IMG/VR virus record: IMGVR_UViG_3300035180_000276 | Coordinates: 1 to 36,738 of that record | Direction: 5' to 3' (one strand) | DNA from: a virus | Length of the DNA stretch: 36,738 bases | In this document: positions 1 to 36,738 of the stretch, piece after piece | Layout of the letters: each line of letters starts with the position of its first letter | Numbering within the stretch: position 1 is the stretch's first letter | The notes under the pieces: generated by a model | What the model saw: only the letters and a program-made list of their open reading frames with translations | The model's database searches: none | Told to the model about the DNA's origin: nothing | Made by a program: the position numbers and the translations under genes

Positions 1-135
1 ATCGAGAACTGGGCCGACGTGCTATGGAAGTCCCTGTCGCTCTGGTGCCTTTATATCGCCGGTATGGCGGCGGCCGTGCACGAGACGATTGCCAAGGTGC
101 CGCATGGCATCATCCCCGACGATCTGATCGCAAAG
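1..135. repeat. Left copy of 135-bp terminal overlap
   Basis: Bases 1-135 recur at 36604-36738 with one difference (A at 127, G at 36730). The repeat lies inside one gene, which reads through the junction if the ends are joined. It is either assembly redundancy of a circular molecule or a short terminal redundancy. The mismatch suggests two variants in the source population or a sequencing error. Unit length is 36,603 bp. Confidence 0.95.
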
Positions 136-240
136 GCCGACGGCATCTCGGTGGCCGTGGCCTTCATTTGCGTGATTGCGGCCATCCCGGCCCGGGTGAT
201 CCAGCAGGTGAGCCTGTCGCAGATGCCGCCACCGCCATGA
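1..240 (+). CDS. Small holin-like membrane protein, 3' part (DUF7940-like)
   Basis: This is the 3' part of a gene whose start lies at 36589; joined across the ends it encodes about 83 residues (MSLKLIENWADVLW...). There are two hydrophobic stretches: one around WCLYIAGMAAAV and one around GISVAVAFICVIAAIPA. The pattern of a short amphipathic start, a membrane helix, a short loop and a second helix resembles small phage proteins of the DUF7940 type, which are often annotated as holin-like. It overlaps the next gene by ATGA. Its distance from the endolysin (5033) makes a direct holin role uncertain; the gene at 5542 is a better-placed holin. Confidence 0.7.
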   Translation: MENWADVLWKSLSLWCLYIAGMAAAVHETIAKVPHGIIPDDLIAKADGISVAVAFICVIAAIPARVIQQVSLSQMPPPP

Positions 241-329
241 ACCGCGCCATCGTCTTTGCGCTGGCCTTCCTGGCGCTGCTCGGCGCGGTCGCGTTCTTCA
301 GCTACAGGGCGGGCGAATCCGCCTTGTAG
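237..329 (+). CDS. 30-residue single-helix membrane peptide
   Basis: The ATG at 237 overlaps the previous stop (ATGA). The product begins MNRAIVFALAFLALLGAV and is almost wholly one hydrophobic helix followed by a short polar tail. It is too small for family assignment. Overlap with the holin-like gene suggests translational coupling and a shared membrane role. It could also be a fortuitous reading frame, but the overlap and clean hydrophobic profile argue for a real gene. Confidence 0.5.
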   Translation: MNRAIVFALAFLALLGAVAFFSYRAGESAL

Positions 330-368
330 GTGCGCAGCAACTCCAATCCACCAAAGAGGACCGACCCC

Positions 369-917
369 ATGAACGAACACATTACGGCAGCGGCGCTGGC
401 CGGAGCCGCCCTGATCACCGGCGGTGGCATGGCCGAGAGGGCCGAGGCGCACGGCATTTACACGGTCGAATGCATCGGGCCAGACGGCGCGGTCAAGTGG
501 TCGGACAGCATCGAAAATCTGGTGACCACGGCCGGCAAGAATGCCCTGCTGGATATCGGTCTGGGCGGATCGACATTCACGGCGATGAAGCTAGGTCTAG
601 TGGACAACGCGAGTTTCTCTGCCTTCGCTGCGGGCGACACGATGGCGTCCCATGCCGGATGGATCGAAAGCACGGCCTATTCCAACGCCGCGCGCCCGAC
701 CCCGACCTTCAACGCTGCGTCGGCCGGGTCCAAGGCGACCACGGCAACCGCTTTCACGATCAACGCTACCGCGACGATCAACGGCTGTTTCCTGACCGAC
801 ACTGGCACCAAGGGCGGCGCGACGGGGCTGCTCTATTCCTGCGGCAGTTTCTCGGGCGGAAACAAAGCGGTGGCCAACGGCGACATGCTGAACGTCACCT
901 ATACCGCAAGCGTCTAA
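369..917 (+). CDS. Phage structural (decoration or fibre-type) protein
   Basis: The start at 369 follows an AAGAGGA ribosome site. The product has 182 residues. After a short hydrophobic N-terminal stretch it carries the signature seen in many phage virion proteins: a segment [18 protein letters not shown], then [15 protein letters not shown], then a Thr/Ala/Ser-rich beta-type domain. Such proteins are virion surface or fibre-associated. Its place at the head of a run of fibre-like genes (919, 1284, 1697, 1906, 2772) supports this. The exact role is not established. Confidence 0.6.
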
Positions 918-918
918 G

Positions 919-1275
919 ATGGCCAAGACCTTCGTCAACCTCGCCAAGATGACCACGGCGACGACCGGGACGGGCACTGTCACGCTGGGCGCGGCTTCGA
1001 CCGGGTATCAGACCTTCGCTGACGCGGGTTTGGTAAATGGCAACGAGGTTCGATACCGGATCAGCGATGGGACGGCATGGGAGATCGGCACGGGCATTTA
1101 CACCGCCTCTGGCACCACCCTGTCTCGCAGCCTCGAACAGTCCAGCACCGGATCGCTGCTCAGCCTGACCGGTTCTGCCACGGTCATGGTCATCGCGGCG
1201 GCTGCCGACATGAAGACCGATGCCAAGACCTACGGCTTACAGGCGGTTCTGAACATGAACGCATTTTTCAACTGA
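919..1275 (+). CDS. Conserved phage tail/fibre-associated protein
   Basis: The 118-residue product contains the arrangement [30 protein letters not shown], then a Ser/Thr-rich strand and a hydrophobic [10 protein letters not shown] end. This pattern (a statement of how the item is obtained, then GTGTY...GTTLSR) recurs in small phage tail-fibre-associated proteins. The gene starts two bases after the previous stop. It is probably a virion component near the adsorption apparatus, inferred from context and motif only. Confidence 0.6.
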
Positions 1276-1283
1276 GGTGACAT

Positions 1284-1697
1284 ATGCCCGGCAACACAGC
1301 GCCGATCTTCACGCGCGTCCCTGACATCATCTGGGCCGCCGGGATCACGGCGGCGAACACCGCCAAGGATGGCACCGGCACCGTCGATACTGTCTTCACG
1401 GCTGACGCGACCAATGGCTCGTTTCTGCAAAAGCTGATCGTGCGGCCTCGGGGCACTAACGTCGCCTCGGTCCTACGGGTCTTCATCAACAACGGTTTGA
1501 CCAACGCGACGGCGGCAAACAACTGCCTGATCGCAGAGGTTTCGCTCGCGGCCACGACCAACACCGAAGTCGCGGCCATTGCCGGATTTGAAGTGCCGAT
1601 GAGCCTGCCCATTCCGCCCGGATACAAGATCAACGTGACCTTGGGCACGGCGGTCGCAGGCGGCTATGCCGTCGCTGGCATCGGGGGGGATTACTGA
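1284..1697 (+). CDS. Phage virion protein, beta-rich
   Basis: The start at 1284 follows a GAGGTGAC ribosome site. The 137-residue product is rich in Ala, Thr and Val with regular beta-strand patterns (FLQKLIVRPRGTNVASVLRV; GYKINVTLGTAVAGGYAVAG). It looks like a compact beta-sandwich virion protein of the kind found near fibre genes. The stop overlaps the next start (TGATG). No specific family is claimed. Confidence 0.55.
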   Translation: MPGNTAPIFTRVPDIIWAAGITAANTAKDGTGTVDTVFTADATNGSFLQKLIVRPRGTNVASVLRVFINNGLTNATAANNCLIAEVSLAATTNTEVAAIAGFEVPMSLPIPPGYKINVTLGTAVAGGYAVAGIGGDY

Positions 1698-1906
1698 TGA
1701 CCGCCCCGACCTATATCGCCATGATCCTCAAGGCCGAGGACGGGACGGAAACCCCAGTCTGGCAGAAAAGCGAAGTCGCCTCGCAGACGGTCGTGACCGC
1801 ATGGGCGACCACCTATGTGGACGCCAACGGCGATCTGGTCGACCTGCCTGCCACTTACGAAATGACTGTCGTGGACGGCCACACCCTCAACGCGCCGGGG
1901 GCTTGA
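1697..1906 (+). CDS. Small hypothetical protein in fibre cluster
   Basis: A 69-residue protein, MTAPTYIAMILKAEDGTETP..., without membrane segments or known motifs. It overlaps the preceding gene by TGATG and the following gene in the same way, so the three are probably translationally coupled. It may be a chaperone or small subunit for the glycine-rich protein that follows; this is inference from position only. Confidence 0.55.
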   Translation: MTAPTYIAMILKAEDGTETPVWQKSEVASQTVVTAWATTYVDANGDLVDLPATYEMTVVDGHTLNAPGA

Positions 1907-2760
1907 TGTTTCACCTTGCGAACCTTCCCCAGGGCAACACGACCCGATTTGACCCGGCCGGGGCGGCAAACACGCTCTGGATGCCCTATGTCGTGCCGTT
2001 CGGCGCGATTGCACTGTCAATCCTCGCTGTCGGCCCCGGCGGGACCGGAGGTACCGGCTTCACCCGTATCGCCGGTGCGGCTGGCGGGGGTGGTGGTGGT
2101 GGTGGGTCCGGCGCAATTACCCGGATGTTCGTCCCAACCTCCGTTCTGCCGAGCGTCCTGTTCGTGCAGGCTGCGCCCGGCGGGTCCGGCATCCCGACTG
2201 CGATTAACCTGCGCGGTGGGGTAGAATCGGCCGACAAGCGTCTGCTGGCTGCCCCGAACGGCACCAACGGAGGCAACGGCACCGGCTCGGCTGTCGGCGC
2301 TGCAGGCGGCGCAGGCGCGATCAACATCAACGGCGCCTATACCGCTCTTGGCGAGATTGTCTCCATCGCAGGACAGTCCGGTGCGGCTGGGGGTGCAGTC
2401 GCTGGCGCGGCCGGCGGTGCTGTGACCTTCGGTGCCTCGAACATGTTCCTGAGCGGCGGCGCGGGCGGCGCTGGCACAACCTCCGCCGACTTCGCGGGCG
2501 GCGCGATCACGGGCGCGGGTTTTTGCCCGACCATCGCAGGCGGTGTGGCTGGATCGAACCCTGGGAACGCAGGATACGAACTCTGGCTCCCCCCGACGTT
2601 CTCTGGCGGGTCTGGCGGCGGATCGTCCAACGCCGGCGTCGGTGGTGCGGGCGGTGACGGCGCTCACGGATGCGGTGGTGGCGCCGGCGGGGCTGGGACA
2701 ACTGGCGGCGTGGGAGGCAAGGGCGGCAACGGCTTTGTGCTGATCACCGCGCTTTTCTAA
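1906..2760 (+). CDS. Glycine-rich fibre-tip or adhesin-like protein
   Basis: The ATG at 1906 overlaps the previous stop (TGATG). The product has 284 residues. Residues 1-45 are ordinary; the rest is dominated by GGAGG, GGGG and GGSGGG blocks separated by short hydrophobic stretches, ending GGNGFVLITALF. Gly-rich arrays like this form polyglycine-II bundles in known phage adhesins and are common at the distal end of fibres. The upstream and downstream fibre-like genes agree. A host-recognition role is inferred. Confidence 0.6.
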   Translation: MFHLANLPQGNTTRFDPAGAANTLWMPYVVPFGAIALSILAVGPGGTGGTGFTRIAGAAGGGGGGGGSGAITRMFVPTSVLPSVLFVQAAPGGSGIPTAINLRGGVESADKRLLAAPNGTNGGNGTGSAVGAAGGAGAININGAYTALGEIVSIAGQSGAAGGAVAGAAGGAVTFGASNMFLSGGAGGAGTTSADFAGGAITGAGFCPTIAGGVAGSNPGNAGYELWLPPTFSGGSGGGSSNAGVGGAGGDGAHGCGGGAGGAGTTGGVGGKGGNGFVLITALF

Positions 2761-2771
2761 AGGAGGCGTGA

Positions 2772-4163
2772 ATGCTCGGCTTTTCGCCCCTTGGTGATCT
2801 TGCCCTTGCGGACGATACGGCTGGCCCATCTGTCCCGATTACCGGCACTGTAACGGAAACGCTGGCGGCATCGGAAACGCAGTCTCAGACCGTTGTCACC
2901 GCGTCCAATATCCAGAGCCTCGGTACGCTGGGCCTGACCGGCACGTCCGTCAACTCCGCCACCTTCGCTTTCACGACTGTCACAACCGGCCTAGCGGCGG
3001 GCGACTTCGCTATCTTTACCTTCTCCATCGGAAACCTCGGCACGGTCGACGGCGCTACCAACGATCACCTATCCATGTCCGGCGGCACCGGAACGTGGAC
3101 GAAGCTGGGCGAGTGGACTGATAGCCAAGGCGCGGCCGGCAGCGGCGTTGTCGTATCCGCGTGGCTATTCGAGGCGACGGGCGCGAACGCTATCGGCACC
3201 ACCATGACCCTCACGCTGGCTTCGGCCCGCGTGGATAAGGTCGTAACCGGATGGGCGTTCAGCAAGGCGGTCGGATATTCCATCATCCTCGACCCCCAGC
3301 CGGCAACCAACCCGATCGGCAATAACCTTACCGGAACCGACTTCGGATCGCAGTCGTTCAGCAGCCTGACCCAGCGAGAGCATCTGTTCTTCATGGCCGG
3401 CGCCAAGAAGGGCAACTTTACCGGCACGCTCACCCCGTCGTCCGGCTTCTCGGCCATAGATGCGGGGCGCAGCCGGAACAACGCATCCGCGCGCTACGTC
3501 GCCGGGGAATTCGATATCGTCACCGCTACCGGCGCGACCTCCAGCCCGGCCGAGGCCGATAGCGGGCCCACGGCGGCCCTATTTATTGCCCTGCTGCCGC
3601 AGGCCGCCGGAATTTCTGCCGCAATCACCGAGGCAGCGACCGCAGCGGACGCGCCAGACGCCACGATTACGACGGGCGGGGCATCTGCTGTCACCGAGGC
3701 GGGCAGCGCCATCGAAGCATCCAGCGCGGCTCTGATAACCGCAGCCGCTGCAGCAGAGGCAGGAACCGCCAGCGATACGGCATCGGTCACGGCGATTTTG
3801 GCGGCAAGCCGGACAGAGAACGGCTTCGCCATCGATATCAAATCGGCGCAGGTCGATTTTCAGGCAACGGCCAGCGAAATTGGAACCGCCACCGATGCCG
3901 AGGCGGCAACGGCAACCTATGCCGTCGGTCGTGTTGAGGCGGGTGCGGCGACAGATAGCGCCACAGCAACGGGTGGCGCTGTTCCCCTCACGCCGGGAAC
4001 GCCCATCATGGGCGTCTGGCCGATGCCGGTCATCGCGGGCGCATGGCCGATGCCGGTCATCGCGGGCATCTGGCCGATGCCGATCATAGCGGGCGCATGG
4101 CTGCAACCATCGATTACCGGTCAATGGCCGCAGCAAAATATCACGGGAGATTGGGCCGAATGA
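2772..4163 (+). CDS. Tail fibre-like protein with Trp nonapeptide repeats
   Basis: A strong AAAGGAGG site precedes the ATG at 2772. The product has 463 residues. Residues 1-275 form a Thr/Ser/Gly-rich beta-type domain. Residues about 276-400 hold loosely repeated units of the type ITEAATAADAPDATIT and EAGSAIEAS. The C-terminal 50 residues are five nine-residue units beginning with Trp (WPMPVIAGA and variants). The architecture of a globular start plus repetitive shaft plus short-period C-terminal repeat fits a tail fibre. The stop overlaps the next ATG. Confidence 0.6.
   Translation: MLGFSPLGDLALADDTAGPSVPITGTVTETLAASETQSQTVVTASNIQSLGTLGLTGTSVNSATFAFTTVTTGLAAGDFAIFTFSIGNLGTVDGATNDHLSMSGGTGTWTKLGEWTDSQGAAGSGVVVSAWLFEATGANAIGTTMTLTLASARVDKVVTGWAFSKAVGYSIILDPQPATNPIGNNLTGTDFGSQSFSSLTQREHLFFMAGAKKGNFTGTLTPSSGFSAIDAGRSRNNASARYVAGEFDIVTATGATSSPAEADSGPTAALFIALLPQAAGISAAITEAATAADAPDATITTGGASAVTEAGSAIEASSAALITAAAAAEAGTASDTASVTAILAASRTENGFAIDIKSAQVDFQATASEIGTATDAEAATATYAVGRVEAGAATDSATATGGAVPLTPGTPIMGVWPMPVIAGAWPMPVIAGIWPMPIIAGAWLQPSITGQWPQQNITGDWAE
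4017..4151 (+). repeat. Five 27-bp tandem units encoding W-nonapeptides
   Basis: TGG codons occur exactly 27 bases apart at 4017, 4044, 4071, 4098, 4125 and 4152. The first three units are nearly identical; the last two have diverged (WLQPSITGQ, WPQQNITGD). Each unit encodes nine residues starting with Trp. The repeat is coding and in frame within the fibre-like gene. Confidence 0.9.
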
Positions 4164-4564
4164 CCATCATCACTTGGGACAACGACGGGCTGAAACTGAC
4201 GACAACAATCCCTCTGGGGACCAATCCGAAAACCGGGCAAATCTATCCGGCCACAACGCTGGTCGGAAAGACGTTGACGGCCTTTCTTGGCGTCATCGCG
4301 CGCGACGGGACGGTTTCTGGATCGGTCGGCGCAGCAACCGTGACATCGACCGAAGCGCTGGTGACGCAAGCGCAATCCGATGTCGCTGCCCTGCTGAACC
4401 AGGACTTGCCCGCAGGACTTCTGCTTGGCACGATTACGGCCCTATGGACGCCTGGCGCTACGCTTTTCGGCATGAAGCGGGTGCAATTCGTCGTCAATAT
4501 TCCGGGCGACAAACCGTACACGATTGCCGATCAGGATGTTCAAATTCTGGCCTCGCTGGGCTGA
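4160..4564 (+). CDS. Hypothetical protein after fibre gene
   Basis: A 134-residue protein starting MTIITWDNDGLKLTTTIPLG. The start overlaps the fibre stop by ATGA and the end overlaps the next start by TGATG. The sequence looks like two or three beta-hairpins with a short helical part (EALVTQAQSDVAALLNQ). No family is recognised. The position between a fibre gene and the lysis cassette fits a virion-associated or fibre-assembly protein. Confidence 0.55.
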   Translation: MTIITWDNDGLKLTTTIPLGTNPKTGQIYPATTLVGKTLTAFLGVIARDGTVSGSVGAATVTSTEALVTQAQSDVAALLNQDLPAGLLLGTITALWTPGATLFGMKRVQFVVNIPGDKPYTIADQDVQILASLG

Positions 4565-4686
4565 TGATGACCCGCGTCCTGACTGTGCTTGCGGCCAGGT
4601 TTCCCTGGCTTGCACGGGCTCTCGACCCGCTGGCCGACTGGATCGAGCGGTATACCCGAAACACCGATCACAACGGCGATGAGTGA
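4564..4686 (+). CDS. 40-residue amphipathic peptide before lysis genes
   Basis: The start ATG overlaps the previous stop (TGATG); a second ATG follows at 4567. The product MMTRVLTVLAARFPWLARAL... has an amphipathic, partly hydrophobic N-terminal helix and a charged tail. It is too short for assignment. Its place ahead of the lysis cassette suggests a membrane-associated lysis accessory, but this is only positional. Confidence 0.45.
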   Translation: MMTRVLTVLAARFPWLARALDPLADWIERYTRNTDHNGDE

Positions 4687-4715
4687 TCCACGTTCATAGA
4701 CCAAGTGAGGCCAGA

Positions 4716-5036
4716 ATGGAGACTGCCGACAACGCATGGCACCTCAACAAGAGCGTGCCGGTTTCGCTGATCATGGCGATGTTCCTGCAATCGGCTGCCG
4801 CCATCTGGTGGGCGTCATCCATCGAAAGCCGGGTAGGCAGTATCGCCAAATCGGATGACGCGCAGGCACAGCAAATCCGCACTGTTGAAACGAGCGTCCA
4901 GAGCCAAGCAGTCGAGGCTGCAACCCTGACGGCGCAACTGCCCGCGCTGAATGATGCGCTCGACGAGGTACGGACCAGCCAGCACGAAACCAATGATCTG
5001 CTGCGGCAACTGACCGAAGGTGGAGTGAAGAAATGA
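4716..5036 (+). CDS. Lysis-cassette protein with one membrane helix and coiled coil
   Basis: The start at 4716 is chosen over an upstream in-frame ATG because AGTGAGG sits correctly before it. The 106-residue protein has a membrane helix near residues 14-32 (VSLIMAMFLQSAAAIWW), then a charged alpha-helical stretch with heptad-like spacing to the end. It overlaps the endolysin start by ATGA. The plan resembles inner-membrane spanin subunits or related small lysis proteins; the family is not certain. Confidence 0.55.
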   Translation: METADNAWHLNKSVPVSLIMAMFLQSAAAIWWASSIESRVGSIAKSDDAQAQQIRTVETSVQSQAVEAATLTAQLPALNDALDEVRTSQHETNDLLRQLTEGGVKK

Positions 5037-5545
5037 TCAACCGATTTCAAGTCTGCCTGCCGCTGATCCTGCAATACGAAGGCGGCTGGGCCGATGATCC
5101 GCAAGACCCCGGTGGCGCGACCATGAAGGGCGTCACGCTGGCGGTTTACGAGCAATTCAAGGGCCGCATGGCGACCAAAGACGAGCTACTGCACATCAGC
5201 GATGCGGACCTGCAAGCGATTTACCGCAAGGGATATTGGGATGCGCTGCGCTGCGACGATCTGCCCCCAGGTGTCGATCTGGTAGCATTCGACGCGGCGG
5301 TGAACAGCGGGCCGAAGAAGTCGGCCAAGTGGCTGCAACGGGCGGCGATGGTCGCGGATGACGGCGTGATCGGTCCGATCACGCTCAAGGCCGTTCGCGC
5401 CCGGGCAGCCAGTCAGGTGATCAATGCGGCGCTCGACAGTCGGCTGAACTTCCTGAGGTCGCTGCCGACGTTCTCCCGATATGGTGCGGGCTGGACACGC
5501 CGGGTGGCCGATGTTCGTGAGAAAGCCTTGGCGGTGGCGGCATGA
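5033..5545 (+). CDS. Endolysin, GH108 family with peptidoglycan-binding domain 3
   Basis: A 170-residue muralytic enzyme that cuts peptidoglycan at the end of infection. The GH108 catalytic signature EGGW is at residues 16-19, with Glu16 the expected catalytic acid, followed by DPGGATMKGVT. The C-terminal half (from about residue 80: DAAVNSGPKKSAKWLQRA, DGVIGPITLKAV) matches the peptidoglycan-binding domain 3 normally fused to GH108. Length is typical. No signal peptide is visible, so it needs a holin. It is linked by ATGA overlaps to the neighbours on both sides. Confidence 0.93.
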   Translation: MINRFQVCLPLILQYEGGWADDPQDPGGATMKGVTLAVYEQFKGRMATKDELLHISDADLQAIYRKGYWDALRCDDLPPGVDLVAFDAAVNSGPKKSAKWLQRAAMVADDGVIGPITLKAVRARAASQVINAALDSRLNFLRSLPTFSRYGAGWTRRVADVREKALAVAA

Positions 5546-5751
5546 CCCGCAAATCCTTTGGCCGTGAGGCCGCCTCCGCCCTGATGGTGTTCGATCTGGT
5601 GCTATTCTGGCTGGCGGCAAACGGACATGCCGACGCGGTCGACCCGGCGAAAACGCTGATGTGGCCGACGTTCGTGATCTTCGGCGGCGCGTTCGGGTTC
5701 GACAAATACCTCAAGCAGATGATGCCGATGCAGACGGGTGGTCAGCCATGA
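5542..5751 (+). CDS. Putative holin
   Basis: A 69-residue protein that overlaps the endolysin stop by ATGA. It has one clear hydrophobic helix (ALMVFDLVLFWLAANG, about residues 13-28) and a second (WPTFVIFGGAFGFD, about 41-54). Charged ends and position directly after the endolysin fit a small two-helix holin that releases the endolysin to the periplasm. No specific holin family is claimed. Confidence 0.6.
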   Translation: MTRKSFGREAASALMVFDLVLFWLAANGHADAVDPAKTLMWPTFVIFGGAFGFDKYLKQMMPMQTGGQP

Positions 5752-6122
5752 CCCGCAGCGCCCATCTGCTGACCGCCTGTGCGCTTCTCGCCCTTGCCGC
5801 GTGTTCCCCAGCCCTGAAACTGATCGGTGGCTTGGCAGGGCATTCTGGCGTGTCTGCTAACGTGCAGGCCGGAGCCGTCAACTCGCAGACCCTCGGCACC
5901 ACGGACGCATCCTCGCAGGCCGTCAGCCGTTCCACGGTCGGAACGGTCCACCAGAGCCGCGACGTTAGCCAAGTGCAGGCGCAGAACGTCGGCAAGGTGA
6001 CTGTCAATCAGGTGTCGCCGTGGATGATCATCGCGCTGATTTCCGCGCTGTTCCTCGATAGCCCGATGCGATGGCCAGGGGAAATCGCGACGATGTTCAA
6101 GCGGAAGCCCGTCGCCAAGTGA
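5748..6122 (+). CDS. Spanin-like lysis lipoprotein
   Basis: The start overlaps the holin stop by ATGA. The 124-residue product begins with a signal peptide ending in a lipobox (LAAC, Cys19). It then has VSANVQAGAVNSQTLG and a Ser/Thr/Gln-rich stretch. A hydrophobic segment (WMIIALISALFLDSPM, about residues 95-110) precedes a basic C-terminus. Phage lysis proteins with an NVQAG...NSQT motif and a C-terminal membrane helix occur near endolysins and are treated as Rz-like or spanin-like. An outer-membrane disruption role is inferred. Confidence 0.6.
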   Translation: MTRSAHLLTACALLALAACSPALKLIGGLAGHSGVSANVQAGAVNSQTLGTTDASSQAVSRSTVGTVHQSRDVSQVQAQNVGKVTVNQVSPWMIIALISALFLDSPMRWPGEIATMFKRKPVAK

Positions 6123-6171
6123 AGACTCGTTCCCATGCCTCCATTGTGGCGCGACAAGTGTGCTGTTTGAA

Positions 6172-6191
6172 TTGGTCAGGCACCTGATCAA
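6172..6191. terminator. Hairpin between convergent late and accessory operons
   Basis: TTGGTCAGG and CCTGATCAA form a 9-bp inverted repeat (one G-T pair) around a two-base centre. It sits in the 147-base gap where the late operon (plus) meets the accessory operon (minus). There is no strong T tract on either side, so it is a hairpin at the right place for transcript ends rather than a textbook intrinsic terminator. I see no gene in 6123-6269. Confidence 0.45.
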
Positions 6192-6269
6192 CCGTCACAT
6201 TACACCACGCTGCGAACATTTTCATCGCAAGCAAGTCTCTGGTTGCCCAAATCAGTTCCGGTGCCTAAC

Positions 6270-6962
6270 TCATTTCATGCTCCCCAATTCGGTCTCGACC
6301 AGCGTGAGGAAGTGGTTGATCAGGTGATCCGCTGCTGCCTCCGCCGCAGCCGCCTCCACCTCCGCCGCCCTCGCCCCAGCCGATACCCACACCGCCACCG
6401 CCGCCCACGCCGCCGCCTCCGCCTCCGCCGCCGCCTCCGCTGCCACCCACGCCGCCACTGCCGCCCACGCCGCCGCCTCCGCCTCCGCCTCCACCCACGC
6501 CACCCGCGCCGCATCGTTCATCGCGGCACTCGCCTCATCGCCAGCAAGCAGCGCACCGGAAATCGCCTCGGACGCCGCAACAACAGCGGGCCAATATGGC
6601 GCATCCGCAGGTGTAACTTTCGCCGCCGCCGCAAGTGCGCTGATCGCACATTCAGCCCGGAACAAGCGGCTGATCTTGGCCCATTGTTCATCCGTCAGAA
6701 CCGACCACCGGCTTTGCGCCATGGCATACCGCGTCACAAATTCCGGCCAGCGCGCTTCCGTTCCGGCGTCATCAATCCACAGCGTCAGATCGGCGACCCA
6801 CTGCGGCATCAAATGCGCCGGGCAACCTTCCGTCGATTGCGCGCCGGGAACCAAGGCGGCATACAGGCAAGCCGTATCCCGGCCTTTGTCATCGTACCCG
6901 GTCCATGCGTTGCGGATCAGTGTGCCTTCTTCAAGACGTTGCAGAATTTGGTTCATTGTCAT
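6270..6962 (-). CDS. Ala-rich accessory protein, last gene of minus operon
   Basis: The ATG at 6962 follows AGAGGA at good spacing and overlaps the previous small frame by ATGA. The 230-residue product has an ordinary N-terminal part (LQRLEEGTLIRNAWTGYDDK; CPAHLMPQWVADLTLWIDD; WPEFVTRYAMAQSRW). The Ala-rich C-terminal half repeats AEAEAAAWAAVA and ends DHLINHFLTLVETELGSMK. The Ala/Glu/Trp repeat should be helical. No function is recognised. Confidence 0.75.
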   Translation of the reverse strand: MTMNQILQRLEEGTLIRNAWTGYDDKGRDTACLYAALVPGAQSTEGCPAHLMPQWVADLTLWIDDAGTEARWPEFVTRYAMAQSRWSVLTDEQWAKISRLFRAECAISALAAAAKVTPADAPYWPAVVAASEAISGALLAGDEASAAMNDAARVAWVEAEAEAAAWAAVAAWVAAEAAAEAEAAAWAAVAVWVSAGARAAEVEAAAAEAAADHLINHFLTLVETELGSMK

Positions 6963-7075
6963 ACTTTCATCCTCTCTTGGGCATATCTGCCCCGTTGATC
7001 CGCCATCGCAGCGGCAAGGCCGGAGAAGGCCCGCCGCACAACGCCGCTCCGCTCGCAGCCGATCAGGACGCGCAT
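6959..7075 (-). pseudogene. Truncated DNA cytosine methyltransferase remnant (38 codons)
   Basis: The ATG overlaps the upstream stop (TGATG) and the TGA overlaps the next start (ATGA), so the frame is built into the operon. It begins MRVLIGCERSGVVRRAF, the N-terminal cofactor-binding motif I region of phage cytosine-C5-type methyltransferases (usual form IGCEFSGVVR). The match ends after about 17 residues; the rest (SGLAAAMADQRGRYAQERMKV split over two parts) is unrelated. A large internal deletion of a methyltransferase gene is the simplest reading. It cannot be catalytic. Confidence 0.6.
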
Positions 7076-7308
7076 CACAGCCACCCCATCCAGCGGACGG
7101 CATAGCCGAACGCAAAACCGACCGTGGGCATCGTTGCCAGAATGACTACCAGCCCGACATGCACCCCGGCGTCTTGCTCGCTCGGCTGAGGTGCCAGCGG
7201 CAGAAACCCATAGCCGATGGCTTTCAGTTCGGCCTCAGTCAGCTTGCGCAGCGGCGGCGTCGGCTCGGCGGTACCCAGCCAGAGAGTGATGTTCCGGAGA
7301 ATGTCCAT
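7075..7308 (-). CDS. Small membrane protein, N-terminal paralogue of gene 8009-8188
   Basis: The ATG at 7308 overlaps the stop of the aaRS-like gene (TAATG). The product has 77 residues. Residues 1-38 (MDILRNITLWLG, then KLTEAELKAIGYGF) closely match the protein encoded on the other side of the aaRS-like gene. The C-terminal part differs: one membrane helix (VGLVVILATMPTVGFAFG). Function is unknown. The duplicated N-terminal part may be a recognition or docking segment. Confidence 0.7.
   Translation of the reverse strand: MDILRNITLWLGTAEPTPPLRKLTEAELKAIGYGFLPLAPQPSEQDAGVHVGLVVILATMPTVGFAFGYAVRWMGWL
7203..7236. repeat. 34-bp perfect direct repeat, copy 1
   Basis: Bases 7203-7236 are identical to 8083-8116 and lie inside the duplicated 5' segments of genes 7075-7308 and 8009-8188. 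The two copies flank the aaRS-like gene, 880 bp apart. Confidence 0.9.
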
Positions 7309-8006
7309 TACAATTCCCCTGCCATTTCGGCAACCCGGCACAACCCGATTGCGATCTCGCAGACACGCACATCGCCGGAGAAATCGGTCCTGATTGAGCA
7401 AGACGCCACCTCTTTCCAAGCGCCACGCCAGAAGGCTTCAATGTCAATGGTACTTTCGCTGTATGCCGGCAGCCTGTCACTGGCCACTTGGCGCGTCTCA
7501 CACCCCGTAAACCGCCGAACCTCCGTCGACACTGCGGGCATGACGGCAGCGCGATAGTCGGCTTTCGTATCGGCGCGATAGATGCACTGAAATTCCAACT
7601 GCCAGAACTCATTGAAGCGTAGTTTCGCCGCAGACGCACCGTCATTGCTTTCGGTGCGGAACGACTTCCCAGACTGCCAGACACAGAGCGGCAACTTTTG
7701 CCCCCTAGCTATCATATCCTTTGCCGCGAGATAGCTTGAGGCGGTCGTTTCTGCCCGAAGCGCCCATGCCTGATCGGCCTTGCGCCACTGGACCGGGAAG
7801 AAGTCGCCGGGCTCATAGGCATCGCTCATCATGGCCTGTGACGTAAGGACCGGCCCTTCCGTTCTGGCAAACCGCCATGCCGGGTTCAGCCCGAGAAGCG
7901 CGGATTTCACCGCCGCAACGGTGCGCGATTGAAACGCTTCCCGAAGCTCGATTTCAGTCTCTGACCACCACCGCAGCCCAGATATTGACGTAAGCGATTG
8001 GCTCAT
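7308..8006 (-). CDS. Class II aminoacyl-tRNA synthetase-like catalytic core protein
   Basis: The 232-residue product carries all three class II motifs in order. Motif 1 is a helix (REAFQSRTVAAVKSAL) then FARTEGPVLTS with Pro52. A segment ALRAETTASSYLAA (82-95) mirrors the LRPET region of glycyl-type enzymes. Motif 2 is SGKSFRTE (112-119) with Arg117 and Glu119, then RFNEFWQLEFQ (130-140). WKEVASCSIRTDF (197-209) resembles the strand before motif 3, and IAIGLCRVAEM (218-228) gives the motif 3 Arg224. It is closest by eye to the Gly/Ser/Thr/Pro group. There is no anticodon-binding or editing domain, so charging of tRNA is doubtful. It may activate an amino acid and pass it to another acceptor. 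The end overlaps the next gene (TAATG). Confidence 0.8.
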   Translation of the reverse strand: MSQSLTSISGLRWWSETEIELREAFQSRTVAAVKSALLGLNPAWRFARTEGPVLTSQAMMSDAYEPGDFFPVQWRKADQAWALRAETTASSYLAAKDMIARGQKLPLCVWQSGKSFRTESNDGASAAKLRFNEFWQLEFQCIYRADTKADYRAAVMPAVSTEVRRFTGCETRQVASDRLPAYSESTIDIEAFWRGAWKEVASCSIRTDFSGDVRVCEIAIGLCRVAEMAGEL

Positions 8007-8008
8007 GA

Positions 8009-8188
8009 TCACCACTCCCTCGGGCAAATATTGTAGACATTCGTTGCCCGCATGGCGATGCGGTGGGCCTCTTCCAGCGGCGGAAACCCATAGCCGATGG
8101 CTTTCAGTTCGGCCTCGGTCAGTTTGCACGGCAGCGGTGATGGTTCGGAATCGCCCAGCCACATGGTGATCGTGCGGAGAACGTCCAT
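8009..8188 (-). CDS. Small accessory protein (59 aa), paralogous to start of gene 7075-7308
   Basis: The ATG at 8188 overlaps the preceding stop (TAATG). The product begins MDVLRTITMWLGDSEP and contains CKLTEAELKAIGYGFPPL, shared with the gene beyond the aaRS-like gene. It then ends EEAHRIAMRATNVYNICPREW with no membrane helix. It lies directly upstream of the aaRS-like gene in the same transcript, so the two may act together. No known domain. Confidence 0.65.
   Translation of the reverse strand: MDVLRTITMWLGDSEPSPLPCKLTEAELKAIGYGFPPLEEAHRIAMRATNVYNICPREW
8083..8116. repeat. 34-bp perfect direct repeat, copy 2
   Basis: Second copy of the repeat at 7203-7236. Recombination between the copies would remove the aaRS-like gene and fuse the two paralogues in frame, because the repeat has the same reading phase in both genes. 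Confidence 0.9.
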
Positions 8189-8370
8189 TATTTGGCTTCC
8201 ACTTGGCGCAGCACCAGGTCGGTAAATTCCGACTCGTCGCCCTCGCCGCGCTGATCATCGAAACACTCGCGGCAGAGCAGATCGTCGGCGGTCCAGCCGT
8301 CGTTGTTGCGGACGCGCAATTCAACGCCGGTCGCGCCGCAGCTATCGCAGGCGATAAAATGGCCTATCAC
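8188..8370 (-). CDS. Small zinc-ribbon-like protein
   Basis: A GTG at 8370 overlaps the previous stop (GTGA) and is preferred over a longer frame that would overlap the upstream gene widely. The 60-residue product has two Cys pairs: CDSC near residues 8-11 and CREC near 34-37, with 22 residues between them. This is a zinc-ribbon layout. The C-terminus is acidic then helical. It may bind nucleic acid or protein; no family is named. Confidence 0.6.
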   Translation of the reverse strand: MIGHFIACDSCGATGVELRVRNNDGWTADDLLCRECFDDQRGEGDESEFTDLVLRQVEAK

Positions 8371-8576
8371 GCGTCCCGCCCGATAGCGGCCAGACCGAAG
8401 CCCATTTCCTCGACCGTATCCTGCATGTGGCTTTCGGACAGCGTGATCCATTGCGCCGTCGTGCGGTCGCAGAATGTGCCCATGCCGCGCTCCTCGGCGC
8501 GAACGGCGATGCTGAGCGTCGCGGCAAGCCGCTGTGCCGCATCAAGCGCCTTTTCCAAATCTCGCATATCGGTCAC
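8367..8576 (-). CDS. Small helical accessory protein
   Basis: Start is GTG at 8576 (GTGA overlap with the previous stop) or ATG at 8567. The product of up to 69 residues begins with a predicted helix (DLEKALDAAQRLAATLSIAVRAEERG), then CDRTTAQWITLSESHMQDT and a Gly-containing end. No known motif. It forms a link in the overlapping gene chain of the accessory operon. Confidence 0.55.
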   Translation of the reverse strand: MTDMRDLEKALDAAQRLAATLSIAVRAEERGMGTFCDRTTAQWITLSESHMQDTVEEMGFGLAAIGRDA

Positions 8577-8836
8577 TCCTGGGTCAGAAAACAGTTGAGG
8601 GTTTCAGCGTCGAATTGCGGGGTCCACGGGTGCCAACCCGGCACGTTAACTCCCATAGCGGTCAGTTGCCGCAGGCAATGGTTGCGCTGGCCGTAAGCCG
8701 CGTCGGCGTCCTCAATGTCACGCTTGCGGTCGTTTGGATCGGCGTACGCCGCCCGCGCTTCATAGCGCTGCGCTTTGGCGTGCTGGACACGCGCCTCGTG
8801 CAGCAGATCGGCGGCGATGTTGGAGTGGTCGGTCAT
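8573..8836 (-). CDS. Small hypothetical accessory protein (87 aa)
   Basis: The ATG at 8836 overlaps the stop of the octad-repeat gene (ATGA). The product MTDHSNIAADLLHEARVQH... is mainly helical and charged for 60 residues, then has GVNVPGWHPWTPQFD and a short end. No recognised domain. Context: third type of protein in the accessory operon. Confidence 0.55.
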   Translation of the reverse strand: MTDHSNIAADLLHEARVQHAKAQRYEARAAYADPNDRKRDIEDADAAYGQRNHCLRQLTAMGVNVPGWHPWTPQFDAETLNCFLTQE

Positions 8837-9450
8837 GCCGGCACCAGTTTTCCGCCGACTGCGCGATAGGCGACATTCGGCAGGATGCCGTCCTCGCCCA
8901 CGTATCCAATTGCGATCCGATAGCGCAAGCCATCCCACCATTTGATACTCAGGATGGACCATGAGCCCCCGGTGAGTGTGGACCTGTTGCCCCCGGTAAG
9001 GATGGACCCGTAGCCCCCGGTGAGGGTAGCCCCCTCGCCTCCGGCGAGGATGGACCCGTAGCCCCCGGTGAGGGTGGACCCCGCGCCCCCAGTGAGGATG
9101 GCCCCGATCACCGCGCCCCGCGCTCCGAGGCGGATGATTTCTGTCGTGGCGTCAAGCCTCGAACCGCAGAACACGACCTCGCCACGCGGAAACTTGACCT
9201 TGCCTTCCAGGGCAATCCAATCCTCAACTGCGACCACCAGCCAAACCGCATCATATGACCAGTCGGCCAGAAATCCATCACCGTAGCCCCACAGAAACCC
9301 ATGTAGGCCGTTTCCGCATTCGGGCGTGGGTTGCCAATCATGGCATTCTACCATCCCGGATCGGGGACAGACAAAACCGCCATAGCTGGTCATGCCGGCT
9401 GCGCAGGTGCGCAGGACATAGGCGGCAGATTTGGGCTTGCGTTCGGTCAT
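8833..9450 (-). CDS. Protein with ice-nucleation-like octapeptide repeats (DUF7666-like N-terminus)
   Basis: The ATG at 9450 is chosen because it overlaps the previous stop (ATGA); an upstream TTG in frame lies inside the previous gene. The product has 205 residues. Residues 10-100 (YGGFVCPRSGMVECHDWQP, then ECGNGLHGF and WLVVAVEDWIALEGKVKFP) resemble the small phage domain DUF7666. Residues 113-168 are seven octads of the form GGYGSILT / GGNRSTLT. The alternation YGS then xxS/A gives the 16-residue period of bacterial ice-nucleation proteins, whose consensus is AGYGSTxT. The end is VGEDGILPNVAYRAVGG. A beta-solenoid is expected; function unknown. Confidence 0.7.
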   Translation of the reverse strand: MTERKPKSAAYVLRTCAAGMTSYGGFVCPRSGMVECHDWQPTPECGNGLHGFLWGYGDGFLADWSYDAVWLVVAVEDWIALEGKVKFPRGEVVFCGSRLDATTEIIRLGARGAVIGAILTGGAGSTLTGGYGSILAGGEGATLTGGYGSILTGGNRSTLTGGSWSILSIKWWDGLRYRIAIGYVGEDGILPNVAYRAVGGKLVPA

Positions 9451-9809
9451 TCTTGCACCCAATCCGACAGATCGCAGGGCCGGGACGAGGCCGGGATTTC
9501 GTCAATGTCGCCCTGCAGGCCGGAACAGTTTCCCCGCAGGCCGGTGCAGTTGCCCCGCAGGCCAGTGCATTTACCCCGCAGGCCGGAACAGTCGCCCCGC
9601 AGGTCGGTGCAGTCACCCTGCAGACCGGAACAGTCGCCCCGCAGGCCGGAGCATTTGCCCCATAGGCCGAAGCATTTGCCCCACAGGCCGGTGCAGTTTC
9701 CGCGCAGGTCGGTACAGTCTCCGGTCATATCCGGGTTCGGCCCCATCACCATCACGCCATCGGCGAAGTGATACAGGGCGGGCGCGGTGCGCGTCAGTGG
9801 CTTGGTCAT
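9447..9809 (-). CDS. Cys-rich heptapeptide-repeat protein C (11 units)
   Basis: The ATG at 9809 overlaps the previous stop (ATGA). Product: 120 residues = 28-residue N-cap (MTKPLTRTAPALYHF...) + 11 heptads of the form xGDC(S/T)xL + 15-residue C-cap (PASSRPCDLSDWVQE). Cys and Leu recur every seven residues, so one Cys and one Leu column would stack in a solenoid. Two variant units carry Lys in place of Asp/Asn. It differs from pentapeptide-repeat proteins in period and in the Cys column. Function unknown. Confidence 0.75.
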   Translation of the reverse strand: MTKPLTRTAPALYHFADGVMVMGPNPDMTGDCTDLRGNCTGLWGKCFGLWGKCSGLRGDCSGLQGDCTDLRGDCSGLRGKCTGLRGNCTGLRGNCSGLQGDIDEIPASSRPCDLSDWVQE

Positions 9810-9873
9810 TCTTGCACCCAATCCGACAGATTGCAGGGCCGGGCGGACGCTGGGATAGCATCAATGTCGCCCC
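9786..9873. repeat. 88-bp perfect direct repeat, copy 1
   Basis: Bases 9786-9873 equal 10313-10400 without mismatch (offset 527). Each copy covers the 3' cap of one heptad-repeat gene, the ATGA junction and the first codons of the next gene. A similar but diverged junction lies at about 9440-9515. Confidence 0.95.
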
Positions 9874-10336
9874 ACAAGCCGGAACAGTTTCCCCGCAGGC
9901 CGGTGCAGTCGCCCCATAGGCCGGAGAAGTCGCCCCGCAGGTAGGTGCAGTATCCCCGCAGGAAGGTGCAGTTACCCCGCAGGAAGGTGCAGTCACCCCG
10001 CAGGAAGGTGCAGTCACCCCATATGTCAGAACAGTTGCCCCGCAGCCCGGCGAAGTCGCCCCGCAGCAAGGTACAGTTGCCTCGCAGGTCGGTGCAGTCG
10101 CCCCGCAGGCCGGAGCAGTTGCCCCGCAGTCCGGAGCAGTCGCCCCATATATCGGAACAGTCTCCCCACAGACCAGAGCAGTCGCCATACAGGCCGGTGC
10201 AATCGCCCCACAGGCCGGTGCAGTTGCCCCGCAGACCGGAACAGTCGCCGGTCATATCCGGGTTCGGCCCTGTCACCCTTTTATCAACGATGTAGTGATA
10301 CAGGGCGGGAGTGGTGCGCGTCAGTGGCTTGGTCAT
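9806..10336 (-). CDS. Cys-rich heptapeptide-repeat protein B (19 units)
   Basis: The ATG at 10336 overlaps the previous stop (ATGA). The 176 residues split as 28-residue N-cap, 19 heptads and 15-residue C-cap. The caps are nearly identical to those of protein A. Most units are (R/W)G(D/N)C(T/S)xL; a few replace Cys by Phe (GDFAGL, GDFSGL) or carry aromatic residues before Leu (CTFL, CTYL). Copy number is the main difference from its paralogues. It likely arose by tandem duplication. No catalytic motif and no signal peptide. Confidence 0.75.
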   Translation of the reverse strand: MTKPLTRTTPALYHYIVDKRVTGPNPDMTGDCSGLRGNCTGLWGDCTGLYGDCSGLWGDCSDIWGDCSGLRGNCSGLRGDCTDLRGNCTLLRGDFAGLRGNCSDIWGDCTFLRGDCTFLRGNCTFLRGYCTYLRGDFSGLWGDCTGLRGNCSGLWGDIDAIPASARPCNLSDWVQE

Positions 10337-10400
10337 TCTTGCACCCAATCCGACAGATTGCAGGGCCGGGCGGACGCTGGGATAGCATCAATGTCGCCCC
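10313..10400. repeat. 88-bp perfect direct repeat, copy 2
   Basis: Second copy of the 9786-9873 repeat, at the junction of proteins A and B. Exchange between copies would gain or lose one whole 527-bp gene unit in frame. Confidence 0.95.
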
Positions 10401-10800
10401 GCAGACCGGTGCAGTCGCCCCACAGGCCGGAGCAGTCGCCCCGCAGGTCCGTGCAGTTGCCCCGCAGACCGGTGCAGTCGCCCTTCAGGTAGGTGCAGTT
10501 ACCCCGCAGGAAGGTGCAGTCACCCCGCAGGTTGGTGCAGTCGCCCCATATGTCAGAACAGTTGCCCCACAGGCAGGAGACGTCGCCTTGCAGCAAGGTA
10601 CAGTTGCCCCGTAGGTTGGTGCAGTCGCCCCATAGGCCAGTGCAGTCGCCCCACAGGCCAGTGCAGTCGCCCCGTAGGTCGGTGCAGTCACCCAGCAGAC
10701 AGGAACAGTCGCCGGTGATATCCGGGTTTGGTCCCGCCACCCTTTTATCAACGATGTAGTGATACAGGGTGGGAGTGGTGCGCGTCAGTGGCTTAGTCAT
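10333..10800 (-). CDS. Cys-rich heptapeptide-repeat protein A (16 units), first gene of accessory operon
   Basis: Two in-frame ATGs exist (10806 and 10800). The one at 10800 is chosen because AAGGGGG stands six bases before it. Product: 155 residues = 28-residue N-cap (MTKPLTRTTPTLYHYIVDK...), 16 heptads and the C-cap PASARPCNLSDWVQE. One unit has Val for Cys (GDVSCL). A 21-base DNA period underlies the repeats. Being first in the transcript, it should be the best expressed of the family. Cytosolic, function unknown. Confidence 0.75.
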   Translation of the reverse strand: MTKPLTRTTPTLYHYIVDKRVAGPNPDITGDCSCLLGDCTDLRGDCTGLWGDCTGLWGDCTNLRGNCTLLQGDVSCLWGNCSDIWGDCTNLRGDCTFLRGNCTYLKGDCTGLRGNCTDLRGDCSGLWGDCTGLRGDIDAIPASARPCNLSDWVQE

Positions 10801-10830
10801 CTTCATCCCCCTTAGCGTCGTACCTTGGGG
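10801..10830 (-). promoter_or_regulatory. 5' leader hairpin covering the ribosome site of the accessory operon
   Basis: Read on the minus strand, the predicted transcript begins in a C run (CCCC-AAGG, from about 10830) and meets AAGGGGG just before the first start codon. The C run can pair with the G run of the ribosome site. This would make a small hairpin at the very 5' end that hides the site. Confidence 0.4.
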
Positions 10831-10835
10831 GAGAT

Positions 10836-10863
10836 AGTATCCTCAACAGCGGACCCATGTCAA
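10836..10863 (-). promoter_or_regulatory. Sigma-70-type promoter of accessory operon
   Basis: On the minus strand TTGACA (10863-10858) and GATACT (10841-10836) are 16 bases apart. The start would fall near 10829, about 30 bases before the ATG at 10800. The -10 element lies inside GAGGATAC, which also overlaps the -10 of the rightward promoter at the lysogeny switch. Confidence 0.65.
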
Positions 10864-10910
10864 CAGGTATATCCGCCGCAGAAGATGTTTTCGACACGGC
10901 GCGGCGAATC

Positions 10911-10937
10911 AAGAAAGAAGCCCCGCCTAGCGACGGG
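10911..10937 (-). terminator. Intrinsic terminator after lipoprotein gene
   Basis: On the minus strand CCCGTC and GGCGGG form a 6-bp stem (one G-T pair) around GCTA, followed by the pyrimidine tract CTTCTTTCTT. It separates the lipoprotein gene from the accessory-operon promoter. Confidence 0.6.
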
Positions 10938-10962
10938 ACCTGATCATGCGCTGCGGCGGGCG

Positions 10963-11376
10963 TCAGTCCTGGACGGCTGTGACCTTGCCGTTCGTCGTAT
11001 AGATATACGGGCCGTAAAGGCTGGTGACGACATACTGCACGTCGACGCCATAGGCGGTGCGGGTGGTGTTCACCGCGTCGAACACGCCGGCAAAGGCGCA
11101 GACCATCGCCGACTCGCTCATACCGATGAAAATCTGCCGCGTGCCAATGGCGGAGATATCGGCCTCGGTGAACAGCTTGCGCCGCCGCAGTTCGCCCAGC
11201 CCGGCCACCAGGCCGCCGTGACCGACGATCTTAGCGCTGTTGATTGACCAGCATAGGTCATGCAGGCTCAGGCTCTGCACTGTGGCCGGATCAGGCGGCG
11301 CGGCGCATCCGGTCACAACCGCACATGCAGCCGCCGCCGCAAGAATCATCACCTTCCGCGTGAGAATTGCGATCAT
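10963..11376 (-). CDS. Lipoprotein, probable lysogenic-conversion gene
   Basis: The ATG at 11376 is chosen over the longer frame because AAGGATAGG stands before it and a clean signal peptide follows. The 137-residue product has basic N-terminus, hydrophobic core and a lipobox VTGC with Cys24. The mature part has a few Cys residues and ends with a beta-type stretch (YVVTSLYGPYIYTTNGKV). It sits next to the repressor on the same strand, where genes expressed from a prophage often lie. A surface role such as superinfection exclusion is a guess. Confidence 0.65.
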   Translation of the reverse strand: MIAILTRKVMILAAAAACAVVTGCAAPPDPATVQSLSLHDLCWSINSAKIVGHGGLVAGLGELRRRKLFTEADISAIGTRQIFIGMSESAMVCAFAGVFDAVNTTRTAYGVDVQYVVTSLYGPYIYTTNGKVTAVQD

Positions 11377-11399
11377 ATTCCTATCCTTGTGACCAACAA

Positions 11400-11421
11400 A
11401 ACATGATTGTTTCAGCATGTT
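11400..11421. promoter_or_regulatory. Inverted repeat upstream of lipoprotein gene
   Basis: AACATG (11400-11405) and CATGTT (11416-11421) form a perfect inverted repeat with a 10-base centre, 24 bases upstream of the lipoprotein start. It may be an operator or an RNA hairpin in the leader. I could not find a convincing promoter here. Confidence 0.35.
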
Positions 11422-11477
11422 AGGATAGTAACCAGCCTCAACGATTGCTAGGGTTTCCGCAGTTCGGGCGGGACGAA

Positions 11478-11642
11478 ATGCTGGTTCCAGACTTTATTGC
11501 CGCGATAGATTCAATGACTGAACAGGAGCGGGCCGACCTGGCCGACATGCTCAGGCTGGGCGGCGATCCTCAAGAATCGCCAAAAGACCGTCCCATGTCG
11601 CCGGATCGCGCTCCGACAGCCGAACCAGACGTTCCGTCTTAG
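11478..11642 (+). CDS. Doubtful small frame antisense to repressor end
   Basis: A 54-codon frame MLVPDFIAAIDSMTEQERAD... lies between the lipoprotein and repressor genes and overlaps the repressor 3' end in antisense. The first 30 residues look protein-like (an acidic amphipathic helix); the rest is the mirror of the repressor. No good promoter or ribosome site is seen. It may be spurious. Confidence 0.25.
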   Translation: MLVPDFIAAIDSMTEQERADLADMLRLGGDPQESPKDRPMSPDRAPTAEPDVPS

Positions 11643-11883
11643 GGGTGATGGCGAAGCCATAGAGTAACCATGCCAGAGACACGTCCATCCTCTGGCATAG
11701 CTTTGCCATACTTCCCAAGGCCGGTTCCTTGCCGTCCTTCAGGATCGAGTGCACATAGCCCTCGGCACAGCCTGCCTCCAACGATAGCGCGCGCATGGAC
11801 AGGCCCGTGCCGTCCATCACCTCGACCATTCTTGCACGCCAATCGCTCGCATCCATGCCGATGGCATCTTCCAGCGCGGACAT
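11551..11883 (-). CDS. CI-like repressor, XRE-family HTH
   Basis: A 110-residue DNA-binding protein. The helix-turn-helix spans about residues 27-50 (GLSMRALSLEAGCAEGYVHS) and is followed by SMAKLCQRMDVSLAWLLYG, the usual closing helices. It lacks the C-terminal peptidase domain of lambda CI, so RecA-driven self-cleavage is unlikely and induction must work otherwise. It is divergent from the Cro-like gene at 11945, with 61 bases between them, the classic lysogeny switch layout. AGAGGA precedes the ATG by ten bases. Confidence 0.85.
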   Translation of the reverse strand: MSALEDAIGMDASDWRARMVEVMDGTGLSMRALSLEAGCAEGYVHSILKDGKEPALGSMAKLCQRMDVSLAWLLYGFAITPKTERLVRLSERDPATWDGLLAILEDRRPA

Positions 11884-11944
11884 TTTTGCATGTCCTCTTT
11901 AGAATATACTTGACGGGTCCGCCGCAGAGGATACATTGTGCGGC
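11884..11944. promoter_or_regulatory. Lysogeny switch: divergent promoters and candidate operators
   Basis: Rightward promoter: TTGACG (11910-11915), 16-base spacer, TACATT (11932-11937). The expected start, near 11944, coincides with the ATG at 11945, so the Cro-like mRNA may be leaderless. Leftward, TATATT-like sequence lies before the repressor. TCCTCT (11893-11898) and AGAGGA (11926-11931) form an inverted pair 27 bases apart, extended to ATGTCCTCT against ATGTATCCTCT on the other strand; they are candidate repressor half-sites. Confidence 0.55.
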
Positions 11945-12157
11945 ATGGACCATATCATTCCTCATCAATCGCTGCTCTCCGAGATTGACGCCTTCTTGGC
12001 GGAAACCGGCATGGGCGAAAGCTACTTCGGCAAGTGTGCTGCCCAGAACTCCGAGGTTGTAAAACGGCTTCGGCGTGGTGGGCGCATCTGGCCCGATACG
12101 GAAAGCGGCATTCGCCGGTTCATCGCAGATCGCCGCAACGCCGCGAAGGCGCCCTGA
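11945..12157 (+). CDS. Cro-like early regulator
   Basis: A 70-residue protein in the Cro position, transcribed away from the CI-like gene. The core GESYFGKCAAQNSEVVKRLRRGGRIWPDTESGIRRFI matches, by eye, a small phage regulator type in Rhodobacterales (FG..A....V.RLR.G..V...T) and can form a helix-turn-helix. No ribosome site precedes the ATG, in line with a leaderless transcript. Likely shuts off the repressor and starts the early operon. Confidence 0.7.
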   Translation: MDHIIPHQSLLSEIDAFLAETGMGESYFGKCAAQNSEVVKRLRRGGRIWPDTESGIRRFIADRRNAAKAP

Positions 12158-12158
12158 C

Positions 12159-12482
12159 ATGGCGACCCCGTCTGCTACGCTTGCATTGTCTCGCTCCTCT
12201 GCCGTGTTGCAGAAGATTGGCGCCGAAGTGCCTGCGACGTCTCGCGGGACATTCCCCGTCGATTTGCACCGCTACTGGGCGGTCTTTCCAGATCGCTGGG
12301 CTGCGTTCCTGCGGTCGCACTTCAACGGCGATCTGACGCTGATCATGTGGAGCATCGGCTGCAGCGAGCGGCAGGCCCGTGACTGGCTGGCCGGCAAGAA
12401 CAGCCCGCCCGTCGAAACAGTTCTGATGTTGGTTGATCGGGAGCCGGACGTGCTGCCGATCCTGTTGGGGAGAGTGGCATGA
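12159..12482 (+). CDS. Early DNA-binding-like protein (107 aa)
   Basis: The product begins MATPSATLALSRSSAVLQKIG. The middle (LHRYWAVFPDRWAAFLRSHF) is followed by LTLIMWSIGCSERQARDWLAGKNSPPVETVLMLV, which looks like a helix-turn-helix with a turn at GCSER. It is the second gene of the early operon and ends in an ATGA overlap. It is possibly an accessory regulator. Confidence 0.6.
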   Translation: MATPSATLALSRSSAVLQKIGAEVPATSRGTFPVDLHRYWAVFPDRWAAFLRSHFNGDLTLIMWSIGCSERQARDWLAGKNSPPVETVLMLVDREPDVLPILLGRVA

Positions 12483-12631
12483 ACATCGTTTTGCACTGGC
12501 CGCAGGTAACGCTGCTGGTCCTCGGCCTTCTGAGCGTCGTGGTGAATATCGCCAAAGGTGATGTGATCGTTCCGATCATCGCATTTGTCGGCGAAATCAC
12601 GCTTCTCTATTCCGGCGGATTTTTCGGATGA
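12479..12631 (+). CDS. 50-residue membrane protein
   Basis: Overlaps its neighbours by ATGA at both ends. The product has two hydrophobic segments: VTLLVLGLLSVVVNIA (residues about 10-25) and VIVPIIAFVGEITLLYSGGF (29-48). Small two-helix membrane proteins are common in early phage regions; no function is inferred. Confidence 0.6.
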   Translation: MNIVLHWPQVTLLVLGLLSVVVNIAKGDVIVPIIAFVGEITLLYSGGFFG

Positions 12632-12804
12632 CCCATTCACATCCAGGCGCTGTCCAAGCTGGCCCGGATACCGCTGCGGGGGAACGCGTGGCAGCGCGCC
12701 GCGGCGGTCAACCCATTGCCGCGCCGACCTCCTCCCCGGTGCTGGCAACCGTCCCGGCTGGCCTGGCCCCCGGCCAGTCGGGACGGAACGAATTCCAAGC
12801 ATGA
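12628..12804 (+). CDS. 58-residue Pro/Ala-rich hypothetical protein
   Basis: The frame begins MTHSHPGAVQAGPDTAAGER and ends GQSGRNEFQA, overlapping the previous gene and the methyltransferase start by ATGA. Composition is disordered (Ala, Gly, Pro). Exact ATGA junctions at both ends favour translation; it may serve mainly to couple translation of the methyltransferase. Confidence 0.45.
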   Translation: MTHSHPGAVQAGPDTAAGERVAARRGGQPIAAPTSSPVLATVPAGLAPGQSGRNEFQA

Positions 12805-13823
12805 CAGACGCCCCGTTCATTTGGTTCGGCGGGAAGCGCCGTGTTGCCCCGATCATCTGGGACGCTCTTGGCGACGTGGATCATTATGTCGAGCCGTTCT
12901 TCGGTTCCGGCGCGGTACTGCTGCGGCGCCCCCAAAAGCCCGGCTGTGAAACAGTCAATGATGCTGACGGTCTCTTGGCCAATGCATGGCGTGCCATCAA
13001 ACTAGACCCGGCGGCAACAGCACATCATGCCGCAAACCCGGTGAATGAGGCTGATCTACATGCCCGTCACCTTTGGTTGGTGAATGCAAAGACCGGCATT
13101 ACCGAGCGGCTTATGGCAGACCCGGATTGGTTTGACGCCAAGGCGGCGGGCTGGTGGATGTGGGGTATCAACTGTTGGATCGGCAGCGGCTTTTGCAGCG
13201 GTGAGGGGCCGTGGATTGCCGAAGGCGGGGTGTTTCAAAAGCGGGACACCGGCCAAGGCGTCGACCGGCAACTGCCACATCTGGGGGACACCGGCAAAGG
13301 CGTCAATCGGAAACTGCCACATCTGGGGGACACCGGCAAAGGCGTCAATCGGAAACTGCCGAACGGACAACGCGAAGCCTTCCTTGCCGACTGGTTCGCC
13401 GAACTGGCCGAGCGCCTCGCCGATGTGCGCGTGGCTTGCGGCGATTGGTCCCGCATCACCGGCCCGAGCGTCTTGCGATCAGCGGGAGGCGTCTGCGGTG
13501 TGTTCCTTGACCCGCCTTATGACATGGACATGCGCACCGCCGTTTACGCCAACGAAAGTCCCTGCGCCAAGGATGTCTTGGCGTGGTGCGAAGCCAACGG
13601 GTCCGACCCATCCTTGCGCATCGTGCTTGCAGGCTATGACGGCGAACACAACCGGCTGGAAGATCAAGGCTGGCGCGTCCACGCATGGAAAACATCAGGC
13701 GGATTTGGCGGCGGGCGCGGTGGGCGCGGCGAGGAAAACTCCAGCAAGGAGCGCCTTTGGTTCAGCCCGAACTGCCTTGATCACGTGCGGCAGCGGGACA
13801 TGTTCAGCGAGGCCGCCGAATGA
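12801..13823 (+). CDS. DNA N6-adenine methyltransferase, D12 (Dam-like) class
   Basis: The 340-residue enzyme transfers a methyl group from S-adenosylmethionine to adenine in DNA. Motifs: FGGKRR at 9-14 (target-adenine/cofactor end), YVEPFFGSGAV at 29-39 (cofactor motif I) and DPPY at 237-240 (catalytic). Start at 12801 overlaps the previous gene by ATGA; a much longer upstream frame is ignored because its codon use and two short genes there argue against it. Residues about 147-187 hold 14-residue tandem repeats in the region that usually reads the target. Probably protects phage DNA from host restriction. Confidence 0.9.
   Translation: MTDAPFIWFGGKRRVAPIIWDALGDVDHYVEPFFGSGAVLLRRPQKPGCETVNDADGLLANAWRAIKLDPAATAHHAANPVNEADLHARHLWLVNAKTGITERLMADPDWFDAKAAGWWMWGINCWIGSGFCSGEGPWIAEGGVFQKRDTGQGVDRQLPHLGDTGKGVNRKLPHLGDTGKGVNRKLPNGQREAFLADWFAELAERLADVRVACGDWSRITGPSVLRSAGGVCGVFLDPPYDMDMRTAVYANESPCAKDVLAWCEANGSDPSLRIVLAGYDGEHNRLEDQGWRVHAWKTSGGFGGGRGGRGEENSSKERLWFSPNCLDHVRQRDMFSEAAE
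13272..13355 (+). repeat. Two perfect 42-bp tandem units in methyltransferase gene
   Basis: Units 13272-13313 and 13314-13355 are identical and encode LPHLGDTGKGVNRK; a diverged partial unit precedes them from about 13240. The period is a multiple of three, so gain or loss of a unit stays in frame. Confidence 0.9.
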
Positions 13824-14020
13824 CTACTTACCCCATTTCCCGCCATGACGGCGGGATTGCGCTGGCTGACGCTCTCAGCCCTGCGAGTGATGGCTGCGGC
13901 CCGCCACAGTTCACGGGTGCCGGTTTCGCGCCGGCCCTCGTATCGGAAGGCACGTCGTTCTGTCCTCAAGTCGAACTCCCCGGCGCTTCTGCGTCGGGGG
14001 CTTTTGGGGCGCGCGCATGA
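13820..14020 (+). CDS. Uncertain 66-codon frame between methyltransferase and resolvase
   Basis: The frame MTTYPISRHDGGIALADAL... overlaps both neighbours by ATGA. A CCCGCC/GGCGGG hairpin (13839-13855) and a strong terminator-like hairpin (13978-14005) lie inside it, and the product is low-complexity at the end (PGASASGAFGARA). Either a short protein whose gene contains RNA structures or a non-coding leader. I keep it at modest confidence. Confidence 0.4.
   Translation: MTTYPISRHDGGIALADALSPASDGCGPPQFTGAGFAPALVSEGTSFCPQVELPGASASGAFGARA
13978..14005 (+). terminator. Terminator-like hairpin before RuvC-like gene
   Basis: CCCCGGCGC and GCGTCGGGG form a 9-bp stem (one G-T pair) with a TTCT loop, followed by GC and TTTT. 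It is the best intrinsic-terminator shape in the early operon and stands 12 bases before the resolvase start. Confidence 0.6.
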
Positions 14021-14457
14021 TGCTGTTCCTTGGAATTGACCCAGGCAGATCGGGTGCGCTCGCCGTGTTGAATAAGGCGCAAATGACTGTCGAAACGCAT
14101 GATATGCCGGACACGATTTCCGGCCTGCACGACCTTCTCTGCTGCCTTCCGCCCGTCGTCGCCGCGATGGTCGAAACGCCGTTTTACCCTAAAATGGTCG
14201 GAACAAAACACATTGTGGTCATGGCCGAAAACTTCGGCGCGCTGAACTCTGCGCTGCTTTGGCGCGATATTCCGACCTTCGAGTGCCGTCCGTCCGAATG
14301 GAAGAAGGCTCTCAACCTGTCGCCCGACAAGGACGAAAGCCGCGCCAAGGCTTCGCAATTCTTCCCCGCATGTTCAAGCCAATGGACGCGCAAGAAGGAT
14401 GACGGCCGCGCCGAAGCTGCTCTGATTGCATGGTTCGGAATGGGGAAACACAAATGA
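14017..14457 (+). CDS. RuvC-like Holliday junction resolvase
   Basis: A 146-residue nuclease of the RNase H fold that cuts branched DNA before packaging or during recombination. The first acidic site is in LGIDPGRSGA (Asp8), the second in MVETPFY (Glu53), the last in KKDDGRAEAALIAWFG (Asp128/Asp129), the normal RuvC spacing. Start is ATG 14017 or the adjacent ATG 14020. It overlaps the next gene by ATGA. Phage resolvases of this type are typical of early replication operons. Confidence 0.85.
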   Translation: MMLFLGIDPGRSGALAVLNKAQMTVETHDMPDTISGLHDLLCCLPPVVAAMVETPFYPKMVGTKHIVVMAENFGALNSALLWRDIPTFECRPSEWKKALNLSPDKDESRAKASQFFPACSSQWTRKKDDGRAEAALIAWFGMGKHK

Positions 14458-14747
14458 GCAGTTTTGAAATCGACACTGGGGAATTGAGCCACCTTCCGAC
14501 AGCCTTTGATTTCATCGACTCGGCCTATCTGGATTTCTACGTTTCCAGCGATCGGAAGCGCGCGGTGGTAGAGTTCGCGCAAGCCATCATCGCGGAACTC
14601 GAAGATCCCCGTGGTCCGAAAAAACTGGACACAGTGCGCAAGCATGTCATCGCGCGGATGCGGTTCCTGACCTGCCTTGGCACCGAACATCCCGACCTCT
14701 TTGACGAATTCTGGACGGCCTACGCCAATTGGCGCGACCGCCCTTGA
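14454..14747 (+). CDS. Hypothetical early protein (97 aa)
   Basis: MSSFEIDTGELSHLPTAFD... overlaps the resolvase stop by ATGA. It is predicted mainly helical, with no motif I recognise. It lies between resolvase and the ssDNA-binding protein, so a role in DNA metabolism is plausible. Confidence 0.6.
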   Translation: MSSFEIDTGELSHLPTAFDFIDSAYLDFYVSSDRKRAVVEFAQAIIAELEDPRGPKKLDTVRKHVIARMRFLTCLGTEHPDLFDEFWTAYANWRDRP

Positions 14748-14763
14748 TCCGCGCCGGGGCGGT
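14737..14763 (+). terminator. GC-rich hairpin at end of gene 14454-14747
   Basis: ACCGCCC and GGGCGGT form a perfect 7-bp stem with a 13-base loop, followed by TTTCCC. It spans the stop codon. It is a weak terminator or a processing site before the ssDNA-binding gene. Confidence 0.4.
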
Positions 14764-14793
14764 TTCCCGGAATGCATACGGAGTAAAACCTAA

Positions 14794-15441
14794 ATGTCTA
14801 CGCAGTCCGACTTTCTCAAAATCCTGATCAAGGACGTGACCTTCTACTGGCCGCGCCTGGATCAGCCCTACCGCTACAACAGCCAGGAAAAACGCACCGA
14901 ATCCTGTGCGCCGACCGTGGCAAACGCTGGCTACAGCATCGCATGGGACATGAGCATGGCGGACGCCAAGGCTCTGCACGGCGAACTCAAGAAGCATTAC
15001 GAGGTGACCCGCGCGCACAACACGAAGCTTCCGGCGTTTTCTTCTGTTTTCGGCATGAAAAAAGACGAGGAAGCAGGAACCGTCAGGTTCACTGCGAAAA
15101 AGCGGGCCGTCAGCAACGACGGGAGGATCAACAAACTGCCTGTGGTCATCGACGGTGCGAAGCAGCCGCTTGTCGACAAAACGATCTGGAGCGGGTCGAA
15201 AGGCAATTTGCGGGTGTTGGCATTCGCCGTTCAAGACCCAGACGGCAAGGGCGGCATCAGCCTGCTTCTGGACACCGTGCAGGTGGTCGAAGCCGTCTAC
15301 GGCGGCGACGGGCTGGACGACTTTGACGAGGTCGCGCCCGCGTCGAAAACGATCGCAGCGGACGATGACGATTTCGGGGATGTGCCTCCGCCCAAGGCCG
15401 CCACAAAGCCTGCACCTGCAACAGCAGACGCCGACTTCTGA
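14794..15441 (+). CDS. ssDNA-binding protein (DUF2815-like)
   Basis: A CGGAG site precedes the ATG. The 215-residue protein begins with a beta-type domain (ILIKDVTFYWPRLDQPYRYN...KRTESCAPTV), typical of phage single-strand DNA-binding proteins of the DUF2815 type. It ends with an acidic flexible tail (ADDDDFGD ... ADADF), as in SSB and gp2.5 proteins, where the tail recruits partners. It lies directly before the primase-helicase, so it probably coats the strands opened by that enzyme. Confidence 0.75.
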   Translation: MSTQSDFLKILIKDVTFYWPRLDQPYRYNSQEKRTESCAPTVANAGYSIAWDMSMADAKALHGELKKHYEVTRAHNTKLPAFSSVFGMKKDEEAGTVRFTAKKRAVSNDGRINKLPVVIDGAKQPLVDKTIWSGSKGNLRVLAFAVQDPDGKGGISLLLDTVQVVEAVYGGDGLDDFDEVAPASKTIAADDDDFGDVPPPKAATKPAPATADADF

Positions 15442-15457
15442 ATTAACACCAAAGCCG

Positions 15458-15479
15458 CCGCGCCCTGACCGGGGCGCGG
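15458..15479 (+). terminator. GC-rich hairpin after ssDNA-binding gene
   Basis: CCGCGCCC and GGGCGCGG form a perfect 8-bp stem with loop TGACCG, between the stop at 15441 and the TTG at 15509. There is no T tract, so it may lower downstream expression or protect the mRNA end rather than terminate fully. Confidence 0.5.
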
Positions 15480-15508
15480 TAAAACGCATAGCGGTAGGAT
15501 CGTAAGCG

Positions 15509-17551
15509 TTGGACCCAAAGATTTTGCTGACAGCCGATCTTGACGCTATTCGCCGCGACCTGTCGGTCATGGTTGCGCGTTGGCATGAACTTGCCGAACC
15601 CGTCATGCTGGAAATCCGCGCATTCGCAGAAAACAAGCAGCCTCAGATCGTCAAGTATTCTCCTGACATGTTGGACGATGCAGTCGAGCACTGCGCTAAC
15701 ATGAATCAACTTGGCTTCAATATCTACGCCGTCCGCAATCCGATCCGGCAAGCCTGCAAAGGCAGCGCGACCGACAAGGATATCGCCGCCAGCTTCTACC
15801 TTTGGGCAGACTGCGACGACGAGGTTGCCGCCGACAATGTGCGACGGTTCCCAGGGCCGAAGTGGACGATGGCCGTCATCACCGGCACCAAGCCAAGCAC
15901 TCGCGTCCATACCTATTGGGAACTGCAAGAGCCGTGCCGCGATCTGGACACTTGGAGGGCCATGCAGCAGACCATTGCCGCGTTCTTTGGCAGCGATGCC
16001 AGCGTAATCAACCCGTCTCGTATCATGCGCGTGGGCGGCACGATCAGCCACCCATTCGAGAAGAAGCGGGCGCGCGGCTATGTGCCGGAACTGGTACAGA
16101 TCAAGACGCGATTCCCAGATGCGCGTCAACCGGTGACGATGGATCAGATGGCGCGGGTGTTTGGGTCTAACACCATGGAAACTCCGGTCCAACTCCGTTC
16201 GGACTCCGCTGCCAGTTTCCAGATCGACACGGGCAGCGACCACAAGTCAGCATCGGACTACGCCGACATTCTGCGCCGCGCCCGCACCGACGGCGAGAAA
16301 CACATCGGCGTTCGCAGCCTGTCGGCCAGCTTGGCCGGGTCTGGCGTCCCACGGTCACTTGCCGAAGCCATCGTGCGAGAAGCTTGCCCGGTCTGGGATG
16401 CAGGCGTCGAGAAGCTGATCGAGAGCGCCTATGCGAAGTTCTTCCGACCACCAGCGGCCTACGCCCCAAACTTCGATCATGCGCCAGCGCCGACAGCTTC
16501 AGACCCAGACCCAACCGCAGGCGCATGGCGCGTCCAGAGAGCCGATGATTTTACCGCCGATTTCGTCGCTCCCGAATACATCATCGACGGCATTATCCAG
16601 CGCGGGCGCATCTACACACTGACCGCCCCAACGGGCAGCGGGAAAACCGCTGTCATGCTTTACGCGGCGACTTCCATCGCGACCGGCACCACCTTTTGCG
16701 AAAAGGAAGTTGAAGCCGGTGATGTGCTGTTCCTGGCCGGTGAGAACCCCGATGACGTTCGCGCCCGTGTCATCGCCACGATGGAATTCTACCAGGTCAA
16801 CCCGGCCAACTGTCGCCTTCATTTCATAGCAGGCACATTCTCGATCCGCGCTGATCTGGATCAGCTTCGGACGGAAGCCGCCAAACTACCGAATCTGATC
16901 CTTGTCGTTATCGACACCTTCGCCGCCTACTTCGACGGTGACGATGAGAACAGCAACGCCCAGGCGCTGGACTTCGCCCGCGTGGTTCGCAAGGTCGCAT
17001 CCTTCGACGCGAAGCCCGCCGTCATCATGCCGGCGCACCCGGTCAAGAATGCCACGCGCGGCAACCTGACGCCCAAGGGCGGGTCAAGCCTGCTGAACGA
17101 AATAGACGGCAACCTGACCCTATGGAACGAAGGCGGACTGCTGTCACTGCACTGGCAAGGCAAGTTTCGTGGCCCCGAATTTGAACCGATGACGTTTGAA
17201 CTCATGCGCCACGAAAGCGCGCTGATCTGTGACAACCAAGGCCGGGTCATGCCGACCATCCTAGCTAAGCCGGTCCTGCGGATGCGGGCGATGGAAATCG
17301 CAACGGCCAATCTCAGCCTTGAAGACAAGCTGCTTCTCAGCATCAAGCGCGAGCCGGAAATCTCCTATGCGCAGCGCGGCGTGAATGTAGGCTTGAACCA
17401 CCCGCAAAAGGTCAAGCGCGCTATTCAGAAGCTGGAACGCCAGAAGCTGGTGAAGCCGTTCCGCACAAATTGGGAACTCACCAAAGACGGCGAGCGCGCC
17501 TGCGAAATTATCGAGAACGGAGGGCATTTTGCTGCCGAAATCGACCCCTGA
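15509..17551 (+). CDS. Primase-helicase (RepB-type primase domain + RepA-like ATPase)
   Basis: A TTG start at 15509 is preceded by TAGGA; no better ATG keeps the whole N-terminal domain. The protein has 680 residues. Residues about 60-220 resemble RepB/prim-pol type primases (FYLWADCDD acidic pair; VHTYWELQEP; NPSRIMRVGGT). Residues about 345-560 form a RecA-like ATPase: Walker A APTGSGKT at 373-380, Walker B LILVVIDTF with Asp469, then PAVIMPAHPVKN. The end (LTKDGERACEII) looks like a winged helix. It should unwind and prime the phage genome. The iteron cluster begins at its stop codon. Confidence 0.85.
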   Translation: MDPKILLTADLDAIRRDLSVMVARWHELAEPVMLEIRAFAENKQPQIVKYSPDMLDDAVEHCANMNQLGFNIYAVRNPIRQACKGSATDKDIAASFYLWADCDDEVAADNVRRFPGPKWTMAVITGTKPSTRVHTYWELQEPCRDLDTWRAMQQTIAAFFGSDASVINPSRIMRVGGTISHPFEKKRARGYVPELVQIKTRFPDARQPVTMDQMARVFGSNTMETPVQLRSDSAASFQIDTGSDHKSASDYADILRRARTDGEKHIGVRSLSASLAGSGVPRSLAEAIVREACPVWDAGVEKLIESAYAKFFRPPAAYAPNFDHAPAPTASDPDPTAGAWRVQRADDFTADFVAPEYIIDGIIQRGRIYTLTAPTGSGKTAVMLYAATSIATGTTFCEKEVEAGDVLFLAGENPDDVRARVIATMEFYQVNPANCRLHFIAGTFSIRADLDQLRTEAAKLPNLILVVIDTFAAYFDGDDENSNAQALDFARVVRKVASFDAKPAVIMPAHPVKNATRGNLTPKGGSSLLNEIDGNLTLWNEGGLLSLHWQGKFRGPEFEPMTFELMRHESALICDNQGRVMPTILAKPVLRMRAMEIATANLSLEDKLLLSIKREPEISYAQRGVNVGLNHPQKVKRAIQKLERQKLVKPFRTNWELTKDGERACEIIENGGHFAAEIDP

Positions 17552-17760
17552 AAAGTGTGACGAAAAGTGTGACGGCGAAGGCCCGGCGTCACACGATCCG
17601 TCACACGTGTCACACCATGTGACGACTTGTGACGAAATCGCAGAAGCCATTGATGTTCAAAGACAAAAGGTGTGACGTATGTGTGACGACCAGTGTGAGA
17701 AACTCAATTCTGTCACAACCCCCCGTTTCTTAGAACGGGGTGTGTGTGATGAGTGTGAAA
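17551..17760. repeat. GTGTGACG iteron cluster, candidate replication origin
   Basis: Within 210 bases GTGTGACG occurs at 17555, 17567, 17670 and 17681, and its complement CGTCACAC at 17587 and 17599. Near matches are at 17609, 17617, 17627, 17693, 17711, 17744 and 17753. The first two lie in a 12-base direct repeat (AAAAGTGTGACG). A CCCCGTT/AACGGGG hairpin sits at 17721-17740. Iterons beside a replication gene are typical initiator-binding sites. Confidence 0.65.
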
Positions 17761-17777
17761 AGGACGGTGAAGTATGA
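17679..17777 (+). CDS. 32-codon Cys-rich frame inside iteron region
   Basis: MCDDQCEKLNSV... contains a CDDQC pair and a CDEC pair, a possible zinc knuckle, and ends in an ATGA overlap with the next gene. The exact overlap is the pattern seen for real genes in this genome, but the frame is made largely of iteron sequence (TGTGAC read as Cys-Asp). It may be coding, non-coding or both. Confidence 0.35.
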   Translation: MCDDQCEKLNSVTTPRFLERGVCDECEKDGEV

Positions 17778-18340
17778 CCGCACCGCATCGTCAAAAGAAA
17801 CACGACCGCCTGACCTACGGCTCACAGGTCACGCCGAAGGAAATCGCTTGTGACTTCGCCCTCGGCCCGCTTGATCGGGTGGCCATGGACATGGACCGCA
17901 TCTGGGGCGTCGACCGCCTGGTCGAATTGCAGACCCCAGCCGTCGCCGCCAAATACGGGGCGCGCATGGCCGAACTGAATGCGGCCATCGTCGCATCGGA
18001 CCCGGAGTCGACCGCCGCCGTCGTCGCCATCCTGATCGCCAACCTGCGGCGCATGGATGCCTTGGCGCGGGAAGCCGGGCACCAGCCGTTGCAACCCGAG
18101 GTCTGGACCTTCGACGTGGACGGCTTTCGCTTCGGCCTGATGCGCGAGGGCGGAGATTGGCCGGCCGCGCAAGCCGCCATGCCAGGTCTGGCGCTGTTCA
18201 GCCCGCGTGAGATTGCCAACGCGCTCAAAGCCTATCGCGGGCTGGTGGCAGACGCCAAACGCGCCTTCCCCGGCAGAGAAGCCAAGCCTCGCCAACGCAC
18301 AGAACTGGAGGAGAGCTTAAATGACGAAATCCCATACTGA
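17774..18340 (+). CDS. Hypothetical early protein (188 aa)
   Basis: The product starts MTAPHRQKKHDRLTYGSQ; a mostly helical middle (LVELQTPAVAAKYGARMAELNAAI split across helices) is followed by WTFDVDGFRFGLMREGGDW and a basic C-terminal stretch. I recognise no family. It overlaps the next gene by 20 bases, and its 3' end holds the ribosome site GGAGGAG of that gene, so the two are coupled. Confidence 0.65.
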   Translation: MTAPHRQKKHDRLTYGSQVTPKEIACDFALGPLDRVAMDMDRIWGVDRLVELQTPAVAAKYGARMAELNAAIVASDPESTAAVVAILIANLRRMDALAREAGHQPLQPEVWTFDVDGFRFGLMREGGDWPAAQAAMPGLALFSPREIANALKAYRGLVADAKRAFPGREAKPRQRTELEESLNDEIPY

Positions 18341-18701
18341 TCGGGGACCAGTCGAAATCGAATTTGAGGACCAAACCATACTTGCGCTGGCAAGTCAGGG
18401 TCGCAAAGACGACGCTTGCAAGCCGCGCATGGACCTGTTGCCGCCTGAATTGCTGATGGGCGTTTCCGAGGTGCTGACATACGGTGCGGCGAAGTATGCC
18501 CCGCGCAATTGGGAAAAAGGCATGTCTTGGGGCCGCGTGTTTGGTGCGCTCATGCGGCATATGTGGGCTTGGTGGGCCGGGCAGCATCTCGATCCTGAGA
18601 GCGGCTTGCCGCATCTGTACCATGCGGGCTGCTGCATCGCCTTTCTGATCGCCTATGAGGCCCGCCAGATCGGAAACGATGATCGGCAGGCAGCGCCATG
18701 A
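18321..18701 (+). CDS. dATP/dGTP diphosphohydrolase-like protein (DUF5664 type)
   Basis: A 126-residue helical protein. The sequence RMDLLPPELLMGVSEVLTYGAAKYAPRNWEKGMSW (in two parts) followed by HMWAWWAGQHLDPESG and LPHLYHAGCCIAFLI matches the DUF5664 fold, now linked to dATP/dGTP diphosphohydrolases of the MazG-like superfamily (MazZ type). Such enzymes change the nucleotide pool; in some phages they serve the 2-aminoadenine pathway together with PurZ. No PurZ-like gene is seen here, so pool control or anti-host action is more likely. Confidence 0.75.
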   Translation: MTKSHTDRGPVEIEFEDQTILALASQGRKDDACKPRMDLLPPELLMGVSEVLTYGAAKYAPRNWEKGMSWGRVFGALMRHMWAWWAGQHLDPESGLPHLYHAGCCIAFLIAYEARQIGNDDRQAAP

Positions 18702-19306
18702 CGGATCCGATCCGCAAAATCGACCGCGACAAACTGCTGGAGTTCGCGGCCAAGGGTATGACCCGCGCGCAAATGGCAGAGCATTTCAAATGTTCCAGGC
18801 AAGCCATCACCTTCGCATACGCCCGCACGCCGGAACTCCACCGCCAGAAATCGACACCCAAGGTTGATCAGGCCGAACTGATCCGGCTCTTGGCTTCCGG
18901 CATGACCCAAGCCGGCACCGCCCGGCATTTCGGATGCGCCGAAAGTACCATACACGGACACATCTCCCGCCTGCGCCGCGATGGTAAACTGCCGCCAAAC
19001 CCGACCGCACCTCCGCCCCGGAACGTCATGGCCTTCAGCATCGCGTCAGAGGCACCATACAGCGCGAAGTCGAGACTTACCGCTACCCACGTGGCCAAAA
19101 CGCAATCCGACGCTGTAGCGCGAAATTTTGCGGGTTTCTGCTCACCGTTTTTGTCCCGTCTCTGCGACGTGGCGCGCAAGGAACTTTACGACACGGGCGG
19201 GCGCTACGCCGATCTGAACGCATGGGCCGCGCGGCACGGCATCAAGAACCCGGTGCAATGGTGGCTGCAGCTCACCATGCCGGTCAGCAAGGGGAAACAG
19301 GGATGA
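18698..19306 (+). CDS. DNA-binding protein with two helix-turn-helix motifs
   Basis: The 202-residue product holds two similar N-terminal motifs: KGMTRAQMAEHFKCSRQAI (about 19-37) and SGMTQAGTARHFGCAESTI (about 67-85), each a helix-turn-helix of the resolvase/sigma-like kind. They are followed by a linker and a helical C-terminal domain (LSRLCDVARKELYDTGGRYADL split). It could be a late regulator. ATGA overlaps join it to its neighbours. Confidence 0.7.
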   Translation: MTDPIRKIDRDKLLEFAAKGMTRAQMAEHFKCSRQAITFAYARTPELHRQKSTPKVDQAELIRLLASGMTQAGTARHFGCAESTIHGHISRLRRDGKLPPNPTAPPPRNVMAFSIASEAPYSAKSRLTATHVAKTQSDAVARNFAGFCSPFLSRLCDVARKELYDTGGRYADLNAWAARHGIKNPVQWWLQLTMPVSKGKQG

Positions 19307-19965
19307 TAAAAGCCGTTCACATCAATGGCCGTGAAATGGCGGAATGCACCTGCGACGATTGCGGCGTGAAACTCAGTTTTGCAGCGCAGCACGTCACAAG
19401 CTCTCATGGCTGGAAACCGAGCCAAGCCAAGATCGTGCTGGAAAGCGATGGCAAGGCCATAGCCAAGGCGCAGTCCTATGGCTGGGCTTACGTCAAGGGC
19501 GTGCTGCGCTGCGACAAATGTGAAGCAAAACGGAAATCCAAACAGGAGGCACCCATGCCGACAGTCGTAACCCCAAACCGACAGCCAACCCGCGAGGACA
19601 AGCGCCAGATCGTGGAACTGCTAACCTTCAGTTATGACACGACAGCCGGGCGATATCGCGGGTCCGACACGGACAAAACCATTGCTGAAGTCCTTGGCGG
19701 CAGTGTCATGCCAGGCTGGGTTGCCGAAATCCGCGAGGAACTGTTCGGCCCCGATGGTGGCAACGCCGAACTCGACACGCTGGCCGCAGAGGTTGCCAAA
19801 TGGGCCGACGAATTCACCCGCCGCGCCGGTGACGTGGACAAGCGCCAAGCCGATCTGACGACGGCGCTCCGGGAATTCCGCGATCACCGCGACCAAGCCT
19901 CGGCAATCGTCAAGCGGATCGAGGCGCTGAAAAAGGCCATCGGTCCGAAGGCGGCAAGCGCATGA
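19303..19965 (+). CDS. Hypothetical protein with Cys-pair N-terminus and coiled-coil end
   Basis: The ATG at 19303 (ATGA overlap) is chosen over an upstream in-frame ATG inside the previous gene. The 220-residue product has Cys pairs CTCDDC and CDKC (about residues 11-16 and 68-71), which could bind zinc. It ends in a charged coiled coil (about 150-215). Near residue 100 is REDKRQIVELLTFSYDTTAG. Similar Cys-pair plus coiled-coil proteins occur in early phage operons, but I name no family. Confidence 0.6.
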   Translation: MIKAVHINGREMAECTCDDCGVKLSFAAQHVTSSHGWKPSQAKIVLESDGKAIAKAQSYGWAYVKGVLRCDKCEAKRKSKQEAPMPTVVTPNRQPTREDKRQIVELLTFSYDTTAGRYRGSDTDKTIAEVLGGSVMPGWVAEIREELFGPDGGNAELDTLAAEVAKWADEFTRRAGDVDKRQADLTTALREFRDHRDQASAIVKRIEALKKAIGPKAASA

Positions 19966-20537
19966 CCTACCACATCGGCCAGACCATCCCCGCGCCTCCG
20001 CGACCACGACGCCTGCAGGAAGCCGCCATGCACGCGCCGCTCTGGTTCGGCTTCTGCAACCTCAAGGGCGGCGACCGTGCTGCCCGCGCCCAACTCGAGG
20101 CCGATGGCGTCACGGCATGGTTTCCGACCAAGATCGTCCACCATCGGATTGCACGCGGGCCGAACCGCACCTGTCAAGTTGAGCGCAGCGTCATCGGCGG
20201 ATACGTGTTCGGACTGTTCACAGGCTTTCCACAGTGGGATTTACTGGCCAAAAAGGTCGGACAGGTGATCGCACAAGGCGGCAAGCCCTATGCTATCCCA
20301 GAGCGCGCCATGACCGAAATGGCCGACATGCCGCATTTCCTCGCCAGTCGCATGGCCGCGATCCGAGAGGCCAACACCGTCCACCCCGGCGATATGGCGC
20401 GCATCTGCGACGGCGTGGCCGCAGGCTGGACCGTGCAGGTGACGGCGATCCACAATGGCGTGGCCCGGTATTTCATCCCGCTACTCGGTGGCCGTGAAAC
20501 GGAAATTGCGGTGGATCGGTTGCAAAAAAGCACTTGA
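19962..20537 (+). CDS. NusG-like transcription elongation/antitermination protein
   Basis: The 191-residue protein begins with a short extension, then a NusG N-terminal-like domain: WFGFCNLKGGDRAARAQLE, VTAWFPTK, then SVIGGYVFGLF and GGKPYAIPERAM. This follows the order of strands and helices in NusG/RfaH. The end (VHPGDMARICDGVAAGWTV ... IPLLGGRETEIAVDRLQ) has the KOW-like pattern pGd.vri..G....g. It is the last early gene and lies 10 bases before the late promoter. It likely acts on RNA polymerase to favour late transcription. Confidence 0.7.
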   Translation: MTYHIGQTIPAPPRPRRLQEAAMHAPLWFGFCNLKGGDRAARAQLEADGVTAWFPTKIVHHRIARGPNRTCQVERSVIGGYVFGLFTGFPQWDLLAKKVGQVIAQGGKPYAIPERAMTEMADMPHFLASRMAAIREANTVHPGDMARICDGVAAGWTVQVTAIHNGVARYFIPLLGGRETEIAVDRLQKST

Positions 20538-20546
20538 CACAACCTG

Positions 20547-20575
20547 TTGACGTAGGGCGGGGGATTAGGCATAAT
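20547..20575 (+). promoter_or_regulatory. Late promoter
   Basis: TTGACG (20547-20552) and CATAAT (20570-20575) are 17 bases apart, the ideal sigma-70 spacing. It lies between the NusG-like gene and terminase and points into the structural operon. A second TTGACA at 20534 has no matching -10. Confidence 0.75.
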
Positions 20576-20748
20576 GCCCGGCGACAGCGCCTTGCACTGG
20601 GGGCGCGGGCGATCTGCCATATAGGCGATGTCGTTGCGGAAGCCGGTGGGTAAACTCTCCGCAGTTGTCTGGCACTAGCGCGGGCAACGTCGAAACAGGT
20701 CATGCGGGATGCAAGGCCACAGGCGCGGGATGCGCGAGGTTCACCATC
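20576..20748 (+). promoter_or_regulatory. Long late leader with hairpin and direct repeats
   Basis: About 170 bases without a convincing gene. It holds a hairpin (GTTGTCTG 20664-20671 with CGGGCAAC 20681-20688) and two copies of GCGGGATGC at 20704 and 20725, spaced 21 bases. It could be an antitermination site for the NusG-like protein, a terminase binding site (cos or pac), or both. Confidence 0.4.
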
Positions 20749-21222
20749 ATGGGTAACTTGACGCCAAAGCAGGAAGCTTTCGCGCTGGCCTATGTCGAAT
20801 TGGGCAATGCCGCCGCTGCATATCGGCAGGCATACGGCGCAGAGAAGATGGCTCCGCAGACGATCTGGAGCAATGCCTCGCGCCTGCTTGATAACAGCAA
20901 GGTCGCGGCAAGGGTTGATGCGCTGCGCAACCGCGCCGTCAATCGCGTCCTCTACACCGTTGAACAAGCTTTCGCGGAATTTGAGGAAGCTCGTCAACTG
21001 GCCGCGCAAGTGAACAACCCGAGCGCAGCCGTTTCCGCCATTGCAGGAAAGGTGAAGCTCTTGGGCTTGGACCAACCAGCCAAGTCCGAAGTCAAAGTGC
21101 AGTCCGAGGATGCAACCCGAGATGCTGATGCTTTCGCCAGCCGAATGGCTAGCCTCGCAGCCAGCGCAAGTGCGCGAGCGGGAACTGAACAGCCTGACGG
21201 TGGAAGCAAGGGCAGCGCTTAA
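20749..21222 (+). CDS. terS: Terminase small subunit (Terminase_2 family)
   Basis: The start at 20749 is preceded by GCGAGG. The 157-residue protein begins MGNLTPKQEAFALAYVELG, followed by NAAAAYRQAYG and SNASRLLDNSKVAARV, the Terminase_2 DNA-binding helix-turn-helix. The middle helix (LYTVEQAFAEFEEARQLA) fits the oligomerisation part. It binds the packaging site and delivers DNA to the large subunit. Its 3' end overlaps the large-subunit gene. Confidence 0.9.
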   Translation: MGNLTPKQEAFALAYVELGNAAAAYRQAYGAEKMAPQTIWSNASRLLDNSKVAARVDALRNRAVNRVLYTVEQAFAEFEEARQLAAQVNNPSAAVSAIAGKVKLLGLDQPAKSEVKVQSEDATRDADAFASRMASLAASASARAGTEQPDGGSKGSA

Positions 21223-22426
21223 CTGGAAGTGGCGCAACTATTGGGCGCGTCCAAACCAACTCGCACCCGAAGGCAACTGGGCAACATGGCTCGTCCTGGC
21301 GGGGCGCGGTTTCGGCAAGACCCGATCCGGCACCGAATGGTTACGTGAGAAGTGGAAGGCCGGGGCGAGCCGCATCGCTATCGTGGCCGAAACTGCCGCA
21401 GATGCACGTGACGTTCTGGTCGAGGGCAAGTCGGGCATTCTCGCGGTAAGCCCCAAGGATGATCGCCCGCTTTACGAGCCGTCAAAGCGCCGCCTAACAT
21501 GGCCAAACGGCGCGGTGGCGACGATATATAACGGCACGGAACCGGATCAGTTGCGCGGCCCGGAACATGACACGGCACTTGTGGACGAACTTGCCAAGTA
21601 TGCTTATCCGCAAGACACGTGGGATAACCTGCAATTCGGTTTGCGCCTGAGTGCATTCCCGCAGGCTTGCGTGACCACGACACCGCGACCCGTGCCGATC
21701 ATTCGCAACCTCGTGAAAGACCCGCGCAACCGGGTGACGCGAGGCAGCACATTCGACAATGCCGCCAACCTGCCTGCATCCTTCATTGCGACCATTCGCG
21801 ACAAATACGAGGGCACGCGGCTCGGACGGCAAGAGTTGTTCGCGGAAATTCTAGATGATGCGCCGGGCGCGTTATGGAAGAGAGAAGCCATCCTGCACGG
21901 TGCAGCGCCTGACCTCGCGCGCATCGTTGTGGCCGTTGATCCAAGCGGGGCCAGCGGCGCAGAGGACGACAGTGCGGACAGCATCGGCCTTGTGGTAGCG
22001 GCCAAAGGTGCGGACGGGCGGTTTTACGTGCTTGAGGATGCAACCTGCCGCTTGTCACCGGAAGGCTGGGCGCGGCGCGCGGTTGACCGCTACCGAACGC
22101 ACCGGGCGAATGTGATCGTAGCAGAACGGAACTTCGGCGGCGACATGGTGGCCAGCGTGATCCGCACAGTTGACCGCAGCGCCAACGTCAAGCTTGTGAC
22201 CGCCTCGCGCGGCAAGAGCATTCGGGCTGAACCGGTTGCGGCGCTATACGAGCAAGGCCGCGTGACCCATGCCGCAGGGCTTGAGGCGCTTGAGGATCAG
22301 ATGATGCAGATGACCTTGAGCGGATATATCGGCGAAGGATCGCCCGACCGCGTGGATGCGCTGGTGTGGGCGCTCACGGAGTTGATGGAGCGCGGCGAAA
22401 CCGTTTCCCGAGGATTGCGCCTTTGA
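21110..22426 (+). CDS. terL: Terminase large subunit
   Basis: The DNA-packaging motor, 438 residues from this start. ATPase domain: Walker A LAGRGFGKT at 63-71 and Walker B TALVDE with Asp159-Glu160. Nuclease domain: first metal-binding Asp277 in VVAVDPSG, further acidic residues in AEDDSADS and near the end (SPDRVDALVWAL). The start is uncertain: ATGs at 21110, 21122 and 21128 are all in frame and none has an ideal ribosome site; the overlap with the small subunit is about 100 bases in each case. It ends in a TTGA overlap with the portal gene. Confidence 0.93.
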   Translation: MQPEMLMLSPAEWLASQPAQVRERELNSLTVEARAALNWKWRNYWARPNQLAPEGNWATWLVLAGRGFGKTRSGTEWLREKWKAGASRIAIVAETAADARDVLVEGKSGILAVSPKDDRPLYEPSKRRLTWPNGAVATIYNGTEPDQLRGPEHDTALVDELAKYAYPQDTWDNLQFGLRLSAFPQACVTTTPRPVPIIRNLVKDPRNRVTRGSTFDNAANLPASFIATIRDKYEGTRLGRQELFAEILDDAPGALWKREAILHGAAPDLARIVVAVDPSGASGAEDDSADSIGLVVAAKGADGRFYVLEDATCRLSPEGWARRAVDRYRTHRANVIVAERNFGGDMVASVIRTVDRSANVKLVTASRGKSIRAEPVAALYEQGRVTHAAGLEALEDQMMQMTLSGYIGEGSPDRVDALVWALTELMERGETVSRGLRL

Positions 22427-23880
22427 CCGATGCCGTCGCACAACAGTCGGGCGAAGTGACCGACATGCTGGCCGACAGCAAGCGCGGTCGCGCGCTCATG
22501 GGCGGCGCAGAGGAATTGCGCAAGGCGGGAGAGCTTTATCTTCCGCGCTTTCCGGCCGAGGACATCGAGGCATACCGCGCCCGACTGAAAATGTCGTGGC
22601 TGTTCAACGCCTACCGTAAGACGGTCAAGGACATGACTGGCCGCGTTTTCGGCAAGCCGGTGGAGTTGCAGGACCACCCGCCACAGCAGTTGCAGGATTG
22701 GTGCAAGAATATCGATCTGCAGGGTAATGACCTTTCGACCTTTGCACGGCGGGTTTTCGAGGATGCACTTGCCGGTCCTGGCATCGCCTACATCATGGTC
22801 GACGCGCCGCGGCGTGACGGCTTGGTCACTCAGGCGCAGGCGCAGGCGCAAAACTTGCGCCCATTCCTTGTGCATTTGAGTGTGGAAGACGTCTTGGGAT
22901 GGCGGGCGCAGTCAATAGACAACGTGGTGCGGCTGACCCAAATCCGCATCCTGGAATGCTTGACTGAACCCGATCCATCAGACGAGTTTTCCGACGTTGA
23001 GATTGAGCAAATCAGGGTACTGGACCGCACGCCGAACGGCGTGCAAACCCGCATCTTTCGTAAGGCGAAACAGGGCGATGTAATCAACAAATGGACGATG
23101 GTGGGCGAGCCGTTCATGGCTTCGATCCCGGAAATCCCGGTCATTCCGTTCTATGCGAACCGCGACGAATTCTTTGCCGGTGATCCGGTTCTGGCCGATC
23201 TGGCAGATATGAATATCGCGCATTGGCAGACGCTTTCCGACGTGACGCACTCGCAGCATTATGCCTTGACGCCGATCCTGTTCGGAGCGGGGCTGGAGGC
23301 GAAAGACATCGTTCTGGGCGGCGCGTCGTTGACGGTTTCCACCGATCCGAACGCTCGTTTGGAATGGGTTGAGCCGAAGGGCGACGGCGCAATTGCGCAG
23401 GCCCGGCAGGGCTTGAAGGACATGGAATTCAGCATGGAGGCATTCGGCCTACAGTTGCTGACTCCCAAGCAATCCAACCAGTCCGCCACGGGTGAGGCGC
23501 TGGACGCGGCAAAAGAGACGTCGCAACTGGCCATGATGGCAGATGCGTTGCGCGATGCGATTGAACAGGCAATCAGCTGGATGTGCCAATTCGGCGGCAT
23601 TTCCGGCTATGACCCTTCGGTGTACGTCAACGATGACTTCGGCACGCAACCGTTCCAGGCGCGTGATCTTCTGGCGATGGTGCAGGCCGTGACGGCCGGT
23701 GCCATGTCGCGGGAAGCCTTTATCGAGGCGATGCAGCGTCTGGGCCTCGTGCGCAGCGATATCACCGTTGAGGAAGAAATGGCCCGCATCGAGGCGGACC
23801 AGATGGGAGCGCCGTTCCAGAACGCCGCAACCATGCAGGCGGGCGTGACGCCCACAACCGGCGCCGGGATGGTGCTGTAA
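22423..23880 (+). CDS. Portal protein (DUF4055 type)
   Basis: The TTG at 22423 overlaps the terminase stop (TTGA) and is preceded by CGAGGA; it gives 485 residues, beginning TDAVAQQSGEVTDML after the initiator. The protein contains LKMSWLFNAYRKTVKDMTGRVFGKP, here read in two parts, and LAMMADALRDAIEQAISWM near the C-terminus, as expected for DUF4055 portals. Twelve copies form the gate at the capsid vertex through which DNA moves. The first ATG downstream (22465) is an alternative start. Confidence 0.88.
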   Translation: MTDAVAQQSGEVTDMLADSKRGRALMGGAEELRKAGELYLPRFPAEDIEAYRARLKMSWLFNAYRKTVKDMTGRVFGKPVELQDHPPQQLQDWCKNIDLQGNDLSTFARRVFEDALAGPGIAYIMVDAPRRDGLVTQAQAQAQNLRPFLVHLSVEDVLGWRAQSIDNVVRLTQIRILECLTEPDPSDEFSDVEIEQIRVLDRTPNGVQTRIFRKAKQGDVINKWTMVGEPFMASIPEIPVIPFYANRDEFFAGDPVLADLADMNIAHWQTLSDVTHSQHYALTPILFGAGLEAKDIVLGGASLTVSTDPNARLEWVEPKGDGAIAQARQGLKDMEFSMEAFGLQLLTPKQSNQSATGEALDAAKETSQLAMMADALRDAIEQAISWMCQFGGISGYDPSVYVNDDFGTQPFQARDLLAMVQAVTAGAMSREAFIEAMQRLGLVRSDITVEEEMARIEADQMGAPFQNAATMQAGVTPTTGAGMVL

Positions 23881-23897
23881 CAGCGGGAAGCTGACAC

Positions 23898-24596
23898 ATG
23901 GAAATCGAACTGGCGGACACCTCTGTCTTGCCCGAGGTGCTGAAACCCTTTGCCGTTGAAGCCGATGGCAAGGTGAAACTCAACCTCGCGAAAGTGGCAA
24001 CGGATTTCGAGGGCGTCAAGGGCAATGCCGTCACGGCGCAGCAGGAAGCCATTGACCGGCGCAAGGCGCTGAAAGCGTGGGAAGCGCTGGGGACCGATCC
24101 TGCCGAAGTGCAAGCCAAGTTGGCCAAGGGTGCTGATCCGGCAATCATCGAACAGATGCGCGCTGATTATGCAACCAAGGAAACCGGCTTCAAGGCGCAA
24201 CTGGCCAAGATCGTCGGTGAGCGTGCCACGGCCGACATGCGCGGCGAGCTTGCCAAGGTCGGCGTCATTCCGTCGGCGCTGGATGATCTGGCGACCATCG
24301 CACGCCAGCACTTGCAGATCGAGGATGACGGGAGCATCCGAGTGATCGGCGCGGACGGCAAGCCGATGATCGGCCAAGGCGCAAACGGCGGCGCAACACT
24401 GGCCGATCTGGCCAAGGCGTTGGCGACGGCACGCCCCTACGCCGTCGCGGACCAAGGCCAAGGCGGCACGGGGCGCACGGCAGGCACCACGGGCGGCACG
24501 CCAACCAGCAAGACGCTTTCGACAGCGCAATTCATTGCCATGAGCCACTCCGACCGCATGGCCTTCAGCAAGGCTGGCGGTCACGTCTCTGACTAA
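23898..24596 (+). CDS. Capsid scaffold protein
   Basis: GGGAAG precedes the ATG. The 232-residue product is acidic and helical with a coiled-coil-like middle (AVTAQQEAIDRRKALKAWEA; TGFKAQLAKIVGERA), a flexible Gly/Thr linker (about 190-210) and a short end (FIAMSHSDRMAFSKAGG). Position between portal and coat genes, size and composition fit a scaffold that guides shell assembly and then leaves. Confidence 0.75.
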   Translation: MEIELADTSVLPEVLKPFAVEADGKVKLNLAKVATDFEGVKGNAVTAQQEAIDRRKALKAWEALGTDPAEVQAKLAKGADPAIIEQMRADYATKETGFKAQLAKIVGERATADMRGELAKVGVIPSALDDLATIARQHLQIEDDGSIRVIGADGKPMIGQGANGGATLADLAKALATARPYAVADQGQGGTGRTAGTTGGTPTSKTLSTAQFIAMSHSDRMAFSKAGGHVSD

Positions 24597-24610
24597 CCCG
24601 CCGAACCCCC

Positions 24611-24642
24611 GCGATGGGGGCAGGCAAATCAACCCCCATCGC
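24611..24642 (+). promoter_or_regulatory. Perfect 10-bp hairpin before coat gene
   Basis: GCGATGGGGG (24611-24620) and CCCCCATCGC (24633-24642) are exact complements with a 12-base loop, ending just before the coat ribosome site ACAGGAG. There is no T tract. A role in mRNA processing or stability, giving separate high expression of coat, is likely. Confidence 0.7.
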
Positions 24643-24658
24643 ACAGGAGTAACCCTAG

Positions 24659-25807
24659 ATGGCAAACATTCTCACCAGCATGGCCCCGGATATCTATCAT
24701 TCGATGGACACCGTCGTCCGCAACGCGGTCGGGTTCATTCCGTCCGTGACGCTCAACGCGGGCGCTGAAACGGCCGCCTACAACGACACCGTCCGCAGCT
24801 TCGCCACGCGACAACCGACGACCGTGACCAGCTATGCGCCGTCCATGACGATCCCGGAGGGCACCGATCAGACGGTTGACACCCTGACCATGACGCTCGA
24901 CCAATACGTGCGGCAGGACATTCCGCTGTCCGGCGAGGATTACAAGCACCTGGACAACGGCTTCGGCGCCAACGCGGTCATCCGCGACTGGATGACGCAA
25001 GCGATTGCAAAGGCCGTGGACACCATCGAGGCGCATGTCGCATCGGTTGCCGCTTTGGGCGCGTCGCGCGCTTTCGGCACGGCCGGCACGACGCCGTTCG
25101 CATCGAATTTCAACGAAGTTGCCAACCTGCGCCAGATCATGGTTGACAACGGCTTGCCGATGGATGGCCGCAATTCGGTGGTCTTCAACACCACCGCCGG
25201 CACCGCCATGCGGAACCTTTCCACGCTCTACAAGGTGAACGAGGCCGGCACCGAGGAAATGCTGCGCCAAGGCACCTTGATGAACCTGCACGGATTCATG
25301 TTCAAGGAATCGGCGCAGATCACGAACTTCACCAAGGGCACCGGCACCAGCTACACCACCACGGCGGCGGGCTTTGCCGTTGGCACGACGTCGATTCCCA
25401 TCATCATCGGTTCGGGCACCGTGCTTGCGGGCGACGTCGTGACATTTGCCGGCGATACGAACAAGTATGTGGTTGCGACGGGTGTCGCGGCACCGGGCAC
25501 CATTGTTCTGCAAGCGCCCGGCCTTCGCCAAGCCATCCCCGCCTCGGCCACCGCCATGACCATCGGCGGCACCTACGCGCCGAACGTGGCGCTCTGGCAG
25601 GGCGCGGTTGAACTGGCCGTGCGGCCGCCGAACAAGCCATTGGGCGGCGATGCAGCGACGGAGACGATGGTGATCCAAGACCCGCGCTCGGGCCTTGCGT
25701 TCACCTTCTCGTTCTACAAGGGGTTCAACAAGAACCTGATCATGCTGGAAGCCTTCTACAAGGCCAAGGTCTGGAAGCCGCAAGGCGTGGCCCTGCTGTT
25801 GGGCTGA
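24659..25807 (+). CDS. Major capsid protein, P22 gp5-like
   Basis: The 382-residue protein starts MANILTSMAPDIYHSMDTVVR, followed by VGFIPSVTLN, the start typical of the P22-type coat family. PEGTDQTVDTLTMTLDQYVR and IRDWMTQAIAKAVDTIEAHV match the long helix and core of the HK97-like fold. A beta-rich insert around residues 225-300 (SIPIIIGSGTVLAGDVVTF) may be the extra (I-type) domain of this family. It is the main shell protein. Confidence 0.85.
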   Translation: MANILTSMAPDIYHSMDTVVRNAVGFIPSVTLNAGAETAAYNDTVRSFATRQPTTVTSYAPSMTIPEGTDQTVDTLTMTLDQYVRQDIPLSGEDYKHLDNGFGANAVIRDWMTQAIAKAVDTIEAHVASVAALGASRAFGTAGTTPFASNFNEVANLRQIMVDNGLPMDGRNSVVFNTTAGTAMRNLSTLYKVNEAGTEEMLRQGTLMNLHGFMFKESAQITNFTKGTGTSYTTTAAGFAVGTTSIPIIIGSGTVLAGDVVTFAGDTNKYVVATGVAAPGTIVLQAPGLRQAIPASATAMTIGGTYAPNVALWQGAVELAVRPPNKPLGGDAATETMVIQDPRSGLAFTFSFYKGFNKNLIMLEAFYKAKVWKPQGVALLLG

Positions 25808-25818
25808 TAGGAGCAATT

Positions 25819-25953
25819 ATGAAAACGATCATCATGACCCGCGACGATGTGGGGGATATCATCGTCAACGACACGCCGGAAGACATTGCCGAATGGCAAA
25901 GCTACGGCTTCGTCGTGAAGCAGGAACCCGCCGTCCAAAAGGCGAAGGGCTGA
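25819..25953 (+). CDS. 44-residue protein after coat gene
   Basis: TAGGAGC precedes the ATG. MKTIIMTRDDVGDIIVNDTP continues to EDIAEWQSYGFVVKQEP and a Lys-rich end. The pattern suggests two beta-strands plus a helix. Small genes in this place are common in phages, but no role is assigned. Confidence 0.65.
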   Translation: MKTIIMTRDDVGDIIVNDTPEDIAEWQSYGFVVKQEPAVQKAKG

Positions 25954-25963
25954 TCTTCACAGT

Positions 25964-25983
25964 GGGGCGGCGGAATCCGCCCC
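25964..25983 (+). terminator. GC-rich hairpin after capsid genes
   Basis: GGGGCGG and CCGCCCC form a perfect 7-bp stem with a six-base loop, in the gap between the coat-linked gene and the connector gene. No T tract follows; partial termination or mRNA protection is possible. Confidence 0.5.
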
Positions 25984-26005
25984 ATCATCAAGGTCAGGAT
26001 CAACC

Positions 26006-26515
26006 ATGTCACTCATTCTTGAAACCGGTGCGGGCGTCTTGAACGCGGAAGCCTATGCGGACGCTTCGGCCTACGTGACGTGGTACACCAACTTCTATGG
26101 GTCGGCCCCGTCCGGCACGACCACCCTGCAGGAAGCCGCAATCCGCCGCGCTGTGAGGTACATGGAAGCTCTGCCGTGGAAGGGGCTGCAAAGCTTTGGT
26201 CGGCAGTTGCAGGGGCTGGCATGGCCTCGCGCATGGGTTGAGGACAAGAGCGGGTGGACGATCACTGCCAACACGATCCCCGTTGAGGTGATCGAAGCGC
26301 AGCACATGCTGACCACCTATGAACTGGCGTCACCTGGCGGCCTGTCGCCTGCAATCACAATCGCGGCGCAGAAAATATTGACGCAATTGGACGTTCTGTC
26401 CTGGACCCCGGCGGGCGGCGGCAACACCGTGTCGGCAAACCGGCCAGTCGTGACGCTTGCGATGGATCGGCTTTATGGGCTGATCTTGCCGGGCAATCGG
26501 ATGGTGCGGGCATGA
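26006..26515 (+). CDS. Head-tail connector protein (DnaT-like fold family)
   Basis: The 169-residue product starts MSLILETGAGVLNAEAYADA; a helical block (EAAIRRAVRYMEAL) then WPRAWVEDKSGW and VIEAQHMLTTYELA. This order is that of phage adaptor proteins annotated as DnaT-like or head-tail connectors, placed right after coat genes. It should dock under the portal. It ends in an ATGA overlap. Confidence 0.7.
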   Translation: MSLILETGAGVLNAEAYADASAYVTWYTNFYGSAPSGTTTLQEAAIRRAVRYMEALPWKGLQSFGRQLQGLAWPRAWVEDKSGWTITANTIPVEVIEAQHMLTTYELASPGGLSPAITIAAQKILTQLDVLSWTPAGGGNTVSANRPVVTLAMDRLYGLILPGNRMVRA

Positions 26516-26871
26516 CCCTCGATACGGAGAGCATCATTGCGGATGCCATCGCAGGCATTGCAGAAGCCGGTTTTTCGGTCATCTTCACGCAGAAGGTGCT
26601 GCAGCCGGATAGCCCGAACAGCAGCGCCCCGACGCGGACGCAGGACTATCCCGCCACCGTCGTTTCGACAAAGACGAGCCGCGCTTTCATGCAGAACGGG
26701 CAGGAAATCAACGTCGCCAAGACGCTTCTGATCGGTGCGACCGGCTTTGTGCCGCGCCAAGGCGACAAGGTGACGATCAGCGGCTATCCGAACCCATTCG
26801 GAGTCGTTCGGGTGCAACAAACCGATCCCAGCGGCGTGGCGCTGCTGTTCAAGGTGGATTTGGCGACATGA
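26512..26871 (+). CDS. Probable head-closure/neck protein
   Basis: 119 residues, starting MTLDTESIIADAIAGIAEAG. The second half is beta-rich (INVAKTLLIGATGFVPRQGD, KVTISGYPNPFGVVRVQQ). Position between the adaptor and head morphogenesis genes and the beta-barrel pattern suggest a neck component (head-closure type). It is linked to both neighbours by ATGA. Confidence 0.55.
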   Translation: MTLDTESIIADAIAGIAEAGFSVIFTQKVLQPDSPNSSAPTRTQDYPATVVSTKTSRAFMQNGQEINVAKTLLIGATGFVPRQGDKVTISGYPNPFGVVRVQQTDPSGVALLFKVDLAT

Positions 26872-27113
26872 GCAAGATCATTTCATCTACCGACGGATGG
26901 CATGGCACTGTGACGCTGGACGGCAAAGAAATCGACGATGTTTTTGAGTGCGACCTTGATCATGGAAGTGCCACTGTCGGCGTCCGAGGTTACGATTGGA
27001 AGCGTGTCATTCGCGGCGGCACGATTGCCAAAAGGCTTCTGCGGGGCAAGGCCAGTTTCATCCCTTGCGAAGACCAAGCCGTGCGCTTTACCTACTTCAT
27101 GGCAGCGACATGA
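26868..27113 (+). CDS. Small neck-region hypothetical protein (81 aa)
   Basis: MSKIISSTDGWHGTVTLDGKEIDD... is beta-rich, then has KRVIRGGTIAKRLLRGKASF. No family is recognised. ATGA overlaps on both sides keep it in the connector block. Confidence 0.6.
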   Translation: MSKIISSTDGWHGTVTLDGKEIDDVFECDLDHGSATVGVRGYDWKRVIRGGTIAKRLLRGKASFIPCEDQAVRFTYFMAAT

Positions 27114-27382
27114 CCGACGCCGATCTGATCGCCGCCCAGTATCAGGCTGCGCTAACCTATCTGTCAGCGTCAGGGGTTGACCTGACCAAGGCGCAACTGG
27201 AATTCGCAACCTTCAACGGTGAAACTAACATTGCCGTAACGTGCGATGGGCTTGCCATTCCGATCAAGTTTGAGTCCAGGTTCCGCGCTCACTCGCCGGG
27301 ACTGCTGCCCGTCGCATCGGCGCAACCACCCGACCCGGACTTGTTCGCATCCGTGTTGGCGATGTTCCTGCCAGCGCCGTGA
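27110..27382 (+). CDS. Small neck-region hypothetical protein (90 aa)
   Basis: MTDADLIAAQYQAALTYLSA... followed by NIAVTCDGLAIPIKFESRFRA and a Pro-rich end. No known domain. It overlaps the head morphogenesis gene by GTGA. Confidence 0.55.
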   Translation: MTDADLIAAQYQAALTYLSASGVDLTKAQLEFATFNGETNIAVTCDGLAIPIKFESRFRAHSPGLLPVASAQPPDPDLFASVLAMFLPAP

Positions 27383-28416
27383 ACGCCCTTCTGCCGGCCG
27401 ACATTCAGGCGGTGCTCAACCAGATGGAGCCGGCCTTTGCGCAGGCTTGGGCCGATGCGATTGCGCAAATCATCAACCAGGCCGATGCGGCAGCGGTCGA
27501 GGATGCCATTCGCGCCGGAATGTACCAGCGCGCGGCCGATCTGATTGTGCAGAGCGGCGTGCCGCTGTCGGCGCTGCAGGGGCCGGTGCTGCAAAGCTAC
27601 TGGGCGGGCGGTGGGCTTGTTGCCGGCATGGTGCCGGGGGTGACAAATCCGTTCACTGGCCAAAGCGTGGTGCTGGGCTTCAATGGGTTTCACCCACGCG
27701 CGATTGCCTGGGCGCAAGCGACTTCGGCGCAACTGGTGACGGCCATTCTGGACGATCAGCGCAGCGGCATTCAGGCGTTCATTACGACTGCGGTGGAACA
27801 GGGGCAGGGGCCGCGCAGCATCGCGTTGGATATCGTCGGGCGGCTCAACCGGGCGACGGGCAAGCGGGAAGGCGGCATTATCGGGCTGACCTCGCAGCAG
27901 ATGCAGTGGGTCCAGAACGCGCGGGCCGAACTATCCGACCCGGCGACGGCAACGAAGTTCATTGATCGGCTGGCGCGCGACAAGCGGTTTGACGCGATGA
28001 TCAAGAAGGCTGCGAAAGACGGTAAGGCGCTGGCCTCGGCAGACGTGGACAAGATCGTGCAGGACTACAGCAGCCGCTTGCTGAAGCTGCGCGGCGAGAC
28101 GATTGCGCGAACGGAAAGTCTGAATGCTTTGCGTGCCGGGCGGCATGAAACGTGGCAGCAGGCCATCGACAAGGGTCAGATGCAAGCTAGCGACGTGATT
28201 GTCGAATGGTCGGCCACAATGGACGGCCGCACTCGCGACAGTCACCGGCACCTGAACAGGCAGAAGGTGACGTTCGGGAATGTCTTTGTGAGCGAGCTGG
28301 GGAGCCGGATGGAATTTCCCGGCGACACCAGCCACGGCGCGGCAGCGGAGGACACTATTCAGTGCCGCTGTGTCGCCCTCTACCGGAGGAGGCGCGTGAC
28401 CGATGGGAACCTTTAG
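27379..28416 (+). CDS. Head morphogenesis protein (SPP1 gp7 / Mu F-like)
   Basis: A GTG at 27379 overlaps the previous stop. The 345-residue protein is helical up to about residue 230. It then has the minor-head signature: ETIARTESLNALRAGRHETW, VEWSATMDGRTRDSHRHLN and DTIQCRCVALYRRR, the His/Cys-containing end shared by Mu F and SPP1 gp7 proteins. A few copies enter the capsid and assist DNA ejection or assembly. It overlaps the next gene by 14 bases. Confidence 0.85.
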   Translation: MNALLPADIQAVLNQMEPAFAQAWADAIAQIINQADAAAVEDAIRAGMYQRAADLIVQSGVPLSALQGPVLQSYWAGGGLVAGMVPGVTNPFTGQSVVLGFNGFHPRAIAWAQATSAQLVTAILDDQRSGIQAFITTAVEQGQGPRSIALDIVGRLNRATGKREGGIIGLTSQQMQWVQNARAELSDPATATKFIDRLARDKRFDAMIKKAAKDGKALASADVDKIVQDYSSRLLKLRGETIARTESLNALRAGRHETWQQAIDKGQMQASDVIVEWSATMDGRTRDSHRHLNRQKVTFGNVFVSELGSRMEFPGDTSHGAAAEDTIQCRCVALYRRRRVTDGNL

Positions 28417-28855
28417 CGCCTCGATCAAGGACTGGGCGACCAAGACCGAAGATGAGCTGACCGTCATCATGCGGGAAGCCGTTGAGGACACGGTTGTGGC
28501 AATCGGACTGCCGTTTAGTGAGGGTGGGCCGATGCCAGTGGACATCGGCTTTCTGCGCAACAGCATGGCGGCGGATATCAACGGCGAAGGCTCATTCGCC
28601 ACGGTCAAGCCAGCGTTTCACGGCGACCGGGGCGCTGGTACTGGCGCTGCAGAACTGGTGATTTCGAACATGCCCCTCGGATCAATCGCGCATGTCGCAT
28701 GGACAGCAGTCTATGCCGCGCGGGTAAATTACGGTTTTGTCGGGCAGGACAGCCTTGGGCGGAACTACTTCAACGGCGGTGCGCACTTTCTGGAAATCGG
28801 GGCTGAAACCTGGCCGGGCAACGTTGATCGGGCCGTGAATCGGAACACCAAATGA
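28403..28855 (+). CDS. Tail completion/neck protein, HK97 gp10-like
   Basis: GGAGGAGGCG precedes the ATG, lying inside the end of the previous gene. The 150-residue product begins MGTFSASIKDWATKTEDEL, and continues MREAVEDTVVAI and VDIGFLRNSM. This order (amphipathic helix, then a lVDtG.LrnS motif) is typical of HK97 gp10-type neck proteins. The end (RVNYGFVGQDSLGRNYFNGG ... FLEIGAETW) agrees. It joins head and tail. Confidence 0.7.
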   Translation: MGTFSASIKDWATKTEDELTVIMREAVEDTVVAIGLPFSEGGPMPVDIGFLRNSMAADINGEGSFATVKPAFHGDRGAGTGAAELVISNMPLGSIAHVAWTAVYAARVNYGFVGQDSLGRNYFNGGAHFLEIGAETWPGNVDRAVNRNTK

Positions 28856-29253
28856 CCGACATGCCGACGATCAAGGATACGATCAACAGCATCATCGGGG
28901 CCAATGCGGCTGAATTTCCGCGCGTCACCTATGCCAACCAGATCACCGATTTTGCTCTGCCCTATGTCGTGCTGCAGGTGGTTCCGACAGGCCAGAATGA
29001 TCCAACCCTGATGCAGACCGCGCCGGTCTGGACGGGGTTTCTGATGGCAACGGTCGTGAGCGATATCGATGCTTTCGATATGGACGCAGATACGATGGCG
29101 CGCGATCTGGCCACGCTGTTTCCGCCTGCCACGCGACAAACCATGAGCGACGGCAACACGCTGCTCTTCAGCGACCAGCCGCAATTCCTTGAGCCGATGC
29201 GGGACGGGATGCGCTGGCGCACGGCCGTTCGGATCAACCTGCAAACCGCCTGA
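28852..29253 (+). CDS. Tail terminator-like protein
   Basis: 133 residues, MTDMPTIKDTINSIIGANAA..., then ALPYVVLQVVPTG and SDIDAFDMDADTMARDLATL. An N-terminal helix plus sheet, size and position after the gp10-like gene fit the tail terminator, which caps the tail tube. Sequence similarity to DUF4128-type proteins is suspected but not sure. Confidence 0.6.
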   Translation: MTDMPTIKDTINSIIGANAAEFPRVTYANQITDFALPYVVLQVVPTGQNDPTLMQTAPVWTGFLMATVVSDIDAFDMDADTMARDLATLFPPATRQTMSDGNTLLFSDQPQFLEPMRDGMRWRTAVRINLQTA

Positions 29254-29278
29254 CCTCCTAAACCCTGACCCGCTTTGA

Positions 29279-29292
29279 CCCGCTTTGGCGGG
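29279..29292 (+). terminator. Small hairpin before gene 29322
   Basis: CCCGC-TTTG-GCGGG, preceded by a second copy of GACCCGCTTT. It is short and lacks a T tract; it may be an mRNA processing hairpin. Confidence 0.35.
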
Positions 29293-29321
29293 ACTGAGCC
29301 ATTCGCGAAAGGACCATCCAA

Positions 29322-29672
29322 ATGGCAGCGATCAACCAATACACCCGCGCCACCTCGCGCGTTGCCGCACCGGTTCCGACCGTTATGGCGTCGGGCGACA
29401 CCATCACGTTCACGCGCGGAACCGGCCAGTGGCTCCATCTGCGCAACATCACGGGCGGCTCCCTATCGCCAGTCATCACCGGATCGGCTGCGTCGTCGTC
29501 CTTCGGCGTTGACGGCCTGAAGCCGGTTGATACGTCCACCGGTTTTGCGGTCGGGGCCATCGCTGCCGCCGCCACGCGGGCGATCTACCTGGATGATATC
29601 TGGCCGTACCTGCAAGGCACCATTTCCATCACGGCGAACGTCGGCATGGAAGCCTACGTGGTTGGCCTCTGA
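29322..29672 (+). CDS. Virion protein, beta-rich (116 aa)
   Basis: GAAAGGACC precedes the ATG. The product is MAAINQYTRATSRVAAPVPT..., then GDTITFTRGTGQWLHLRNIT and AIYLDDIWPYLQGTISITAN. It has the strand pattern of a small beta-sandwich and resembles tail or decoration proteins near the tube gene. No family is named. Confidence 0.6.
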   Translation: MAAINQYTRATSRVAAPVPTVMASGDTITFTRGTGQWLHLRNITGGSLSPVITGSAASSSFGVDGLKPVDTSTGFAVGAIAAAATRAIYLDDIWPYLQGTISITANVGMEAYVVGL

Positions 29673-29673
29673 C

Positions 29674-30042
29674 ATGGCCAGCATTCGAAACAATGGCCTG
29701 TGGCCTCTGCCGACGCCGATGGGCGTGATGCAGCCCAGCGAAACGCGCCGCTGCGCAAACGACGATCTGGATGCGTCTGACATGGCCCGCGCGCTGCCTG
29801 CACTGGTGGCCAGTGGTGACGTGACGATCAGCCGCGACGCGCCGAAACGGCAAGCGCCCGCCGATCCCGAAGTTTCGCCCGCGCGCCATGCCGAGCAAGA
29901 GCCGGAAGTGCCAGCAGCCAAACCGGAAGTCTCCCCCGCGCGTGCGGTTGAGGCTGACCCCGAACCGATCCCGGAAGCCGCCCCGGAACCTTCCCCCGAA
30001 ACGTCCGCAGATGACGCGGCACTCAGCATGAAAGGCGCCTGA
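29674..30042 (+). CDS. Protein with acidic Pro-rich repeat tail
   Basis: 122 residues. Residues 1-55 are ordinary (MASIRNNGLWPLPTPMGVMQ). The rest is disordered and repetitive in PEVSPAR and EADPEPIPEAAPEP elements. Low-complexity, acidic Pro-rich tails act as flexible linkers. The gene lies two bases before the tail tube gene. Role unknown. Confidence 0.55.
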   Translation: MASIRNNGLWPLPTPMGVMQPSETRRCANDDLDASDMARALPALVASGDVTISRDAPKRQAPADPEVSPARHAEQEPEVPAAKPEVSPARAVEADPEPIPEAAPEPSPETSADDAALSMKGA

Positions 30043-30044
30043 AC

Positions 30045-30485
30045 ATGGCCGCTTCCAAGTCCTTCATTGGCGCAACGCTTGCCGTTTCCGTCGGCCTGCC
30101 CGTCAATTTCAACAGCGCCGGTTACGGCTCCATGCCCTGGACCACTGTTGGACAGGTCGAGAGCATCGATCCGACCGGCGACATGACGTCCGCGATTGAG
30201 TTCACGCCGCTGGCCACTGGCCGCAAGGAACGCGCCGCCGGTGAAATCGACGGCGGTCAGAACAAGGTCACCTATCGCTATGACAGCGCGGACGCCGGTC
30301 AGACGATCCTGTCCACCAACAACAACACCGATAACCCGGTGTCTTGGCGGCTTACCGACCCGGATGGCAAGATCGAATATTGCTCCGGCTCTGTCTGGAA
30401 CCGTGAGGCGATGGCGCGGAACAAGTCCAATTACAAGGGCTTCACCCAGCTTCTGAATGCCAACTACGCCATCGTTTACGTCTGA
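30045..30485 (+). CDS. Major tail tube protein
   Basis: 146 residues, MAASKSFIGATLAVSVGLPV... The middle (WTTVGQVESIDPTGDMTSAI and FTPLATGRKERAAGEIDGG) and the end (DNPVSWRLTDPDGKIEY ... YAIVYV) give the beta-sandwich pattern of siphophage tube proteins. Its position before the frameshifted chaperones and tape measure is the standard order. A GC-rich hairpin follows. Confidence 0.8.
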   Translation: MAASKSFIGATLAVSVGLPVNFNSAGYGSMPWTTVGQVESIDPTGDMTSAIEFTPLATGRKERAAGEIDGGQNKVTYRYDSADAGQTILSTNNNTDNPVSWRLTDPDGKIEYCSGSVWNREAMARNKSNYKGFTQLLNANYAIVYV

Positions 30486-30505
30486 TTTCCGCCGGGCGTG
30501 AACGC

Positions 30506-30541
30506 GCGCCGGGGTGGGTGGCGGCTCCCCTATCCCGGCGC
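30506..30541 (+). terminator. GC-rich hairpin after tail tube gene
   Basis: GCGCCGGG (30506-30513) and CCCGGCGC (30534-30541) are exact complements (8 bp) with a 20-base loop. It lies between the tube and chaperone genes and may lower read-through so that tube protein is made in excess. Confidence 0.55.
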
Positions 30542-30570
30542 AACCCCAGAGCCGCAATATCGGAGCCGAT

Positions 30571-31008
30571 ATGAGACTAAGCCAGCTAGATGCCCGGTCC
30601 AAAGCGGATGCGGGTGTAGAAATGCCGCTGCGCCATCGCAAGACCAACGAACCGCTGATCGACGGCGACAAGCCGTTGATGGTCATCGTCAAAGGGTCAG
30701 AAGCACGGCTGGACCCCGACGCCGTGCGGACCGCGCTGCAGGCGCAGAAAGACCTCCGCAGTCATGAAGGCGACGTGATCCTCACGGAGGATTTGCACCG
30801 GGCAACCGTGCTGCAAGCCATCCCGCACGTGGCCGGGTTTCGGAACGTGGAACTTGAGGATGGCACGCCCGCCACGGCGGCGGATGCGGCCACGGTGCTG
30901 AACCTGACCAAGTGGCGAATGCCGACCGAAGCCGAACCGGGCATGAGCTTTGCGCAGCAGGTGCTGGCCTTTGTTGCGGAGGCTGACGCTGCCCTGGGAA
31001 ACGCCTGA
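30571..31008 (+). CDS. Tail assembly chaperone, short (G-type) product
   Basis: CGGAG precedes the ATG. The 145-residue product begins MRLSQLDARSKADAGVEMPL, continues with DGDKPLMVIVKGSEARLD, and ends LTKWRMPTEAEPGMSF and a helix. The order tube, chaperone, tape measure is conserved in siphophages. Near its end the gene has GGGAAAC in exact slip phase, followed four codons later by the stop, so some ribosomes should enter the -1 frame and make a longer product. Confidence 0.75.
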   Translation: MRLSQLDARSKADAGVEMPLRHRKTNEPLIDGDKPLMVIVKGSEARLDPDAVRTALQAQKDLRSHEGDVILTEDLHRATVLQAIPHVAGFRNVELEDGTPATAADAATVLNLTKWRMPTEAEPGMSFAQQVLAFVAEADAALGNA

Positions 31009-31370
31009 GCGCCCTGCTTCTTGCCGCGCGCCACCTCGGACACCTGTCGGCCAGCCCGAAGGAATACGAGGGGTATTCGCGGCAAGAGGTATGGGCGCTG
31101 CGAGAGCGCGATACCAGCCTGCCGCCTGGGGCCGACGATCCGCTTTTCGGCACGTTCCGCCGCACCGGAATGATCCGACCAACGGCAATGGGCCATGAGC
31201 CGTTGGGCTGGGCCGATCTAAGGGATTGCGCCGCGCTGCTGCGGTTTGATCTGGGGCCTTGGGATTACGAGGCACTGCGCCTGATGAGTGTCTGCTTCCT
31301 GCGGGAACAGCACATCGGCGCAGATGTGATGGCGCGATCACCGCTAGATGAGACGGAAGAACCAGAATGA
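30571..31370 (+). CDS. Tail assembly chaperone, frameshifted (GT-type) product
   Basis: The -1 frame is open from before the slip site to the stop at 31368-31370, with no good start of its own until 31170. Slipping at GGGAAAC gives a 266-residue fusion: 144 residues of the short form plus 122 more (RLSALLLAARHLGHL, GYSRQEVWALRERD ... CAALLRFDLGPWDYEALRLM). The extra part would bind the tape measure protein while the common part binds tube protein. The fusion overlaps the tape measure start by ATGA. Confidence 0.75.
30996..31002 (+). promoter_or_regulatory. -1 ribosomal frameshift site GGGAAAC
   Basis: The heptamer is in phase as G-GGA-AAC in the zero frame, the X-XXY-YYZ arrangement needed for slippage. 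The zero-frame stop TGA follows at 31006. Confidence 0.8.
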
Positions 31371-34198
31371 CATCAGCCGCAAAACTGGTTCTTGAAGCCG
31401 ACACCACGGACCTAACCAAGGCCGTGGCGACGATGCAAACTGTCGCCACGCAAGCGGACAAGACCGAAGCGGCGGTGGTCGGCATGTCGGAAGGCATGAC
31501 AGCATCCATCAAATCGGTTCCGCCCGCGCTTGCTGGGGTGGCCGTGCAGGCCGACAAGGCCGGGCTGGCCGCGATGAGCGGCGGCATCAACATACGCATG
31601 ATGTCGCAGCAGTTGAGCCAAGTGGCGCAGCAGGGCGCGGTCACGGGGAACTGGCTTGGTGCACTCGCCGTTCAGTTGCCGGATATCGGGCTGGCATTCG
31701 GCGCCGTTGGCACGGCGGTCGGCGTTCTGGCGATGGTCGGGTTGCCGCTGCTGCAAAGTGTTCTGGGCAACAGTACCAGCGCGATGGATGCATTCAACAA
31801 AAAGCTAGACGATGCCACCAGCGCAGTTGAACGGGCCAAGAAAGCCGCCACGGAGGCGGGGTCATCCTTTGACAATCTTGCCAAGAAATACGGGGTAATG
31901 GCCACACAGGCGCAAGCCTATCTGAACACTATCGCAGAGTTTGATCGGGTGCAGGCTGTCACCGCCATGACGGCGGCGGTTGATGCGCTGACAACTTCGG
32001 TGGGTGCGCTTTATAACAAGGGAGGCGAAGGCCGGGGCGGCGGCGTATCCCTGACACCGCTTGGCGGTGCGCTAGAATTGAATATCCAGCAAGCCAAAGA
32101 AATGCAGTCGCTGCTTGATGCGCTAGACACTTCTGTGGGCCTCAAGAATCAGGCGTTGGCTGCGCAGCAACTCTACACGTGGATGATTGCCACCTATGGC
32201 AGCATCGACGGGATGCCTCCCAAGGCGCAGGCATTGGCCGAAGCGCTGGCCAAGGCGGGTCTTGAAACTATCGACCTGCAACAGAATACAGATGTTCTGG
32301 GCGGCTATCTGCAAGCAGCCAAGGGATTTGCGGACGAACTCTGGGGGTCGCAGCCCGGTTCCGGATGGCTGTCTGGACCGATTGCACAGGTCGAGACGCT
32401 CGCCGGCAAGTGGCTTGCTGCGGCGCAGGCGGCGCACCAGGCGCTGTATCCCGGATCGTCCAATCTATCGTTCGGCAGCATGGGAGGCGCTGGCGCGGGA
32501 GGCACGCTGACCGGCTTCGATTTCATGGGCGACATGTCGTCTCAACTGGCAACGCTCACGCCCATTGCGGCCGCAGTTACCGGTCTTGGCGGCGCGGCGG
32601 GCAGCGCGGCACCTGCCGTCAAGGGCGTATCGATCAACCTGCAAGACCTGATCGACCAGGCGCACCCGGCGGCGGCTGCGATCCGCGATATGTCGCAGGC
32701 TCTGCCCGGCCTTGAAAGCACCCTCAAGTCCTTCGGCTCCGGCGATATTAGCGGCGGGCTGTCGGGCATCGGGTCGCTTGGCAAGACGCTCGAAGGCATC
32801 GGCGGCGGGCTGGGCAGCATCGGTACGGCCATTGCCGGATTCGCCCCGGAACTGGCCCTCGCGGGCTTCATTTTCGACGCCTTCCAGACAAAGACCACGC
32901 TTCTGTCCGACAGCCTGCAAGGCACCGTGACCGCCCTTGGCGTGACGGCCGAGGAAGTGGACAAGGTCAAGAAGTCCAGCTTCTTCGGCCTGTTCAACAG
33001 TACCAGTACCACGACCACCAGCCTGACCAGCGACAGCGTGCAGGCGCTGAACGACGCCTTTACCGCCATGCAATCCAGCGTGGAAAGCGCGGCGGCGGTC
33101 TTGGGTATCGGCACCAGCGCATTCGACCAATTCTCCTACAACTTCAACGTCGACCTGAAAGGCATGACCGACGAACAGAAGTCGCAGGCGATTGCAAATG
33201 CGTTCGGCGGCGCGGCAAATGCGATGGCGGCCTTGGCCTTGGCGGGGCTGGAAATCCCGGCCAGTGCCGGCGGCGCAGCGGCGTATCTGACGGAACTCGG
33301 AAACAGCCTTGTGGCGGTCAACAACGCCGCGCAAATGCTGGGCTATCCGCTGTCGGATATTTCGGTCGCGTCCGGTGCGGCGGCAGATGCCATCGTGAAC
33401 CTGTACGGGTCGCTGTCAGACTTCACCAACGCGACCGATTACTATTTCCAGAACTTCTACAACCAAAGCGAGCAACTGGCCTCTGTATCGGCCGATCTGC
33501 AAAGCCAACTCGGCTCGCTGGGCGTGACCACCATTCCGACCACGACCGACGCCTTCAAGGCGCTGGTGGATACGTTCCAGCAGGCCGGTGATCTGGAGGC
33601 AGTTGCCGCGCTGATCCAACTCGCGCCGGAAATGTCGAATTTCATCGACCTGATCAATCAACTGGCCGATGCCTCGGCACAGGCGGCGCAGGCAATCGAG
33701 GATCAGCGCACCAGCCTGCAAGATCAACTCTATACCCTTCAGGGCAATACGGCGGCGCTGCGCCAGGAACAGCTTGACGCGCTGGACCCGTCCAATCAAG
33801 CCCTGCAAGAGCAAGTCTGGGCGCTGCAAGATCAGCAGGCGGCGGCTGATGCGGCCGCGCAAAGCCTGAACGACATGACGGCGGCGGCACAGCAACTGGC
33901 CGACAGTCTGGACAAAAGCACCTTCAAATCGTTGTTCGATTACCAAGTGGCCTATGCCAACGCGCTGTACGGCGTAGCGCCCACGGCGTCCACGCCCGCC
34001 ACGGTCGCCGCTGCTACCTTTGCCGCTGCCACCAGCACAGATGCCAGCATGGCGATGCTGCAAGCCATCCTGGATGCGATCAACGGCATGGCATCGAACG
34101 CGGCCAACGTCGGCGCTTCGTCAGTTGCTTACGCACTGGCGACCAAGAATACCCTTGACAAGTGGGATGGGGACGGAATGCCGTCGGTACGCACATGA
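31367..34198 (+). CDS. Tape measure protein
   Basis: The longest gene: 943 residues. The N-terminal part is helical and coiled-coil (LVLEADTTDLTKAVATMQTV; QQLSQVAQQGAVTG). The middle has Gly/Ala-rich hydrophobic stretches (GLSGIGSLGKTLEGIGGGLG; AFAPEL-type) that can enter membranes. Residues about 770-845 are a Gln/Asp-rich coiled coil (DQRTSLQDQLYTLQGNTAAL). It sets tail length; at about 0.15 nm per residue this predicts a tail near 140 nm. The start overlaps the chaperone stop and the end overlaps the next start by ATGA. Confidence 0.9.
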   Translation: MTSAAKLVLEADTTDLTKAVATMQTVATQADKTEAAVVGMSEGMTASIKSVPPALAGVAVQADKAGLAAMSGGINIRMMSQQLSQVAQQGAVTGNWLGALAVQLPDIGLAFGAVGTAVGVLAMVGLPLLQSVLGNSTSAMDAFNKKLDDATSAVERAKKAATEAGSSFDNLAKKYGVMATQAQAYLNTIAEFDRVQAVTAMTAAVDALTTSVGALYNKGGEGRGGGVSLTPLGGALELNIQQAKEMQSLLDALDTSVGLKNQALAAQQLYTWMIATYGSIDGMPPKAQALAEALAKAGLETIDLQQNTDVLGGYLQAAKGFADELWGSQPGSGWLSGPIAQVETLAGKWLAAAQAAHQALYPGSSNLSFGSMGGAGAGGTLTGFDFMGDMSSQLATLTPIAAAVTGLGGAAGSAAPAVKGVSINLQDLIDQAHPAAAAIRDMSQALPGLESTLKSFGSGDISGGLSGIGSLGKTLEGIGGGLGSIGTAIAGFAPELALAGFIFDAFQTKTTLLSDSLQGTVTALGVTAEEVDKVKKSSFFGLFNSTSTTTTSLTSDSVQALNDAFTAMQSSVESAAAVLGIGTSAFDQFSYNFNVDLKGMTDEQKSQAIANAFGGAANAMAALALAGLEIPASAGGAAAYLTELGNSLVAVNNAAQMLGYPLSDISVASGAAADAIVNLYGSLSDFTNATDYYFQNFYNQSEQLASVSADLQSQLGSLGVTTIPTTTDAFKALVDTFQQAGDLEAVAALIQLAPEMSNFIDLINQLADASAQAAQAIEDQRTSLQDQLYTLQGNTAALRQEQLDALDPSNQALQEQVWALQDQQAAADAAAQSLNDMTAAAQQLADSLDKSTFKSLFDYQVAYANALYGVAPTASTPATVAAATFAAATSTDASMAMLQAILDAINGMASNAANVGASSVAYALATKNTLDKWDGDGMPSVRT

Positions 34199-35673
34199 GC
34201 TTCAACATCGCCCTGCCGCTCGCCATCACGTCGTCACAGATCGACTTCACATCCTGCATCGAAAGCGAGGACTTGTCCTCTGCGCTGGCCCCGTATTCGG
34301 CCTATGCCGGTGGCGCGACTTACGGCCTTGGGGACCGCGTTTTCAGCGCCACCAGCCACCATGTCTATCAATCCCTGCAGGCGAGCAACACCGGCCATTC
34401 GCCTCTCGTGGCGGCCAACATCGGCGTCTGGTGGGCCGATGGCGGGGCGGACAATCTGTATCGTCCATTCGACAATGTGACGACCAACCAGTGCCAGAAA
34501 TCCGGGGTCAATATCCGGTATCGGCTGATCTGCACGGCAGCAGTGTCGGTCGTGGCGCTGTTCGGCATGACGGGCAAATATGTCTCCGTCATGCACTACG
34601 ATACCGACGCGGCGCGGCGGAACCTGATCACCTATTCGGCCGATCAGTCGAATGCGGTCTATGCTACCACGGGCCTTGCCGCCCTGACCGTGAACGCGGT
34701 GCAGGATCAATTCGGCGGGCCGTTTGGCACCTTCATTCAGGAGGACGCCAGCACCGGCAACCATCAGGTGCAATTCCCTCTGGTATCCTACACCTCCGGT
34801 CTGACCTATACCGCCTCGGCCTATGTGAAGCGGGCCGCAGTCGGCGCGACCCGCGACGTGGCTATCCGCTTCGCCGCTACGTCCTTCTCGACCACGCCGC
34901 AAGCCGCATTCAATCTGACGACGCTTGCCATCACGAACTCGGGCGGCGGCACCGGGGCGATTACCGCAGTCGGAAACGGGTACTACCGGATCAGCGTCAC
35001 GGCGGTCTGCGATACCACGGCCAGCGGCCGGGCCAACCTCTACATCTACAATGGAGCCATCAGTTACACCGGCAACAACGTATCGGGTCTGAACGTGTCC
35101 AGCTTCCAGATCGAACTGGCATCGTCGGTCGGCGTCTATCAATGGATAGAGGACGCAACCCGTTGGGGCGACGTGCTTTATTCGCAGTATCAGATCATCT
35201 CGAACCTATTCTCGACCAATGCCATCGAGGCGATTTTCACCGGCCTGAATGCCGACGTTGGAGACTACATCGACATAACGGTCAGCCCGATGGTTTCGAC
35301 CGGCATCGCTGGCGTGTCCGAGATTGCCTTGGCCTATTCCTATCCGATTGGAGACACAGAGAACGGGCCGACTGTGACGCTGGTGGACTACTCGAATACG
35401 TCGGTCGATACATTCGGAAACACCGTCCTGGTGCGCCGGTCCTATGTGAAAAAGCTGGACTGTAACGTCCGCATCGCCAAGACGGCGGTCGCACAGACGC
35501 TCAATTTCTTCGCCTCGTTCCGCGCCATTCCCGTGGTCGCCTTTGACGACAGCGACGTGTCGAACGGCGTCGGGTCGAGCTCTCGCGGCGTGCTGATCTA
35601 TGGGATCAACACCAATGCCGTTGCGGTGGCGAACAACGCGCCGATCCTCGCCGTTACCATGCGCGGGCTGTGA
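34195..35673 (+). CDS. Distal tail protein with carbohydrate-binding-like insert
   Basis: The ATG at 34195 overlaps the tape measure stop. The product has 492 residues. Residues 1-140 and about 320-492 look like one tail domain (SHHVYQSLQASNTGHSP ... SRGVLIYGINTN). Between them (about 140-320) is the insert RRNLITYSADQSNAVYATTG ... YTSGLTYTASAYVKRAA ... VGNGYYRISVTAVC ... LNVSSFQIELASSVGVYQWI, a jelly-roll pattern common in phage fibres that bind surface sugar. It is probably the main tail-tip or receptor-contact protein. Confidence 0.65.
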   Translation: MSFNIALPLAITSSQIDFTSCIESEDLSSALAPYSAYAGGATYGLGDRVFSATSHHVYQSLQASNTGHSPLVAANIGVWWADGGADNLYRPFDNVTTNQCQKSGVNIRYRLICTAAVSVVALFGMTGKYVSVMHYDTDAARRNLITYSADQSNAVYATTGLAALTVNAVQDQFGGPFGTFIQEDASTGNHQVQFPLVSYTSGLTYTASAYVKRAAVGATRDVAIRFAATSFSTTPQAAFNLTTLAITNSGGGTGAITAVGNGYYRISVTAVCDTTASGRANLYIYNGAISYTGNNVSGLNVSSFQIELASSVGVYQWIEDATRWGDVLYSQYQIISNLFSTNAIEAIFTGLNADVGDYIDITVSPMVSTGIAGVSEIALAYSYPIGDTENGPTVTLVDYSNTSVDTFGNTVLVRRSYVKKLDCNVRIAKTAVAQTLNFFASFRAIPVVAFDDSDVSNGVGSSSRGVLIYGINTNAVAVANNAPILAVTMRGL

Positions 35674-35676
35674 CCG

Positions 35677-35937
35677 ATGGCGATTTTCGACATTGGCGCG
35701 ACCGGAGTTTATTCGACGCTGGGCCGGATTTTCGCCGGGTCGTGGCCTGTCAACATCGCCACAGGCGTTTGGCCGGTCAATGGTTTCGCCGGAGCATGGC
35801 GGATGCCTACCGTGTCCTGTACCTGGCCGATGGCACTTGGGCCGCGCCGGTCGACGGCGGTGTCAGCGTCAGCGATGGCGACAAGAGCGATGTGGTCGTC
35901 TCAGCTTCGGACGGCGGGGGTACGATGGTCGCCATGA
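35677..35937 (+). CDS. Short protein with Trp nonapeptide units
   Basis: MAIFDIGATGVYSTLGRIFA is followed by SWPVNIATG, VWPVNGFAG and AW, nine-residue units like those at the end of the fibre-like protein 2772-4163. After about residue 42 codon use worsens and the other frame (35796) takes over, so the true product may be only the first part or the two frames may be joined by an indel or slip. It follows the tail gene by three bases. Confidence 0.5.
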   Translation: MAIFDIGATGVYSTLGRIFAGSWPVNIATGVWPVNGFAGAWRMPTVSCTWPMALGPRRSTAVSASAMATRAMWSSQLRTAGVRWSP

Positions 35938-36254
35938 TGTCGGGCGGTTTGCCGCGTCAGTTTTTAGTGCATGGCGCGCCTTTCGGACTAGCAAGCCCCA
36001 TCGTTGATCCACATCGCCGCACGGTCTTGGTGAACGGCCAGCCCGTGCGCCTGCCGCGTCTGGCCTTTGACCTTGTGGCATATCTGGCCGCCACGCCCGG
36101 CTATGTGCGGACGCGCGCCCAGATCATGGACGCCATCGGCACCAGTCTGAATACCTCGGAACGGTCGATTGATAGCCAGTTGAAGGCGGTGCGCCGCGCC
36201 GGAATTACTGCCATCCGCACCGACCGGGGCGTCGGCTATTATTGGGAGGAATGA
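35796..36254 (+). CDS. OmpR/PhoB-type winged-helix protein in late operon
   Basis: ATG 35796 gives 152 residues. Residues about 72-152 match the transcriptional-regulator C-terminal winged helix: RTVLVNGQPVRLPRLAFDLV, YLAATPGYVRTRAQIMDAIG, TSERSIDSQLKAVRRAG, then IRTDRGVGYYW, the usual GvGY end. There is no receiver domain; the N-terminal part (YRVLYLADGTWAAPVDGG) is short and beta-like. A regulator among tail and lysis genes is unusual. It may be a late or host regulator, or the fold may serve another purpose. The start is uncertain because the frame is open from 35670. Confidence 0.7.
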   Translation: MADAYRVLYLADGTWAAPVDGGVSVSDGDKSDVVVSASDGGGTMVAMMSGGLPRQFLVHGAPFGLASPIVDPHRRTVLVNGQPVRLPRLAFDLVAYLAATPGYVRTRAQIMDAIGTSLNTSERSIDSQLKAVRRAGITAIRTDRGVGYYWEE

Positions 36255-36256
36255 CC

Positions 36257-36580
36257 ATGATCCGCAGCCTTGCTGCAGGTGTCGCAATTGTCGCGGGGGC
36301 GGCGGCGGCCAATACTCCGCTGGCCACTGCTGATCTGACGCCGCTTATCTGCATCGGTCACGCCGATCTGCAGGCATCGTTGCAGGCGCAGAGGGGTGAG
36401 ACGCTGATCGCCGCCGGCACGCTGTCAGACGGGCGCAAGCTGGAACTGTACGGCAACATGGGCACGGGACTTTGGACCGTGGTTGTGGTGCAGCGCCCGG
36501 CCGGAAAATCCGTCACCTCGACCATGTGCAGCATGATCTTCGGCGAGGGCGACCCGGGCGTTTTGATCCCCCATAAATGA
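36257..36580 (+). CDS. Exported small protein
   Basis: Of two in-frame ATGs, 36257 has GGAGGA at proper spacing. The 107-residue product has a signal peptide (MIRSLAAGVAIVAGAAAANT) and two Cys residues in the mature part (LICIGHADL; TSTMCSMIFGEG) that may form a disulphide in the periplasm. The sequence GTLSDGRKLELYGNMGTGLW looks like a beta-hairpin domain. It could be a periplasmic or envelope factor. Confidence 0.6.
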   Translation: MIRSLAAGVAIVAGAAAANTPLATADLTPLICIGHADLQASLQAQRGETLIAAGTLSDGRKLELYGNMGTGLWTVVVVQRPAGKSVTSTMCSMIFGEGDPGVLIPHK

Positions 36581-36588
36581 GGTTCGAC

Positions 36589-36738
36589 ATGTCTCTGAAG
36601 CTGATCGAGAACTGGGCCGACGTGCTATGGAAGTCCCTGTCGCTCTGGTGCCTTTATATCGCCGGTATGGCGGCGGCCGTGCACGAGACGATTGCCAAGG
36701 TGCCGCATGGCATCATCCCCGACGATCTGGTCGCAAAG
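36589..36738 (+). CDS. Small holin-like membrane protein, 5' part
   Basis: ATG 36589 with upstream GAGG. The frame (MSLKLIENWADVLW...) runs off the window end and is continued at bases 1-240. The one mismatch in the overlap changes Ile to Val in the codon at 36730. It is the first part of the gene described at 1-240. Confidence 0.75.
   Translation, partial: MSLKLIENWADVLWKSLSLWCLYIAGMAAAVHETIAKVPHGIIPDDLVAK
36604..36738. repeat. Right copy of 135-bp terminal overlap
   Basis: Matches bases 1-135 except at 36730 (G instead of A). Joining the ends restores one intact gene (36589 through 240), which argues for a circular map. Confidence 0.95.

Follow-up and report, generated by a model that had tools for sequence, protein, structure and literature searches.

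Twelve open frames on the minus strand of a viral contig (IMGVR_UViG_3300035180_000276; its full 36.7-kb length is the window analysed here) probably form a pL-type accessory operon, leftward and early, in a siphovirus-like phage; its modular, host-directed genes (g1 to g12) would be co-regulated from the leftward promoter P_L together with the rightward promoter P_R (Table 1). The operon as such is a phage accessory region of ordinary type. Little-studied protein families are among its products, and two of them, the Cys-heptad repeats and a GlyRS-like core enzyme, could matter.

Table 1. Features of the operon and of the adjoining control region
Feature	Position	Strand	Remarks
g12, 230 aa	6270..6962	-	Ala/Trp-rich repeat C-terminus; close relatives in unrelated phages
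g11, cytosine DNA methyltransferase relic, 38 aa	6959..7075	-	first 17 codons fused in frame to C-terminal end
g10, 77 aa	7075..7308	-	g8 paralogue; hydrophobic C-terminal stretch
g9, stand-alone GlyRS-like class II catalytic core, 232 aa	7308..8006	-	active site intact
g8, 59 aa	8009..8188	-	N-terminus duplicated in g10
g7, 60 aa	8188..8370	-	two CxxC motifs; weak matches only
g6, 66 aa	8367..8567	-	ATG 8567 with AGGAG
g5, 87 aa	8573..8836	-	no relatives in sequenced phages
g4, ice-nucleation-like octapeptide repeat protein, 205 aa	8833..9450	-	DUF7666-like N-terminal domain; phrog_18079 E 1e-36
g3, Cys-heptad repeat protein, 120 aa	9447..9809	-	10 heptads
g2, Cys-heptad repeat protein, 176 aa	9806..10336	-	18 heptads
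g1, capped Cys-heptad (GDCTGLR) repeat protein, 155 aa	10333..10800	-	15 heptads; two tandem paralogues
P_L	10834..10863	-	TTGACA-18-TACTAT or TTGACA-16-GATACT
Operator-like site GGGTCCGCTGTTGAGGATAC	10837..10856	-	inside P_L
Second operator-like site TCCGCCGCAGAAGAT, inverted	10872..10886	+	just upstream of P_L
Terminator-like hairpin	10918..10941	-	between lipoprotein gene and P_L
CI-like HTH repressor candidate, 110 aa	11551..11883	-	HTH_3 E 1.6e-4; phrog_2328 repressor E 6.6e-5
P_R, rightward early promoter	11910..11937	+	TTGACG-16-TACATT
Operator-like site GGGTCCGCCGCAGAGGATAC	11915..11934	+	inside P_R; 17/20 to P_L site
First rightward early gene, 70 aa	11945..12157	+	Cro-like by position only

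Gene junctions

In translation all 12 frames are open from 10800 down to 6270, as a sequence-only reading of this DNA had described; the operon lies opposite in strand to the late genes and apart from the head and tail genes, and, again as described, no virion function was found for its products. The start of g1 is placed at 10800, not 10806, in agreement with the N-termini of g2 and g3. ATGA overlaps are present at g1/g2, g2/g3, g3/g4, g4/g5 and g11/g12, a GTGA overlap at g6/g7, TAATG at g7/g8 and g9/g10, and TGATG at g10/g11. The only gap had been said to be the two bases before the aaRS-like gene; that gap, at g8/g9, is there, but a second one is found at g5/g6, where ATG 8567 as start leaves 5 bp and has its own ribosome-binding site, a well-spaced AGGAG. 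A GTGA reading of this junction requires GTG 8576 as the g6 start.

Overlaps of 4 or 1 bp occur at 9/11 operon junctions, compared with 15/44 among plus-strand genes (Fisher p = 0.006). They also occur at five of the seven junctions in the early rightward run, which does not differ from the operon (p = 1.0), so the overlaps alone do not show one functional machine. Scans of the window for tRNA genes and Rfam families gave no matches.

Promoters and predicted control

The operon has a promoter of its own, as the earlier reading held for TTGACA-16-GATACT, with TACTAT at 18 bp being an equally good -10. Between the -35 and -10 of both P_L and P_R, in nearly the same register, lies a common 20-bp motif with 17/20 identity. 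These are the only two sites within 3 mismatches in the contig (shuffles expect 0.00-0.02), the evidence being one motif pair in one genome, taken from sequence only; the searches turned up no close relative for comparison of the motif. The CI-like gene is placed between the two promoters; its product is short and its HTH_3 score of 22.1 bits falls just under the Pfam cut-off of 23 bits. The terminator-like hairpin separates this gene from the operon, the number of such hairpins in the region being not above chance. Rightward, the first early gene, for whose product profile searches gave no family match, is followed by genes for RuvC, a Gp2.5-like SSB and a helicase-primase.

The P_L-P_R region thus looks like the pL/pR arrangement of lambda, in which an early lytic operon is shut off by repressor. 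The likeness lies in a repressor candidate between divergent early promoters with predicted shared operator-like sites, and in a leftward operon of small accessory genes facing rightward replication genes. Unlike lambda, the leftward operon has no recognisable N-like antiterminator (a match to an antiterminator is found elsewhere, at 19962-20537), no integrase is found in the contig, the repressor candidate is a short HTH protein without peptidase domain, and a lipoprotein gene and the terminator-like hairpin intervene between the repressor gene and P_L.

Under the arrangement that we favour, host RNA polymerase would start at P_L (from 10863 to 10834) early in infection and yield one polycistronic g1-g12 message, translated largely by re-initiation at the ATGA-type junctions. 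With the same operator-like site in P_L and in P_R, one regulator would control both, probably the HTH protein and/or the small protein encoded at 11945-12157, and the operon would probably be switched on early with the DNA-copying genes. Its products, small accessory proteins directed at the host and assembled in modular fashion, with small unknowns and a decayed methyltransferase beside them, would most likely help early infection, with host takeover or counter-defence as possible roles, and would be individually dispensable.

Lysogenic conversion or superinfection exclusion, in which a prophage would express the operon and keep its lytic genes off, is an unlikely alternative. Its own promoter, its place on the strand of the CI-like gene and opposite to the late genes, and the occurrence of g4 relatives downstream of cI in BPP-1 and D14O would all suit such expression, but the operator-like site of P_L recurs in the lytic P_R, so that a repressor silencing P_R should silence P_L also, and the hairpin would cut off read-through. 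In addition, integrase, resolvase, ParA and ParB (PF00589, PF00239, PF13614, PF02195) are absent from the contig, which may be incomplete; control genomes were positive. Given that no integrase or partition gene was found, this may be a phage without a temperate life style, and its operators may be bound by a different regulator. The operon had been read as a co-translated unit for lysogenic conversion, superinfection exclusion or defence; what survives of this is a single transcription unit driven by a promoter of its own, while lysogenic conversion becomes less likely and a dedicated phage-defence system is not indicated, PADLOC giving no match except a weak chance match for g8.

Relatives and modular gene content

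Conservation of gene order in relatives, on which the sequence-only reading was to be judged, was not borne out, the order being kept in no relative found. One relative, L136 (helicase-primase 50%), keeps place and strand only, with a minus-strand accessory run upstream of RuvC; it has the methyltransferase start intact, together with a DUF7666 protein of Ala/Trp repeats and an HTH gene in divergent orientation. Relatives by major capsid protein (57% at best) share the head genes, and the operon is absent from them. A helicase scan of bacterial genomes returned one 3-kb MAG contig and no prophage. In MW202691 a heptad gene is part of a minus-strand operon with a Sak recombinase, a YbcO nuclease and a DUF7666 repeat protein; its region 7128-7868 was considered as a cI gene and rejected on reading the sequence.

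The lack of a kept order argues against one co-evolved machine in which the GlyRS-like enzyme would work jointly with the solenoids and the small proteins, for instance as a defence or counter-defence complex. Tightly coupled junctions and the pairing of DUF7666 repeat and heptad proteins in the MW202691 operon speak for such a complex. It is nonetheless improbable: g1-g3, g4, g9 and g12 each occur in different phages without the others, DUF7666 is found in only 1/21 other heptad-bearing records searched (co-occurrence as a general rule was dropped on this count), g11 is a relic, the junction style recurs elsewhere in the genome, and PADLOC offers only its weak chance match.

Repeat proteins

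The presence of repeat proteins and of a small two-CxxC protein (g7) among the operon contents is confirmed. Copies of one another in tandem, with caps conserved at both the N- and the C-terminal end, g1-g3 contain 43 seven-residue units in which Gly (43/43), Cys (40/43) and Leu or Ile (43/43) recur; synonymous changes at third bases of the heptads leave Gly, Cys and Leu unaltered. The family is found at 27 metagenomic viral loci and in 1 of 50,697 phage records, and a literature search on the heptad motif found nothing. A beta-solenoid is predicted for g2 with low to moderate confidence (AlphaFold mean pLDDT 65.2). Foldseek of the heptad model gave nothing below E 0.001, and no specific fold is claimed, structure comparison (VIA) yielding generic beta-helices. 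Matches of the heptad profile to coiled coils among solved structures were set aside as chance heptad phase. PF02349 (fungal major surface glycoprotein family; E down to 7e-9 on g1-g3) was judged a compositional effect of the Cys/Leu repeat. The pentapeptide-repeat proteins MfpA, Qnr and AlbG are small stand-alone beta-solenoids, as predicted for the heptad proteins (Z ~8 to the heptad model), but the unit of g1-g3 has seven residues with a Cys in each, their model confidence is low and they are not consistently acidic. The five-residue A(D/N)LXX repeat of the pentapeptide family is not seen in g1-g3, nor was any sequence relation to these proteins found.

The g4 repeats are 24-nt DNA units encoding GGYGSILT-type octapeptides, as in ice nucleation proteins; family searches found neither an INP N-terminal domain nor an INP family match, the N-domain being DUF7666-like (E 0.005, below cut-off). 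BPP-1 Bbp36, the Mica 'ice nucleation protein' and D14O share the N-domain, octapeptide repeats and C-terminal cap with g4 and differ in repeat number and sequence. Genes related to g4 follow cI at a distance of a few genes, downstream of it and on its strand, in three phages: BPP-1, D14O and vB_BbrP_003, a relative of BPP-1. Neither a scan of viral contigs for g4 relatives nor a literature search on DUF7666 found anything. The products of g1-g4 would probably be beta-solenoid binding proteins and that of g12 a repeat rod.

Tailspikes commonly contain beta-solenoids, and g1 (E 1.3e-5) and g2 (2e-4) weakly match phrog_19577, 'minor head protein'. A structural operon, with the repeat proteins serving in the virion as parts of the minor head or tail fibre, is very unlikely all the same, since the phrog_19577 match does not extend beyond the repeat and is probably compositional in origin, the operon is opposite to and apart from the head and tail genes, and the heptad relative of MW202691 sits among early recombination genes.

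The GlyRS-like core enzyme

The aaRS-like core of the earlier reading is real. The g9 product matches PF00587 (7e-8), its AlphaFold model has a pLDDT of 91.6, and it resembles the GlyRS fold with Foldseek E 1e-13, Z 22.5 and rmsd 2.7 over 224 residues. Its class II catalytic motifs are present, with the TXE, motif 2 and motif 3 residues of glycyl-tRNA synthetase (alpha2, class IIa) intact and E86, R117, E119, R130, E138, E217 and R224 invariant in 30 family members. It differs from GlyRS in its length of only 232 aa, in ending directly after motif 3 without an anticodon-binding domain, in its ~19% identity, and in there being no tRNA gene in the contig. The glycine:[carrier protein] ligase of Bradyrhizobium (Bll0957; PDB 3mf2, 4h2s) is, like g9, a stand-alone class II core and activates glycine (Z ~20, rmsd 3.0 over 215 residues), but the g9 sequence profile is nearer to GlyRS. 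A family search recognised no carrier protein among g5-g10, which include small proteins without assignment.

The enzyme may form glycyl-adenylate. Relatives occur at 80 or more viral loci; the phages concerned range in size from jumbo phages to one of 36.7 kb. Tentatively, and with considerable doubt, the family may be phage-specific, activating glycine and passing it early in infection to an acceptor different from ordinary tRNA-Gly, whether a protein, a carrier or a tRNA encoded by the phage, thereby changing the host. Glycylation of something other than tRNA-Gly would be a host-modifying phage chemistry not described in the literature searched. CUA-anticodon tRNAs adjoining g9 relatives were considered as tRNA-Gly derivatives and rejected, their acceptor stems not being tRNA-Gly-like. 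A reduced use of TAG stops, considered along with these tRNAs, is only suggestive.

Small genes and the methyltransferase relic

A probable zinc ribbon is predicted for g7 from its sequence. The repeat shared by g8 and g10 covers 117 nt and is 81% identical. Counted before as a gene of the operon, g11 is a deletion relic: an in-frame internal deletion has removed about 180 residues relative to phi3LM21 p25, the catalytic body is not intact, and its sequence marks it as not a working gene. Mostly neutral cargo, gained and lost with little fitness effect, would suit this relic, the partial g8/g10 duplication and the differing gene content of relatives, but is the least probable of the readings considered, given the invariant active-site residues of g9, the synonymous third-base variation in the heptads and the intact state of every frame other than g11.

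Organisation and genomic setting of the leftward operon

The twelve minus-strand frames g1 to g12 (10800 down to 6270) most likely form an early lytic, pL-type operon built from independent modules, not a set of lysogenic-conversion or defence genes. Twelve closely packed frames, as described in the sequence-only reading, are present; the tight junctions hold as well, apart from one further gap, of 5 bp, ahead of g6, whose ATG at 8567 is preceded by a well-spaced AGGAG. Overlaps of 4 or 1 bp occur at 9/11 operon junctions versus 15/44 in the rest of the genome (p = 0.006). The operon is nevertheless not above the level of the early rightward run (5/7 junctions overlapping), and tight coupling is thus this phage's style of early operon and no evidence for a shared machine. 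Frames g1-g3 are tandem copies.

The operon lies between lysis and replication genes. The plus strand carries a P22-like coat protein, portal, scaffold, terminase, tail tube, tape-measure, endolysin and spanin, and RuvC, a Gp2.5-like SSB, a helicase-primase and a D12 adenine methyltransferase are also encoded. The closest relatives are remote (coat protein 57%, helicase-primase 61-63%), and the 36,738-base window, an entire IMG/VR virus record, shows no exact terminal repeat between 10 and 200 bases long.

Features upstream of the operon and further plus-strand genes
Feature	Position	Strand	Remark
Inverted copy of motif core	10872-10886		just upstream of P_L
Terminator-like hairpin	10941-10918		between lipoprotein gene and P_L
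Lipoprotein-like gene	10963-11418	minus	upstream of operon; signal peptide ending VVTGC
CI-like HTH gene	11551-11883	minus	upstream of operon
Divergent rightward gene	11945-12157	plus
D12-type adenine methyltransferase	12801-13823	plus	internal tandem repeats (HLGDTGKGVNRKLP)
dATP/dGTP diphosphohydrolase N-terminal domain	18321-18701	plus	PF18909, E 6e-36

Probable early promoters and their proposed control

The motif GGGTCCGCYGYWGAGGATAC is common to the operon promoter, P_L, and the rightward promoter, P_R (17/20 identical), and in both it sits between -35 and -10, extending into the -10 hexamer. At <=3 mismatches these two copies are the only sites in the contig, where shuffles expect 0.00-0.02. 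Its core, TCC-N8-GGA, forms an imperfect dyad, which would suit a putative operator for a dimeric HTH protein. The simplest reading of this arrangement would be a lambda-like pair of early promoters with one regulator for both. A repressor holding P_R silent would hold P_L silent too, and under such common control operon expression would be predicted upon infection and not from a resident prophage. Integrase, resolvase, ParA and ParB were all looked for in the window and none was found, so the phage may be strictly lytic. Terminator-like hairpins are not above chance number in the region.

The lipoprotein-like gene follows the CI-like gene directly and precedes a terminator-like hairpin; a search gave no family match. 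For superinfection exclusion, it is a better candidate than the operon.

Proteins encoded by the operon

Together g1-g3 contain 43 heptads of the pattern G-D/N-C-T/S-x-L-x (Gly 43/43, Cys 40/43, Leu or Ile 43/43), flanked by N- and C-terminal caps that relatives share. Third codon positions differ among the heptads while the residues are retained, as expected under selection on the protein. Relatives are encoded at 27 loci in viral contigs, several with two or more copies, and in only one sequenced phage. AlphaFold predicts a beta-solenoid, at a confidence that is low to moderate (mean pLDDT 65.2), and its structural matches are generic. Net charge per heptad is about 0 to -0.9, which does not favour DNA mimicry. 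Two or more Cys-heptad genes per phage contig are seen in L092, L093/L102, L101, L103, L109 and L114, where copies often overlap, the end of one with the start of the next, like those of the window; the two in L092 are on opposite strands.

The repeat protein g4 comprises a DUF7666-like domain, INP-like octapeptides and a C-cap, an architecture also found in BPP-1 Bbp36, D14O and Mica. Its relatives in BPP-1, vB_BbrP_003 and D14O lie on the cI strand, a few genes away from cI. In BPP-1 bbp36 (L007:5391-5720), the annotated variable region VR2 coincides with the octapeptide repeats. The Ala/Trp-rich g12 has a relative in the contig of an unrelated phage, with 92% identity over 143 residues. In viral contig L158 (20563-32953), a g12 relative adjoins a large cytosine methyltransferase-like gene and a tyrosine-recombinase-like gene, both judged by eye.

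Frame g9 encodes a 232-aa class II synthetase core closest to GlyRS (Pfam class II core 7e-8; NCBIfam GlyRS 2e-10; family profile against solved structures 7e-17). Its model (pLDDT 91.6) matches GlyRS at Z 22.5; for a Bradyrhizobium glycine:carrier-protein ligase Z is about 20. The protein has no anticodon-binding domain. Residues E86, R117, E119, R130, E138, E217 and R224 are invariant in 30 family members. By analogy with GlyRS, the putative chemistry is likely glycyl-adenylate formation. At least 80 viral-contig loci encode relatives; jumbo phages account for many of these, and some come from shorter contigs, close to a terminase-like gene recognised by eye. A 117-nt direct repeat (81%) at the starts of g10 (7194-7310) and g8 (8074-8190) lies either side of g9 and suggests duplication and recombination as the route by which g9 arrived or moved.

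Frame g11 is, by sequence comparison, a relic of a cytosine methyltransferase. The first 17 residues correspond to the beginning of a cytosine methyltransferase in the related contig L136, where the frame is open until the contig ends within it and lies on the operon's strand, upstream of RuvC and helicase-primase. The rest matches the same family's C-terminal end (methyltransferase phi3LM21 p25: score 43, equalled by 0/1000 shuffles), giving an in-frame loss of ~180 codons.

Conservation and possible role

The operon's gene set or order is kept by no relative found. In L136 the position and strand are preserved, along with a methyltransferase and a DUF7666 repeat protein. In MW202691, a sequenced phage classed as a podovirus in its deposited record, Sak and YbcO share a minus-strand operon with both a heptad protein and a DUF7666 repeat protein. 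Similar kinds of genes therefore seem to gather, as movable modules, in the early operons of unrelated phages. Of the earlier proposal, a co-transcribed accessory unit with no virion role stands, but its lysogenic-conversion or defence-system character is the less likely reading. The best guess at a putative role for the products is host takeover or counter-defence.

One clade, made up mostly of large phages (L184, L191, L194, L197, L198, L206, L090), has a CUA-anticodon tRNA at 0.06-1.9 kb upstream of its g9 relatives, in most cases together with a CysRS gene. There TAG is rarely a stop (3/58 vs 55/426), and the arrangement is possibly an amber-suppressor pair.

Follow-up and report, generated by a model that had tools for sequence, protein, structure and literature searches.

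A phage-encoded mini core resembling glycyl-tRNA synthetase with a predicted glycine-adenylating active site

The window analyzed here (the whole stretch of 36,738 nucleotides, positions 1 to 36,738 of the IMG/VR virus record IMGVR_UViG_3300035180_000276) encodes a 232-amino-acid protein, which, judged from its modeled structure, is a class II aminoacyl-tRNA synthetase (aaRS) core closest to the alpha2 glycyl-tRNA synthetases (GlyRS). The protein is predicted to work like the adenylation half of a GlyRS, yet it is not a member of the GlyRS family, because it contains no anticodon domain and its score stays below the cut-off of the GlyRS model NF003211. It belongs to a coherent family found mainly in phages. 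The protein is very probably an active class II core, and the residues of its pocket make glycine the likely substrate. In the most far-reaching interpretation, which is somewhat more doubtful than not, a widespread phage enzyme would activate glycine on a bare GlyRS core and put it to a use so far undescribed, either by charging tRNAs through recognition of the acceptor end only (perhaps an amber tRNA in one clade) or by glycylating a non-tRNA target and thereby redirecting the host.

The mini-GlyRS gene extends on the minus strand from an ATG at position 8006 to a TAA stop codon at 7310-7308 (Table 1). A GGGAG-type ribosome-binding site is located just 5' of the ATG, and the plus strand is broken up by stop codons in this section. 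An earlier note on this DNA, which had described a 232-residue class II core at 7308-8006, is confirmed in this respect, with the minus strand as the coding strand. The comparison of the gene with its nearest relatives resulted in a pN of approximately 0.30 versus a pS of 0.73-0.82. The divergence is thus strongly conservative, far beyond chance, and this purifying selection supports a function of the mini-GlyRS. The window gene is an accessory one: a short repeat flanks it on both sides, and the small genes that share its operon are not conserved.

Table 1. Features of the mini-GlyRS gene and its flanking repeats in the window
Feature	Position	Strand	Basis
Mini glycyl-tRNA-synthetase-like core, 232 aa	7308..8006	-	Pfam, NCBIfam, AlphaFold2, Foldseek
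Motif 1 region, residues 41-56 (N41, E50, P52)	7839..7886	-	N41 99%, E50 94%, P52 94%, 70 homologues
E86 in LRAETT, equivalent of MtbGlyRS Glu165, predicted to hold the glycine amine	7749..7751	-	Alignment
Motif 2, residues 115-140 (R117, E119, R130, F134, Q136, E138, Q140)	7587..7664	-	Invariant, 70 homologues
Lid segment, residues 177-188 (Y182, equivalent of MtbGlyRS Tyr264)	7443..7478	-	Y182 invariant
Motif 3, residues 213-224 (E217, A219, R224)	7335..7370	-	E217, R224 invariant; A219 69/70
117-bp direct repeat, downstream copy, within 78-aa ORF	7194..7310	-	81% identity between copies
117-bp direct repeat, upstream copy, within 59-aa ORF	8074..8190	-	81% identity between copies

Elsewhere in the window, three overlapping paralogous ORFs with short repeats of the GDCTGLRGNC type are arranged head to tail on the minus strand (9447-10806). 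A short ORF on the same strand (7075-6960) starts with MRVLIGCERSGVVRRAFSG and stops after 38 residues; its beginning resembles that of a phage gene of the methyltransferase type, and it is probably a remnant. The two ends of the record (1-135 and 36604-36738) overlap by 135 bp with 99.3% identity (one mismatch), which would fit a genome that is complete and either circular or terminally redundant.

The assignment to the GlyRS-type cores was obtained with sequence models as well as with a structure prediction. Pfam family PF00587 matched the window protein above the cut-off (E 7e-8, 33.2 bits vs. 29.3). In the NCBIfam ranking, GlyRS models came first, with weaker matches to HisRS and SerRS; the score of NF003211 was 40.1 bits (E 2e-10), whereas the cut-off of this model is 312 bits. 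GlyRS models matched all 63 family members, HisRS models 53, and SerRS models 15 of them. PHROGs contained no family for the window protein, and only two weak singletons were obtained across the homologues. The AlphaFold2 model, for which 63 sequences (the window protein and IMG/VR relatives) served as input, reached a mean pLDDT of 93.7 and a pTM of 0.91. When compared with the PDB using Foldseek, GlyRS entries occupied ranks 1 to 11 (best 8t5n, E 2.7e-14, TM 0.71 relative to the query length); the cores of PheRS, SerRS, ProRS, and PylRS ranked behind them. The family profile matched PDB sequences of GlyRS (1.8e-17), SerRS (6.5e-6), and PylRS (1.8e-5). The earlier note had named a structure search and the conservation of the motif residues as checks for its stand-alone class II core. 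Both have been carried out: the class II fold is present with GlyRS as the best match, and R117, E119, and R224 are invariant among 70 homologues, P52 being kept in 94%. That an anticodon-binding domain is missing, as had also been noted, is borne out by the end of the protein eight residues beyond the motif 3 arginine. Four viral proteins in BFVD (A0A141HRQ2, A0A2I7SAH4, A0A292GIB7, and K7QJG2; 185-217 amino acids, 11-16% identity), one of which originates from Escherichia phage phAPEC8, have a class II core fold as well and may constitute additional families of such mini cores.

The residues contacting glycyl-adenylate are listed for the structure of the mycobacterial GlyRS (PMC12208437) and were transferred to the window protein via HMMER alignments. 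Glu165, Arg197, Glu199, R208, Phe212, Gln214, and Glu216 of MtbGlyRS correspond to E86, R117, E119, R130, F134, Q136, and E138, respectively, while Tyr264, Glu284, Arg291, Glu324, Ala326, and Arg331 correspond to Y182, E199, R206, E217, A219, and R224. At none of these 13 positions does more than one of the 70 homologues deviate, and the sole exception at E86 is found at locus L011, where the stretch looks frame-shifted. All three glutamates predicted to hold the amine of glycine (E86, E138, and E217) are present together with the gate residue A219, which is retained in 69 of the 70 homologues and whose equivalent, Ala326 of MtbGlyRS, is said to hinder side chains (PMC12208437). The buried Glu218 of GlyRS is replaced by glutamine (Q140) in all 70 homologues. 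All mapped contacts to glycine and ATP were also found in the homologue from Devosia. Because of this residue identity with solved GlyRS structures, glycine adenylation is predicted, in which the mini core would bind ATP and glycine and form glycyl-adenylate.

About 70 distinct homologues were detected, mainly in jumbo phages of Caulobacter, Brevundimonas, Sinorhizobium, and Xanthomonas and in uncultured huge phages; a few come from contigs of small phages, and a single one from a replicon of Devosia. The tblastn search yielded 19 phage records, all with 33-51% identity (Caulobacter and Brevundimonas jumbo phages, Sinorhizobium phage Phosso, Xanthomonas phage XbC2, and two uncultured phages of >600 kb). 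More than 80 loci were found in IMG/VR, many of them within contigs of 100-560 kb. The nearest relatives (L001 and L011-L017, 59-63% identity) reside on contigs of 5.5-177 kb. A terminase gene is located near some of the loci, for example L011 and the L073-L084 group, and small phages therefore probably carry the family, too. The homologue of Devosia neptuniae is a full-length orphan gene (44% identity) on a 533-kb replicon, and partial matches were obtained on plasmids of Rhizobium and Neorhizobium. A search of genome contigs with one query sequence resulted in a single match, on a short contig of a metagenome bin. The annotations within the family are inconsistent ("hypothetical protein," "serine-tRNA synthetase," "RNA synthetase class II," and "aminoacyl-tRNA synthetase"). 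The gene at L006:5998-6750 (PV764938.1) is labeled as serine-tRNA synthetase; its pocket residues are of the GlyRS type, and this label is likely a misannotation. A literature search revealed no description of the mini-GlyRS family, an absence that is not a proof.

GlyRS binds its tRNA with an insertion domain, a YxG loop, and a C-terminal anticodon domain (PMC12208437). The insertion domain, the hairpin linker, and the anticodon domain are absent from the window protein, and upon inspection of the alignment, the phenylalanine that stacks on A76 in GlyRS falls into a region without obvious conservation. The acidic pI of 5.8 (family median 5.5) does not point to a general affinity of the mini core for RNA. 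C35 and C36 of the anticodon are identity elements for glycine in bacteria (PMC9976931); the mini core could not read them. For the acceptor, tRNA is our first choice, made with slightly more doubt than conviction, and a non-tRNA acceptor is the second. The activated glycine would be passed to the 3' end of a host or phage-encoded tRNA, of which the acceptor end alone might be recognized, since the mini core possesses neither the anticodon-binding nor the insertion domain. The mini core could thereby serve as a phage-owned supplement to the glycine charging of the host during infection. Belief and doubt are about balanced as to whether the mini core belongs to the phage translation toolkit as a minimal enzyme that activates glycine and would probably charge a tRNA end.

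The surroundings of the homologues were analyzed for tRNA genes. In jumbo phages, the homologue is often close to a tRNA gene: of 41 loci with less than 65% identity, 14 have one within 500 nt, approximately threefold more than the 4.6 expected from random placement of a gene of the same size anywhere within the same locus. Below 55% identity, this enrichment is weak (4 tRNA-adjacent loci vs. 1.8 expected, n = 20, p ~0.05). tRNAs for glycine are not enriched beside the homologues (14% within 1 kb vs. 10-16% further off), and the isotypes are mixed. The window is devoid of tRNA genes, and none lies near the mini-GlyRS on the remaining contigs of small phages. The argument of the earlier note that a 36-kb phage has little need to charge tRNA is weakened, since most relatives are found in jumbo phages, which encode up to 67 tRNAs each, and often beside tRNA genes. 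A full-length GlyRS scoring above the cut-off was found in none of 23 carrier phage records. One CRISPR spacer of a huge phage has been reported to target a host glycyl-tRNA synthetase (PMC7162821), which says nothing direct about the mini-GlyRS.

Alternatively, the activated glycine might go to an acceptor other than tRNA (a protein of the host, a small molecule, or a modified base), following the examples of EpmA, Glu-Q-RS, MshC, and the amino acid:carrier protein ligases; the tRNA-gene proximity in jumbo phages argues against this. Such a transfer is a serious but rather doubtful alternative. It would be in accordance with the loss of the tRNA-binding parts next to an untouched adenylation site and with the presence of the gene in small phages and on the Devosia replicon without a tRNA nearby; moreover, acceptors other than tRNA are known for several aaRS cores that lack a tRNA-binding domain (PMC9437257). 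However, no conserved neighbor offers itself as an acceptor. Neither of the two repeat-bearing ORFs flanking the gene matched a Pfam family, and the window neighbors in general gave weak Pfam matches at most. The 78-aa ORF has no relative in IMG/VR, and at the threshold used, no window neighbor clustered with genes beside any homologue, which makes the window neighbors poor candidates for dedicated acceptors. PP-binding carrier proteins (PF00550) are absent in 27 of 29 records, including the window, and in the other two they are not encoded near the mini-GlyRS gene, so that a carrier protein was rejected as the acceptor. On these grounds, the earlier idea that the neighboring small proteins may serve as acceptors is not supported.

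A pairing of the mini core with an amber-decoding tRNA(CUA), similar to stand-alone PylRS cores, is highly improbable. A tRNA(CUA) is the only tRNA within 8 kb at eight loci from a single clade of jumbo phages and in Phosso; it is positioned 53-1872 nt upstream of the synthetase on the same strand and, in those genomes whose array positions were listed, far from the main tRNA arrays. The synthetases of these loci are 60-89% identical, and PylRS cores weakly match the family profile. The loci share a syntenic block, however, and may reflect a single inherited arrangement. TAG recoding in the clade was rejected based on stop codon usage and ORF coverage, both of which look standard, and the CUA tRNAs carry G73 (U73 in bacterial tRNA-Gly) and variable acceptor stems, which is not a glycine identity. 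The shared synteny, the lack of TAG recoding, and G73 therefore reduce a cognate pair to a lead. The window has no such tRNA gene, and most of the relatives also lack it; beside the synthetase gene, it occurs only in the one clade and Phosso. The lone tRNA(CUA) upstream of the mini-GlyRS (L006, L032, L033, L039, L042, L045, L046, L051, and L054) has the anticodon loop CUCUAAA and G73; a CysRS gene is usually also found upstream, and these jumbo phages carry up to ~58 tRNAs elsewhere. An idle or signaling core acting as a sensor of uncharged tRNA, as a decoy, or as a source of dinucleotides like Ap4A has precedents in HisZ and LysU (PMC9437257) and is highly improbable. All ATP and glycine contacts are kept across 40-60% divergence, whereas HisZ lacks adenylation activity, and catalytic residues that are intact speak against an inactive core with a sensory role alone.

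Among the class II cores whose adenylation site is apparently complete, the protein is one of the smaller ones. If tRNA charging holds true, it would be a natural minimal synthetase, informative as to how little of an aaRS suffices; if another target is glycylated, it would be a novel tool of phages. With glycine as the predicted substrate, either case can be tested directly with one purified protein.

Compared with known systems, the mini core resembles the stand-alone PylRS as a single-domain class II core (~270 amino acids in PylRS), and one mini-GlyRS clade adjoins a tRNA(CUA); it differs in its glycine-type pocket, in having GlyRS as the closest sequence relatives, and in the lack of a tRNA(CUA) in the window. 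EpmA/PoxA and HisZ are likewise reduced class II cores that abandoned tRNA charging, but they are derived from LysRS and from HisRS (HisZ without adenylation activity), respectively. There is no support for a HisZ, since the mini core keeps the catalytic residues and matches GlyRS best, nor for an EpmA, as no LysRS model is among its matches; an EF-P or HisG partner was not noticed in the annotated neighborhoods that were read. The amino acid:carrier protein ligases share the class II core without a tRNA-binding domain, and some are specific for glycine (PMC9437257). The window record contains no carrier protein. These ligases are described as zinc dependent; no cysteine or histidine is among the invariant or nearly invariant columns of the mini-GlyRS family, which, at the level of column conservation, would speak against a zinc-dependent site. 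From the earlier interpretation, the stand-alone class II core thus remains, narrowed to the GlyRS type, while the neighbors as acceptors and a membership in the EpmA, HisZ, or carrier-ligase families found no support. The alpha2 GlyRS of Mycobacterium tuberculosis (8t5n) and Thermus thermophilus (1ati/1b76) are approximately 460 residues long and, unlike the mini core with its invariant glutamine in place of Glu218 and its score far under the GlyRS model cut-off, possess the insertion domain, hairpin linker, and anticodon domain. With them, the mini core shares the core fold, motifs 1-3, the three glycine-amine glutamates, the alanine gate, and the equivalents of Gln214 and the lid tyrosine.

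What the first reader, a model, noticed from the sequence alone, without database searches (positions are those of the whole stretch)
8833..9450. Ice-nucleation-like octapeptide repeats in a phage accessory protein
Residues 113-168 contain seven octads alternating GGYGSILT and GG(EG/NR)(A/S)TLT. This gives the 16-residue super-period of bacterial ice-nucleation proteins (AGYGSTxT AGxxSxLT). The N-terminal domain is of a small phage type (DUF7666-like). Finding two different solenoid repeat classes (octads here, heptads next door) in one operon suggests that regular rods are the point of this operon.
Basis: partly seen in the sequence, partly recalled or inferred. Interest (0 to 1): 0.75.

Follow-up and report, generated by a model that had tools for sequence, protein, structure and literature searches.

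The report
Phage relative of ice-nucleation proteins
A small phage protein has the same three parts, in the same order, as the bacterial proteins that seed ice (head domain, repeated eight-residue rod, end cap), but its rod is far too short to be expected to freeze water; this suggests that ice-seeding proteins may have grown out of a phage gene family whose rod changes quickly.

Summary
The octads are real. Window 8833-9450 (-) encodes a 205-residue protein: a globular N domain, about 6.5 octads, and a C-terminal cap. It belongs to the uncharacterised phage family PHROG 18079, which includes Bordetella phage BPP-1 Bbp36 ('variable region 2') and Burkholderia phage Mica gp52, annotated 'ice nucleation protein'. 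The evidence goes further: the N domain alone (E 1e-22) and the cap alone (E 7e-5; family cap profile 3e-10) match the N and C domains of genuine ice-nucleation proteins (INPs), so this is three-domain homology. It is not an INP: it has 3.5 coils instead of 30-70, no linker and no arginine-rich coils, and its own repeats miss PF00818. The phage family lacks the strict 16-residue alternation of INPs. AlphaFold gives an octad-period beta-solenoid with a cap. Relatives with identical N domains carry 2-25 octads, varying almost only in a 6-base slot. Rooted on order-swapped outgroups, INPs fall inside the phage family, but phage monophyly is not rejected (AU p 0.13). I found no discussion of N- or C-domain homology in the papers held. 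Function is inferred: a non-essential, fast-varying accessory protein, probably a multivalent binding rod.

The parts
8833..9450 (-). whole gene, 205 aa: N domain + octads + C cap; PHROG 18079 / Bbp36 family
   Evidence: translation; PHROG 18079 E 1e-36; BPP-1 Bbp36 hits the same PHROG at E 2e-162
9094..9429 (-). globular N domain (residues 8-119), homologous to the INP N domain and to DUF7666
   Evidence: phmmer 1e-22 (residues 1-108) and family profile 1e-26 to 1e-28 against INP N domains; hhalign 99.8%, 7e-29; AlphaFold pLDDT 92.9
9298..9318 (-). CGNGLHG motif (residues 45-51); CG-x-GLHG invariant in 57 phage sequences, C and H lost in INPs (ENGLTG)
   Evidence: alignments A7 and A3
8947..9102 (-). 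octad array, residues 117-168 (6.5 octads), predicted beta-solenoid
   Evidence: AlphaFold strands at 133-135, 142-144, 150-153, 158-160; MinC-type beta-helix match Z 5.8
8836..8964 (-). C-terminal cap (residues 163-205), homologous to the INP cap
   Evidence: cap alone against INP caps phmmer 7e-5; family cap profile 3e-10 to 1e-6
9447..9809 (-). heptad-repeat gene 3, overlaps the octad gene by ATGA
9806..10336 (-). heptad-repeat gene 2
10333..10806 (-). heptad-repeat gene 1
8573..8836 (-). next gene downstream, coupled by ATGA; no family match
11551..11883 (-). phage repressor upstream on the same strand
   Evidence: PHROG 2328/4/3037 transcriptional repressors

Best explanation
The gene encodes an accessory protein of a temperate tailed phage. 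It is a short, phage-borne, full-length homologue of bacterial ice-nucleation proteins: a DUF7666-type globular head, a 3.5-coil beta-solenoid of octads, and a cap that closes the solenoid. Shown by sequence: homology of head and cap to INPs, and membership of the Bbp36 family. Predicted: the solenoid and cap structure. Inferred: it does not nucleate ice (too few coils, no arginine-rich assembly coils). It is expressed with early or lysogeny-side genes, is dispensable for growth as reported for Bbp36, and works as a head held on a rod whose length and exposed turn residues change rapidly by repeat gain, loss and reshuffling. Such a rod would suit multivalent binding to a variable host or rival target.
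For: Three-part homology to INPs; the INP N domain also hits DUF7666 (1.5e-5) as all 28 phage N domains do. Same PHROG as Bbp36. AlphaFold solenoid and cap. Identical N domains with 2, 4, 8, 13 or 19 octads and every one of 24 arrays distinct in two clusters; in 53 arrays silent sites are nearly fixed while a 6-base slot varies. Genes lie in and around early replication or recombination modules (ERF, DNA polymerase, helicases). INP activity collapses when six of twelve R-coils are replaced, and a 12-repeat construct is inactive (PMC10727499, PMC9418140). BMP-1 bbp36 is non-essential (PMC2884959).
Against: No functional data for any member beyond non-essentiality. The window protein's own repeats do not reach PF00818, and the start of its rod (residues 117-131) is modelled with low confidence (pLDDT below 50). 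The variability could be neutral slippage rather than selection for binding variety. Early expression is inferred from gene position only.
Confidence: 0.8

Rival explanations
1. The octads resemble INP repeats only by convergence: a low-complexity Gly/Thr-rich octad that any beta-solenoid might evolve.
For: PF00818 does not hit the window protein; similar octads occur in other contexts, for example with an order-swapped domain (P0006) or with a different N part in YdhT.
Against: The non-repeat head (E 1e-22) and cap (profile 3e-10) match INPs independently of the repeats, with no shuffled control near those scores. The order head-octads-cap is the same.
Confidence: 0.04
2. It is a functional ice-nucleation protein carried by the phage to benefit the lysogen, as proposed for phage Mica (PMC7883832).
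For: Full-length homology; a relative (L022) passes PF00818; Mica gp52 was annotated so.
Against: 3.5 coils, no linker, no R-coils; INP work finds constructs with few water-organising coils or shortened R-coils inactive. Octad number drops to 2 in relatives with the same head.
Confidence: 0.03
3. The head is an ADP-ribosyltransferase-fold domain that modifies or binds a host factor, and the rod positions it; INPs kept a version without the conserved Cys and His.
For: All four PDB entries listed at Z 2 or more for the head model are ART-fold (Rhs1 TreTu 4.4, Arr 4.2 and 3.7, PARP13 3.7); the whole-protein model gives nearly the same set plus KptA, DUF952 and PARP16. C45 and H50 are invariant in phages and kept in outgroups but lost in INPs.
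Against: Z below 5 is weak; Foldseek E is above 0.1. I saw no invariant acidic residue that would obviously complete an ART catalytic set.
Confidence: 0.3
4. The rod is a passive spacer and its length and slot changes are neutral repeat slippage.
For: Array length ranges from 2 to 25 with near-identical heads and shows no parity rule; VR2 variation does not appear to track host tropism (PMC2884959).
Against: Changes are confined to two codons, while silent sites of the six constant codons are nearly invariant, which simple neutral slippage does not predict.
Confidence: 0.3

Closest known systems
Bbp36 of Bordetella phage BPP-1/BMP-1/BIP-1 (PHROG 18079; variable region 2)
   Same: Same family: head, octads, cap; same PHROG; gene downstream of the repressor in an early region
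   Different: Window protein has 6.5 octads of TLTGG type with silent differences between units; BPP-1 has about 14 near-identical TATAG units
Burkholderia phage Mica gp52 'ice nucleation protein'
   Same: Same family, 39% identity over 93% of the window protein
   Different: TATAG octads; its annotators proposed a virulence role, which is not supported here
Bacterial ice-nucleation proteins (InaZ, InaX, PbINP)
   Same: Homologous head, octad-based beta-solenoid, homologous cap, same order
   Different: INPs have a long linker, 30-70 water-organising coils in strict 16-residue alternation, 10-12 R-coils, and have lost C45 and H50
Pfam DUF7666 (PF24703)
   Same: Head domain; all 28 phage heads tested match at E <= 1, the best at 1.5e-11
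   Different: Function unknown; the window member scores below the curated cut-off
Octad + DUF7666 phage proteins with swapped order (Dulem virus 38, Gordonia phage Spooky gp76)
   Same: Same two modules with conserved C-x-x-GLH
   Different: Octads first, head domain last, no INP-type cap seen

Membership tests
PHROG 18079 / Bbp36 family | profile match over head and repeats | tested here: met
   E 1.1e-36, residues 4-164; Bbp36 2e-162 and Mica gp52 4e-96 hit the same PHROG
PHROG 18079 / Bbp36 family | head-octads-cap architecture | tested here: met
   alignment A1
Bacterial ice-nucleation protein (INP) | conserved ~110-residue N-terminal globular domain | tested here: met
   phmmer 1e-22, family profile about 1e-27, hhalign 7e-29
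Bacterial ice-nucleation protein (INP) | 41-residue C-terminal cap | tested here: met
   cap alone 7e-5; family cap profile 3e-10
Bacterial ice-nucleation protein (INP) | PF00818 repeat match at the curated cut-off | tested here: not met
   no PF00818 hit at E <= 1 for the window protein; relative L022 passes with 52.6 bits
Bacterial ice-nucleation protein (INP) | strict 16-residue alternation with a Tyr ladder | tested here: not met
   57 phage arrays lag-2 z -0.4 against +16 for INPs; in the window protein itself only a hint
Bacterial ice-nucleation protein (INP) | 30 or more water-organising coils plus 10-12 R-coils | tested here: not met
   3.5 coils and no R-coils; INP numbers from PMC10727499
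Bacterial ice-nucleation protein (INP) | long flexible linker between head and repeats | tested here: not met
   octads start about 10 residues after the last head helix; the fetched INPs carry a much longer non-repeat stretch there
Bacterial ice-nucleation protein (INP) | ice-nucleation activity | not testable with these tools
   needs a droplet-freezing assay
DUF7666 (PF24703) | match at the curated cut-off of 27 bits | tested here: not met
   window protein 17.7 bits, head alone 20.5 bits, E 7e-4; relatives 28-42 bits
ADP-ribosyltransferase fold | split-beta ART fold of the head | tested here: inconclusive
   all four head matches listed at Z >= 2 are ARTs, but Z is at most 4.4

The most novel reading that the evidence does not exclude
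Bacterial ice-nucleation proteins descend from a phage accessory gene family with a fast-varying octad rod: one lineage lost the head's conserved Cys and His, gained a linker, locked the octads into a 16-residue two-face repeat, expanded them about tenfold and acquired R-coils for assembly.
Probability: 0.5. Interest if true: 0.85.

Novelty: new variant of a known kind. Interest (0 to 1): 0.68.

Why it matters
INP specialists reported that they could find no structural homologues for the INP N- and C-terminal domains (PMC9418140). This phage family supplies sequence homologues for both, joined by the same kind of repeat, in small proteins that should be far easier to crystallise than a 1200-residue INP. 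It makes the origin of biological ice nucleation testable, and it gives the long-standing puzzle of BPP-1 'variable region 2' a structural context.

Tried and rejected
Convergence of Gly-rich octads: rejected by head-only and cap-only matches. A 16-residue super-period as a family trait: not found. Parity rule on octad number (expected if caps fit only whole coils): none (35 odd, 41 even; counts are by a loose pattern). Direct single-sequence scan of viral contigs: no relatives; the alignment query found 124. N-domain profile search of 390 genomes of the order of an Acinetobacter relative: no INP found; INPs came from 13 genomes via PF00818 in another order. DUF7666 outgroups in 95 and 247 genomes: only the already known loci. 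PDB sequence searches with the window protein and the head profile: nothing convincing. Foldseek against PDB: nothing at E <= 0.001. Recurrent neighbour genes: only general replication and recombination genes, no dedicated partner. Pfam 'Major surface glycoprotein' on the heptads and DUF4774 on the TATAG arrays look like low-complexity hits. Literature: Pfam 16 already listed BPP-1 under the ice-nucleation repeat (PMC554113 table), so the repeat-level link is not new; four INP papers searched do not mention phage.

Full report
Observation. The gene at 8833-9450 on the minus strand encodes 205 residues with 6.5 octads (AILTGGAG STLTGGYG SILAGGEG ATLTGGYG SILTGGNR STLTGGSW SILS) between residues 117 and 168. 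The units are 24 bp long with some silent differences. The gene closes a minus-strand run: three heptad-repeat genes and the octad gene overlap by ATGA junctions, with a phage repressor further upstream (11551-11883). The window is a virus record of 36,738 bases with terminase, portal and primase-helicase genes.

Family. The protein matches PHROG 18079 (E 1e-36). A tblastn search of phage genomes finds Pseudomonas phage D14O, Burkholderia phage Mica gp52 and Bordetella phages BPP-1, BMP-1 and BIP-1. BPP-1 Bbp36 and Mica gp52 fall in the same PHROG. The alignment shows a conserved head, a variable number of octads and a conserved tail with the motif WD..RYR..IGYxGEDG..PN..Y. An alignment-based scan found 124 related stretches in viral contigs, of which 80 loci were kept, and 12 in genomes of Pseudomonadota, Bacteroidota and Gemmatimonadota. 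Bbp36 carries the annotated 'variable region 2'; a later paper reports, citing the original work, that bbp36 is not essential and that this variation does not appear to change tropism (PMC2884959).

Link to ice-nucleation proteins. With octads excluded, the window head (residues 1-108) matches nine INP heads at E 1e-22 to 3e-21 among 20,000 shuffled controls with no control hit, and the family profile does so at about 1e-27; profile comparison gives 99.8% and 7e-29. The window cap alone matches INP caps at 7e-5 to 7e-3, the family cap profile at 3e-10 to 1e-6, against a best control of 0.02. The INP head also hits DUF7666 (1.5e-5), as do all 28 phage heads tested. The window's own repeats miss PF00818, but the relative L022 passes it (52.6 bits, cut-off 27) together with DUF7666. 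So this is homology in the head and the cap with the same order of parts, not a likeness of repeats alone.

Differences from INPs. INPs have a variable linker, 30 to over 70 water-organising coils and 10-12 R-coils (PMC10727499, PMC9418140); the window protein has 3.5 coils and neither linker nor R-coils. INP octads alternate strictly (lag-2 z +16); 57 distinct phage arrays do not (z -0.4). Phage heads keep an invariant CG-x-GLHG (57 sequences); INPs read ENGLTG. Order-swapped phage proteins (octads first, head last) keep C-x-x-GLH, which suggests that the INP state is the derived one. A tree rooted on those proteins puts INPs inside the phage family, in the same starred subclade as the window protein, but holding phages together is not rejected (AU p 0.13), the INP branch is long and the columns are few.

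Structure. AlphaFold on 29 sequences gives mean pLDDT 79.6, with strands about every eight residues through residues 133-160 and a stranded cap; residues 117-131 are poorly modelled. The rod and cap resemble the MinC beta-helix (Z 5.8, 74 residues, rmsd 2.7). The head alone is modelled at pLDDT 92.9. Its only four PDB entries listed at Z 2 or more are ART-fold proteins; with Z at most 4.4 this is a lead, not a result.

Variation. Phages with identical heads carry 2, 4, 8, 13 or 19 octads, and all 24 arrays in two clusters are distinct. In 53 arrays the 18 constant bases are nearly invariant even at silent sites, while the first bases of the two slot codons carry about 1.1 bits. The slot falls between the predicted strands, so it should sit at a turn of the solenoid.

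Mechanism. Best supported: a capped, adjustable beta-solenoid rod attached to a DUF7666/INP-type head, made by a temperate phage as an accessory protein. Shown: family, three-part homology, variability. Predicted: fold. Inferred: absence of ice nucleation, early expression, multivalent binding role. The head may be an ART-fold domain that acts on or binds a host factor (0.3).

Prior knowledge. Pfam 16 listed BPP-1 among proteins with the ice-nucleation repeat (PMC554113), and Mica gp52 was annotated from a BLAST hit (PMC7883832). I found no discussion of head or cap homology in the papers held, and INP authors reported finding no structural homologues for those domains (PMC9418140). The library is limited to open licences, so a paper elsewhere could exist.

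Noticed in passing
L137:8751-9560 (-) (E. coli K-12 ydhT): YdhT carries a long run of degenerate octads and the same C-terminal cap (family cap profile 6e-10) behind an unrelated N part; Komagataeibacter phage phiKX1_180 looks like the same architecture.
   Followed up: partly
L138:823-1737, L141, L142: Phage proteins with the order swapped: octads first, then a C-terminal C-x-x-GLH (DUF7666) domain.
   Followed up: partly
53 TATAG arrays in related loci (fetched): Silent sites of the six constant codons are almost invariant while two slot codons vary; the first slot codon is mostly NAC or NAT with only its first base changing. No mechanism identified.
   Followed up: partly
9447-10806: Three tandem heptad-repeat genes (LxGDCTG) with identical 3' ends, apparently recent duplications; heptad proteins with the same C-terminal ending (SARPC...W) lie near the octad gene in L008 and L010.
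   Followed up: partly
12585-13823: DNA methyltransferase gene with an internal tandem peptide repeat (HLGDTGKGVNRKLP).
   Followed up: no
6270-7115 (-): Ala/Trp/Glu-rich low-complexity tail in an otherwise unmatched protein.
   Followed up: no

Follow-up and report, generated by a model that had tools for sequence, protein, structure and literature searches.

The question raised by this locus is what a dense cluster of short repeats does directly after a primase-helicase gene, and which protein reads it. The window, that is, the whole stretch of DNA analyzed, is the virus record IMGVR_UViG_3300035180_000276 (36,738 bases), a linear fragment whose first position falls within a gene. The repeats lie in a gap at 17552–17773, bounded by the stop codon of the primase-helicase gene at 17551 and the next ATG at 17774. 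Judged from sequence comparison, we consider it likely that this gap is a replication origin and that the protein encoded next to it, a fused primase-helicase-winged helix, is the initiator that reads the iterons.

The octamer GTGTGACG occurs in six perfect copies in the whole record, and all of them are found in the 222-bp gap, spanning 17555 to 17688. The expected number is 1.41 and the maximum in 100 shuffles was 5. Shorter cores are more telling than the octamer. All seven copies of GTGTGAC in the record and 10 of the 11 copies of GTGTGA are within the gap, together with 10 of 27 copies of TGTGAC and 13 of 49 copies of TGTGA. The repeats form two groups. The left group (17555–17634) contains four perfect octamers (17555+, 17567+, 17587−, and 17599−), near copies at 17609−, 17618+, and 17628+, and a 12-bp tandem (AAAAGTGTGACG twice, 17551–17574). 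The right group (17670–17758) contains two perfect octamers (17670+ and 17681+) and near copies at 17693+, 17712−, 17744+, and 17753+. A hairpin on the plus strand, CCCCGTTT-CTTA-GAACGGGG (17721–17740), is located inside the right group. Between the groups is an iteron-free spacer (17635–17669; 64% AT versus 49% for the region), which is a candidate DUE; counted between corresponding bases of the iterons on either side, it measures 43 bp. The first-pass annotation had counted four forward and two reverse octamers, which is exact, and its seven or so near copies, the tandem, and the hairpin are all real. An exact search of viral contigs with the 24-bp tandem gave no match.

The gap contains no open frame. 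Stops are present in all six frames, and protein coding as the source of the repeats, an explanation that had been raised at the outset, is thereby ruled out.

To place the gap among its relatives, we collected homologous genes from IMG/VR and from bacterial genomes, which gave 88 distinct loci with a readable gene end and downstream DNA; further viral scans mostly returned contigs already in the set. A locus was scored as carrying a cluster if, within 380 bp downstream of the gene, a 7-bp word recurred on both strands at a level exceeding the 99% point of shuffled sequence. By this measure, 67 of the 88 relatives have a dense two-strand cluster of 7–8-bp repeats, where 1.4% would be expected from shuffles. 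The position is the same and the word is not. Counted by eye from the word table, roughly 40 different words are present: GCGGAACA in L007 (62% identical), CTGACACA in L011, CCGTAACA in L012, CGGGACAAA in L019, CCGGACA in L016, TGGAACG in L010, TCAGACA in L025, CGATACGA in L066, and CGCACGA in L076, with CGGGACAA as another of them. The only backbone common to the registered words is NNNNAC(A/G)N (A 83%, C 80%). Where the hosts of this phage family are known, they are mostly alphaproteobacterial.

About a quarter of the 88 relatives showed no detectable cluster in the 380 bp downstream. Loci with the helicase gene and no significant cluster in this interval include L054, L056–L059, L061, L024, L032, and L155, among others; in these the origin may be elsewhere or the repeats may be longer. 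In GenBank phages the helicase core is matched only distantly (below 60% identity), but these matches lead to Rhizobium phage 16-3, discussed below. A RepA-like gene is present in Gordonia phage Evaa and myovirus ctyzp037, and no significant iteron cluster accompanies it.

The layout around the changing words is conserved. Adjacent iterons are 8–13 bp apart, near one helical turn, and in the relatives a spacer, most often of 43 bp, separates the left from the right iteron group. The spacer averages 0.59 in AT content versus 0.49 for the region, and it exceeds its region in 47 of 59 loci. In closer relatives, the first right-hand iterons are followed by a G+C-rich hairpin whose loop is CTTA or TTTA. 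In the 18 loci in which the stem was compared, changes occur on both sides at all eight pairs. The covariation score is 0.56 versus 0.27 in shuffles (0 of 500 reach it) and falls when the partner strand is slid, in an alignment whose small register errors act against the structure. Many short, regularly spaced repeats adjoin a putative initiator gene, and beside them is an AT-rich element that is a candidate for unwinding, as in iteron origins. The proposal of an initiator-binding origin, made from the single sequence, is well supported by this comparison, in which position, spacing, AT-rich gap, and hairpin are kept and the words are replaced. The cumulative GC skew, which had been suggested as a check, has its minimum near 20 kb; this is roughly consistent with an origin in the gap, but it does not fall exactly there and the measure is coarse.

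The primase-helicase gene (15509–17551, plus strand) encodes 680 amino acids from an assumed TTG start. Residues 1 to about 220 (15509–16168) are an AEP (PrimPol-like) domain. It matches the AEP domain of the cyanophage S-2L PrimPol (PDB sequence 6zp9) with E values of 1.8e-4 for the single sequence and 1.9e-5 for the profile, and the fold match to the S-2L domain has a TM score of 0.73 by target length. Residues about 344–590 (16538–17278) are an ATPase domain of the RecA-fold, hexameric-helicase type, with Foldseek matches to the RecA cores of Rad51, RadA, and DnaB. This domain gives the only Pfam match of the protein, AAA_25 (E 4.6e-24), the RecA-fold helicase family of RSF1010 RepA. The AlphaFold2 model (m71246e8c9b78; mean pLDDT 82.6) predicts a winged helix at the C terminus, residues 604–664 (17318–17500), with pLDDT of 82–92 in this block. 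The predicted helices are 604–614, 620–626, and 632–644, and the wing strands are 648–651 and 654–657. Because the AEP match, the AAA_25 match, and the predicted winged helix are found in one polypeptide, primase, helicase, and DNA reader look to be combined in a single chain.

The N-terminal module of the homologous genes (L043–L088 and others) varies by lineage. Since the RecA-fold helicase, the winged helix, and the iterons stay constant while this module differs, the primase half looks exchangeable among lineages.

To ask what reads the word, we slid a 15-column window along the last 420 residues and compared the protein similarity at each position with iteron-word similarity, after removing helicase-core identity. 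Across 65 loci, the best window is residues 630–646 (r = 0.233), and the best window outside the winged helix reaches 0.163. None of 1000 label permutations gave r = 0.233 in any window; such permutations leave part of the shared ancestry in place, and the comparison of windows within the same protein is the better control. In the record's own clade (14 loci), the peak is at 632–642 with r = 0.545, against 0.371 for the best window elsewhere, and this maximum over windows was reached in 7 of 2000 permutations. The region singled out, in which similarity follows the iteron word most closely among the relatives, corresponds to the predicted recognition helix (residues 632–644; 17402–17440). For pairs at 65–85% core identity, the recognition helices are 66% identical if the word is shared and 30% if it is not, while core identity is 76% for same-word and 72% for different-word pairs. 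These comparisons support binding of the iterons by the primase-helicase via its C-terminal winged helix.

A residue-by-base mutual-information scan found no significant code in the helix, and its top hits reflect lineage. By eye, every methionine at residue 635 pairs with A in motif column 11 (8 of 8, drawn from two distant lineages), and every leucine there pairs with G in that column (4 of 4). Because the scan gave no code in the helix, these pairings are only suggestive; we treat them as a lead and claim no recognition code.

The iterons could be an origin or operator read by another protein, most plausibly one encoded nearby. Directly after the gap is the gene for a 188-residue protein (17774–18340, plus strand), followed by a dGTP/dATP hydrolase-like protein and an HTH protein (18698–19306). 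The HTH protein had been put forward as a possible binder; it occurs in one of the 65 iteron-bearing loci, the record itself, and is therefore not supported as the general reader. The 188-residue protein is the stronger candidate, as it adjoins the gap in 34 of the 65 loci. In these 34 loci, a set of mixed lineages in which some C termini do not align, its similarity tracks the word with a partial r of 0.20, compared with 0.05 for the helix. However, the remaining 31 loci have iterons without this protein, and there the recognition helix is again the top window and the strongest signal. In the record's clade, moreover, the partial r is 0.58 for the helix and −0.11 for the 188-residue protein, which has no match in Pfam or PHROG. 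This disfavors the 188-residue protein as the reader in the clade despite its correlation in the mixed set, and we regard a reader other than the primase-helicase as improbable.

With the primase-helicase as the favored reader, the layout suggests how the origin might work. We infer that several copies of the protein would bind the iterons, each through its own C-terminal winged helix. Binding would load the RecA-fold helicase at the AT-richer spacer, where the strands would open. Priming of DNA synthesis by the fused AEP primase would follow, perhaps at the hairpin. With both functions in one protein and so short a DNA word, initiator and origin could drift together, which would give each phage lineage a private word, much like an incompatibility group. 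That the two form a rapidly re-specifying pair throughout a widespread phage family, with about 40 words in one layout and matching recognition helices, is in our judgment somewhat better than an even proposition.

The same repeats could instead be operators for the primase-helicase or for a repressor, with replication starting elsewhere. With co-directional genes on either side of the gap, an operator role is possible beside an origin role, and initiators often autoregulate. However, the words are confined to one gap of the record, unlike genome-wide stoperators, and that gap is downstream of the reader's own gene. Neither the AT-rich spacer nor the covarying hairpin has an obvious place in an operator. 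We therefore hold it unlikely that the repeats serve as operators with replication starting elsewhere.

The first-pass annotation also raised the option that the origin maintains an episomal, plasmid-like prophage, citing the absence of an integrase. That absence stands, as no tyrosine or serine recombinase was found in the record, but in an incomplete, linear record of this kind it carries little weight as a sign of an episome. Neither the record, a fragment, nor any of 30 relatives' records yielded a ParA of family AAA_31 that would point to the partition system of a plasmid prophage, and 14 of these 30 have a tyrosine integrase above the Pfam cut-off. The Loktanella relative has an integrase at the end of its contig, and another relative sits 1.3 Mb into a large contig and thus in a chromosome. 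In favor of an episome is Caenibius sp. WL p1, a circular 38-kb element that has terminase and capsid genes and, after a related gene, 13 copies of TGCGGAA, but this element also carries a tyrosine integrase. Its record, labeled a plasmid (L235; NZ_CP081845.1), has the repeats at 8022–8275 after an AEP-AAA gene, and it could be a phage-plasmid or an excised prophage. Since such iteron origins occur in integrated or integrase-bearing phages, the origin does not in itself point to an episomal lifestyle. More likely, it is the ordinary origin of phages that belong to a largely integrating family, and maintenance of a plasmid-like prophage is an improbable reading.

That the repeats act in RNA, as a folded leader, in antitermination, or similarly, with the DNA words incidental, is very improbable: the plus strand of the gap has a better predicted fold than any of 200 shuffles (z = −4.2), but this is partly because repeats present in two orientations pair with each other in any case, the Rfam search of the gap gave no family and a sole match at chance level (E 0.83), the words change along with the predicted DNA-binding helix, and the iteron spacing is about one turn of the double helix.

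An initiator origin of the kind proposed has several known counterparts. The alpha protein of the satellite phage P4 combines primase, helicase, and iteron-binding domain, with short repeats in two orientations and an origin near the gene. The protein described here is likewise fused, with short repeats in both orientations and a nearby origin. P4 alpha has an SF3/D5-like helicase, one repeat family, and two separate cis regions (ori/crr); the helicase of the record's protein is of the RecA-fold type. The oriV of RSF1010 has iterons, an AT-rich stretch, and hairpins for priming (ssiA/ssiB). The AAA_25 RepA-type helicase, AEP primase, iterons, AT-rich stretch, and hairpin are shared with RSF1010, and by analogy we would guess that the conserved CTTA/TTTA hairpin is comparable to the ssi priming sites. 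In RSF1010 (IncQ), however, the RepA helicase, RepB′ primase, and RepC initiator are three proteins (PMC4538821). In the record, AAA_25, the AEP-like domain, and the predicted winged helix are fused in one.

In the Rep-ori of staphylococcal pathogenicity islands (SaPIs) and in SCCmec Cch2, a self-loading initiator helicase reads, through its C-terminal domain, short iterons directly downstream of its own gene (PMC7581432, citing Ubeda 2007). Our locus resembles these systems in the position of the iterons and in a predicted C-terminal winged helix, for which word-helix covariation suggests a similar role. The SaPI Reps and Cch2 belong to families with DUF927 or D5/Primase_Cterm helicases (PMC7581432). 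The record's helicase differs in being an AAA_25 RecA fold with a fused AEP primase and no DUF927 or D5/Primase_Cterm, and its iterons vary from member to member of a large phage family. An initiator and its origin also change jointly in the Vibrio cholerae PLE satellites, with their RepA-ori and the ICP1 nuclease Odn (PMC8263062, PMC7145576); there the selection may come from a phage nuclease that mimics the specificity of the initiator (PMC8263062). PLE RepA is a RepA_N protein with no predicted helicase or primase, and its iterons are semi-palindromic, about 30 bp long, and known from two replicon groups (PMC8263062, PMC7145576), unlike the 7–8-bp words, roughly 40 in number, and the helicase and primase in the proposed initiator here. 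Geminiviruses, too, pair each Rep with short iterons of its own (5–6 nt), which vary among related viruses (PMC12548392). They share with the phages short iterons that vary between relatives along with the initiator, but their Rep is a rolling-circle initiator of unrelated fold in plant ssDNA viruses.

A cultured parallel is Rhizobium phage 16-3 (DQ500118). Its p101 gene is a homologue of the primase-helicase gene, and its annotation goes no further than similarity to a RecA-family ATPase-like protein. Downstream of it, CGTGACA recurs perfectly 15 times, on both strands, together with a TTTA-loop hairpin, CCCCCACACTCC-TTTA-GGAGTGGGGG. The helicase region is homologous to that of the record and the anatomy is the same; the word differs. 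The iterons and hairpin (L232; DQ500118.1, 4006–4390) are unannotated in the GenBank record, and a paper on the close relative AP-16-3 mentions neither iterons nor an origin, in a literature search that covered few subscription journals. The kind of system is already known, but no description of its scale here, one layout with roughly 40 words, was found in that search.

If the proposed pairing is correct, many unannotated phage origins, including that of 16-3, could be found from sequence by looking at the end of an AAA_25 primase-helicase gene and the next 300 bp. The matched pairs of helix and word would be a natural library for the protein-DNA recognition code. How a winged helix switches its DNA word while the protein still functions, and why related phages avoid a common origin word, would become testable. 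Possible pressures are replicon incompatibility or enemies that copy the specificity of the initiator. The one-gene origin modules could also serve as mutually compatible laboratory replicons for Alphaproteobacteria.

In a scan of the whole record for short repeats in 420-bp tiles, three other places scored at least as high as the gap: about 6100–6800, 9450–10300, and 10300–10800. All three are low-complexity repeats in protein-coding sequence. The region 9447–10806 contains three overlapping, tandem paralogous ORFs on the minus strand (9447–9821, 9806–10348, and 10333–10806), with short repeats of the type C(T/S)xLxG(D/N), a similar start containing MTKPLTRT, and a C-terminal DLSDWVQE or NLSDWVQE; their products resemble proteins with pentapeptide-like repeats. 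Adjoining them on the same strand is an ORF (8833–9462) with repeats of the type GG(Y/E)GSxLTGG.

Follow-up and report, generated by a model that had tools for sequence, protein, structure and literature searches.

The DNA analysed here, hereafter the window, is the viral IMG/VR record IMGVR_UViG_3300035180_000276 over its positions 1-36,738. Its ends are direct repeats of 135 nt (1-135 and 36604-36738, 99% identity), and the record looks complete and circularly mapped. A series of rightward replication-type genes, coding for a RuvC-like resolvase, an SSB, a helicase-primase, a dATP/dGTP hydrolase-type protein and an HTH protein, leads up to the gene of a predicted NusG paralogue (P0001), the ATG of which overlaps the stop codon of the preceding gene (19222-19965). 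A late promoter, an untranslated leader and the late operon follow on the same strand (Table 1).

Table 1. Coordinates in the window of the features discussed, with the basis of each assignment.
Feature	Position	Strand	Basis or remark
Phage NusG paralogue (P0001), 191 aa	19962..20537	+	PHROG 6386, UpxY model, family profile vs PDB, AF2
NGN domain, residues 25-125	20034..20336	+	Z 11.3, rmsd 2.4 over 98 aa, RfaH 8pen_P
KOW domain, residues 138-191, beta barrel in model	20373..20534	+	Z 9.7, rmsd 1.3 over 53 aa, DSIF KOW
Late promoter TTGACG-17-CATAAT	20547..20575	+	sigma70-like score
Untranslated leader	20576..20748	+	from -10 to TerS ATG; overall fold z +0.35
Leader hairpin GCC-AUAUA-GGC	20610..20633	+	11-mer GCCATATAGGC at 20616-20626; closing-pair probability 0.92
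Leader core TTGCGGA-N7-GGGTAAACTC, common to rhizobial NusG leader RNA	20634..20657	+	
Terminase small subunit (TerS), first late gene	20749..21222	+	ATG at 20749; Terminase_2 4.2e-10
Terminase large subunit (TerL)	21110..22426	+	Terminase_6N/6C
Remaining late operon, right side of record: portal, major head, head morphogenesis, tail genes	22366..36580	+	
Late operon past record ends	24..5545	+	terminal repeats, PHROGs
Minor tail protein, late operon continued	1666-2760	+	PHROGs
Endolysin, late operon continued	5033-5545	+	PHROGs

A reading made from the sequence alone had given the late operon a length of roughly 22 kb, which fits the circle but not the linear record: because the terminal repeats close the record and late genes reach 5033-5545, the operon runs for about 21.4 kb from TerS to the endolysin gene. 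The several hairpins that were said to lie within it did not amount to an excess of terminators, as 10 terminator-like hairpins were found in 17501-36738 against 18.4 +/- 4.5 expected. A barrier in the late operon, if any, is more likely to be Rho-dependent or a matter of pausing.

The last early gene had been read as NusG/RfaH-like, and both profile and predicted fold identify it as a NusG paralogue, with the packaging genes next in line. As a single sequence, P0001 matched PHROG 6386 'transcription antiterminator' at 1.7e-7 and the NCBIfam UpxY model at 3.6e-6 (27.1 bits, below the curated cut-off of 100), while the NCBIfam RfaH model (16.9 bits, curated cut-off 124) and Pfam NusG (E 0.045; PF02357, 14.7 bits, curated 22.2) also stayed below their cut-offs and a KOW model matched weakly (E 0.09). 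Relatives at 25-33% identity were found by profile scan, and a profile of 8 phage sequences searched against the PDB returned NusG/RfaH for 25 of the 25 listed chains, at best with 5.7e-12. At E<=1e-6 the same profile had matches in 270 of 385 alphaproteobacterial genomes, a number that housekeeping NusG would lead one to expect. An AF2 model built on a 12-sequence alignment reached a mean pLDDT of 84.8 and a pTM of 0.60 (an earlier run with a poor alignment had given a pLDDT of 57), and its top Foldseek matches were NusG and RfaH. The NGN and KOW domains, on whose presence in a predicted structure the initial assignment had been staked, both appear in model and profile. Judged by these comparisons, P0001 would be a divergent member of the NusG/Spt5 family that is recognised via the family profile.

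Direct searches with P0001 reached little further. There was no Q or N match in PHROGs and Pfam, where those families are themselves diverse, no match among viral contigs or plasmids, and among phage sequences there were weak unrelated matches only, with none to phiLM21/RHph even at E<=10; portal and upstream-gene anchors added little to the searches for relatives. Seven matches (L209-L215) were obtained in the 385 alphaproteobacterial genomes. Four of them were set aside as host NusG, since L211, L212 and L214 adjoin ribosomal-protein and rpoB-type genes and L210 lies near an rpoB-type gene; L209 was rejected as an envelope-type paralogue, and the other two are L213, which has an internal stop, and L215.

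The layout recurs in other phages. The packaging genes are preceded by a NusG-family gene in four Terminase_6 relatives (L005, L011, L087, L120), in L216/L217 with GpA/Nu1 packaging genes (type tested on L216), and in three phages with other packaging types, L219 (GP3 with Terminase_3/6), L220 (Sf6-type TerS) and L221 (Terminase_3). It has the same place in phiLM21, RHph_N28_2 and RHph_TM3_3_3, where the depositors labelled it NusG-like or transcription antiterminator. As it precedes unrelated packaging types, the NusG gene tracks the late-operon boundary and not one kind of terminase. Most terminase relatives are without it: phrog_6386 occurred in 2 of 26 virus records and, although present in 37 of 40 genomes, was near the terminase in just two of these (L087, L120), and the Pfam NusG model, applied to 48 records, gave no match, missing even L005. 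Given this absence from most terminase relatives, the gene is a module, not a constant constituent of a single phage lineage.

The near-ideal promoter that had been placed ten bases past the NusG stop was recovered, with its -35 starting at 20547 and a score of 10/12, a match of which 0.1 are expected per 400 bp of shuffles. Promoters were ranked by a simple sigma70 score and by the fraction of comparable stretches that are as good; by that score the late promoter comes first among all + strand sites of the record, and an equally good one occurs in 0.3% of 1830 stretches. The corresponding fractions for the best promoter near the nusG end were 0.021 in L011, 0.012 in L087, 0.020 in L120, where it is a perfect consensus, and 0.042 in L219, and the promoters were weak or unremarkable in L005, L216, L217, L220 and L221.

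The leader, put at 170 bases by the sequence-only reading, measures about 173 nt. Its description as structured held in part: the whole leader folds no better than shuffles (Table 1), and the fold stability of the L005 and L011 leaders is likewise not exceptional, but conserved elements are present. No intrinsic terminator was found in 20400-20800 and no UNCG-type hairpin with at least 2 bp in the window leader; UUCG loops occur in the L011 and L221 leaders and are not significant. The 11-mer GCCATATAGGC has a single copy in the window, which lies in the leader, and one copy each in the L005 and L219 leaders. It is common to three of nine leaders, and in 0 of 1000 shuffled leader sets was any 11-mer shared among three. 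Folded, it forms a hairpin with an AUAUA loop, of which variants with AGAUA or AAUA loops occur in the L220 and L216 leaders. The class C-A(N)AUA-G with at least 3 bp, its loop pattern fixed after the first cases had been seen, is present in five of nine distinct phage-NusG leaders and in at most two of nine in 2000 shuffled sets; it is missing from L011, L087, L120 and L221. The whole sequences of the five carriers hold six + strand copies, five of them inside leaders, and the closing-pair probability is 0.82-0.997 in full leaders. The suggestion that relatives might share a conserved leader element thus proved fruitful, both in this hairpin and in a core common to a rhizobial leader RNA described below; neither element had been named at the outset.

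Across 141 terminase-relative loci, the hairpin was found upstream in 8 (one with NusG, L005, and seven without), where its general rate gives about 3, and it is therefore not a general terminase-upstream element. A scan of the collection with an extended GCCATATAGGC pattern gave 24 matches, of which L219 is the sole NusG phage and the others look like chance. Rfam returned nothing in the window at gathering score and, by E-value in 20450-20800, one isrA match below threshold (11.7 bits, E 4.1), with none in six relatives. For L216/L217 the fold prediction puts a strong hairpin and then a T-rich stretch 3' of the leader hairpin, but the terminator scan, run on L216, did not flag it.

A leader RNA whose helices are supported by covariation, and which has no counterpart in Rfam, was found next to nusG in rhizobial phages. 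Mesorhizobium prophages share a nearly identical promoter-plus-leader block, after which their sequences diverge abruptly, and nusG either adjoins it (L087) or lies 2-3.5 kb upstream, with cargo in between (L204, L205, L208). The promoter score at the nusG end is poor in L204 and L205 because cargo directly follows nusG, and the promoter block lies further downstream. RHph_N28_2, RHph_TM3_3_3 and phiLM21 carry the same leader directly 3' of nusG. In eight sequences, the two helices of this RNA show compensatory changes at 6 of 11 pairs, with 93.2% of cells paired as against 56-65% when slid. Among 38 model-fitted matches, in an alignment that is biased towards the structure, compensatory change extends to 10 of 11 pairs, with 89.8% paired. 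Run against 394 genomes from the Mesorhizobium family, the RNA model found 28 matches in 20 genomes, and 17 of the 28 are preceded by a NusG-family ORF on the same strand. This ORF lies within 1.5 kb in 14 cases (13 by a first profile, and L290 by a second), mostly 15-65 nt away; three more have it no further than about 4 kb off. No NusG was detected in the flanks examined of the remaining 11, four of which come from one genome (G688). Some loci hold several copies: L316 has three within about 7 kb (4100, 6595, 11215), and L319 has two (7315, 8063) downstream of its NusG-family ORF. The cargo between nusG and the late leader is variable (L204 4900-6597, also L205, L207 and L208), includes an ATPase-like ORF in L204, and is possibly a moron or defence hotspot.

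The rhizobial covariance models R1/R2 gave no significant match in the window leader, their best match lying elsewhere on the minus strand at 15.3 bits, and no match to the L216, L217 and L220 leaders. Directly 3' of the window hairpin, 20634-20657, TTGCGGAAGCCGGTGGGTAAACTC, nevertheless matches the rhizobial leader core, and GCGGA..GGGNANACTC is present in the window leader under a pattern relaxed after the window had been seen. The pattern TTGCGGA-N4-20-GGGWAHACTC has one match in the window and zero in shuffles, and a looser core pattern falls at 36 places on both strands of all loci and the window, duplicate loci included, all of which are rhizobial leaders or the window's own. Since the pattern was loosened so that the window would match, the core is a lead, not proof, that the window and rhizobial leaders may be of one family. 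It is conceivable, though I would stop a little short of an even call, that a class of phage late antitermination exists in unrelated alphaproteobacterial phages, in which a NusG paralogue recognises a structured leader RNA at the late promoter and the window and rhizobial leaders are branches of one co-evolving protein-RNA pair.

Phage antitermination that is loaded near the promoter is exemplified by lambda Q, lambda N and HK022 put, which, unlike the system proposed for the window, rely on unrelated proteins or on RNA alone. Known phage late antitermination works through Q-like proteins, while specialised NusG paralogues serve capsule, virulence and antibiotic operons. RfaH of E. coli is such a NusG paralogue and the best match to the NGN fold of P0001, whereas it serves cell-envelope and virulence operons through ops DNA; its C-terminal domain is autoinhibited and alpha-helical, as opposed to the beta-barrel KOW of the window protein in an AF2 model, a kind of model that cannot show fold switching. 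The nearest worked case for the window system would be LoaP/dfn of Bacillus velezensis, in which, according to the available text of the source, the leader hairpin is needed for antitermination (PMC12691694). LoaP shares with the window a NusG paralogue and a long operon preceded by a leader RNA hairpin, but its leader holds a UNCG-type hairpin and a terminator, neither of which is in the window leader, and the window operon is a phage late operon. As far as the source was available, all phiLM21-like prophages have a NusG-like ORF, and leader RNA goes unmentioned there (PMC12429752). The phiLM21/RHph phages resemble the window in that their early region closes with a NusG-like gene, ahead of the packaging genes, and differ in lacking the P0001 match noted above, so that they are linked to it through L087 only. 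GafZ of the Caulobacter gene transfer agent is described, in the text available, as a factor that binds DNA and is said to cooperate with host NusG (PMC11150451); it likewise concerns an alphaproteobacterial phage-like late cluster under antitermination control, but is not itself a NusG paralogue in that account.

What is established here (the homology and fold of P0001, the position of its gene, the promoter, the recurrent layout, the leader elements and the covariation of the rhizobial RNA) points to a LoaP-like system, and it is probable that the phage NusG paralogue, loaded at the late leader, brings about processive antitermination of the late operon; from these observations I infer leader-based recruitment and antitermination. 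The antitermination module that the sequence-only reading had proposed gains from the recurrence of gene order, promoter and leader elements in unrelated phages, and loses by a leader that is not exceptionally structured and by terminators that are not in excess. The paralogue would be the product of the final early-operon gene and would load onto host RNA polymerase transcribing the leader just past the late promoter. The hairpin and conserved core would recruit the paralogue, much as the dfn hairpin recruits LoaP or ops recruits RfaH, and the modified polymerase could then read the ~21-kb late operon without losses to Rho-dependent polarity, pausing or terminators. In L087, RHph_N28_2 and RHph_TM3_3_3, minus-strand genes lie between the leader and the late genes, and a polymerase from the leader promoter would cross them before reaching the latter. 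Untranslated RNA invites Rho, so the untranslated antisense RNA made there would call for protection; another late promoter further down is also possible in these phages.

The paralogue could instead act generally in elongation or against Rho, in competition with host NusG everywhere, in which case the leader would not be needed and its elements would serve otherwise. The NusG fold with its predicted RNAP-binding domain, the unremarkable number of intrinsic terminators and the four leaders without the hairpin all suit such a factor, but the nusG gene is found again and again where the late genes begin, and across genomes the leader RNA and NusG occur together (17/28), which speaks for a leader-linked role and makes a general factor unlikely. 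Control by the HTH protein (18698-19306) is a further possibility, with this protein switching the late genes on at the promoter and NusG as an accessory. Its HTH domains, a weak match to 'transcriptional regulator, D5-like' and the position of its gene two genes upstream of nusG agree with that role, which nevertheless seems improbable, as a near-consensus promoter may need no activator and the leader elements would be left unexplained. The region upstream of TerS is also a usual place for cos or pac, and the window element lies directly there, so it might be a packaging site or control TerS translation, with NusG a mere neighbour. This is the least probable of the accounts: the carriers have packaging genes of several types, in rhizobial phages a good distance separates the element from the terminase genes downstream, the hairpin lies upstream in 8 of the 141 terminase-relative loci (one with NusG, about 3 expected from the general rate), and the stems swap by compensatory change, which suits RNA.

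For the preferred reading, a LoaP-like system acting from the late leader, two parts are already known, namely NusG/RfaH-like annotations in phages and NusG-paralogue antitermination with a leader element. The literature search found no phage-encoded NusG paralogue in late control, and neither the literature nor Rfam yielded a late-operon leader tied to one; the conserved late leader appears to be new. If the reading is true, it would suggest that viruses, too, evolved or recruited NusG-paralogue antitermination with a dedicated leader RNA. The window leader would then be a defined element for testing, and a portable antiterminator for Alphaproteobacteria would be on offer.

Three minor observations were made along the way. 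The terminase large subunit ORF of L219 (1053-2996) contains a Hint domain (PF13403), which suggests an intein. A tRNA-Met lies between nusG and the packaging genes in phiLM21 (L281 6428-6504) and RHph_TM3_3_3 (L283 1347-1422). The window holds arrays at 9486-10797, 8951-9118 and 6323-6526 with 21-nt, 24-nt and short (9-18 nt) periodicity, which are probably repetitive protein-coding sequence.
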